Assembly: GCA_937944275.1 (NCBI GenBank)
Contig: CALDZH010000122.1
Coordinates: 1 to 40,454, forward strand
Source: an uncultured Woeseiaceae bacterium
GTDB taxonomy: Bacteria > Pseudomonadota > Gammaproteobacteria > Steroidobacterales > Woeseiaceae
Direction: 5' to 3'
DNA: 40,454 bases
Position numbers and translations under genes: made by a program. The notes beneath the pieces were generated by a model, which did not search any database, was not told the origin of the DNA, and worked only from the letters and a program-made list of their open reading frames with translations. Positions within the stretch are counted from its first letter, which is position 1; every line of letters begins with the position of its first letter. Positions 1 to 40,454 of this stretch are shown in pieces.

Positions 1-1
1 T

Positions 2-700
2 CAGTCCGGATCCGAAGCCTATGCACCGATCGCGCACCCGCGCCGCGTAGGCGGGCGAGCAGGGAACCTGTCGGCTGAAAAACTGGAAGAATTGCTGGAA
101 ACAGGCGAAATTCTCTCGGAAACCGAAGACAAGGAGACGGACCGCACGCTGATAAGTGTTTCCGACGGCACGCACACGGTCTCGGCGATATTCAGCGAGC
201 GCCGCGGTCGCGGGTTCTACCCGGATGTTGCCGCCTATCGGCTTGACCGGCTGTTGAACCTGGACATGGTGCCGGTCACGGTGATCCGCAAGGTGGGGAG
301 GAACGAAGGATCTCTGCAATTCCTGCCCCAGCGAGTCAGCAATGAAGGGCAGCGCTCCGCGTCGGGTGAGGGCAGTGGTGCTACGTGCGCTTTGCCGCTC
401 CAGTGGCAAGCCATGTACGTCTTCGATATCCTGATTTACAACGAAGGCCGCACCCTCCAGCGAATGCTCTACGATCCGTCCGCCTGGAAGCTCATCCTTG
501 TCGAACACGAGCGCGCCTTCAAGAGCGCGAAGGGCCGCCCACCGCACCTGGTGTCGGCATCGATAGAGGTGAGCCCAGGATGGCGTGAGACGCTAAAGGC
601 GTTGGACGACGCGGTGCTCGCAGAAAACTTTGCGGACGTTCTCGACAGCAAACGCCTCAGGTCACTGGGTGTTCGGCGCGACCAACTGATCGCCGAGTAA
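2..700 (+). CDS. Partial CDS (5' end outside window): possible atypical kinase-fold protein (PI3/4K/HipA/CotH-like), function unknown
   Basis: Frame +2 is open from base 2 to the TAA at 698-700. Segments 'AAYRLDRLLNLDMVPVTVIRKVG..GSLQ' and 'VFDILIYNEGRTLQRMLYDPSAWKLILVEHERAF' resemble atypical kinase-like proteins. Confidence 0.5.
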   Translation, partial: QSGSEAYAPIAHPRRVGGRAGNLSAEKLEELLETGEILSETEDKETDRTLISVSDGTHTVSAIFSERRGRGFYPDVAAYRLDRLLNLDMVPVTVIRKVGRNEGSLQFLPQRVSNEGQRSASGEGSGATCALPLQWQAMYVFDILIYNEGRTLQRMLYDPSAWKLILVEHERAFKSAKGRPPHLVSASIEVSPGWRETLKALDDAVLAENFADVLDSKRLRSLGVRRDQLIAE

Positions 701-952
701 CGTTACCACTGGACGACGGCAATACACTCGATTTCGACTCGAGCGTCGAGTGCAAGCCCGCTGGCGCCCAGTGCGCTGCGCGCGTGCGGATTCGGGAAGT
801 AGGTCTTGTAGACATCGTTCATCGCGCCCCACTTCGACATAACGGCCAGGAATACCGTGCATTAGCAGGTATTCAATATCGGGATCACGATCGATCTTCA
901 CTTCGCAGCCGAGCAGAACAAGCAGTGGGAGTAACAGGGCAATACGTTTCAT
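662..952 (-). pseudogene. Lipoprotein-like 5' fragment (MKRIALLLPLLVLLGCEVKIDRDPDIEYLL...) running out of frame through the RidA remnant
   Basis: Signal peptide plus lipobox-like LLGC. Downstream residues are an off-frame reading of the RidA-like sequence. Confidence 0.4.
703..861 (-). pseudogene. C-terminal remnant of a RidA/YjgF/YER057c/UK114-family protein
   Basis: Minus strand from 861 reads CTVFLAVMSKWGAMNDVYKTYFPNPHARSALGASGLALDARVEIECIAVVQW*, the C-terminal half of RidA-like proteins. An in-frame TAA lies immediately upstream (codon starting at 864) and no N-terminal half was seen. Confidence 0.7.
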
Positions 953-1082
953 CGCGGAGTCGCCAGTCTGGATTTCGTTGGTTCTGGCTGCGGCAGCTAT
1001 AGGTTCAGCTGCGCAGAAAGTGAGCGCAGTCGCGCCCACGGCGTATAATCGAAGGCTGGGAATCTGCATGCAAGGGGTAAGG

Positions 1083-1430
1083 ATGGGACGACTCACAACT
1101 CATATTCTTGATACGTCACATGGCGGGCCGGCGTCGAACGTAGGTGTTCGACTGTTCTCATTGGGTGAATCGCGTGAACAGATTGCGCATGCCACGACCA
1201 ACGAGGACGGGCGCACGGCAAGTCCCTTGCTCGATGGCGGTCTGATGGTGTCAGGCACGTATGAGCTGGAGTTTGATATCGGTGATTATTTCAGGGCGCG
1301 AGGTGTTGAACTGGCGGATCCGGCGTTCCTCGACACGGTTGTCATTCGCTTCTCTGTGAATGGTGACGAGAACTATCACGTACCGCTTCTCGCATCACCG
1401 TGGTCCTATTCGACCTACCGCGGTAGCTAA
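1083..1430 (+). CDS. uraH: 5-hydroxyisourate hydrolase (transthyretin-like)
   Basis: Protein MGRLTTHILDTSHGGPASNVGVRLFSL...SPWSYSTYRGS: N-terminal THILD and C-terminal 'YHVPLLASPWSYSTYRGS' signatures of HIU hydrolase. Confidence 0.93.
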   Translation: MGRLTTHILDTSHGGPASNVGVRLFSLGESREQIAHATTNEDGRTASPLLDGGLMVSGTYELEFDIGDYFRARGVELADPAFLDTVVIRFSVNGDENYHVPLLASPWSYSTYRGS

Positions 1431-1435
1431 TCCGA

Positions 1436-2884
1436 ATGTCTGCCGCGACTGTTCGTTTCATTCTCAACGGCGAGGTCGTAGAGGCCGAGGTTGTCGACCC
1501 GACACGCACGGTGCTGCAATTCTTGCGTGAAGACATGCGCATGACCGGTACGAAAGAGGGTTGCGCCGAAGGTGATTGCGGTGCGTGTACCGTTGTCGTT
1601 ATCGAGATCGATCGCAGTGGCGACGGATTAGAACTCAAGACAGTCAATTCCTGCATACAGTTTCTGCCAACCATTGACGGGAAAGAGCTGATTACCGTTG
1701 AAGGGCTACGCGGAAGTGAAGGTGAGCTGCATCCCGTGCAACAGGCACTGGTTGAGCATCATGCTTCGCAATGCGGTTTTTGTACGCCCGGTTTCGTGAT
1801 GTCACTTTATGCGCTGTACCGTACAAACGATGACCCGTCGCGGCAGGAGATCGATGATGCGCTGGCAGGTAATCTATGCCGCTGTACCGGTTACCGGCCG
1901 ATTATTGCTGCCGCACAGTCAATGTATGAGCAGAGCGACGACTGGGATGCGAAGGATCATGAAGTACAGTTGCGTGCGATCGGACGTGACGATTCACTGG
2001 AGATCAACCACGACGGCCGTCGTTTCTTCGCGCCGCGTGACATTTCGATGCTGGCGGAACTTTACGAGTGTCGTCCACATGCCACGATGCTCGCCGGCGG
2101 CACCGACGTCGGCTTGTGGGTCACGAAACAGCATCGTGAGCTGAATACGATCATCTACACGGGCCGTGTGCGCGAACTGCTTGAGCAGCGTGTCTCCGGG
2201 ACACACCTGGAAATAGGCGGTGCGGTGAGCCTCGCGGACGCCATTCCTCTCATTATCGAACACTATCCCGGCTTGACGGAGATGTTTCGCCGATTCGCAT
2301 CGCCACCTATTCGGAACGCCGGTACACTCGGTGGAAATATCGCAAACGGTTCGCCCATCGGCGACTCGATGCCTGCATTGATGGTGCTGGGTGCCTCGCT
2401 CGTTCTGCGCAAAGGCGTTGATCAGCGCGAACTGGCTCTTGATGAATTCTATCGTTCTTACCAGGTTAACGAACTTCAACCTGGTGAGTTTGTTGCGGCT
2501 ATTCGGATCCCTTTGCCGGACGATGGCGTGATTGCCAGCAGCCAGAAATGGTCGAAGCGATTCGACCAGGATATCTCGGCCGTATGTACTGCCTACCGGC
2601 TGCAGCTCGATGGCGACACGGTAACTGACTTCCGCATGGCCTGCGGTGGTCTCGCCGAAATAGTCAAACGCGCACCTGCCTGCGAGGCGGCGGTAAATGG
2701 TGCGGCCTGGAATGCCGACACGATCGATAGCGCCTGCGACGCGCTGGCCAGCGACTTCAGCCCGATCACGGACATGCGCGCGTCGGCGGACATGCGTCTT
2801 GTGGCGGTTCAAAATCTGCTGCGCCGCTTTTGGCTGGAAACAAGCGGCGAGGCACCGCAAACGGTGTACACATATGGGCGCTAA
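1436..2884 (+). CDS. xdhA: Xanthine dehydrogenase small subunit ([2Fe-2S] ferredoxin domains plus FAD-binding domain)
   Basis: GCAEGDCGACTVVV, CGFCTPGFVMSLYAL, GNLCRCTGYRPI and FAD-domain LAGGTDVGLWVT motifs. Confidence 0.95.
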   Translation: MSAATVRFILNGEVVEAEVVDPTRTVLQFLREDMRMTGTKEGCAEGDCGACTVVVIEIDRSGDGLELKTVNSCIQFLPTIDGKELITVEGLRGSEGELHPVQQALVEHHASQCGFCTPGFVMSLYALYRTNDDPSRQEIDDALAGNLCRCTGYRPIIAAAQSMYEQSDDWDAKDHEVQLRAIGRDDSLEINHDGRRFFAPRDISMLAELYECRPHATMLAGGTDVGLWVTKQHRELNTIIYTGRVRELLEQRVSGTHLEIGGAVSLADAIPLIIEHYPGLTEMFRRFASPPIRNAGTLGGNIANGSPIGDSMPALMVLGASLVLRKGVDQRELALDEFYRSYQVNELQPGEFVAAIRIPLPDDGVIASSQKWSKRFDQDISAVCTAYRLQLDGDTVTDFRMACGGLAEIVKRAPACEAAVNGAAWNADTIDSACDALASDFSPITDMRASADMRLVAVQNLLRRFWLETSGEAPQTVYTYGR

Positions 2885-5162
2885 GACGGTCGGCAAAGCG
2901 CTGCCGCATGACAGCGCGCACCTGCATGTTGCGGGCACGGCGGGCTACACTGATGATCTGCCCGAACCTCGCGACCTCTTGCACCTTGCTGTCGGCATGA
3001 GCGAGAAACCCCATGCGCGCGTCCGCGACATCGACCTTGCCGCCGTCCGTGCAGCACCCGGCGTCGTCAATACGATGGTGGCAAGTGATATCCCGGGCGA
3101 GAACAACTACGGTTCCATCGTCAAGGACGATCCGTTGCTGGCGGACGGGCTCGTCCAGTATGTCGGGCAGCCGGTCTTTGTTGTTGCAGCGACGACCGTT
3201 GATGCCGCTCGCAAAGCGGCGCGTAAGGCGAACATCGACTATGACGAGCTGGAAGCGATTCTTGACCCGTCGACCGCTGTTGAAAAAGAGTCTTTCGTCC
3301 TGCCAAGCGAAACGCTGGTTCGGGGCGAACCTGAGGCCGCACTGAGCAAGGCGCCACATCGAATGCAGCGGCGCGTATCGCTTGGCGGACAGGACCAGTT
3401 CTACCTGGAAAGTCACATCGCAATGGCCCTGCCACAGGAAGATGGTGGGATGCTCGTCTACAGCTCGACCCAGCATCCTGACGAGGTGCAACGCATCATT
3501 GCGCATGCGACGCGAAGAGACTCAAAGGATATCACCGTGATTTGTCGGCGGATGGGCGGCGCATTTGGCGGCAAGGAGAGCCAGGCTGCGTTGATCGGTT
3601 GCATTGCGGCACTCGCTACCGACAAAACCGGCCGGCCGTGCAAACTGCGTCTCGATCGTGACGATGACATGATCATGACCGGTAAGCGGCATGATTTCGT
3701 CATCGACTACGATGTCGGCTTCGACGATGCGGGAAGGATTCTCGGCATTGACTTTGAGTTTGCATCACGCTGCGGAATGTCGGCCGATCTCTCCGGTCCG
3801 GTGAACGATCGTGCGATGTTCCACTGCGACAATGCATACTTTCTCGAGAACGTGCGCGTCGTATCGCACCGCTGCAAAACCAATACCGTATCGAGTACGG
3901 CGTTTCGTGGTTTTGGCGGCCCGCAGGGCATGTTTGCGATCGAGTACGTCATCGACGATATTGCGCGCACGCTGGGGAAAGATCCTCTCGACGTCCGGCG
4001 CATCAACTTCTATGGCAAGGAAGACCGCAACGTCACGCATTACCAGCAAGTCGTCGAGGACAACATCATCGACGACCTGTTTGATCAGCTCCTGGCAAGC
4101 AGTGAGTACGAGAATCGTCGCGAGGATATTCGTCGATACAACGAGGCCAGCCGGATTCTGCGGCGAGGCATCGCAATCACGCCGGTGAAATTCGGGATCT
4201 CGTTTACGTCGACGTTGCTAAACCAGGCTGGGGCGCTCGTGCACATATACCGTGACGGCACGGTGCAACTTAACCATGGCGGCACTGAAATGGGCCAGGG
4301 CCTCTACATCAAGGTTGCGCAGGTTGTTGCCGATGAGCTGGGTATCGGCGTTGATCAGATCCGTATAACGCCAGCGGATACGAGCAAGGTGCCGAACGCC
4401 AGTGCGACAGCCGCATCCAGCGGCGCGGACATGAACGGCAAAGCCGCGCAGAAAGCAGCCGCGAAGATTCTCAAGCGCCTGATCGTATTTGGGGCAGGGC
4501 ATTTCGGCGTGTCAGAGGCACAGATCGAATTTCGCGATAACCGGGTCTGTGTCGGCGACCGCGACTTCGGTTTTGCGGAGTTCGTGCAGCTTGCCTGGGC
4601 GAATCGCATATCCCTGTCGGCAACCGGTTATTACCGAACACCGAAGATCAATTATGACCGCGCCTCATTCAGTGGCAGACCGTTCTACTACTACGCCTAC
4701 GGTGCGGCGGTTACCGAGGTGGTCGTCGACACGCTCACCGGCGAGAACAGGGTCCTGCGTACCGATATCCTGCACGACTGTGGGGATTCGCTGAACCCTG
4801 CAATCGATCTCGGCCAGGTTGAAGGTGGTTACGTGCAGGGTGCCGGCTGGCTGACGACCGAAGAGCTGTCCTGGAACGAAAAAGGGGAACTTCAGACGCA
4901 CGCCCCGTCGACCTACAAGATCCCGACCTGCTCGGATCTCGCGCCGGACTTCAGGGTCGAACTCGTGCAGAACCTGGCCAATCGCGAGAAGACAATTTAC
5001 CGCTCGAAAGCTGTTGGCGAGCCTCCGCTAATGCTGGGCATTTCGGTGTTCCATGCGATTCGTGACGCGCTCGCGGACGGCGATATGCCGATGCCGGATT
5101 TGCGGGCACCGGCAACGCCTGAGGCGATTCTGTCGGCGCTGCGAGGTGCCGAGGGTGAATGA
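2874..5162 (+). CDS. xdhB: Xanthine dehydrogenase molybdopterin-binding large subunit
   Basis: ATG at 2874 overlaps the xdhA stop. MoCo subunit motifs GGAFGGKE, TAFRGFGGPQG and GTEMGQGLYIKVAQ. The track start at 2697 is an upstream extension over xdhA. Confidence 0.95.
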   Translation: MGAKTVGKALPHDSAHLHVAGTAGYTDDLPEPRDLLHLAVGMSEKPHARVRDIDLAAVRAAPGVVNTMVASDIPGENNYGSIVKDDPLLADGLVQYVGQPVFVVAATTVDAARKAARKANIDYDELEAILDPSTAVEKESFVLPSETLVRGEPEAALSKAPHRMQRRVSLGGQDQFYLESHIAMALPQEDGGMLVYSSTQHPDEVQRIIAHATRRDSKDITVICRRMGGAFGGKESQAALIGCIAALATDKTGRPCKLRLDRDDDMIMTGKRHDFVIDYDVGFDDAGRILGIDFEFASRCGMSADLSGPVNDRAMFHCDNAYFLENVRVVSHRCKTNTVSSTAFRGFGGPQGMFAIEYVIDDIARTLGKDPLDVRRINFYGKEDRNVTHYQQVVEDNIIDDLFDQLLASSEYENRREDIRRYNEASRILRRGIAITPVKFGISFTSTLLNQAGALVHIYRDGTVQLNHGGTEMGQGLYIKVAQVVADELGIGVDQIRITPADTSKVPNASATAASSGADMNGKAAQKAAAKILKRLIVFGAGHFGVSEAQIEFRDNRVCVGDRDFGFAEFVQLAWANRISLSATGYYRTPKINYDRASFSGRPFYYYAYGAAVTEVVVDTLTGENRVLRTDILHDCGDSLNPAIDLGQVEGGYVQGAGWLTTEELSWNEKGELQTHAPSTYKIPTCSDLAPDFRVELVQNLANREKTIYRSKAVGEPPLMLGISVFHAIRDALADGDMPMPDLRAPATPEAILSALRGAEGE

Positions 5163-6201
5163 GTGGATCGACGAACTGAATGACCTGATGGCGGCGGGTG
5201 AGCCAGCCGTTCTTGTTACGGTGGCGGGCATTCGCGGTTCGGCGCCGCGCGAGATCGGAGCCAAGATGATCGTCACGGCGACGGAGACGATCGGCACGAT
5301 CGGTGGCGGGCAGCTCGAGTACCAGAGTACGCGCGTAGCTGTGGGCATGCTTGAAGACGAACAACTGGCGTTGCGCAGTTTCCCGCTCGGTGCATCCATG
5401 GGGCAGTGTTGCGGCGGTGTTGTCGAGATACTGTTTGAGCCGTTCGCAGGTGGGATACCCGCCTGGCTCAGAGATCTTCGAGCGCTGCACGGGCAGAGAG
5501 AACCGGCTGTCGTCGTGACGCGCATATCGCGCTCGGCGCCGAGCAAGTTCGTAGCGACGGCGGACCAGGTGTTCGGTATCGAAGAACAGGATGCGGACTC
5601 CACCATGGTTGCCTCAGCTCGTTCAATTCTCGCTGGCAGGCCGGAGGCTCAGCGCAAGGTACAGGAGTTTTACGAGCCCGTGGTGGTTCCGGACCTGAAT
5701 ATAGCCGTGTTTGGCGCCGGGCACGTTGGCTCGTCCGTGGTGGCCGCATTGTCGGGACTGGACTGCAATATCCGCTGGATCGACAACCGCCGTAATTTTT
5801 TTCGCAACGTGCCAGGCAACGTGCGAGCGATCGAGGCGGACGAGCCGGCTCTTGAAGTTGCTGCGATGCCGCCCGACAGTTACTACCTGGTCATGACCCA
5901 CAGCCATGCGCTCGATTTCGAAATTTGCGATCGAATACTGCGGCGCGGGGATGCGAAATACTGCGGCCTGATCGGCTCACTGCCCAAGCGTCGCCGGTTT
6001 GAGAAACGCTACCGTCAGCAAGGCATGCCACAAGCGACTATCGATTCGCTTGTGTGTCCTATCGGTGTCGATGGCATCAGCGGCAAAAAGCCGGCCGAGA
6101 TTGCGGTTGCGGCTGCCGCCGAGATACTGAAGACAAGGGAGCGCGCGGCAGATTCGGCCGCTGCAGAGTATCCTGACAACGTTCATCCCATAGGCCGCTA
6201 G
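5155..6201 (+). CDS. xdhC: Xanthine dehydrogenase accessory protein XdhC
   Basis: Likely GTG start at 5155 overlapping the xdhB stop. TVAGIRGSAPREIGAKMIVT, GTIGGGQLEYQ, FGAGHVGSSVV and YCGLIGSLPKRRRF motifs. Confidence 0.92.
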   Translation: MNEWIDELNDLMAAGEPAVLVTVAGIRGSAPREIGAKMIVTATETIGTIGGGQLEYQSTRVAVGMLEDEQLALRSFPLGASMGQCCGGVVEILFEPFAGGIPAWLRDLRALHGQREPAVVVTRISRSAPSKFVATADQVFGIEEQDADSTMVASARSILAGRPEAQRKVQEFYEPVVVPDLNIAVFGAGHVGSSVVAALSGLDCNIRWIDNRRNFFRNVPGNVRAIEADEPALEVAAMPPDSYYLVMTHSHALDFEICDRILRRGDAKYCGLIGSLPKRRRFEKRYRQQGMPQATIDSLVCPIGVDGISGKKPAEIAVAAAAEILKTRERAADSAAAEYPDNVHPIGR

Positions 6202-6202
6202 C

Positions 6203-7393
6203 ATGGAAGCCTACATTATCGACTGGCTTAATCTTCTTGTGCGATGGTTGCATGTCATCGCCGGTGTCGCATGGATTGGCGCGTCATTCTATTTCGTCTG
6301 GCTGGATAATCATCTCGTAGCGCCAAAGGACCCGGCGGACGATGACAAAGGCGTGGGCGGCGAGGTCTGGTCCGTGCACGGTGGCGGTTTTTACCATGCG
6401 CAGAAGTACAAGGTTGCGCCACAACAGCTGCCCGATCACCTGCATTGGTTCAAATGGGAGGCGTATACGACCTGGCTGTCCGGAATTTTCCTGACAGCCC
6501 TGGTGTACTGGTATGGCGCCGAGGTCTACCTGATCGACCGGTCGGTTGCAGAGCTGTCTGTCCCGGCGGCTGTTGGCATTGCGGTTTTGTTCATTGTCGG
6601 TGGTTGGCTCGTCTATGACCTGTTATGCAAGTCACCGCTGGCGCGGGACGAACGTGCATTCGCGGCGGTCCTGCTACTCCTGAGCAGCGCGCTCGCCTGG
6701 GGGCTTTGCGAGTTGTTCAGTGGCCGGGGCGCGTACATTCATTTTGGCGCCGTGCTCGGCACCATCATGGTAGCCAACGTTTTCTTCGTGATCATCCCGG
6801 GGCAGAAAAAAATGGTCGCTGCAGCGGAACGGGGCGACGTGCCCGATCCCGCTCCGGGTATCCAGGCCAAGCAGCGCAGCGTGCATAACACGTATTTTAC
6901 GCTGCCGGTGCTGTTTGTCATGACCAGCAACCACTTCGCGATGGCTTATGGTCATGCTTACAACTGGCTTATCCTGATCGGCGTTTCGCTGGCGGGCGCG
7001 TTGATTCGTGTTTACTTCGTAAATCTGCACAAAGGCAGCGCATCGGCGTGGCCAATCGGGGTGGCGGCCTTCATTCTTTCTGCAATTGCATTTGCCATTG
7101 CGCCACAGCCGAAGGAACCCAGCGATACTGGCGCGTCGTTCGACCAGGTACGCAACATCATCGACGCACGCTGTACGAGCTGTCATTCGTCTACGCCGAC
7201 TCATCCCGCGTTCCCGGTGGCGCCGCTCGGCATCATGTTCGACAATGACACGCAGATCGTTACTGATGCGGATCGAATCTACCAGCAGACGGTCGCGACG
7301 CGAGTCATGCCTATCGGCAATCTCACGGCTATGACTGACGAGGAGCGGCAGGTTATCGACGCGTGGTACCAGGGGTTGAAAAAAACGAGATGA
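6203..7393 (+). CDS. puuD: Membrane-bound urate oxidase with C-terminal cytochrome c domain
   Basis: Polytopic N-terminal region (RWLHVIAGVAWIGASFYFVWLDN...) typical of the urate oxidase N domain, plus C-terminal heme motif CTSCH. Confidence 0.92.
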   Translation: MEAYIIDWLNLLVRWLHVIAGVAWIGASFYFVWLDNHLVAPKDPADDDKGVGGEVWSVHGGGFYHAQKYKVAPQQLPDHLHWFKWEAYTTWLSGIFLTALVYWYGAEVYLIDRSVAELSVPAAVGIAVLFIVGGWLVYDLLCKSPLARDERAFAAVLLLLSSALAWGLCELFSGRGAYIHFGAVLGTIMVANVFFVIIPGQKKMVAAAERGDVPDPAPGIQAKQRSVHNTYFTLPVLFVMTSNHFAMAYGHAYNWLILIGVSLAGALIRVYFVNLHKGSASAWPIGVAAFILSAIAFAIAPQPKEPSDTGASFDQVRNIIDARCTSCHSSTPTHPAFPVAPLGIMFDNDTQIVTDADRIYQQTVATRVMPIGNLTAMTDEERQVIDAWYQGLKKTR

Positions 7394-8295
7394 CAGACTA
7401 TCCCAGGAATATGCGTGGCTACGGACCGAGCGTACCTGCGGCGAACTGGCCTGACGGGGCGCGCACGGCCGTGCAGTTTGTCATCAACTTCGAGGAAGGC
7501 GGGGAGAATTGCGTGTTGCACGGCGACACCGCCTCCGAGTCTTTCCTGTCCGAAATTGTCGGCGCGCAGCCGATCGAAGGCCAGCGCCACATGAACATGG
7601 AGTCGATTTACGAATACGGCTCGCGTGCCGGTTTCTGGCGATTACATCGCATGTTCACGGAACGCGACATTCCGGTCACGGTATTTGCCGTGGGAATGGC
7701 GCTCGAGCGCAACCCACAAGCGGTTGTCGCTATGCAGAATTCAGGCTGGGAGATAGCGAGCCACGGTTATCGTTGGATTGACTTCCAGGACGTAGACGAA
7801 GCCACTGAACGCGCTCACCTGAAGAAGGCGATAGAGGTTCACGAACGCGTAACCGGGGAGCGCCCGGCGGGCTGGTACCTGGGCCGTTGCAGCCCAAACA
7901 CCCACAGACTGGCGGCCGAGGAGGGCGGCTTCGTATATAACGCCGACACATACGCGGACGACTTGCCATACTGGGACTATTCGTATGGCGAGCCCCAACT
8001 CATGGTGCCGTACACATTGGATGCCAACGACATGCGTTTCGCGACCGCCCAGGGGTTCAATTCGGGCAAGCAGTTCTACAACTACCTCAAAGATTCGTTC
8101 AAGGTGTTGCATGCAGAGGGTGGGCGCATGATGTCGATCGGCCTGCACTGCCGCCTGGCCGGACGTCCTGGCCGCGCCGCAGCCGTTGCGAAGTTTCTCG
8201 ACTATGTTGCGAAACACGATGACGCCTGGGTGGCAACGCGCCTCGATATCGCAACGCATTGGCGGGAACATCATCCGGCCGAAGGAAACGACTAG
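7390..8295 (+). CDS. puuE: Allantoinase PuuE (polysaccharide deacetylase superfamily)
   Basis: MTDYPRNMRGYGPSVPAANWPDGARTAVQFVINFEEGGENCVLHGD...; ATGA overlap with the puuD stop. Confidence 0.93.
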   Translation: MTDYPRNMRGYGPSVPAANWPDGARTAVQFVINFEEGGENCVLHGDTASESFLSEIVGAQPIEGQRHMNMESIYEYGSRAGFWRLHRMFTERDIPVTVFAVGMALERNPQAVVAMQNSGWEIASHGYRWIDFQDVDEATERAHLKKAIEVHERVTGERPAGWYLGRCSPNTHRLAAEEGGFVYNADTYADDLPYWDYSYGEPQLMVPYTLDANDMRFATAQGFNSGKQFYNYLKDSFKVLHAEGGRMMSIGLHCRLAGRPGRAAAVAKFLDYVAKHDDAWVATRLDIATHWREHHPAEGND

Positions 8296-8783
8296 TGGAT
8301 ACACACGACTTCATTGCGCGGTTTGCCGGGATTTACGAGCACTCACCCTGGGTTGCCGAACGTGTGGCGCCGATCGCCGAGCAACTCGATGATACTGCGC
8401 AGCTGGCGGCACTGATGGTGGATTGCGTCGATAATGCTGATACCGAAAAACAGCTCGCGCTGATTCGGGCACACCCGGACCTGGCTGGCAAAGCGCAGTT
8501 GGCTGGCGAACTGACCGCGGACTCCACGGCAGAACAGTCGAGCGCTGGCCTCGATCAGTGTTCCAAGGTCGAGTATGAACGCTTCCAGGCGCTCAATGAG
8601 GCCTACAAGGAAAAATTCGGTTTCCCGTTTGTTATGGCAGTGCGGGGCAGCAGCAGGGCCGAAATCCTCGATGCGTTCAGCGCCCGCCTGCAAAACGACT
8701 ACGACCTCGAGTTTGAAACGGCACTCGCTGAGATACACCAGATTGCGCGGTTGCGTCTTGCTGCGATGGAGAGCGACGAATGA
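8295..8783 (+). CDS. uraD: 2-oxo-4-hydroxy-4-carboxy-5-ureidoimidazoline (OHCU) decarboxylase
   Basis: GTG start overlapping the puuE TAG. 'AHPDLAGKAQLAGELTADSTAEQSSAGLDQC' and 'KFGFPFVMAVRG' signatures. Confidence 0.93.
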   Translation: MDTHDFIARFAGIYEHSPWVAERVAPIAEQLDDTAQLAALMVDCVDNADTEKQLALIRAHPDLAGKAQLAGELTADSTAEQSSAGLDQCSKVEYERFQALNEAYKEKFGFPFVMAVRGSSRAEILDAFSARLQNDYDLEFETALAEIHQIARLRLAAMESDE

Positions 8784-9748
8784 CAAACAAGGTGCACAAA
8801 TGGGTGCAGCTCGAACGGCCGCGTCTCGGTACACGCGTTACATATGCCACGGATGAGTTCTTCGGTGCGAAAGAGCGCCTGATCGATCCGGCTGACCCGG
8901 TATTCATTGACGACAAGTATGACGATCACGGCAAATGGATGGATGGCTGGGAAAGCAGGCGCAAACGTGAGCCCGGCCATGACTATTGCGTGATTCGCCT
9001 GGGCGTGCCTGGGGTCATTCACGGGTTCGACGTCGATACCAGTTACTTCACCGGCAATTATCCGCCGCAGGCCTCGATCGAGGCCTGCGTCAGCAAGGAG
9101 GACGCGCCGGAGGACGGGTGGGTCGAGTTGATTCCCAAAACCGACCTCGCCGGCGATTCGCATCACTTTCTCGATGCCCGCAACGATACGATTTTCACGC
9201 ACGTTCGCCTGCACATCTATCCGGATGGAGGCGTGGCTCGGTTGCGTGTATTTGGCGAAGTCAAAGCCGATTTCACCGGCGTCGACGGTTACGTGGACCT
9301 GGCCGCAGTCGAGCATGGCGGTCGGCCAATCGCTTGCAGCGATGAGCACTACGGCAGCGTGCACAACCTGACGGCGCCCGGACGGGGCGTCAACATGGGC
9401 GACGGTTGGGAAACCGCTAGGCGGAGGGGTCCCGGCAACGACTGGGTCATCATTGCGCTTGGCGAGGCCGGGGTGATCGAGCGCGCCGAAATCGATACGG
9501 CGCATTTCAAAGGTAACTATCCGGATCGGGTATCGCTTGAAGCTGCGATGTTTGACAGTGACGACGACGCCGGCATCGACTCGCCGAAGTGGCAGACCTT
9601 GTTACCCGTTGCGAAGCTCAAGATGGATCAGCAGCATTATTTCGATGACTCGCTCGAGGAAATCGGCCCCGTCAGTCATGTCCGTATGTCGATCTATCCT
9701 GATGGTGGTGTGAGCCGCATTCGTCTGTTTGGTCGAGTTCATGGCTGA
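8780..9748 (+). CDS. alc: Allantoicase
   Basis: ATGA overlap. Two internal allantoicase repeats: 'MDGWESRRKREPGHDYCVIRLG' and 'GDGWETARRRGPGNDWVIIALG', plus repeated 'IYPDGGVAR/SRIRLFG'. Confidence 0.94.
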   Translation: MTNKVHKWVQLERPRLGTRVTYATDEFFGAKERLIDPADPVFIDDKYDDHGKWMDGWESRRKREPGHDYCVIRLGVPGVIHGFDVDTSYFTGNYPPQASIEACVSKEDAPEDGWVELIPKTDLAGDSHHFLDARNDTIFTHVRLHIYPDGGVARLRVFGEVKADFTGVDGYVDLAAVEHGGRPIACSDEHYGSVHNLTAPGRGVNMGDGWETARRRGPGNDWVIIALGEAGVIERAEIDTAHFKGNYPDRVSLEAAMFDSDDDAGIDSPKWQTLLPVAKLKMDQQHYFDDSLEEIGPVSHVRMSIYPDGGVSRIRLFGRVHG

Positions 9749-10247
9749 ACGGGATTCCTTTTCATTACAACCCGAGCCGCTTACGAAAGAGCGATTCGCG
9801 TTGTATGGAGATGTGATCGAGGCATCGCTAGAGAACCCCGACGCGATGAACGAAGCGCGTTTCCAGCGCTTCAATGATCTTTGCGACATCGATGTGAGTG
9901 ACGGCGATGTTGCGGTCAGCGTCGCGCGTTGTCGCGCACCAACGAAGTTGCCCTTGCGTATTGACATGGTCGAACGTCACCCGCTAGGTAGCCAGGCATT
10001 TGTGCCTCTGAAGCCCTGTCGCATGGTTATCGTTGTTGCGCCGCCGGGTGAAGCTGTCGAGGCTTCTGAACTGCGGGCATTCGTTACCAATGGCAAACAG
10101 GGCATTAACTATCATAAAGGTACGTGGCACATGCCGCTGATCGCTTTTGATGCTGGGCAGGAATTCCTGATTGTCGACCGTGGTGGCAGCGAGTCCAACT
10201 GCGAGACGCACATGCTTGATGATGTCGTCATGCTGGAGGCTGTGTAG
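9741..10247 (+). CDS. allA: Ureidoglycolate lyase
   Basis: LTKERFALYGDVIE, MVERHPLGSQAFVPL and YHKGTWHMPLIAFD motifs. Begins within the alc 3' end. Confidence 0.9.
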   Translation: MAERDSFSLQPEPLTKERFALYGDVIEASLENPDAMNEARFQRFNDLCDIDVSDGDVAVSVARCRAPTKLPLRIDMVERHPLGSQAFVPLKPCRMVIVVAPPGEAVEASELRAFVTNGKQGINYHKGTWHMPLIAFDAGQEFLIVDRGGSESNCETHMLDDVVMLEAV

Positions 10248-11530
10248 TGGAGGCGTTGCGGGCGTCGATCCTGCACTGCCTGGCGGACCCGGGAGAGGGG
10301 TCGAAGCCTTCGGCCTGGGAATACTTCGAAGACGGGCTGCTCGCGGTTCACGATGGCCGCATCGTCGACGCAGGTCCTGCAGACGCGGTGCGGGCGAGGC
10401 TGCCCGCCGATATCGAGGTCACGGACTACGCCGGAAAACTGATTGTTCCCGGGTTCATCGACTGCCATGTGCATTTCCCGCAACTCGACATCATTGGTTC
10501 CTACGGAGCGCAGCTGCTCGACTGGTTGAACCAGTATGCCTACCCGGTAGAGGCGAAATTCGCCGACCCGGACCATGCACGTGAAGTTGCAAACGCGTTC
10601 GTCGATGAATTGTTGCGCAATGGCACGACGACGGCCCTGGTGTTTGGCACTGTGCATGCGCACTCTGCCGATGCGATTTTCGAAGCCGCCGAGGCCCGCA
10701 GCATGCGCCTGATAGCGGGCAAGGTCCTGATGGATAGCAATTGCCCGGAGGAACTCAGGGACTCTCCAGATTCGGGCTATGCGGAAAGCAAAGCCCTGAT
10801 TGAACGTTGGCACGGAAAAGGCAGGCTTGGTTACGCGATTACGCCGCGATTCGCGTTGACTTCATCGCCGGAACAACTCGCGGCCGCCGGCAAGCTTGCG
10901 GACGAATATCCGGATACCTGGATTCATACCCACCTTGCCGAGAACATGGATGAGGTTGAGCAAATTGCCAGGCAGTTCCCCGACAGCCGCAGCTACCTTG
11001 ACGTCTACGAGCAATTTGGGCTGGTGCGCGAGCGTGCCGTATTTGCGCACTGCCTGCACATGAATGACCAGGACAGGGCAAGCATGGCCACAAACCGAGC
11101 CGCCGCAGCGTTCTGTCCCACATCAAATCTATTTCTCGGCAGCGGCCTGTTCGATTTAACGGCCATGCGCGAAGCGGGCGTCTGCTGTGGCCTGGGTACG
11201 GACGTCGGCGGCGGAACCAGTCTGTCCTTGCTGAGGACGGCCAGCGAAGCCTACAAGGTCCTGCATTTGCGGGAGCACGCGTTACCCGCCACGCAAGCAC
11301 TTTACCTCGCTACGCTCGGCGCAGCCGAAGCGCTCCGCCTTGAGGACAAGATCGGCAACTTCGAGGAAGGCAAAGAGGCTGACTTCGCGGTTCTCGATTT
11401 CGAGGGATCGAACCTGACCGCGCGGCGCTGCGCGGCCGCGAGTACGATCGAAGAGAAGCTTTTTGCCCTGATGACGCTTGCCGATGACCGCAATGTTGCG
11501 GCTACCTATGTCGAAGGCCGGCTGGCCTAG
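10247..11530 (+). CDS. guaD: Guanine deaminase (amidohydrolase)
   Basis: PGFIDCHVHFPQLDIIGSYGAQLLDWLNQYAYPVEAKFAD and GLGTDVGGGTSLSLLRT motifs. GTG overlaps the allA stop. Confidence 0.93.
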   Translation: MEALRASILHCLADPGEGSKPSAWEYFEDGLLAVHDGRIVDAGPADAVRARLPADIEVTDYAGKLIVPGFIDCHVHFPQLDIIGSYGAQLLDWLNQYAYPVEAKFADPDHAREVANAFVDELLRNGTTTALVFGTVHAHSADAIFEAAEARSMRLIAGKVLMDSNCPEELRDSPDSGYAESKALIERWHGKGRLGYAITPRFALTSSPEQLAAAGKLADEYPDTWIHTHLAENMDEVEQIARQFPDSRSYLDVYEQFGLVRERAVFAHCLHMNDQDRASMATNRAAAAFCPTSNLFLGSGLFDLTAMREAGVCCGLGTDVGGGTSLSLLRTASEAYKVLHLREHALPATQALYLATLGAAEALRLEDKIGNFEEGKEADFAVLDFEGSNLTARRCAAASTIEEKLFALMTLADDRNVAATYVEGRLA

Positions 11531-11559
11531 TCGCACTCGAAATCGTCGCGACGCCGCTG

Positions 11560-11997
11560 TCAGTCAGCGACTATGACCTCGGCCTCGAGGTGAGAAGGCG
11601 CTTTCATAGAGTTCGATATGAGGCAATACTTTTCGGCCTTTTCCAGGATGACGTCCGCTTTCTTGCGGTACTTCTCGTCGGTAATCGTGAGTCGCGCCAT
11701 CACCTTGAAGCCTGAGAACTGCGTGAACTTTTCGATCTTGTCGAGTTCCCCCTCGACCGAGCACTCCAGGGTAAGCCAGTCCAGCTTGGCTTTCCTCGCA
11801 ATAGCGCGGAACGACAATATGAAACAATTGGCGACTGCGCCAACAAGCATGGTCTCGGGGGACCAGACATCACCCGGTCCGCCGAACTGGGGTGGCCCTG
11901 CCGTTTCGAGGTCGGGCAGGCCTGCGGCGGAGACGGTTACGTTTTTCGCTCCTTCAACGCTGGCTGAGACGATGTAGTTGTGGGGTAAGTCCTGCAT
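11560..11997 (-). CDS. OsmC/Ohr-family protein
   Basis: MQDLPHNYIVSASVEGAKNVTVSAAG..WSPETMLVGAVANCFILSFRAIARKAKLDW; OsmC core. Start chosen at the CAT of 11995-11997. Confidence 0.85.
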   Translation of the reverse strand: MQDLPHNYIVSASVEGAKNVTVSAAGLPDLETAGPPQFGGPGDVWSPETMLVGAVANCFILSFRAIARKAKLDWLTLECSVEGELDKIEKFTQFSGFKVMARLTITDEKYRKKADVILEKAEKYCLISNSMKAPSHLEAEVIVAD

Positions 11998-12001
11998 GAA
12001 T

Positions 12002-12086
12002 CTGTCTCGCTGAAACCAAGTGTAAGTATAGTCCCGACTAGCTAACGCCAATGCAATCATTTCATAGTTTCGGATAACCGAGACAG
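12002..12086. promoter_or_regulatory. Long inverted repeat in the OsmC/CBS divergent spacer
   Basis: CTGTCTCG (12002-12009) ... CGAGACAG (12079-12086) with inner GAAAC (12012-12016) / GTTTC (12067-12071). Confidence 0.6.
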
Positions 12087-12094
12087 GTGTGGCG

Positions 12095-12496
12095 ATGCAC
12101 GATATTGCTATCGACAAGGTCATGACGTCCGACCCGGCCACCGTTAGCCCCCAGAGCAGCGCGGCCGAAGCGCGGCGCCTGCTCGACAGCAACGTTATTC
12201 ATCATCTCCCGGTCGTCGAAGGCGATCGCCTCGTCGGCATCGTGTCTTCCTCCGATCTTCTCAAGCTCCACCTGCTCGACAATACGATGGCCCTCTTCAC
12301 CCGTGCGACCGTCGACCAGATCATGGAGACGAACGTTACAGTGCTCGGCAAAAACTCGACTTTGCGCGAGGCGGTAGAAAAACTCTCCATGGGGAATTTT
12401 CATGCCTTGCCGGTCGTGGACCGAAAACGCAGGTTGCTCGGCATCGTTACATCTACAGACCTGATGAATGAGTTGATGCTTCGCCTCGGTGACTAA
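12095..12496 (+). CDS. Tandem CBS-domain protein (alternative GTG start 12089)
   Basis: Two CBS repeats: VMTSDPATVSPQSSAAEARRLLDSNVIHHLPVVEGDRLVGIVSSSDLL and IMETNVTVLGKNSTLREAVEKLSMGNFHALPVVDRKRRLLGIVTSTDLM. Confidence 0.92.
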   Translation: MHDIAIDKVMTSDPATVSPQSSAAEARRLLDSNVIHHLPVVEGDRLVGIVSSSDLLKLHLLDNTMALFTRATVDQIMETNVTVLGKNSTLREAVEKLSMGNFHALPVVDRKRRLLGIVTSTDLMNELMLRLGD

Positions 12497-13629
12497 CGCA
12501 CCAGGATCGCCCGAAAGTCATTGACGTTGGTGCGCGTGGGGCCGGTGACGACCAGGTCGCCGAGACTATCGAAAAACGCGTAGCTGTCATTGTTGGCCTG
12601 CATATCCTGTGCATCCAGCGGCGCGCGCTTCAGCGAATTCGGAAAGACGTAACATCCTGCATTGTCACCAGCCCCGTCGACACCGTCGGTGTCACAGGCG
12701 ATTGCGGATATTCTCTCGTGGCCATCAAGCGCGATCGCAAGCGCGAGGGCGTATTCGCCGTTGCGTCCACCCCTCCCTGATCCCGTTACGGGCACGGTTG
12801 TTTCGCCGCCAGAGAGGATGACGCAGGGCGGCTCGATTGGTCCATTGCCTGCAGCGATGTCAATCGCCAGCCTTGCGTGCTCGTTGGCCAGTTCGCGTGC
12901 ATCACCAGCGAGGTCGCCGAGCATATAGGGGGTGACATCAAGCTCCAGCGCACGCAGGGCCGCAGCCTGAATCGCATCATCACTGGTTGCGAGTATGCGA
13001 ACGTCACTTTCGCGCGCGGCTGCGGCATTGGTGATCGTAGGCCCCGATGCCACGACGGATGGGTCGTTGCCCGGCACGTCCGAGATTATCAGCGTAGTGA
13101 CATGCGCTGGCGAGCAAGCCTCTGCCAATTTGCCGCCTTTGACCGCCGACATTTCCCGCCGTGCCTGGTTGATCTCGTAAATCGGTGCGCCGCTCGCGAG
13201 TAACTCGATGGTCTTCGCTTTTTTTTCGTCGAGAGTGATGCCGGATGCCGGCGAGCACAGGAGTGCAGAGCCGCCTCCCGACAACAGGCAAACCACCGTG
13301 TCATCACCGGATAGATTCGAGACCAGGTCGAGAATGCGCCGCGTTGCGGTTACGCCGCGCTCATCGGGCACCGGGTGGGAGGCTTCGACGACCTCGATAT
13401 GATCGCACTCGGCCGTATGCCCGTCCGGGACGATGACCAGGCCATGGAGCGGTTCCGCCCATTGCTGCTCGATGATTGCTGCCATGCTCGCAGCGGCCTT
13501 GCCGGCGCCGACCACAATGACGTTGCCGGTCGGACGGTCTTCGAGCCAGAGCGGCATGCACGCGGCCGGGCTCGCAGCCGCAACTGCGGCATCGAATAGA
13601 ATGCGCAGAAAAGTCCGGGCGTCGGTCAT
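12493..13629 (-). CDS. Glycerate 2-kinase, DUF4147/MOFRL type
   Basis: VGAGKAAASMAAIIEQ, VEASHPVPDERGVTATRRIL, LLSGGGSALLCSPA, LSGGETTVPVTGSGRGGRNGEYALALAIAL, ACDTDGVDGAGDNAG. Confidence 0.92.
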   Translation of the reverse strand: MTDARTFLRILFDAAVAAASPAACMPLWLEDRPTGNVIVVGAGKAAASMAAIIEQQWAEPLHGLVIVPDGHTAECDHIEVVEASHPVPDERGVTATRRILDLVSNLSGDDTVVCLLSGGGSALLCSPASGITLDEKKAKTIELLASGAPIYEINQARREMSAVKGGKLAEACSPAHVTTLIISDVPGNDPSVVASGPTITNAAAARESDVRILATSDDAIQAAALRALELDVTPYMLGDLAGDARELANEHARLAIDIAAGNGPIEPPCVILSGGETTVPVTGSGRGGRNGEYALALAIALDGHERISAIACDTDGVDGAGDNAGCYVFPNSLKRAPLDAQDMQANNDSYAFFDSLGDLVVTGPTRTNVNDFRAILVR

Positions 13630-14228
13630 CCGACCGGCAGATCTTCTTCCCTGACGTGTGGCTCAAGTCTTTTGAGCAGGTCGGCCATTTCCGGCCTGTT
13701 CTGCCGCAACTCGGCTAAAGAAAACCCGGACATTTCGTAGGGAAGCACGAGCCAGTCTATGGTCTCGCGCACAAAATAGTCGGGCGTGCGCAGGGTTTTC
13801 TCGGTCGGCCTGAACCAGACAGTGCCGATGCGAATGTCATGTGGCAGGTTGCGGCGTGTTTTCTTCGCAAGCTGATTGATCACGGCGCTTACGCTGGAGC
13901 CGGTGCTGTAGACATCGTCGATGATCAACAGGGAGTGGTGTGAGCAAAGGTTCTCAAGCAGGTATTGCAGTCCATGTACGCGGATCGCGTCGGCCTTGTC
14001 GACCATCTGCGAGTAGCTTCGAGCACCGGTGTAGGACGTGCGAATCGCAATGTGATCGGTCTTTATGCCGAAATAGTCCAGGCCCTCCTGAACGGCGATA
14101 CCCACGGAACTGCCACCACGCCACAGGCCGACCAGGAAGTCGGGTTCGAATCCTGCTTCGTAGATATTGGCTGCTAACTGGAATGAATCCCGGAGGAGGT
14201 CGTCTGCGGCAATAAATCGCTCATTCAT
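13626..14228 (-). CDS. Purine-type phosphoribosyltransferase, paralogue A
   Basis: FLVGLWRGGSSVGIAVQEGLDYFGIKTDHIAIRT.. and LLIIDDVYSTGSSVSAVI PRTase motif; 4-bp overlap with the downstream glycerate kinase start. Confidence 0.85.
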   Translation of the reverse strand: MNERFIAADDLLRDSFQLAANIYEAGFEPDFLVGLWRGGSSVGIAVQEGLDYFGIKTDHIAIRTSYTGARSYSQMVDKADAIRVHGLQYLLENLCSHHSLLIIDDVYSTGSSVSAVINQLAKKTRRNLPHDIRIGTVWFRPTEKTLRTPDYFVRETIDWLVLPYEMSGFSLAELRQNRPEMADLLKRLEPHVREEDLPVG

Positions 14229-14313
14229 TGGTGTTATTCCCACGCCGTGCAGGGGTAGAATTGAGGTCAGCCATTATAAGGCCGCGCCCCGGTCCGCACA
14301 CAAGAGAATAACG

Positions 14314-14886
14314 ATGGACAAAACCGTACTTTCCGCCCAGGACCTGCTGGAGGACTCGATCGAGCTCGGAATTAAAGTACTCGAAAGCGGTTTCGAGCCA
14401 ACGATGATCATAGCGATCTGGCGCGGCGGGACCCCCGTCGGGATGGCCTTGCAGGAAACTCTTTCGTACTGCGGGGTTGCGTCTGACCATATTGCGATCC
14501 GCACTTCTTCCTACACGGGCGTTGATCAACGAGGCCACGTTGCTGTGCATGGTCTGAACTACATTATCAAGAAGATTTGTCATGACGACCGCGTACTGAT
14601 TGTCGACGATGTGTTCGATACAGGTAACACTATCAAGGCGGTCATTGATGAGCTGCGCAGACGCGCGCGGGACAACACACCCGAGGATATTCGTGTTGCC
14701 GTACCCTGGTTTAAGCCAAGCCGCAACGAGACGGACCTCTTGCCGGATTTCTTCCTGCGCGAAACGGCAGAATGGCTGGTATTCCCGCACGAACTCGACG
14801 CGCTGACACCGGAAGAGCTTGAGAAACATCGTCCGGAAATTGCCGATATCGTGCACCGCATCAAGTCGCCGGCGCTACCGGTTTGA
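14314..14886 (+). CDS. Purine-type phosphoribosyltransferase, paralogue B
   Basis: MIIAIWRGGTPVGMALQETLSYCGVASDHIAIRTSSYTG and VLIVDDVFDTGNTIKAVIDEL PRPP-binding motif. Confidence 0.88.
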   Translation: MDKTVLSAQDLLEDSIELGIKVLESGFEPTMIIAIWRGGTPVGMALQETLSYCGVASDHIAIRTSSYTGVDQRGHVAVHGLNYIIKKICHDDRVLIVDDVFDTGNTIKAVIDELRRRARDNTPEDIRVAVPWFKPSRNETDLLPDFFLRETAEWLVFPHELDALTPEELEKHRPEIADIVHRIKSPALPV

Positions 14887-14889
14887 GCG

Positions 14890-15459
14890 ATGCGCAGGGT
14901 CTGCGTTTACTGCGGTTCGAACCCTGGCAGGCGGCCTGAATACGCTGCGGCTGCGGGCGAACTGGCAGACGTGCTGGTTCGACACGAACTTGAGCTCGTT
15001 TACGGCGGAGCCGACAAAGGCATCATGGGCGTGCTCGCTGATGCGATGCTGGAACAGGGCGGCAAGGTGCACGGCGTCATTCCCAAGATGCTCACAGCGA
15101 AGGAACTTGCACACCAGGGCTTGACCGAATTGCATGTTGTCGCGTCGATGCATGCTCGGAAGAGCATGATGGCTGCGCTCTCGGACGGATTTATTGCGAT
15201 GCCCGGCGGTTATGGCACGCTCGAGGAAATCATCGAGATGGTCACCTGGGGCCAGCTGCACTTCCACGACAAACCCTGTGGTCTGCTCAATGTCGGCGGT
15301 TACTTCGACCATTTACTGGCTTTTCTCGATCACGCTAACAAAGAGGGATTCCTGCGCCGCGAGAACCGCGACATGTTGCTTGTGGATTCGGACCCCGTCG
15401 GGATCATCCAGCAGTTCGAACGTTACACCGCCCCACACGTCGAGAAGTGGACCGCGTAA
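14890..15459 (+). CDS. LOG-family (TIGR00730-type) nucleoside 5'-monophosphate phosphoribohydrolase
   Basis: VYCGSNPGRRPEY, LVYGGADKGIMGVLADA, SMHARKSMM, MPGGYGTLEEIIEMVTWGQL. Confidence 0.93.
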   Translation: MRRVCVYCGSNPGRRPEYAAAAGELADVLVRHELELVYGGADKGIMGVLADAMLEQGGKVHGVIPKMLTAKELAHQGLTELHVVASMHARKSMMAALSDGFIAMPGGYGTLEEIIEMVTWGQLHFHDKPCGLLNVGGYFDHLLAFLDHANKEGFLRRENRDMLLVDSDPVGIIQQFERYTAPHVEKWTA

Positions 15460-15468
15460 CCCGCTGGG

Positions 15469-16647
15469 TCAACCGCGAGCCTGGGTAAACCTGAGTTTGA
15501 GCTGCCCCTTGGCCGGTGCCCTGAGATTCTGCCCATGCAGGGCGTAGCGAATGCCAAAGCGACGTCCGCTTAACTCGTCACCCACACACAATAGCAGGGG
15601 AGACAGAAATATCTCGATAGGTTCGCCTGGCGGAATATCGCCGATCTTGGCTGTGATATTCACTGCGTCGTCTTTCAACATTACGGTGGGGTAATTGGCA
15701 ATTTCATCGGGCGTCCGCTCGACGAAGCGGTTGTTTGTCGGACGTTTTGGCAGCCGATCGGCAACGTAAAACGAATTATGATTTGGCAGGGCCAGCGACA
15801 ACGATGCATCAATGATGGGCTCTTCACCCTGGTTGTAAACGATGAGCTGCAATCGTTCCGCGTATTCGTGAAACAGGAAGTGATTGTCCTCGTCGCGATA
15901 TTTGCTGCGAATCTGGTTCAGCTCGACCATGATATCTTCCGGCGAACGTTCAACGTATGGATCGGCGGTGCCAAAGAGCCGGGCGTGTGTCAGGCGTGCC
16001 ACCATCGTTGTCGATCCAGAGTTGCCCGACATACTGCGCACATTGAGCATCTCCTCGAGCTTGTTCGATGCCAGGGCCGATGGCATTTTGGACAAGTCAC
16101 AGGTCGGGATCGCACGATCCTTATGAATGATTTCGCCTGGAAAGCCGACCTCGATGTCGCCAGCTGACACAGAGTCCCGGAACTTGTCCTCGAATAACTC
16201 CATTAGCTGTCTGCGACCCATCTTGATCACAGCGTTGTTCACGCGTTTGTAGGCGTCGCCGCGGCGAAGCGTTTCCGAGTAGTCCACGCGCATCATATAT
16301 GGCCGGTCCTGGCAATCACCAATCTCGAAGACACCTATTTGCGTACCGTCGAAGGACACGGGTTTGTAACGAATTCGAACCGGTGGCTCGATGAACTCAT
16401 TCGCCAAAGACTGATACGAGGGTTTTCCCGAAAAATCTTCTGTCGGGATCTGCTGGGTTCGCTTGCGACCCTTTTCATCAAGATCGACGCCCATGACGAT
16501 GTAGCGATTGCCTTCCACGGAAGCATTCGCAAGGGCAAGCACGTCACGAAGGAAAGACCGAATTCCCTCGTTTCCGTACGCGTGTCTTCGAAACTGGATG
16601 CTGGATTCCGGAGTCGCAGATCGCGCTATTTTCAATAAACGGTCCAT
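15469..16647 (-). CDS. AlbA_2 (Schlafen-type) putative ATP/DNA-binding domain protein
   Basis: IRSFLRDVLALANASVEGNRYIVMGVD and MRVDYSETLRRGDAYKRVNNAVIKMGRRQLMELFEDKF resemble AlbA_2-domain proteins. Confidence 0.65.
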   Translation of the reverse strand: MDRLLKIARSATPESSIQFRRHAYGNEGIRSFLRDVLALANASVEGNRYIVMGVDLDEKGRKRTQQIPTEDFSGKPSYQSLANEFIEPPVRIRYKPVSFDGTQIGVFEIGDCQDRPYMMRVDYSETLRRGDAYKRVNNAVIKMGRRQLMELFEDKFRDSVSAGDIEVGFPGEIIHKDRAIPTCDLSKMPSALASNKLEEMLNVRSMSGNSGSTTMVARLTHARLFGTADPYVERSPEDIMVELNQIRSKYRDEDNHFLFHEYAERLQLIVYNQGEEPIIDASLSLALPNHNSFYVADRLPKRPTNNRFVERTPDEIANYPTVMLKDDAVNITAKIGDIPPGEPIEIFLSPLLLCVGDELSGRRFGIRYALHGQNLRAPAKGQLKLRFTQARG

Positions 16648-16804
16648 GGCTCCCGTAATTCTCGCTTAATTATGTTGAAGAGAACGCGACAGAATCGACA
16701 CTTCTGAGATCGGGTTCAGGATGCAGACGCGCCTGTGCCAAAGGGTTTACAGCCCGCTACGCATTAGCGACCATTGCGCTGTGAGCACTAACTCTACAGC
16801 GCTG

Positions 16805-17818
16805 ATGGCCATCACGGCCGCCGCGCCGACCATTGATCAGTCTGTCGTGATGCAGGCCGTCCATGAGCAATTTGGACTGCGGGGCGAATACTCCTCGCTA
16901 GTTAGCGAGCGCGATCAGAATTTTCTTCTCCGGACCGCAGACGCGAGGCAATTTCTCGTGAAAGTGACGAGCGCGGTTGAAGAAGCAGCGACAACCGACT
17001 TTCAGATCGGCGCACTGCAGCATATTGCGAAAACAGGTGGCATTCTCGCGCCGGGGGTTGTGCCGACTTTAAGCGGTGATCCGTCTGGTCAGTTGAGAAG
17101 CGCTGGGAATAGCCATCGACTGCGGGTCATGACCTGGGTAAACGGGGAGCAACTCGAGAAATCGCATATTGATACCGCACTTGCCGAGCGATTCGGCCGG
17201 GCACTGGCGGAGCTTGATCTTGCATTGCAAGGGTATTCACATCCCGGAGAAAATCCGGCCTTGCTGTGGGATTTGCATCGAGTCACAGAATTACGCGACT
17301 TGCTCGATGCGATACGCGACCCGACGGTGCAGGTAGGTGTTACCAAAGCCATTGACGACTACGAAAACCATGTCGTACCGGCGCTGCCGATGCTTCGTGC
17401 ACAGGTCATACACAGTGATGCGAATCCCGAGAACGTGTTGGTTGCAGGCAAGAGGCTCGGATTCATCGATTTTGGTGACGCCATCAAGGCTCCCCTCGTT
17501 TTCGACGTTGCGATCGCAGCCTCGTATATGCGCGTTTTTGACGGCGATCCGACGATGCTGATCGAGCCATTCATCGGTGGTTACCATGCGGTTTTGCCAT
17601 TGCACGCAATCGAAAACAGGCTGCTGTTTGACCTGATCCGTGCCCGCCTGACAACGACGATTACGCTTTTGTACTGGCGTCTGCGGACCCGGCCCGAAAA
17701 TGATCCATACCGGCAAAAAGCGCTGGATCTCGAGGGCGGAGCAGAAAAGTTTCTAACCGCGCTCGACACCTTGGGGCGAAGTGCTTTTAATAATAAAATC
17801 AGTAAGTTATATCTTTAG
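16805..17818 (+). CDS. Aminoglycoside phosphotransferase (APH)-family kinase
   Basis: QVIHSDANPENVLVAGKRLGFIDFGDAIKAPLVFDVAIA catalytic and Mg-binding loops. Start uncertain (upstream ATG 16721). Confidence 0.85.
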   Translation: MAITAAAPTIDQSVVMQAVHEQFGLRGEYSSLVSERDQNFLLRTADARQFLVKVTSAVEEAATTDFQIGALQHIAKTGGILAPGVVPTLSGDPSGQLRSAGNSHRLRVMTWVNGEQLEKSHIDTALAERFGRALAELDLALQGYSHPGENPALLWDLHRVTELRDLLDAIRDPTVQVGVTKAIDDYENHVVPALPMLRAQVIHSDANPENVLVAGKRLGFIDFGDAIKAPLVFDVAIAASYMRVFDGDPTMLIEPFIGGYHAVLPLHAIENRLLFDLIRARLTTTITLLYWRLRTRPENDPYRQKALDLEGGAEKFLTALDTLGRSAFNNKISKLYL

Positions 17819-17959
17819 CGCGATCAGATCCGAATAATAAGTCTGAAAAACAGACCATTCAGGGCGCGGTTTGCGTTGCAAACCTGAGAAACAGTTCCGG
17901 AAGTCAAACGCCTGCGCTGGCTAAAATTCACCACATATTTCGTTAAATCGAAGCCGTGA

Positions 17960-19915
17960 ATGATGAGCCTGAACACCGCACTTTCCGTATTACTGATATT
18001 CAGCGCAGCTTGCTACGCTTTGCTGGGTCTGCGGTTGATCACGGCCAAGCGCGAGATTGGCAGCATGCCGATCGGCATGTTGTTCATCGTCATATCCTTT
18101 TGGGTTATCGGCGGCGCAGTCGAACTCCTGTCCAGCACATTCCTTATGTTCTCAGTTGGTCGGACTGGTCACTTTATCGGCACCGCATTCGTGCCTGTTG
18201 TGGCCTACTTTTGTTTCCGGGAGTACACCGGTACTGAAACGTCGCTTGGTCGCCTTGTCGCACTTACCGTTATTCCCCTTATTTCAGTTTCTCTCGCTGC
18301 GACTAATGCAAGCCACGAATTGATGTGGTCGGGCCCATTCGCCAACGCAGCCGGTGAGTTTCTCACCTACCCGGCAAATTGGGGTCCATGGTTCCTGTTC
18401 GTGCATTTGCCGTACAGCTATTTCGTGATTGGCGCAGCCATGTTTACCCTGCTGGCGCACAGCTCGGCCGTTGCGCCTGCTCATCGCCGCGCCCTGTTTC
18501 TGCTGACTGCCGCCTGTGTAGCACCGCTACTTACGACGGCGGCCTACGATCTCGGTGTAGGCCCCGACACGATTTCGTATGTGCCACTCGCGTTTGCGGC
18601 CATGTTGCCAATCTATGCGTGGTTGATCGTTGGTGAGCAAATCATCGAATTCACGCCACTCGCCTACGAAACAGTTTTCCAGAACATGCAGGATCCCGTA
18701 GTTGTCATCGATGAGCAATGCAGGGTTATTGGTCTGAACCACACAGCTGAAAGCATGCTTGCCGTCGAAGAGGCGCAGGCTTTGCGAGCGCCGCTGGAAG
18801 ATTTGTTTGGCAACGACGCTCCCGAGGTTTTTCACGCGCTCGACACCGGTAAGCCGCAAAAGATGATGACGACGACGGGTCGTTTCCTGCATGTGCAGGT
18901 CTCGGAAATCGCAACCAATCGGTCGTCAGTAAAAGGCGGCCAGGTACTCATGTTCCGCGATGTCAGCGATGTCGAGAAAGCGCAGAGTGAAGTGCGTAAG
19001 AACGAGAAGCTGCTGCGAACCCTGATTGATCATTCTGTCAACGGCATCATTCGTTTCAGCTGGGCAGAAAATGAATCCGGGAAAAAGAAACTGCGCAGTA
19101 TTTTTGCGAATGCTGCCGCCAGCCGTTTTCTGGGTCCGGGTGCAGATGATCTCATCGATTGCTCAGCCACCCAGGTCATCCGGCATGCGGTTACCGGTAT
19201 GGATCTCGGTGACATCGAAGACATCATAGATCGCTTCACAAAGTCTGCCGAGAAAGGCAAGAGTCTCGATATCGAAGTTCGGCAGCAAGGCAAGGGGCCG
19301 GCTCGATGGCTGAGGGTCATCTGTGAACCGGTTGGCGAAGATGTTGCGGCGACGTTCGTCGACATAACAGATAGAAAAGCGAAAGAACAGCAGATGGAAT
19401 CGATCGCAACGTCCGATCCGCTTACAGGTGTGCTGAATCGTCGCGGTTTCGAGCGCGATGCAGCAATGCGCCTGACGCAGAGTGACGACGAGGCGACAGG
19501 CGCGCTCTTGTTCGTCGACCTGAACGAATTCAAGGGTATCAATGATCGGTACGGGCATGAGGTTGGTGACCAGCTTCTCAAAATTGCGGCTGAGCGTCTT
19601 CGCAAGAGTCTGCGTTCCTGCGACATTATCGGCCGCCCGGGCGGTGACGAATTTGTTGCGCTGGTGCCGGATGTGGACGCAGCGATCGCGGACAAGCTGG
19701 CCAAACGCCTGACAAGTTCGCTTGAAGAGCCCTATAACATTGGGCGGAAGGAACTGCGCTGCGCGGCAAGTATTGGACTGGCTCTCTATCCCAGGAACGC
19801 GAATACGCTGACGGGTCTGTTGCGCGAAGCCGACCAGGCGATGTACCGAGCCAAAGCGCGCTGTCGTGGCGTCACCAACATTCGCCGCGACGATCTCCTC
19901 GAAAAGGCTATGTAA
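17960..19915 (+). CDS. Membrane sensor diguanylate cyclase (N-terminal multi-TM, PAS domains, GGDEF)
   Basis: Multiple hydrophobic helices in the first ~220 aa, PAS-like VVIDEQCRVIGLNHTAESML, GGDEF domain DPLTGVLNRRGFERD and GRPGGDEFVALVPD. Confidence 0.9.
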   Translation: MMSLNTALSVLLIFSAACYALLGLRLITAKREIGSMPIGMLFIVISFWVIGGAVELLSSTFLMFSVGRTGHFIGTAFVPVVAYFCFREYTGTETSLGRLVALTVIPLISVSLAATNASHELMWSGPFANAAGEFLTYPANWGPWFLFVHLPYSYFVIGAAMFTLLAHSSAVAPAHRRALFLLTAACVAPLLTTAAYDLGVGPDTISYVPLAFAAMLPIYAWLIVGEQIIEFTPLAYETVFQNMQDPVVVIDEQCRVIGLNHTAESMLAVEEAQALRAPLEDLFGNDAPEVFHALDTGKPQKMMTTTGRFLHVQVSEIATNRSSVKGGQVLMFRDVSDVEKAQSEVRKNEKLLRTLIDHSVNGIIRFSWAENESGKKKLRSIFANAAASRFLGPGADDLIDCSATQVIRHAVTGMDLGDIEDIIDRFTKSAEKGKSLDIEVRQQGKGPARWLRVICEPVGEDVAATFVDITDRKAKEQQMESIATSDPLTGVLNRRGFERDAAMRLTQSDDEATGALLFVDLNEFKGINDRYGHEVGDQLLKIAAERLRKSLRSCDIIGRPGGDEFVALVPDVDAAIADKLAKRLTSSLEEPYNIGRKELRCAASIGLALYPRNANTLTGLLREADQAMYRAKARCRGVTNIRRDDLLEKAM

Positions 19916-19987
19916 GCACACATCAGGCTTTGCATTCCGGACTCGTAATGGTCTAATCGGACGCCCCTCACTGACCGCGTCCGTCCG

Positions 19988-20707
19988 TTGAATTCACCAG
20001 CAAAACAATCTCGACCGGAAGCCCTGATTCACATTGCGGGCTTGCAGCGCCGCTATCAAATGGGTGGCAGCTTTATCGATGCTTTGCGTTGCGTGGATCT
20101 GGATATCGTGCCCGGCGAATACGTTGCGATCAGGGGCCAGTCCGGGTCGGGTAAATCCACACTCATGAACATCATCGGCTGCCTGGATCGCCCGACGGCT
20201 GGTGAGTACTGGCTCAATGGTGATCGGGTTTCGACAATGAACGACAAACAGCTTGCCCGCATCAGAAATCTTGAAATCGGATTCGTATTCCAGACATTCA
20301 ATCTATTGCCGCGGATGTCGGCGCTCGCCAATGTCGAGGTGCCGCTTATATACAGTGGCAGAAAGAGGAAGCATAGATTTGCGCTGGCTAGCGCGGCGCT
20401 CGAAACCGTGGGGCTTGGTGACAGAATGTCGCACCGACCGTCCGAAATGTCGGGTGGACAACGTCAAAGGGTAGCCATCGCCCGGGCGCTGGTAACCAAT
20501 CCAAGCATACTTCTTGCGGACGAACCGACAGGAAACCTCGATTCGAACACTGGCAAAGAAATCATGGACCTGTTTGACCGCTTACATGATGAAGGCAATA
20601 CGGTGATCGTAGTCACCCACGAGCAACATATCGCTAAACGCGCGAGCCGTGTTGTTCGCCTGAGCGACGGTGACGTCGTCAGCGATACCTATATGAGTGA
20701 GAGTTGA
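19988..20707 (+). CDS. ABC transporter ATP-binding protein (MacB/LolD type)
   Basis: Walker [10 protein letters not shown], signature [14 protein letters not shown], Walker [14 protein letters not shown]. Confidence 0.95.
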
Positions 20708-21969
20708 TGAAGCGATTTTTCCTGATTCTGGCGATATTGAATCTGGGCGCCTGCGCAGAGCCGGTAGACGTTGAACCTATTTATGACACTGCCGGCGTCG
20801 AGCGTCGCACGCTCGAGGTTGCCGTCAGTTCGGCCGGCATCGTTGAACCGCTTGCGACCGTCGAGGTCAAGTCAAAGGCTTCCGGCGAGGTACTGGATGT
20901 CCTGATCGAGACGGGTGACCAGGTCGAAGAAGGCAGCTTGATGGTCAGTATCGATCCGCGAATCGTCCGCAACCGCCTCGCGCAGTCTGACGCAGAGTTG
21001 AGAGCAGCAATTTCCCGTCGCGAAATCGCCACTACTCAGAAAAAGCGGGTGGAGTCCCTGGTTAGCAACGGGACGCTGACACAGTCGGATTTCGAGCAGG
21101 CCTCTCTGGACCTCGCCAATGCGGAGGCCCAGGTCGTTGCGGCCAGTGTTTCGGTTGAGAACGCCAGGATAGCGGTAGACGATACCGATATCCGTGCGCC
21201 GATCACCGGCACGATCATAAACAAGCCGGTAGAAATCGGACAGGTGATTTCATCGCCGACGCAGGACTTCGCGGGTGGCACAATGCTGATGCAGATGGCC
21301 GACTTGAGCGCCGTACAGATTCGGTCCCTGGTCGATGAGACCGACATCGGCAAGATTCGTCCGGGTATGGAGGCAAAAGTATCGGTGGCGGCGTATCCGA
21401 ATCAACCGTTTCCCGGCGAGGTTCTCAAGATCGAGCCGCAGGCGGTTATAGAGCAAAACGTAACGATGTTTGCCGTGCTTGTCTCGATTCAGAATCCGGA
21501 CGGCCTTCTCATGCCGGGCATGAATGCCGAGGTCGAGGTGTCCATAGCGCGTGCGGACGATGCGATGACAATACCCGTAATGGCTCTGCGTACCAACCGT
21601 GATCTCGAATCGACCGCGTTCATTCTGGATCGGTCGGTCGAGGACATTCGCAGCGAGCTGTCAGGTGGCGAGGAAAAACCCGCAGCGAGGCCGGGCGGCC
21701 GGCCAGCCGAAAAGTCGCAACGTGGTCGGCGCCGACAGCCCACAGATTATCGCTTCGGCGGTGAGTTCTGGGTGGTGCTCGACACACCGGGTCGCGAAAT
21801 TCGCAAGGTCCGCACAGGTGTAACCGATCTCGATAACGTAGAAATTGTCAGCGGGCTCGACGAGGGAGACAGGGTGCTGGTGCTGCCGAGTTCGCATCTA
21901 CTCGAGACGCAGCAGGATCTGCAGAATTTCATCAATCGTCGCATGGGCAAATTACCGGGAATCGGCTGA
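20707..21969 (+). CDS. Efflux RND/ABC periplasmic adaptor (MacA/HlyD-like) lipoprotein
   Basis: Lipobox LGAC; SAGIVEPLATVEVKSKASGEVLDVLIETGDQVEEGSLMVSIDP; DTDIRAPITGTI. Confidence 0.92.
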   Translation: MKRFFLILAILNLGACAEPVDVEPIYDTAGVERRTLEVAVSSAGIVEPLATVEVKSKASGEVLDVLIETGDQVEEGSLMVSIDPRIVRNRLAQSDAELRAAISRREIATTQKKRVESLVSNGTLTQSDFEQASLDLANAEAQVVAASVSVENARIAVDDTDIRAPITGTIINKPVEIGQVISSPTQDFAGGTMLMQMADLSAVQIRSLVDETDIGKIRPGMEAKVSVAAYPNQPFPGEVLKIEPQAVIEQNVTMFAVLVSIQNPDGLLMPGMNAEVEVSIARADDAMTIPVMALRTNRDLESTAFILDRSVEDIRSELSGGEEKPAARPGGRPAEKSQRGRRRQPTDYRFGGEFWVVLDTPGREIRKVRTGVTDLDNVEIVSGLDEGDRVLVLPSSHLLETQQDLQNFINRRMGKLPGIG

Positions 21970-21973
21970 CGTC

Positions 21974-23182
21974 ATGTTGTTAGGAGAGACAGTTCGTATT
22001 TCGCTGACGTCAATACGCAGCAACCTGTTTCGGGCGTTGCTGACCATGCTAGGGATAGTAATTGGCGTCGGTGCGGTGATCACAATGGTTGCGCTGGGCA
22101 CGGGTGCGCAGCGCCAGATCGACAAGCAGATGGCCGCTTTGGGTGGGGATATTCTTTCGATCCAGTCTTCGTCCTGGTTTAGCCGTGGCGTAGCGCGTAA
22201 TCAGCGGACGCTGACGACTGACGACGCTGCGGCGCTCTCCAGGGGCATGAAGCATGTGTCGGCGGTGGTCCCGGAGATCAACTCGCGATATCAGATCAAG
22301 TACGGGAATCAGAACCTCAACATCACGACCATTGGCACGACCCCTAATTACCCGGATGTCCACGGCTTCAATTTTGCGTACGGGAACATGTTCTCTGCAG
22401 CTGACGAAGCAGCGCGCAAGCGTGTCGTTGTGCTCGGTGCGGAAATACCCGAAATGTTCGATGCCGATCCGGCAGCGCTGATTGGCCGAACAATACAGAT
22501 TCGTTCCATCACGTTCGAGATTATCGGTGTGCTGGAACCGAAAGGCGGATTCGGATGGCGCAATCCCGATGACGACGTCTGGATACCGCTGTCGACCGCC
22601 CAATTTCGAGTCACCGGTGACGAATTTGTCGAGACGATCAGCGCCAAGATTGCACCTACGTCATCGACCGAGATGGCAATGCTCGAAATCGAGCGCGTGC
22701 TGCGCCGAGAGCATGGCATCCTGCCGGGCAATGACAACGATTTCGCGATCATGGATCGTCGGCAATTTGCCGAGTCGCGCCAGGAAGCTACCCAGGTATT
22801 TACCTATCTCCTGGCGGGGATTGCGGGCGTCAGTCTTGTCGTCGGCGGCATCGGCATCATGAACATCATGCTCGTAACGGTGACGGAACGGACGCGTGAG
22901 ATCGGGGTGCGCAAGGCTCTGGGCGCAACGCGTGGCAACATTCTGCTGCAGTTCCTCGTCGAATCGACGATTCTGTGCCTGTTAGGCGGATTGATCGGGC
23001 TGCTCTTGGGCGCGACGGCCTCGGCGCTCCTTGCCCGTTACGCCGGCTGGCAAACAGCCATGTCCACGGGCTCAGCCCTGATGGCCTTCGGGTTCAGCGC
23101 AACAGTCGGAATCGTGTTCGGGATCTGGCCGGCGAGACGCGCTGCCGGCCTCGATCCGATCGAGGCGCTTCGGCACGAGTAA
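21974..23182 (+). CDS. MacB/FtsX-like ABC permease
   Basis: MLLGETVRISLTSIRSNLFRALLTMLGIVIGVGAVITMVALGTGAQ; C-terminal GIGIMNIMLVTVTERTREIGVRKALGATRGNILLQFLVEST. Confidence 0.95.
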   Translation: MLLGETVRISLTSIRSNLFRALLTMLGIVIGVGAVITMVALGTGAQRQIDKQMAALGGDILSIQSSSWFSRGVARNQRTLTTDDAAALSRGMKHVSAVVPEINSRYQIKYGNQNLNITTIGTTPNYPDVHGFNFAYGNMFSAADEAARKRVVVLGAEIPEMFDADPAALIGRTIQIRSITFEIIGVLEPKGGFGWRNPDDDVWIPLSTAQFRVTGDEFVETISAKIAPTSSTEMAMLEIERVLRREHGILPGNDNDFAIMDRRQFAESRQEATQVFTYLLAGIAGVSLVVGGIGIMNIMLVTVTERTREIGVRKALGATRGNILLQFLVESTILCLLGGLIGLLLGATASALLARYAGWQTAMSTGSALMAFGFSATVGIVFGIWPARRAAGLDPIEALRHE

Positions 23183-23230
23183 TAAATTCGGTCCGGCATC
23201 GGTCCTGTCTGGAAATACCGGAGTATTTCG

Positions 23231-23905
23231 ATGATTCGTTCCCTGATTACGATGGCACTTGCCATCACATTGGCGTTAAGCCTGGTCTACAGCTCGGCGA
23301 TTCGCCATGGGCATGCAGATGCTCCCATTGCTGCAACAGCCGAGCAGGTCCAACCCCTGGAAGCCGGCGATTCGGCGCCTCGCTTCATTGTCGAGACCGT
23401 TGAGTCCAGGGTATTTGATTTCGATCCGCTGAATCTCGACAAGCCGGTCATGATTCTCGTCTTTCGGGGTGGATGGTGTCCTTACTGCAATATGTACCTC
23501 TCCGACATGCGGCACGTGATTCCTGACATTCAGGAACTGGGTATCGATGTGTTATTCCTGAGCGGCGATCGTCCGGAACTTCTTTACGAGAGCCTGGAGA
23601 ATCAGGCGAGGGAAGACATCGAAGGGCTGGATTACACGATCCTGTCTGATGCCGATGCTCAGGCGGCGATCGCACTGGGTATCGCGTTCAAGGCAACGCA
23701 AGGCACGGTCGACTACGTGAACAAAAAGGGCGATGGCTATAGAAAGTCTTCCATGGAGCGTCACGGCATTCTTCCGGTACCGGCCGTTTTTGCGATCGGT
23801 AAAGATGGGATGATCGCTTACGCCTACGTGAACGCGGACTACAAAGTGCGCCTGCCTGCCGATGACTTGCTGGAAGCTGCAAGGATGATTGCTGCTGCAG
23901 ACTAA
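23231..23905 (+). CDS. AhpC/TSA-family peroxiredoxin-like protein, likely exported
   Basis: N-terminal hydrophobic signal; FRGGWCPYCNMYLSDM active-site-like motif. Confidence 0.85.
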   Translation: MIRSLITMALAITLALSLVYSSAIRHGHADAPIAATAEQVQPLEAGDSAPRFIVETVESRVFDFDPLNLDKPVMILVFRGGWCPYCNMYLSDMRHVIPDIQELGIDVLFLSGDRPELLYESLENQAREDIEGLDYTILSDADAQAAIALGIAFKATQGTVDYVNKKGDGYRKSSMERHGILPVPAVFAIGKDGMIAYAYVNADYKVRLPADDLLEAARMIAAAD

Positions 23906-23955
23906 CGGCCGCAAATGATAGTCTTCGTGCTTGCTATTCAGGCACGGAGTCACTC

Positions 23956-24234
23956 ATGGTTACAGCGATCGTTCTTATCAAGGCGGAGACCAACCGCATT
24001 CCTGACCTGGCTGATCAAATAGCCGACATGGACGGCGTGTCCGAAGTTTTTTCTGTCGCTGGGCGCTACGACCTCGTTGCGTTGGTGCGTGTTTCAAGAA
24101 ACGAGGATCTTGCCGACGTGATCAGCGACAAGATGCGCCATCTCGAGGGCATCGTTGAGACTGAAACGATGATTGCCTTTCGTGCGTATTCGAAGCAGGA
24201 ACTCGAAGCCGGGTTTGAGCTTGGTCTCGATTGA
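23956..24234 (+). CDS. Stand-alone Lrp/AsnC ligand-binding (RAM) domain protein
   Basis: 92 aa MVTAIVLIKAETNRIPDLADQIADMDGVSEVFSVAGRYDLVALVRV; no HTH. Confidence 0.85.
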   Translation: MVTAIVLIKAETNRIPDLADQIADMDGVSEVFSVAGRYDLVALVRVSRNEDLADVISDKMRHLEGIVETETMIAFRAYSKQELEAGFELGLD

Positions 24235-25541
24235 TGAGTGACGCCCGAAGGGATGGCGCGGCCGCCCGATTTATCAAGACGGCCACGAAGATCGAATCGA
24301 ACGAGCTCACAGCAACACTGCTGTCATTCACGTTTGTGTTCGTGCTGATGACAGCCTATTTTATTCTGCGTCCGGTTCGAGACTCCTTGTCATCCGACTG
24401 GACCGACGAGCAGCTCAGCTGGCTCTGGACATCGACGTTTTTTGTGAGTGTCATTGCCGTGAGTATTTATGGCGCGGTCATCTCACGCATCCGCATGCGC
24501 GTCATTGTGCCGAGCATGTACGCATTCTTCGCCATCAGCTTCGTCGGATTCTACATCGCCGGCCGCACTCTCGGCGATAACGATCTCGTCAATCGCGCCT
24601 ACTATGTCTGGCTTAGTGTTTTCAGCCTCTATCACCTGTCCGTGTTCTGGACCTTCATGTCCGGGCTCTACAACAAGGAACAGGCCAAGCGCCTGTTTGC
24701 GATCATCGCCATGGGAGCGACAGCGGGTGCCATCGCAGGCCCCGCCATCGCGGCGTTATTCGCAGACCGGATTGGTAACCTGAATCTCCTGCTGATAGCG
24801 GCCGTTCTCCTTATGCTGCCGCTCGCTATTATCGGGCGCCTCGAGCAGTTGCGTATTTCCGATCTCGGCAATGAGGATGCCCAGACGGACCTCGCCGGCG
24901 GACGCGAACTGAGCGCCAACCCGTTTTCAGGTTTCAAGACTTTCGCCAGCAATCCTTACCTGCTGGCCATCGGCTTGTTCATCCTGCTATACGTTGTAAT
25001 GAATACCTTCATCTACTTCGAGTTGCGCAAGATGATGGGCGATTTCGATCGTGAGACGCGCACCCAGATCTGGGCCGGCATCGACCTGGCCGTGAACTCA
25101 CTGACCTTTGTGGTCGGGCTGTTCGTGACCGGACGGCTGGCGACGCGTGTCGGCATGCCGACGACGCTGGCGCTGATCCCGGTCTTCATGGTCGGTGGCT
25201 GGGTTGTCGTGGCGCTAAGTCCGGTGCTCGCGGTGCTTGCCGGTCTGCAGATTGTGCGGCGCGCGGGTAACTACGCCATTACGCGACCCGGGCGCGAGAT
25301 GCTGTTTACTGCTGTCGACGCCGACACGCGTTACAAGGCGAAACCGGTCATTGACGTCGTCGTGTATCGGGGCGGTGATATGGTGACGGCCTGGTTCTAC
25401 ACGGCGCTGACGACGGGCCTGGCAATGGGCACGGCGGGCGTTGCGGCCATGGCCGCTGTTGTCGCGGCAATCTGGGCCGGGGCGGGTATCTTCCTCGGCC
25501 GCAAGTATGACCGTGGTGGTGACCAGACAAATAGTGAGTAG
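24231..25541 (+). CDS. NTP/NDP exchange transporter-like / MFS membrane protein
   Basis: ATGA overlap. FVLMTAYFILRPVRDSLSSDWTDEQLSWLWTSTFFVSV; multi-TM. Confidence 0.75.
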   Translation: MMSDARRDGAAARFIKTATKIESNELTATLLSFTFVFVLMTAYFILRPVRDSLSSDWTDEQLSWLWTSTFFVSVIAVSIYGAVISRIRMRVIVPSMYAFFAISFVGFYIAGRTLGDNDLVNRAYYVWLSVFSLYHLSVFWTFMSGLYNKEQAKRLFAIIAMGATAGAIAGPAIAALFADRIGNLNLLLIAAVLLMLPLAIIGRLEQLRISDLGNEDAQTDLAGGRELSANPFSGFKTFASNPYLLAIGLFILLYVVMNTFIYFELRKMMGDFDRETRTQIWAGIDLAVNSLTFVVGLFVTGRLATRVGMPTTLALIPVFMVGGWVVVALSPVLAVLAGLQIVRRAGNYAITRPGREMLFTAVDADTRYKAKPVIDVVVYRGGDMVTAWFYTALTTGLAMGTAGVAAMAAVVAAIWAGAGIFLGRKYDRGGDQTNSE

Positions 25542-25560
25542 TCTGGTGGGGGATTGAGCT

Positions 25561-25884
25561 GTGGGATTGAGGAACACGACTACGATGCAGCGGCTGCTCT
25601 CGACGCTTGTGCATTGGGGCCTGTTCATCACCGTATTCGCGCAGCTGCTCGGTGGCGCGATGATGTCCGGAACAGCTGGCAGGGGCTTATCCCTGTTTGG
25701 ACTCACCTCTATTCCTCTACCGATCGCGAAAGATGAGTCAGGCCACGAGTTTTGGGAGGAGTTTCATGAGACTGTGTGGATACCCGTGGCTGTATTGATT
25801 GGCGTCCACATACTTGGGTCGCTCTACAGCCACTTCGGTCTGAAGAACGATGTCCTGCGCCGCATGACGCACGGCGTCAAATAA
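25561..25884 (+). CDS. Short cytochrome b561-like membrane protein (alternative ATG 25585)
   Basis: 107 aa; STLVHWGLFITVFAQLLGGAMM and HEFWEEFHETVWIPVAVLIGVHILGSLYSHF resemble b561 TM segments with His residues. Confidence 0.6.
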   Translation: MGLRNTTTMQRLLSTLVHWGLFITVFAQLLGGAMMSGTAGRGLSLFGLTSIPLPIAKDESGHEFWEEFHETVWIPVAVLIGVHILGSLYSHFGLKNDVLRRMTHGVK

Positions 25885-25920
25885 CATTGCGAGCGGCGCC
25901 TTGAGCATCGAGAGACCAGG

Positions 25921-26502
25921 ATGAAAAAAGCACCCAGTTATGAAACGCGGGAATTGCGCGAATTTGCTGAAGTGCTGCATGGGCGCCGAACGATCGATCA
26001 GTTCCTGCAGACACCGATTCCTGATGGTCTTGTATACGAGGCGATCGAGGCGGCCACCTGGGCCCCCAACCACTACGTATCCGAACCCTGGCGTTTCATT
26101 CTGCCAGGTAAGGAAACGGTCCGGCGCATCATCGACCTGTCTGCGGAGATAGTCACAGCTGCAAAGGGGACCGAGCTCGGCGAGCACAAGCGCAGGACGT
26201 GGAGTGAAAAGCCGGGCTGGCTCATAGTCACTTGTCCGCATTGCGATGACGCATTGCGAGAACGGGAGGACTACGCCGCGTGCTGTACCGCAGTGCAGAA
26301 CTTCATGTTGTATATGTGGAAAGCAGGTGTCGGTTCGAAGTGGACGACAGGCCCCGTTACGCGCGACGCACGGTTCTTCGATATTATTGGCGTGAACCCG
26401 GAGGCCGCCTTCGTCGTCGGAATGCTCTGGTTCGGCTATCCGAAAGTCACCCCGACTCAGTCGCGCACTGCCGTTAACGACGTAGTGACAGAGTTGCCCT
26501 GA
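25921..26502 (+). CDS. Nitroreductase-family protein
   Basis: LHGRRTIDQFLQTPIPDGLVYEAIEAATWAPNHYVSEPWRFIL and AACCTAVQNFMLYMWKAGVGSKWTTG. Confidence 0.9.
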   Translation: MKKAPSYETRELREFAEVLHGRRTIDQFLQTPIPDGLVYEAIEAATWAPNHYVSEPWRFILPGKETVRRIIDLSAEIVTAAKGTELGEHKRRTWSEKPGWLIVTCPHCDDALREREDYAACCTAVQNFMLYMWKAGVGSKWTTGPVTRDARFFDIIGVNPEAAFVVGMLWFGYPKVTPTQSRTAVNDVVTELP

Positions 26503-26547
26503 ATGTCGCGTCGATTCTTGAACAGACTCCACAGGCGCGTCTAAACG

Positions 26548-28833
26548 ATGGTTGAGCAATTCATTCGACTGCTGCTTGCGAGTCGATGGGTTGTGCTTGT
26601 CCTGCTGGTCGCAGTTGTTGTTGTCTCGGCAGCTTCTGTTTCCCGGATCAAATTCGACAACTCGATCGAGGCGTGGTTTCTGGATGAAGACCCCAGTCTT
26701 GCTATCTACGATCATTTCTCCGAGACATTTAACGCGGATCAAATTGTTATCGTAGGCCTGTTTGCGGAGGACGTATTCGACGCCGATGTCCTCGCCGCTA
26801 TCGATCAAATCTCTGTCGCCGTGGCACAGCTCAGGTTCGCTGATCGTGTGCAATCAATTACGCACACTTCTTTAGTGGAGAGAATTGGTGGCTTCGATAC
26901 ACCGAATTTTCGCGAACAGATTCTGGCGAGTCCGTTACAGCGAAGCCTGTTGTTATCCCCTGACAACAATGCGACCGCTATCGTCGTGCACTATGCGCGA
27001 GAGGGCAACACGTTTAGAGAAAAACAGGAATTCGTTAATGCGCTACGCGAAATTGTGGGTACTGCCACGGTGGGCGCAGACATCGACGTCGCGATAAGCG
27101 GTGCGCCGGTCCTGGGTGAGGCCGGCCAGACCCGCAACAATGCGGACCTGCGGATCCTCATTCCAGCGATGATTGCTGTCATCGTCATTATTGCCTTCGG
27201 TCTGTTCCAGAGCGTGGTCATGACTTTGCTGCCGTTGGGTGTCAGTGGTGTTGCAGTGTTGTTCGCATACGGACTAATGGCTGCCGCTGGATGGCGCATG
27301 ACTATGATATCGGTCATCCTCATTCCGCTGATCCTGGCGGTGGGCGTCGCGCATTCCGTGCATGTGATCAACCGGTATCGGCTAAATTTCGAAAATGGGC
27401 TCGACAACGAGGCGGCGGTCGTCGACAGTATCAGAAGACTTGCCAGACCGTGCTTCTTTACCAGCATAACAACCGTTATTGGTTTGCTTTCTTTACTCGT
27501 AAGTGAACTTGAGCCCGTACACGAGTTTGCAGTGACGGCGGCTGCAGGAGTCTTTGCGGCCTTTGTCATCAGCATGACGTTCCTGCCTGTCATGCTGCTC
27601 CTGCGTCGACGCAAACTGCATTACCGGCCTACTATCGCCGGGAGTATCGTGGATAATTTACTGGCCCTGGTTTATCGGGCCTCGTCGGCTCATCCTCGTA
27701 AAATCGTCATACTGTGCCTGCTCGTGGGTGTCGGATTTACATGGCTAGCCGTCCGCGTCGAGACCGGGCTCGATCCAATGTCATGGATTCGTCACGATGA
27801 TCCGATTCGGGTTGATACTCAACGGATCGACAGCGCGTTCGGCGGCGCGTTGTCCCTCGAGTTCCTTCTGACCTCGCAGGACGGTCAACTTGATGAGCCG
27901 GATATTCTGCGCCGCATGGAGGCGTTTCAGGACTGGTTAGTGGCAAACAGCAAGGTTGCGAAAGCAACGTCGGTCGCAGACCTGGTCAAGGAAGCAGCAA
28001 GGGTTGCACGGGGCGCGGGCCAAAGCGGCTTCGACTTACCAAAGACCCGGTTCCTGACGACTGAGTTGCTCGGCAAGTTACGTAGCGACGAGCAGCTGGG
28101 GCCGTGGGTAACGCCAACGTACACAGAAGCCCGCATAGCGGCGCGAGTGCCGCTGTCGTCCGCCCAGGAAATCATTGATGAAATTCCGGCTATAGAACAG
28201 CGTATCGCGCAAAGTTTTGAGGGCTCTGGCGTGACGGTTGCATTGACCGGGCACGCAGTGCTGGCCAGCAAAATGCAGACCCATATGCTCGACAGCCAGC
28301 TGCAAAGTTTTGGCGTGGCGCTGGGTGTGGTCTCACTTGTGATGATCCTGCTCTTGAGGTCTGCGGCACTGGGTCTATTAGCCATGGTTCCAAACCTGCT
28401 GCCAATTGCCATTGGACTGGGCGCGATGACCCTGCTCGATATTCCGCTGAATCCGGCTACTGTCATGATCGCAGCCGTTGCGCTGGGCATTGTGGTTGAT
28501 GACACAGTCCACCTCATGACGGCATTCGAACGAGGCGTGCGCAACGCTGGGAAGGTTGGGGCCGCGATCAAGTCGACTTTGCTTGAGGTCGGTCAGCCGG
28601 TTATGGTAACCAGCGTCCTGCTGGTCGCGGGATTCTCAACACTAATTCTTGGCAGCTTCCTGCCAACCCGACAGGTTGGTGGGCTCGTCGCGCTGATAGT
28701 CGCGGCCGCGCTGGTAACCGACCTTGTTTTTTTGCCGGCGATTCTGCGTGCCCTGCCCGACGAACTGATCACGAAATCACTCGGTCGGGATTCTCATTCG
28801 CCTGGTCAGGACATGTCCGACCTGCCGAAATAA
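26548..28833 (+). CDS. MMPL/RND superfamily transporter (HAE-3-like)
   Basis: 761 aa; two repeats of TM bundles, e.g. VILIPLILAVGVAHSVHVINRY and MIAAVALGIVVDDTVHLMTAFERG. Confidence 0.92.
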   Translation: MVEQFIRLLLASRWVVLVLLVAVVVVSAASVSRIKFDNSIEAWFLDEDPSLAIYDHFSETFNADQIVIVGLFAEDVFDADVLAAIDQISVAVAQLRFADRVQSITHTSLVERIGGFDTPNFREQILASPLQRSLLLSPDNNATAIVVHYAREGNTFREKQEFVNALREIVGTATVGADIDVAISGAPVLGEAGQTRNNADLRILIPAMIAVIVIIAFGLFQSVVMTLLPLGVSGVAVLFAYGLMAAAGWRMTMISVILIPLILAVGVAHSVHVINRYRLNFENGLDNEAAVVDSIRRLARPCFFTSITTVIGLLSLLVSELEPVHEFAVTAAAGVFAAFVISMTFLPVMLLLRRRKLHYRPTIAGSIVDNLLALVYRASSAHPRKIVILCLLVGVGFTWLAVRVETGLDPMSWIRHDDPIRVDTQRIDSAFGGALSLEFLLTSQDGQLDEPDILRRMEAFQDWLVANSKVAKATSVADLVKEAARVARGAGQSGFDLPKTRFLTTELLGKLRSDEQLGPWVTPTYTEARIAARVPLSSAQEIIDEIPAIEQRIAQSFEGSGVTVALTGHAVLASKMQTHMLDSQLQSFGVALGVVSLVMILLLRSAALGLLAMVPNLLPIAIGLGAMTLLDIPLNPATVMIAAVALGIVVDDTVHLMTAFERGVRNAGKVGAAIKSTLLEVGQPVMVTSVLLVAGFSTLILGSFLPTRQVGGLVALIVAAALVTDLVFLPAILRALPDELITKSLGRDSHSPGQDMSDLPK

Positions 28834-30398
28834 TCAGACCAGTCAGTATTCCTGTTGAGAGGTGAAGGCTTGATGTCTCCTAAACGCATTCCCTTATTTA
28901 CAAGCGCACCCGTGTAGACGTCATAGGCGTTTTCGGAAACCCTGTTGACTCGAACTGGCCGAAGTTGGCCGAGTCGGACACACAGGTCATAGTGATGGCT
29001 GCGCCGGAGCTGTTCCTCCAGCACTGCGGCAAACTGTTTCGGAAGCTCATCAGCAGATTCTACATACAACGAATAGCCCGGCGAGGCGTCCGGGTTGTCG
29101 AGGGCAAGCATCGCGAATCGTGGCTTGATTTCAAATCGGGTAAACACAACCTCCAGGCAGTCAGCCACGAACGCCTCATTAAGTTTTTCCCCGCAGTGAT
29201 CCGAGACATTGTCGGCCTTGCCGATGAAGCGCAGGCTCGGTATGCCCTTGTAGAATCCGGTCACCTCGACCTGGTCCCGCAATGCGTAGCGATACAGTCC
29301 TCCACCAGTGGTGACGATCAGTGTGTAGGTGCATTTATTCTTTAGCGACCAGGCCGGGTGAACGCTACCGCCCTCATCCTGGAATTCAAAAAAGTGGCTA
29401 CGAATAGCCAAAGGATGATGTCGCTCAAGGGGGAGTGTTACAAAAGCCTCAGTAGCGACGATACCCTTGGGTTGCAGTTTTACGCCGGGAAACTCTGCGC
29501 GCAGGTCCGGCAAGTAATGCGCGGCGTGGGCATCCCCCCAGCAGCTGATCATCGCAAGGTTCGGCCACAGGGCAGCTGGATTGTCGGGTCCGAGCCGGGC
29601 GAGTTCGCGACTGCGAGGTTCGTCCCTCGCGATGCGTAATGTCGGCGTACTCAGACCCGAGCCCAGGTCATCGAGCAAAATCGACCAGTTGCTCCGCAGG
29701 TAGCGAAGCAGCAAAAGAATAAAAGATGGATGCCAGGCTGACATCAAGCGCAGATCACGGCACTTCAGCAGTGATAACAACGTCAGTCGCCAGAACGTGT
29801 CCATGTCGGTTACACCGCGGAGTTGCGGTGGTGTCGCCAGTGTGAGGTTGACGAGGTGCCGCGCAAACCCTCCGAGATAGGCGCTGTCTTCGTCGAAACC
29901 GATAGGTACGCTGGATTCTTGCGCGCGATTGCGCTGTGCGGGTGGTGTCAGGCTCCAGTATGCGCGGCCGGTCTTGAGGGCGGGTACTTCAAAAAACACG
30001 TTCGATATCCAGACCGCTACGGCACGACTGAATTCTGCCTGCAGCCGGCGCGTGTAGGGAATCCACTTTTCCGCCCCCGAGGAACCGCTCGAAGGTTCAA
30101 GAAGCTTGACGGGTTCTGCAGTCAGAACATTGTGTGCGCCGGAAGCGATCTGGCTGATCCACGGCTCGAAATCCTCATAGGGGCGCACGGGGACCATTTC
30201 CGCAAAATCTTCCCAGCTGCGTATCTCCGAAAAACGATGGTCCTTTCCGAAATCGGTGGCGGCATTGTCGCGGACATAGCGTGATAACAGCTGTCGCTGT
30301 GTTTCCTCGATCTTCGTTGCGGCATGCCTGAAGCGCATCCACTCCGGCAGGCTTGCCGCAAGCCAGAGATTGTTGGCGATGGCGGGCCCGAGCTTCAA
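28806..30398 (-). CDS. GH3-family (auxin-responsive promoter-type) acyl-acid amido synthetase
   Basis: EPSSGSSGAEKWIPYTRRLQAEF ATP-binding motif; VTTGGGLYRYALRDQVEVTGF. Confidence 0.92.
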   Translation of the reverse strand: MKLGPAIANNLWLAASLPEWMRFRHAATKIEETQRQLLSRYVRDNAATDFGKDHRFSEIRSWEDFAEMVPVRPYEDFEPWISQIASGAHNVLTAEPVKLLEPSSGSSGAEKWIPYTRRLQAEFSRAVAVWISNVFFEVPALKTGRAYWSLTPPAQRNRAQESSVPIGFDEDSAYLGGFARHLVNLTLATPPQLRGVTDMDTFWRLTLLSLLKCRDLRLMSAWHPSFILLLLRYLRSNWSILLDDLGSGLSTPTLRIARDEPRSRELARLGPDNPAALWPNLAMISCWGDAHAAHYLPDLRAEFPGVKLQPKGIVATEAFVTLPLERHHPLAIRSHFFEFQDEGGSVHPAWSLKNKCTYTLIVTTGGGLYRYALRDQVEVTGFYKGIPSLRFIGKADNVSDHCGEKLNEAFVADCLEVVFTRFEIKPRFAMLALDNPDASPGYSLYVESADELPKQFAAVLEEQLRRSHHYDLCVRLGQLRPVRVNRVSENAYDVYTGALVNKGMRLGDIKPSPLNRNTDWSDYFGRSDMS

Positions 30399-31123
30399 TC
30401 GTCTGTATCAGGGAACAGCTTGCGTCCCTTCGTCCACATGCGTCGTCCCAGGCGAGTTAACTCGTCTTCGGCAAGAATGGAGAAGCATACGAGCTCGTCG
30501 CCGCGCTCGTGCCCCGGATTACGTTCGGCAAAGTACTTGATATGAGGGTCCGACAGCCGATTCTCAGGGATGCCACGATAGCCGCTTTTAAGAATAGCCG
30601 GAGCGTCGAGGCGCACGACGCCGGTTTCCGGGTTGTAGTTGTTTCCGAATCGCGCGCTTGCCACGGTGTCCATTATCAATTGGATATTGCCTGGAGTGTG
30701 CTTGTCATAGCGCGGGTAGAACGATGCACTATAGACGGGCAGGAATCGATAGGTCCGGTAGCCGGAGACCAGAAGGAACCAGTACAGACGTTCCCTTCGA
30801 TACAGGCGGCGAAGATAGTCGATAGCGCCCATCCAGTAGTAGCTCAGCGCTGAGTCGCTCCAGGTTTCGCTGTCGACCACGGTGTCTCCGGAGTAGACGA
30901 CAGCAATGGTCTGGCCGTCGACCTCGACATCGTAGATGTCCATGCTTGAAAACCCGCACAACACGCCATTTTCATTCTGCAGCAGAAGTACCCAGTTTTT
31001 TCGTTCCAGATCCCGATTAAAGACATCGAATGAAACGCCATCAAACTGCTGGCAAAACAGATCGTACATCGAGACTCGCATCTTTGAGCCTGTTTCTTCG
31101 CGTCTTACGACCTTTCCTTTCAC
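30395..31123 (-). CDS. Hypothetical protein, GNAT-like (low confidence)
   Basis: 242 aa; central 'WVLLLQNENGVLCGFSSMDIYDVEVDGQTIAVVYSGDTVV' has a GNAT-like beta pattern. ATGA overlap with GH3. Confidence 0.6.
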   Translation of the reverse strand: MKGKVVRREETGSKMRVSMYDLFCQQFDGVSFDVFNRDLERKNWVLLLQNENGVLCGFSSMDIYDVEVDGQTIAVVYSGDTVVDSETWSDSALSYYWMGAIDYLRRLYRRERLYWFLLVSGYRTYRFLPVYSASFYPRYDKHTPGNIQLIMDTVASARFGNNYNPETGVVRLDAPAILKSGYRGIPENRLSDPHIKYFAERNPGHERGDELVCFSILAEDELTRLGRRMWTKGRKLFPDTDD

Positions 31124-32238
31124 AGGATAGCGACCTCCGGATGCGGGATACGGTCATCCAGCATGCTTACTGCTTCTGCACCATCTTCCCAAAAGACCAC
31201 ATAGATTACGCTAACGTATTCATGACTGGTAAACCGCTTGCGAATGACATTAGCCAGCGGGTTTCTTGCTGCGAAGGAAATCATGACGTAGTCAAGGTCC
31301 TTCCTCATGGCTTGTTCGCATCCGGCTGCGACAAGAGCGATCAGTGATTCCTCATCGTCCTCGTTTACCGCGACGTGTGACAGAAACGCACTTTCGAGCT
31401 TCGCTCCCGGAAACGGCAGGCGCGGCCGGCCGATGAAAGGAGCGACGATATTGAGCAGCGGCCGGACTCTGCTCAACCTGGTCGAGTAACCACGAATGAC
31501 CGTTTGTTTGAATGCTCTTTGATCCCACAAAGCGAGGCAGCTGCGCACATCATCGCCGTGCCGGCAGAGCAGAAAGTCCTCTGGCGCAAGACCGCGGCAG
31601 CGTGTCGCCGAGCCCAGTACTTCCTCGGTCCAGGCGGGATGAAACTGGTAGCGGGCGCCGCTTTCCGCGAGCTTCGCGGCGATGTTCGTCATCTGCTGCT
31701 TACTCGCACGGGCAACATCGCACGACGCCTGGCGACGGCGGCGCGCGCCGAGCCTCGCTGGAATCGTGAACGTGACCATCGTCTCCAATGGCCGGTATGC
31801 GGGCATGTCACCCAGACCAGCTTCAAGCAGGCGCCGGGCACGGTGGTTATCTTCAATGATCGTCGTCAGGTAAAACGAGACGTCGCCGGCCTCGTGAAAC
31901 TGTCGCATCTTTCGGTACGACCCCAGCAGAAGCTTGCGACGCGCCTTCAGGCCGCCCTGCGCCCGAAGTTCGCCGAAGTAGCCAATGCGTTGCGCCGTGC
32001 CATTGATGTAAGTTTCAAGTTCGAACCGGCCGCCTGACGCGATCAGCTCTCTCGGTTCGCCGCCAAAAGCCAGCATCATCTGGAATTGGTCACCGGAGAT
32101 GCCGGCCGCATGGAATGCGTTGGGCTCTCGCTCGAGGGAGACATGAATATCGCCGGTGAGCGGGTTGTCTCTTAGCAACCTGCGCAACTGTGGTTCAGTG
32201 GCCTCGGTCGCAGCCTCAAATGTCAATTCCGTTGACAT
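31120..32238 (-). CDS. Hypothetical GNAT-like protein
   Basis: ATG rc at 32236-32238; 'FYLTTIIEDNHRARRLLEAGL' resembles a GNAT C-terminal helix. Overlaps the downstream gene by 4 bp. Confidence 0.6.
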   Translation of the reverse strand: MSTELTFEAATEATEPQLRRLLRDNPLTGDIHVSLEREPNAFHAAGISGDQFQMMLAFGGEPRELIASGGRFELETYINGTAQRIGYFGELRAQGGLKARRKLLLGSYRKMRQFHEAGDVSFYLTTIIEDNHRARRLLEAGLGDMPAYRPLETMVTFTIPARLGARRRRQASCDVARASKQQMTNIAAKLAESGARYQFHPAWTEEVLGSATRCRGLAPEDFLLCRHGDDVRSCLALWDQRAFKQTVIRGYSTRLSRVRPLLNIVAPFIGRPRLPFPGAKLESAFLSHVAVNEDDEESLIALVAAGCEQAMRKDLDYVMISFAARNPLANVIRKRFTSHEYVSVIYVVFWEDGAEAVSMLDDRIPHPEVAIL

Positions 32239-32251
32239 GCTCTTGATCTGA

Positions 32252-33619
32252 TTAGCTGAATCCGTGCGCAGGCTCAAGGCGACCGGACCAGCCCTCGTCG
32301 CCGAGCGGCAGGTCGTTTCGTTGTTGAACCTCACGTCGCATCATGAAGTTGATAAGCGGGAACTGTCGCGTCATAAACGCGTTGGAACGGTTAACCGGGT
32401 CGGCGAAGCGCCTCAGGATATTCGGGACCGAGTAAAACTCGGCCCGCGCCTTGATGCAAAGCTCCTGCAGTTCTTCCGGTTCGAGCAGTTGTGGTTTGAA
32501 AGGAATCTTGTTGTACGTGTAGGTCGGATCCAGCCACCAGGAGTCATACAACAGGCGTCCTTCCTCCTTGAGCCGCTGGTACAGCGGTGTGCCTGGGAAT
32601 GGCGTCAGGTGATTGAAGGCAGCCATGTAAAAGCGGTGCTCATTGGCAAATCTCACCGTCTCCTTGAATGTGTCCGCGGTGTCACGGTTGTATCCAAAAA
32701 CAAAGGTTGGATAGAGACGAATTTTGTAGCGACGCAGTTTTTCGAGGGCCACGTCATAGCCGCCACCCATGGTGTTGAATTTCTTGTTCATCATGCGCAG
32801 CGTTTCGCGTTCCAGGCTTTCGAAGCCGATCAGGAGTCCCTGGCAGCCACTGCGAGAGATCAGGTCAAGAAACTCCTCATCATGCGCCGCATTGATGCTG
32901 GCTTGTGAAACCCAGCGAATCTTGAGGCGCGCGAGCTCGCGGTACAGGTCCTTTGCTTCTTCGAAATTCGAGGTGATGTTGTCATCAACAAAAAAGTAGA
33001 AACTGTTGCGTTTTCTCGCCGCCTCAACTTCTTTAAGAATGTGATCGATCGGCCGTCGTGTTTGCGTTGCACCAAAGTAACTTTGTACGGCGCAGAACTC
33101 ACAACGAAAATGACAGCCGCGTCCTGCCTCAATCAGTGTCACGGGGACGTAGCGTTTGCCTTTGAAAATGCTGCGATCAACGCGCGTCAGGTTCAGGTTC
33201 GGTCTGTCTTCCTCCCGATAAAAGGTTTGCAGAGTATCGTGCCGGACATCGTCGATGACATTTCCCCATTGCCCTTCAGCTTCGCCAATGATGACGGCAT
33301 CGGCGTACAGCGAGGCTTCCTCGGGACACAGCGTGGCGTGGAATCCACCCAGCACGACCTTGACGCCTCGTTGCCGGTATTCCGTCGCGATCTGATAAGC
33401 GCGCCTTGCCGTGTACGTTTCGATACTGATCGCGACCAGGTCGGTGGCTTCCTCAAACGGGATGACTTCCAGCCTGTCGTCGTAAAAACGAACGTCTACG
33501 TCGGCGGGCGTTAGCCCGGCAATTGCAGCGGGTGCCAGGGGCTCCATTTGCCAACTGCGTATGTATTTCTGGTCACCTGCCCAGCGCCCAACACAAGGGT
33601 GAATGAGCGTCAGACGCAT
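32252..33619 (-). CDS. B12-binding-type radical SAM protein (rSAM-1)
   Basis: N-terminal Rossmann-like B12-binding-type domain (VVLGGFHATLCPEEA); CxxxCxxC as CHFRCEFC; FFVDDNI. Start chosen at MRLTLIHP. Confidence 0.93.
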   Translation of the reverse strand: MRLTLIHPCVGRWAGDQKYIRSWQMEPLAPAAIAGLTPADVDVRFYDDRLEVIPFEEATDLVAISIETYTARRAYQIATEYRQRGVKVVLGGFHATLCPEEASLYADAVIIGEAEGQWGNVIDDVRHDTLQTFYREEDRPNLNLTRVDRSIFKGKRYVPVTLIEAGRGCHFRCEFCAVQSYFGATQTRRPIDHILKEVEAARKRNSFYFFVDDNITSNFEEAKDLYRELARLKIRWVSQASINAAHDEEFLDLISRSGCQGLLIGFESLERETLRMMNKKFNTMGGGYDVALEKLRRYKIRLYPTFVFGYNRDTADTFKETVRFANEHRFYMAAFNHLTPFPGTPLYQRLKEEGRLLYDSWWLDPTYTYNKIPFKPQLLEPEELQELCIKARAEFYSVPNILRRFADPVNRSNAFMTRQFPLINFMMRREVQQRNDLPLGDEGWSGRLEPAHGFS

Positions 33620-33636
33620 AGCTCTTTGCGGCCCGC

Positions 33637-34995
33637 TCACAATATTTCCTGCCGCCGAAGCGGTGTAGATTCGGACTGCACCATCTGCCAGTCGCAGGTG
33701 TAAAACTTGTCGAGACGCCTGCCGTAGAAGCGATAGCCGAGATTTGCCCCGAGATACAGGGCTTTGGAAATCGGTGTTGAACGCATGCGCCTGGCAATAG
33801 ACGAGTAGCTGTAAACCTGGCGCCAGGCCTTCATGTTGCCTTGCTCCAGTTCCGCAACGCTCATGTTGGTGGGCTGAAAGACGACATGCTGGCCATCATA
33901 GAGCTCCCAGTTTTTCGTCAGGATCCGGTTCTCCTTTTCGAGGCGCTCGTGCAGGCCGGTACCCGGGAATGGCGTCAATATCGCGAAACGGGGCAGGTCG
34001 ATACGCGTATCGATGACGAACTGCGCGGTTTCCGCGAAGACATCGGTCGTATCACTATCGAGCCCGAATACGAAAGTGCCGTTCAGCGCTATGCCGTGAT
34101 CGTGGAAGCGGCGAATCCATTCTGCGTAGAGTTCGGGCGAGTTAAAACCTTTGCTGACGTCCTTGAGCGCTGCAGGCGAGATGGACTCGAAGCCGACAAG
34201 CAATGCCATGCAGCCACTGCGCGCGCACAGGTCGAGTAGCTCTTCATCGCGTGCAAGCAGGCTGGTGGCAAGGCCTCCCCACTGGATGCGCAGCGGCATC
34301 AACGCGGTAAATAGCTCCGCGGCGTACTCTTTGTCTGCGATCAGGTTGAGGTCGATGAAAATCGCGCGCCTGGCGCCTGTGGAGCGAATTTCGTCAATGA
34401 CCTCTGCAACCGGTTTTTGGTAAGGCTTGCGGCCCCAGGCAAACGGCACCACGCAGAAATCGCAGCGATGGTTGCAGCCGCGCGTTGCTTCGAAGACGCC
34501 TGTCTTTACATGCTTGCCGCCCGGGATCAGGTCCCGGCGCGCGCGCGGGCGATTGGCAAGGCTGAGATCCGGCGCCTGTGTGTAGCGCTCCCGCATTTGG
34601 CCGGCCACAAAATCACGCAACAGTTCCGGCCACGTGTCTTCCGCGTAACCCACTACAAGAGTGTCCGCATGTGCGGCCGCATCGTCGGGTACAAGCGTTA
34701 TGTGGGGACCGCCCATGACGACCGCAATGCCGCGATCGCGAAAATGTCGCGCAAGTTCGTAAGAGCGCTTGGCAGTGCCTGTAATGACAGTGATGCCGAT
34801 GAGGTCGACATCGAGATCCTCGGGAATATCCTCGATGCCTTCGTCGAACAATGAGAGGTCGTGTTCGATTTCGTCCGGAATCAGGGCCGCAAGCGTCGGG
34901 AGCGTCAATGGCGCGTAGCGCAGTGACTTGCGAAAGATGCCGCCGCGGTGACGATACAATGGTCCCTTTGGCGACAGGAGAGCAATTCTAAGCAT
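33637..34995 (-). CDS. B12-binding-type radical SAM protein (rSAM-2)
   Basis: VVMGGPHITLVPDDA; CNHRCDFC; IFIDLNL. Confidence 0.93.
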   Translation of the reverse strand: MLRIALLSPKGPLYRHRGGIFRKSLRYAPLTLPTLAALIPDEIEHDLSLFDEGIEDIPEDLDVDLIGITVITGTAKRSYELARHFRDRGIAVVMGGPHITLVPDDAAAHADTLVVGYAEDTWPELLRDFVAGQMRERYTQAPDLSLANRPRARRDLIPGGKHVKTGVFEATRGCNHRCDFCVVPFAWGRKPYQKPVAEVIDEIRSTGARRAIFIDLNLIADKEYAAELFTALMPLRIQWGGLATSLLARDEELLDLCARSGCMALLVGFESISPAALKDVSKGFNSPELYAEWIRRFHDHGIALNGTFVFGLDSDTTDVFAETAQFVIDTRIDLPRFAILTPFPGTGLHERLEKENRILTKNWELYDGQHVVFQPTNMSVAELEQGNMKAWRQVYSYSSIARRMRSTPISKALYLGANLGYRFYGRRLDKFYTCDWQMVQSESTPLRRQEIL

Positions 34996-35105
34996 TGCGT
35001 TACTCCGCGGACTGGCCCGGATTGATACCTGCTATGATCAGGCTGTCGAAACGGTATGGCTGATCGCAGGACCTCCAGCTTACCACGGGCTATTTGGCGA
35101 CCAGA

Positions 35106-36446
35106 ATGAAAATAACATTCATCCGCCCGAACATGTATGACGATCGCTCTTCGGATGCGATGGAGCCACTGTGTTTCGCGATCCTCAAATCGCTTACGCC
35201 GGCGGATATCGAGGTATCCTTATATGACGAACGGCTTGAGGAGATTCCGCTCGACCTTGATTCCGATCTCGTCGCGATGACCGTCGAGACCTACACGGCC
35301 AGGCGCGCTTACCAGATAGCCGACCATTATCGGCGGCGCGGAATGCCTGTCGTGATGGGCGGGTACCACCCGACTTTTCTGCCCGACGAAGCATCGGAAC
35401 ATGCTGATGCCGTCGTCAAAGGGGATGCGGAAGGTGTCTGGGAGCGAGTGGTTGAGGACGCTCGCGCGGATTCGTTGCGGCCCGTGTACGAAAGCGCCGA
35501 GTTTCCTTCCCTGGATAACTGCATGCCGGATCGCAGCATATTTGCAGGCAAGAACTATGGACCTATGGGGTTGGTGCAGTTCAGTCGCGGCTGCAGGTTC
35601 AATTGCTCATTTTGCTCGATTCGGGCGTTTTACAAGAACAGCCTCAGGCAACGACCCGTGGAAGACGTCGTCGAGGATATTCGGCGATCAGGGCGCCGGC
35701 ACATTTTTCTCGTCGACGACAATCTGTTTGTGGATGTCGAGACGACCCGGGCTCTTTTTGAGGCGTTGGTGCCGCTGAACATCAGCTGGTCGTGCCAGGT
35801 ATCGATCGATATTGCGAGAGACGCCGATCTTGTACGCCTGATGCGTCGTAGCGGGTGCATCAGCGCGTTGATTGGATTTGAATCGCTCGACATCGACAGC
35901 CTTAGAGAGCTCAAGAAACACTGGAATACCAAGTGGCAATCCTACGATGATGCGATCAGGGTTTTCAGGGATGCAGGCATCATGTTGTATGGCACGTTTG
36001 TGTTTGGCTGCGATAATGACACGGTCAGTTCCTTCGACAAATCGGTGGAATTCGCGCTCCGTAACAAGTTTCTGCTGGCGAATTTCAATCCACTGACGCC
36101 TACGCCTGGCGCACCGCTGTTCGAGCAGATGAAAAAGGAAGGACGGCTTCTGCATGAACGCTGGTGGCTGGACCCGGACTTCGGGTACGGCGATGCGACC
36201 TTCGAGCCACGTGGGATGTCGGCGAGGGAGCTGACAAGCGGATGCTTCTCTTCGAGAAAGAAATTCAATACCGCACATTCGATCATGCGTCGCATGCTTG
36301 ATGTACGGGCAAACCTGCGCACGCCTTACCGGGCCGGCATTTACCTCGTGGCAAATCTACTGTCACGCCGTGAGATACATCGCAAGCAAGGACGCAGGCT
36401 GGGCTCGACCGATTACCAGCCAACACAGCCGGAATTGCGCCCATGA
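35106..36446 (+). CDS. B12-binding-type radical SAM protein (rSAM-3; alternative TTG 35094)
   Basis: VVMGGYHPTFLPDEA; CRFNCSFC; FLVDDNL. Confidence 0.93.
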   Translation: MKITFIRPNMYDDRSSDAMEPLCFAILKSLTPADIEVSLYDERLEEIPLDLDSDLVAMTVETYTARRAYQIADHYRRRGMPVVMGGYHPTFLPDEASEHADAVVKGDAEGVWERVVEDARADSLRPVYESAEFPSLDNCMPDRSIFAGKNYGPMGLVQFSRGCRFNCSFCSIRAFYKNSLRQRPVEDVVEDIRRSGRRHIFLVDDNLFVDVETTRALFEALVPLNISWSCQVSIDIARDADLVRLMRRSGCISALIGFESLDIDSLRELKKHWNTKWQSYDDAIRVFRDAGIMLYGTFVFGCDNDTVSSFDKSVEFALRNKFLLANFNPLTPTPGAPLFEQMKKEGRLLHERWWLDPDFGYGDATFEPRGMSARELTSGCFSSRKKFNTAHSIMRRMLDVRANLRTPYRAGIYLVANLLSRREIHRKQGRRLGSTDYQPTQPELRP

Positions 36447-37822
36447 AGGTGACGTTTCTCCGTCCGAACATCGGCAGGTTGGAAAACGGCCCGTATATCG
36501 ACGAAGGCCGAATGGAACCGTTGACGCTTGGTGTTCTCGCTGCCTATACGCCGCGTGACGTCGAATGTGTGCTCTACGACGATCGCATGGAACACATCCC
36601 GTTCGACGAGCCTACCGACCTGGCGGCGATTTCGGTGGAGATTTACAACGCTCGCCGCGCGTATGAGATTGCAGCCGAATACCGTAAACGTGGCGTACCC
36701 GTTGTCATGGGCGGGTTTCAGCCAACTCTCGTACCGGACGAATGCCTGCAGCACGCCGATACCATCGTTACAGGGGATGCAGAAATTGTCTGGCCGCAAG
36801 TCGTCAACGATGCGCGCAACGGTAACCTGAAACGCAGGTACGCAGGGTCAACAGATTATCCGCAGCCTCGCGGCGTTCTGACCAGGCGGGATCTGTTTGC
36901 AGGCAAGGGGTACCTGCCAATCAGCCTCATCCAGTACGGTCGCGGATGCCGCTTTGCCTGCGATTTCTGCGTCATCTCGACGTATTTCAATCGCAAACAA
37001 TGCGTGCGGCCAATTCAGGACGTTGTTGCCGAGATCGAGGACCAGGACAGGAAGTTTGTTTTCTTTGTGGACGACAACCTGGTGTCGAGCCACGAGTCGG
37101 CAAAAGAGCTGCTTCGTGCGCTGATCCCGCTGAAGGTCCGCTGGGTTTCACAGGGCTCCATCGACATGACGGAGGACCCCGAACTGATGGAACTCATCGA
37201 GGCCAGCGGCTGCCAGGGGTTTGTCATCGGCTTCGAGTCCGTGCTGCCGAGTAGTGTTCGTGGTATGCGCAAGGCCTGCAACCTGAGCAAGAAGTTCGAC
37301 GGGTGGGATCGGTACGCGCGGCAGGTGGAAGTACTGCGTGAACACCATTTACAGACGTGGGCCGCATTTACGCTCGGGCATGACACCGACACAGTCGAGT
37401 CAGTTGCGGAGACGCTGCAATTCGCTGAGGAGCACAAGTTCTGCTTCGCGGCATTCAATATTCTCATGCCGTATCCGAGTACGCCCCTGTACGCACAACT
37501 TGAGTCTGAAGGGCGGTTACTGTGGGGCGGCAAGTGGTGGCTGCACCCAGAGTATCGCTTCAATCATGCGGCGTTCATACCGAAGAACATGACGCCTGAA
37601 GAGTTGACCGAAGCGGTCTTTAAGTGCCGCGTGCGCTGGAATTCAGTGCCGTCTATATTGACGCGTGTTTGGGATTTTCAAACGCACATGAGTTCTCCGT
37701 ACAGGCTGGGCACGTATTTCGTCTACAACAAGTTATTTGCCAGTGAGGCCATGACGAAGCACGGCATGTATTTTGGCAAGCACGAGGACAGCATCACGAT
37801 GGTTGATCATGGCGCGCGTTGA
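36443..37822 (+). CDS. B12-binding-type radical SAM protein (rSAM-4)
   Basis: VVMGGFQPTLVPDEC; CRFACDFC; FFVDDNL. ATGA overlap with rSAM-3. Confidence 0.93.
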   Translation: MKVTFLRPNIGRLENGPYIDEGRMEPLTLGVLAAYTPRDVECVLYDDRMEHIPFDEPTDLAAISVEIYNARRAYEIAAEYRKRGVPVVMGGFQPTLVPDECLQHADTIVTGDAEIVWPQVVNDARNGNLKRRYAGSTDYPQPRGVLTRRDLFAGKGYLPISLIQYGRGCRFACDFCVISTYFNRKQCVRPIQDVVAEIEDQDRKFVFFVDDNLVSSHESAKELLRALIPLKVRWVSQGSIDMTEDPELMELIEASGCQGFVIGFESVLPSSVRGMRKACNLSKKFDGWDRYARQVEVLREHHLQTWAAFTLGHDTDTVESVAETLQFAEEHKFCFAAFNILMPYPSTPLYAQLESEGRLLWGGKWWLHPEYRFNHAAFIPKNMTPEELTEAVFKCRVRWNSVPSILTRVWDFQTHMSSPYRLGTYFVYNKLFASEAMTKHGMYFGKHEDSITMVDHGAR

Positions 37823-38543
37823 AAACTCGCATACAAAGGCGTTGCAGTATTTCTACAACGTCTACCAGTTCATAGCACCACTGGCGTTCTTTCCGATTGC
37901 CTACTGGCTCTGGTGGCGCCGCTTCGGGCGCAATCATGAGCTTGCGTTGCTCGTTATGTTCGTACCGGTTGTGTCGTATTACCTGTTCGTTGGGATCGGC
38001 ATGTTCAAGTACAGACTATGGCGGTTTAACACATCGCCTACGATAGCCGGCATGCGGCCTCACCACGGTTTTGTATTTTCGACAGCGGCAGCCCTGTTTT
38101 TCTATATCTGCCTGCGCATGGTGCCCGTCGATCATGTCGGCATAGGCAGCGTTGCGACGTCTGCTTTTCTGGGCGCATCCGTTTTCGGTTTCTGGAACTG
38201 GTGGTACGAGACGTATGCGATCAAGTCAGGCTTCATATCAATCTATACGAAGAAGGTCGCGGACGGTGCAACGGCCGAGGAAGCGGTTACCGACTACGCA
38301 CCGTTTTTTTTTGGTGGCATGGGCGCGTGTTATGGCGCATTCGTCAAAACGGCCGAGAACCTGTTGCTGACCGAGCATGAACCGACGCTCTATTGGGCCG
38401 TAGCGGTCGGGGGCGGCTTGTCCATGATCGTCGTACCTGTTGCCCTTTACCTGGTGGCGCATCGATACAGGCACGGCGAGTCGGGCTTAAAGTCTTACGT
38501 CGATGTCATAGAAAAGAGCAAGTCCCGACCCGGCGATGGCTAG
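37809..38543 (+). CDS. Polytopic membrane protein of unknown function
   Basis: ATG 37809 overlaps the rSAM-4 stop. Several TM helices (FIAPLAFFPIAYWLWW, LVMFVPVVSYYLFVGIGMF, VFSTAAALFFYICLRM, LSMIVVPVALYLVAH). Confidence 0.8.
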   Translation: MARVENSHTKALQYFYNVYQFIAPLAFFPIAYWLWWRRFGRNHELALLVMFVPVVSYYLFVGIGMFKYRLWRFNTSPTIAGMRPHHGFVFSTAAALFFYICLRMVPVDHVGIGSVATSAFLGASVFGFWNWWYETYAIKSGFISIYTKKVADGATAEEAVTDYAPFFFGGMGACYGAFVKTAENLLLTEHEPTLYWAVAVGGGLSMIVVPVALYLVAHRYRHGESGLKSYVDVIEKSKSRPGDG

Positions 38544-38781
38544 TCGTGATAACTCAGGTTTGACCGGGCAGGCGTTGTCCGAGGAATTCTTAACCAGGCG
38601 GTGCGAAATTCTGGGGCCGTACCAGTACGCTGCCTGTGAAATTCGCCGTCTTTCAAAAAATACTGCATGAGTACATCTTATCGACGTATCAGAAGATGGG
38701 AGAACCAAATTCACGTGGATTGCGGTCAAGCACGGTAGGCAGTGGGAAGTAATTTCTCAATCATTTTCGAGAGTCGAGTAG
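38536..38781 (+). pseudogene. Small ORF interrupted by an in-frame TGA (38668-38670)
   Basis: MASRDNSGLTGQALSEEFLTRRCEILGPYQYAACEIRRLSKNTA*VHLIDVSEDGRTKFTWIAVKHGRQWEVISQSFSRVE*. The start overlaps the preceding stop by 8 bp, and both sides of the TGA read protein-like in one frame. Confidence 0.45.
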
Positions 38782-38804
38782 AATGATCGTCGAGGCTTTT
38801 TTTT
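38760..38804 (+). terminator. Possible weak intrinsic terminator
   Basis: ATCATT...AATGAT arms (38760-38765/38782-38787) with inner TCGA/TCGA, then T8 at 38797-38804. The 9-nt gap between stem and T-run is non-canonical. Confidence 0.25.
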
Positions 38805-38832
38805 AGTAGCGACAAGTCGAGCGGTAAGAACT

Positions 38833-39651
38833 ATGCCAAACACGATTTTCGATTCCGAGAAAGCGGGTGAATATTACGACGATGCGAACGTGTCGACGTT
38901 TTACCAGCAATGCTGGGGCGGCGAAGATATACACATTGGTCTTTACTCTACCGGCAAGGAGACGGTTGCGGATGCGTCTGCAGCCATGACCCGGCATCTA
39001 CTCGAACGCGCTGGAATCGTTGCTGGTCTTAAGGTGCTCGATATAGCTTGCGGATTCGGGGGGACGCTGCGAACGCTTGCACGGTTGGGCTGCCGGGTAA
39101 AGGGTATCGACATCTCAGAGAAGTGCGTCGATCATGCTGGCAAAGGTAACGCAAGAGCAGGACTCACTGATCGTATCGAGGTTAAGGTCGGAGACTTCCA
39201 TAGCATCGATAGTGCGCCTGGTGCGTGGGATGCTGTTATCTGCCAAGAGGCGATTATCCATTCTCCCAATCGTCCAAGGGTGTTTGCCGAAGTTCACAGG
39301 ATTCTGCGTCCGGATGGAGTGTTTGCTTTTTCCGATATCCTCACGGGCCAAGAAGCGGATATCTCAAAGGTGGAGGCGGCCTTTGCCCGATTGGGAGCGA
39401 GCGCAGACGCGACGATTAGTAGTTATCTGAAAATGGCCGAGGAAGCTGGCCTTGAAATCCTGCACGTTGAAGAACGACTGAGCGACATCAAGACCCATTA
39501 CGATAAGTTGGCGGATCACCTTGCGAAGCCAGACAGCGGCCTTGACCCCGAAGCTGTAGCATCGATTTCGAGAAGCATCTCTTACTGGCAAAGTGCTTTG
39601 TCAAACGGTGATATAACTTGGGCTTGCTTTGTTGCGCGTAAGCCGGTCTGA
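38833..39651 (+). CDS. SAM-dependent methyltransferase, sarcosine/dimethylglycine N-methyltransferase-like
   Basis: YYDDANVSTFYQQCWGGEDIHIGLYSTG N-terminal motif and KVLDIACGFGGTLRTLA motif I. Confidence 0.85.
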   Translation: MPNTIFDSEKAGEYYDDANVSTFYQQCWGGEDIHIGLYSTGKETVADASAAMTRHLLERAGIVAGLKVLDIACGFGGTLRTLARLGCRVKGIDISEKCVDHAGKGNARAGLTDRIEVKVGDFHSIDSAPGAWDAVICQEAIIHSPNRPRVFAEVHRILRPDGVFAFSDILTGQEADISKVEAAFARLGASADATISSYLKMAEEAGLEILHVEERLSDIKTHYDKLADHLAKPDSGLDPEAVASISRSISYWQSALSNGDITWACFVARKPV

Positions 39652-39836
39652 GAAAGGTTGTTTCTTCGCATATATCTCAGCGAGGAAGCTCGGCGTGCCC
39701 GCCTGACTTCGACAATCCTCGCTAATGTAGCGAGGGACTGCGTATGCCTGGAAGCTGCTCTTTGTTTAGCCAGGTATCATGACGACTTACGGTTGTCGAC
39801 TGAGGCTTGATAGCCTAATCCGCGTCTTGGCTAGCG

Positions 39837-39859
39837 CGGCATATTCCTTCAATATGCCG
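39837..39859. repeat. Perfect 9-bp inverted repeat with 5-nt loop
   Basis: CGGCATATT-ccttc-AATATGCCG, about 30 nt upstream of the CDS at 39889. Confidence 0.8.
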
Positions 39860-39888
39860 GGTGTCAACACAGATTCAGGAGTGTCCCC

Positions 39889-40454
39889 ATGCGTAAGTTC
39901 GCCGTTCTCGCTTGCCTGCTGCTACCCATCCAGGCAACGCTAGCTCAGGATCAGGGGCGGGAAGTTGCTGGCCCTCGCGCCGTGCTGGAATACAGAGACC
40001 GCCCTCCTGTAGAGAATCGACACCTCGAAGAGCGTATCGACACGCTACTGCCAGCCCTTATGGAGGAGACCAATCTCGATATGTGGCTCGTACTTAATCG
40101 CGAGTATGCAGAGGATCCCATCTACTTCTCTCTGGTGCCGCAGCCGACGTTCGCAGCGCGCCGCACAACGATGCTTGTGTTTCATCGTGCCGACGATGGT
40201 GTCGATCGCTTGACCGTCAACCGCTATCCGCTCGGCGGTCCGTATGAGTCAGCCTGGGAGGGCGGCGATCTCGATTCGCAATGGCAAGCGCTGGGCGAGC
40301 TCATCGTCTCCCGCAACCCGGCACGCATCGGCATCAACGTGTCTCGCGACTGGCCGGTAGCCGATGGGCTCACCCACGCGCTGCATCAACGCTTGCTCGA
40401 GGTGCTGCCTGAAGACTATGCAGATCGCCTGGTGCCGGCGGAAGACCTCGTCGT
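39889..40454 (+). CDS. Partial CDS (3' end outside window): exported M24-family metallopeptidase (Xaa-Pro aminopeptidase/creatinase-like N-terminal domain)
   Basis: MRKFAVLACLLLPIQATLAQ signal peptide, then EERIDTLLPALMEETNLDMWLVLNREYAEDPIYFSLVPQPTFAARRTTMLVF, typical of the M24 N-terminal domain. Frame open to window end and absent from the supplied ORF track. Confidence 0.75.
   Translation, partial: MRKFAVLACLLLPIQATLAQDQGREVAGPRAVLEYRDRPPVENRHLEERIDTLLPALMEETNLDMWLVLNREYAEDPIYFSLVPQPTFAARRTTMLVFHRADDGVDRLTVNRYPLGGPYESAWEGGDLDSQWQALGELIVSRNPARIGINVSRDWPVADGLTHALHQRLLEVLPEDYADRLVPAEDLV

Follow-up and report, generated by a model that had tools for sequence, protein, structure and literature searches.

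A GH3 amido synthetase, two GNAT-fold proteins and B12-type radical SAM enzymes share a conserved bacterial gene cluster with a putative acyl-amide product

Results

Bacteria of about ten phyla carry a gene cluster that joins a GH3 amido synthetase to two GNAT-fold proteins (GNATa and GNATb) and B12-type radical SAM enzymes. In the window, by which we mean the whole stretch of 40,454 nucleotides analyzed here (contig CALDZH010000122.1, our C122, from an uncultured Woeseiaceae bacterium whose genome assembly, GCA_937944275.1, is 2.04 Mb and 63% complete), the GH3 gene, the two GNAT-fold genes and four B12-type radical SAM genes (rS1 to rS4) form two divergent operons between positions 28806 and 37822. 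The existence, composition and breadth of the cluster are well supported. The main search used an rS2 alignment alone as the query against 84,980 species genomes, and the best 80 loci were examined; since rS2 was the sole query, the remaining genes serve as an independent test of co-conservation. Loss of association between the radical SAM, GH3 and GNAT genes had been named beforehand as the outcome that would refute the system. The association held: rS1, GNATa, GNATb and GH3 were all present in 28 of the 30 rS2 loci flanked on each side by 9 kb or more, giving five core genes.

Organization of the locus

The features of the window that concern the cluster are as follows.

26548-28833, plus: MMPL/HAE3-type RND transporter gene, a probable exporter (Pfam MMPL, 1.6e-36)
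28806-30398, minus: GH3 amido synthetase gene, last of the minus arm
30395-31123, minus: GNATb
31120-32238, minus: GNATa, starting at the ATG at 32238 and not at 32334; 372 amino acids
32252-33640, minus: rS2, second gene of the minus arm
33637-34995, minus: rS1, first gene of the minus arm in reading order
34996-35105: intergenic gap between the divergent arms; both promoters are presumed to lie here, by position only
35106-36446, plus: rS3, with an alternative TTG start at 35094
36443-37822, plus: rS4
37809-38543, plus: MEM, an accessory membrane protein gene
38536-38782 (approximate), plus: interrupted short reading frames, no supported gene
38833-39651, plus: SDMT-like methyltransferase gene, 289 bp past MEM

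Overlaps of 4 bp occur at four junctions (three in the minus arm, plus rS3/rS4), rS2 and GNATa are separated by 13 bp, rS4 and MEM overlap by 14 bp, and the MMPL/RND gene overlaps the 3' end of the GH3 gene by 28 bp. The initial annotation, made from sequence alone, had described a bidirectional cluster with overlaps or very short gaps, and this held, as did its large reading frames, which are all open and in the order given. It had also named four radical SAM paralogues, a GH3 amido synthetase and two GNAT-like proteins; these identities held too, on the evidence given below for each family. No sigma-70-like promoter site above chance was found in 34996-35105, and control by a cobalamin riboswitch was rejected, there being no Rfam match in the window or in four related loci.

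Both boundaries of the proposed cluster required revision. On the left, the cluster should be extended to the MMPL/RND gene, which adjoins GH3 in the close relatives L032 to L035 and, in L038 and L080, precedes rS3-rS4-rS1-rS2-GNATa-GNATb-GH3 on the strand that they share; by this co-conservation it belongs to the cluster in the lineage of the window. On the right, MEM, a hydrophobic and probably multi-pass protein without a Pfam match, has homologues adjoining radical SAM genes in eight other loci (L035, L036, L046, L047, L107, L108, L122 and L127) and is thus part of the cluster in some lineages. The two features beyond it had been counted as cluster parts, and this was not upheld for either. 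The SDMT-like methyltransferase scored 141.9 bits against the SDMT model NF041675 (cut-off 550) and was found beside no other cluster copy among the loci compared, so we dropped it as a member of the system; it is likely a mere neighbor. The small interrupted reading frame has stops in all frames and was dropped as a gene. One frame of 38536-38782 gave a very weak SnoaL-profile score (2.7 bits, under the inclusion threshold), leaving a decayed SnoaL-like accessory remnant as no more than a possibility.

Spread, core genes and accessories

The closest copies of the cluster lie in Woeseiaceae/Chromatiales metagenome-assembled genomes (MAGs), with an rS2 identity of 89%. Among the best 80 rS2 loci, those that have the complete set of five core genes span about ten phyla, including Pseudomonadota, Verrucomicrobiota, Planctomycetota, Chloroflexota, Acidobacteriota, Gemmatimonadota, Deinococcota, Campylobacterota and Vulcanimicrobiota; Marinimicrobia and Thermodesulfobacteriota are less certain hosts because many of the genomes are MAGs. 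Cultured strains carry the cluster as well, among them Chthoniobacter flavus Ellin428. Other queries bear on the same association. GH3, searched within the same order, matched in 42 of 296 genomes (the window's own included), and most order-level GH3s at 33% identity or above belong to a GH3-GNATa-GNATb cluster, which in many cases also has rS1 to rS4. In a sample of 398 other Pseudomonadota genomes, only 5 had a GNATb match, which shows that the spread is patchy; GH3 adjoins GNATb in all five and rS1 plus rS2 accompany them in two, and gene contexts were similar in a class-level sample. The GH3 protein alone, used as the query of a contig search, returned no confirmed relative, whereas the rS2 alignment succeeded.

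GH3, GNATa and GNATb constitute the conserved core, which also occurs without rS1 to rS4 in several genomes. Most loci found via rS2 have rS1 and rS2 beside this core (rS1 in 72 of 80; rS2 in all 80 by search design), and rS3 and rS4, found in 28 and 20 loci and together in 20, are a common but optional pair. The proposed set of four radical SAM genes is therefore only partly upheld: rS1 and rS2 belong to the core of rS2-found loci, and rS3 and rS4 are not universal. The number of radical SAM genes per cluster ranges from two to five, and the window represents one branch of the family.

Accessory genes (rS3 plus rS4, MEM, desaturase, PAP2, SnoaL-like, Rieske, transporters) come in lineage-specific sets. 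The recurrent neighbors in the best 80 loci are a fatty-acid desaturase (32), PAP2 (30), SnoaL-like (24) and Rieske (19) proteins; rarer are alpha/beta-hydrolase-like proteins (11, assigned by eye, without a Pfam match), MEM (8), RND (7) and AurF-like proteins (5). In Sulfuricurvum (L127) the genes lie on one strand as FADS-PAP2-SnoaL-GNATb-GH3-rS1-rS2-GNATa-rS3-rS4-MEM, and an Ectothiorhodospiraceae locus (L108) has a contiguous version that also includes AurF, Rieske and hexapeptide genes. The interleaved single-strand order GNATb-GH3-rS1-rS2-GNATa-rS3-rS4, with overlaps, is common to these two loci, L122 and a Citrobacter plasmid. Three-gene versions adjoin HlyD- and MFS-type efflux genes (assigned by eye), which supports an exported product. 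Neither PKS, NRPS, KS or ACP genes (by eye and Pfam) nor a recurring small precursor gene were seen in the loci inspected gene by gene.

Some further arrangements were observed in passing. In rSAM-poor versions, a large protein adjoins the three-gene core (L042:5493-8333, L142:5180-8071, L146:12938-15700); its domains, tested in L042 only, are an NQR2/RnfD-type membrane domain, FG-GAP repeats and ASPIC/UnbV. Where rS1 to rS4 are missing, the core can be accompanied by a P450 and by a longer B12-type radical SAM protein of another kind (L042:16686-18422, L142:12307-14013); the best NCBIfam match of the L042 radical SAM protein is PhpK, at 152 bits. Second or partial GNATb-GH3 copies within one locus, in L095 and L089, suggest duplication of the core.

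A plasmid-borne copy and horizontal transfer

Citrobacter portucalensis 64A:C, isolated from a gull, carries a complete and contiguous 11-gene version, including a fifth, rS1-like radical SAM gene, on the mobilizable IncFIB/IncFII plasmid NZ_CP134684.1 (L153:11382-23477). Near-identical copies were absent from 5,426 E. coli genomes and from the other PLSDB plasmids, and an rS3 search in phages found no copy. Since phyla are mixed within the radical SAM clades and one copy is plasmid borne, we infer that the cluster has spread horizontally. An alpha-2-macroglobulin gene lies about 7 kb from the cluster on the same plasmid.

Radical SAM enzymes

Membership of rS1 to rS4 in the B12-binding radical SAM superfamily is shown. 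All four match Pfam Radical_SAM (E of 1e-10 or better), and the Pfam B12-binding domain scores above its curated cut-off in rS1 to rS3 and below it in rS4, in which this domain has diverged. The CxxxCxxC motif is intact in the four window proteins (CNHRCDFC in rS1, CHFRCEFC in rS2) and in nearly all homologues (rS1, 66/66; rS2, 81/81; rS3, 26/27; rS4, 20/20). Pairwise identity among the four is 34 to 43%, and in a tree of 89 sequences rS1, rS2 and rS4 are each monophyletic with 100% bootstrap (support 100/100, 100/99 and 100/100), and rS3 forms one clade save for a single long divergent sequence (L062). The four proteins therefore represent old lineages that have been kept together, and recent tandem duplication as their source is ruled out by these separate deep clades. 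No named equivalog was reached (HpnJ, BchE, PhpK and others; best scores 73 to 97 bits against cut-offs of 481 to 600), so whether the reaction is methylation or other radical chemistry remains undecided.

GNAT-fold proteins

Neither GNAT-fold protein of the window has a Pfam match of its own. GNAT models match 18 of 46 GNATa and 22 of 46 GNATb homologues (Acetyltransf_9 for GNATb), and the AlphaFold models, with pLDDT values of 95.5 (GNATa) and 95.9 (GNATb), are both GNAT folds; together with the Foldseek matches, this places both proteins in the GNAT superfamily. GNATb is single-domain, with Foldseek matches to Eis-like, AAC(2') and NatD proteins at about 1e-5. The GNATa model has two tandem GNAT domains over its full length, in a fold like that of N-myristoyltransferase (NMT): all 50 listed Foldseek matches in the PDB are NMTs (best E, 1.6e-12; about 10% identity; TM about 0.6). 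A sequence search of the PDB gave no match for GNATa, and the NMT Pfam model matched none of 46 GNATa homologues; because no NMT profile matched, we do not claim membership in the NMT family.

An atypical GNAT, NMT has two GNAT domains side by side and uses its C-terminal carboxylate as the catalytic base (PMC7048800). In GNATa, 46 of 46 aligned homologues end at one column, and 60 of 63 homologues have a C-terminal leucine; the ends of GNATb and GH3 vary. From the predicted fold and this conserved C terminus we infer, by analogy, that GNATa may transfer acyl groups from thioesters to amines with base catalysis like that of NMT. Human NMT1 truncated by two residues showed no drop in kcat, a side-chain carboxylate having taken over (PMC7048800), and the conservation of the GNATa terminus is therefore suggestive, not proof.

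GH3 enzyme

The N, middle and C domains of the GH3 family are all recognized in the window protein (PF03321, 9.9e-47; GH3_M, PF23571, 4.9e-14; GH3_C, PF23572, 1.3e-10), as are the nucleotide-binding motifs I (SSGSSGAEK, from residue 103) and III (GLYRYALRD, from residue 367), and its profile matches solved plant GH3 structures, at best with 2.5e-36. Given the intact motifs and the match to solved plant enzymes, ATP-dependent adenylation and amide formation are likely, the activity being inferred in the absence of enzyme data. The cluster GH3s group in a clade of their own, separate from the other bacterial GH3s. OlsH, a GH3-like enzyme of Singulisphaera acidiphila, uses ornithine and fatty acids to form N-acyl-ornithine (PMC12493201). 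The window GH3 scored 40.3 bits against the OlsH model NF052613 (cut-off 620) and a Chromatiales homologue 48.6, and assignment as an OlsH-type lyso-ornithine lipid synthetase was dropped.

Discussion

We favor, by a modest margin, the view that the product of the cluster is a modified fatty-acyl amide whose synthesis involves neither PKS nor NRPS; this product is inferred, and no enzyme has been tested. In this view, GH3 would adenylate a carboxylic acid and join it to an amine that is probably an amino acid. GNATa would take a long acyl chain off a thioester and place it on an amine, its own C-terminal carboxylate serving as the base, and GNATb would attach another acyl group. Unactivated carbons may then be altered by the B12-type radical SAM enzymes, through methylation or C-C bond chemistry, and MMPL/RND or other membrane proteins would carry the product out of the cytoplasm. 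An acyl-amide or lipid-like product made without PKS or NRPS had already been proposed in the initial annotation. The NMT-like fold of GNATa lends further weight to the inference, as do the recurring desaturase, PAP2 and MMPL neighbors and the lack of PKS, NRPS and ACP genes in the loci inspected; the lipid-like nature of the product is inferred from neighbors only.

Several points weigh against this model. Some version of the pathway can do without the radical SAM genes, as the core occurs in their absence; support for an NMT-like GNATa comes from a predicted fold, with low identity; and the radical SAM scores to named families are far under their cut-offs, leaving the reaction type undecided. 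A bolder reading, which we can neither favor nor dismiss, is that of an unrecognized class of natural-product or lipid pathway, carried by horizontal transfer into about ten phyla, in which GH3 and a bacterial NMT-like acyltransferase relying on C-terminal-carboxylate catalysis would build an amide scaffold and two to five cobalamin radical SAM enzymes would turn it into a new chemotype.

The strongest rival, against which we lean, has the cluster make a structural aminolipid, akin to ornithine lipids or ceramide phosphates, that is kept in the envelope, PAP2 and MMPL acting in the membrane or periplasm. The GH3 enzyme OlsH does yield a lyso-ornithine lipid (PMC12493201), and desaturase, PAP2_3, membrane-anchored SnoaL-like and MMPL neighbors would suit such a product. 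However, the patchy spread (5/398), plasmid carriage and the efflux neighbors of three-gene versions better fit an exported specialized metabolite, and the OlsH model reaches only 40 of the required 620 bits.

It is unlikely that two modules, one making a GH3/GNAT acyl-amide and one of radical SAM enzymes acting on another substrate, travel together by chance. The three-gene core without rS1 to rS4 in several genomes and the divergent two-arm layout of the window speak for it, but the genes interleave on one strand with overlaps in many loci (among them L108, L122, L127 and the Citrobacter plasmid), and the rSAM-free versions with a different B12-type radical SAM protein and a P450 suggest swapped tailoring of one scaffold. 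Modification of a macromolecule, in which the NMT-like protein would have a protein or peptide as its acyl acceptor, with GH3 and the radical SAM enzymes modifying that target or a tRNA, draws on the NMT fold being best known for protein N-acylation and on some B12-type radical SAM enzymes acting on peptides, but is very unlikely, as GH3 enzymes form amides of small acids, the loci inspected showed no small precursor gene that recurs and lipid-type neighbors are frequent.

Returning to the acyl-amide model, the nearest described pathway is OlsH/OlsI, in which a bacterial GH3 likewise makes an N-acyl amide independently of PKS and NRPS. There, however, an alpha/beta hydrolase, OlsI, is the partner; in the present cluster the partners are two GNAT-fold proteins and B12-type radical SAM enzymes, and the window GH3 falls in another clade. 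Plant GH3s (JAR1, GH3.12) belong to the same family and have recognizable motifs I and III, but their partner genes differ and motif I is one residue shorter in the cluster clade than in JAR1. GNATa resembles eukaryotic NMT in that two fused GNAT domains span the whole protein and a conserved C-terminal residue stands at a fixed column; it differs in being bacterial and part of a biosynthetic cluster, with about 10% identity and no NMT Pfam match. HpnJ, BchE, PhpK, HpnR and the ladderane-associated TIGR04072 have the same B12-binding plus Radical_SAM layout, some with DUF4070, but rS1 to rS4 score about 38 to 97 bits against cut-offs of 360 to 650 and form their own lineages. Anammox ladderane candidate clusters (PMC2649909) are also lipid-linked, with B12-type radical SAM action proposed; those are described as groups of fatty-acid biosynthesis genes, whereas here the core is GH3/GNAT and no KS or ACP was seen.

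GH3 enzymes occur widely in bacteria, their functions beyond OlsH are still to be elucidated (PMC12493201), and the cluster links one GH3 clade to fixed partners, namely a bacterial protein with an NMT-like predicted fold and B12-type radical enzymes. No paper on this gene combination or on a bacterial NMT-like enzyme was found in the open-access full-text literature searched; the cluster thus appears to be undescribed, provisionally, as this rests on that search without MIBiG or antiSMASH comparison. We would expect PKS/NRPS-keyed genome mining to overlook it, an expectation without an antiSMASH result behind it; the initial annotation had suggested that rules keyed to PKS, NRPS or RiPP cores might miss or mislabel the locus. 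The plasmid-borne Citrobacter copy and that of the cultured C. flavus Ellin428 make the product findable.

Elsewhere in the window, an apparent purine-degradation set occupies positions 1436-11530 (xanthine-dehydrogenase-like, allantoicase-like and aminohydrolase-like reading frames, by eye), and two phosphoribosyltransferase-like reading frames (13626-14243, minus; 14167-14886, plus; by eye) lie on opposite strands with overlapping 5' ends.
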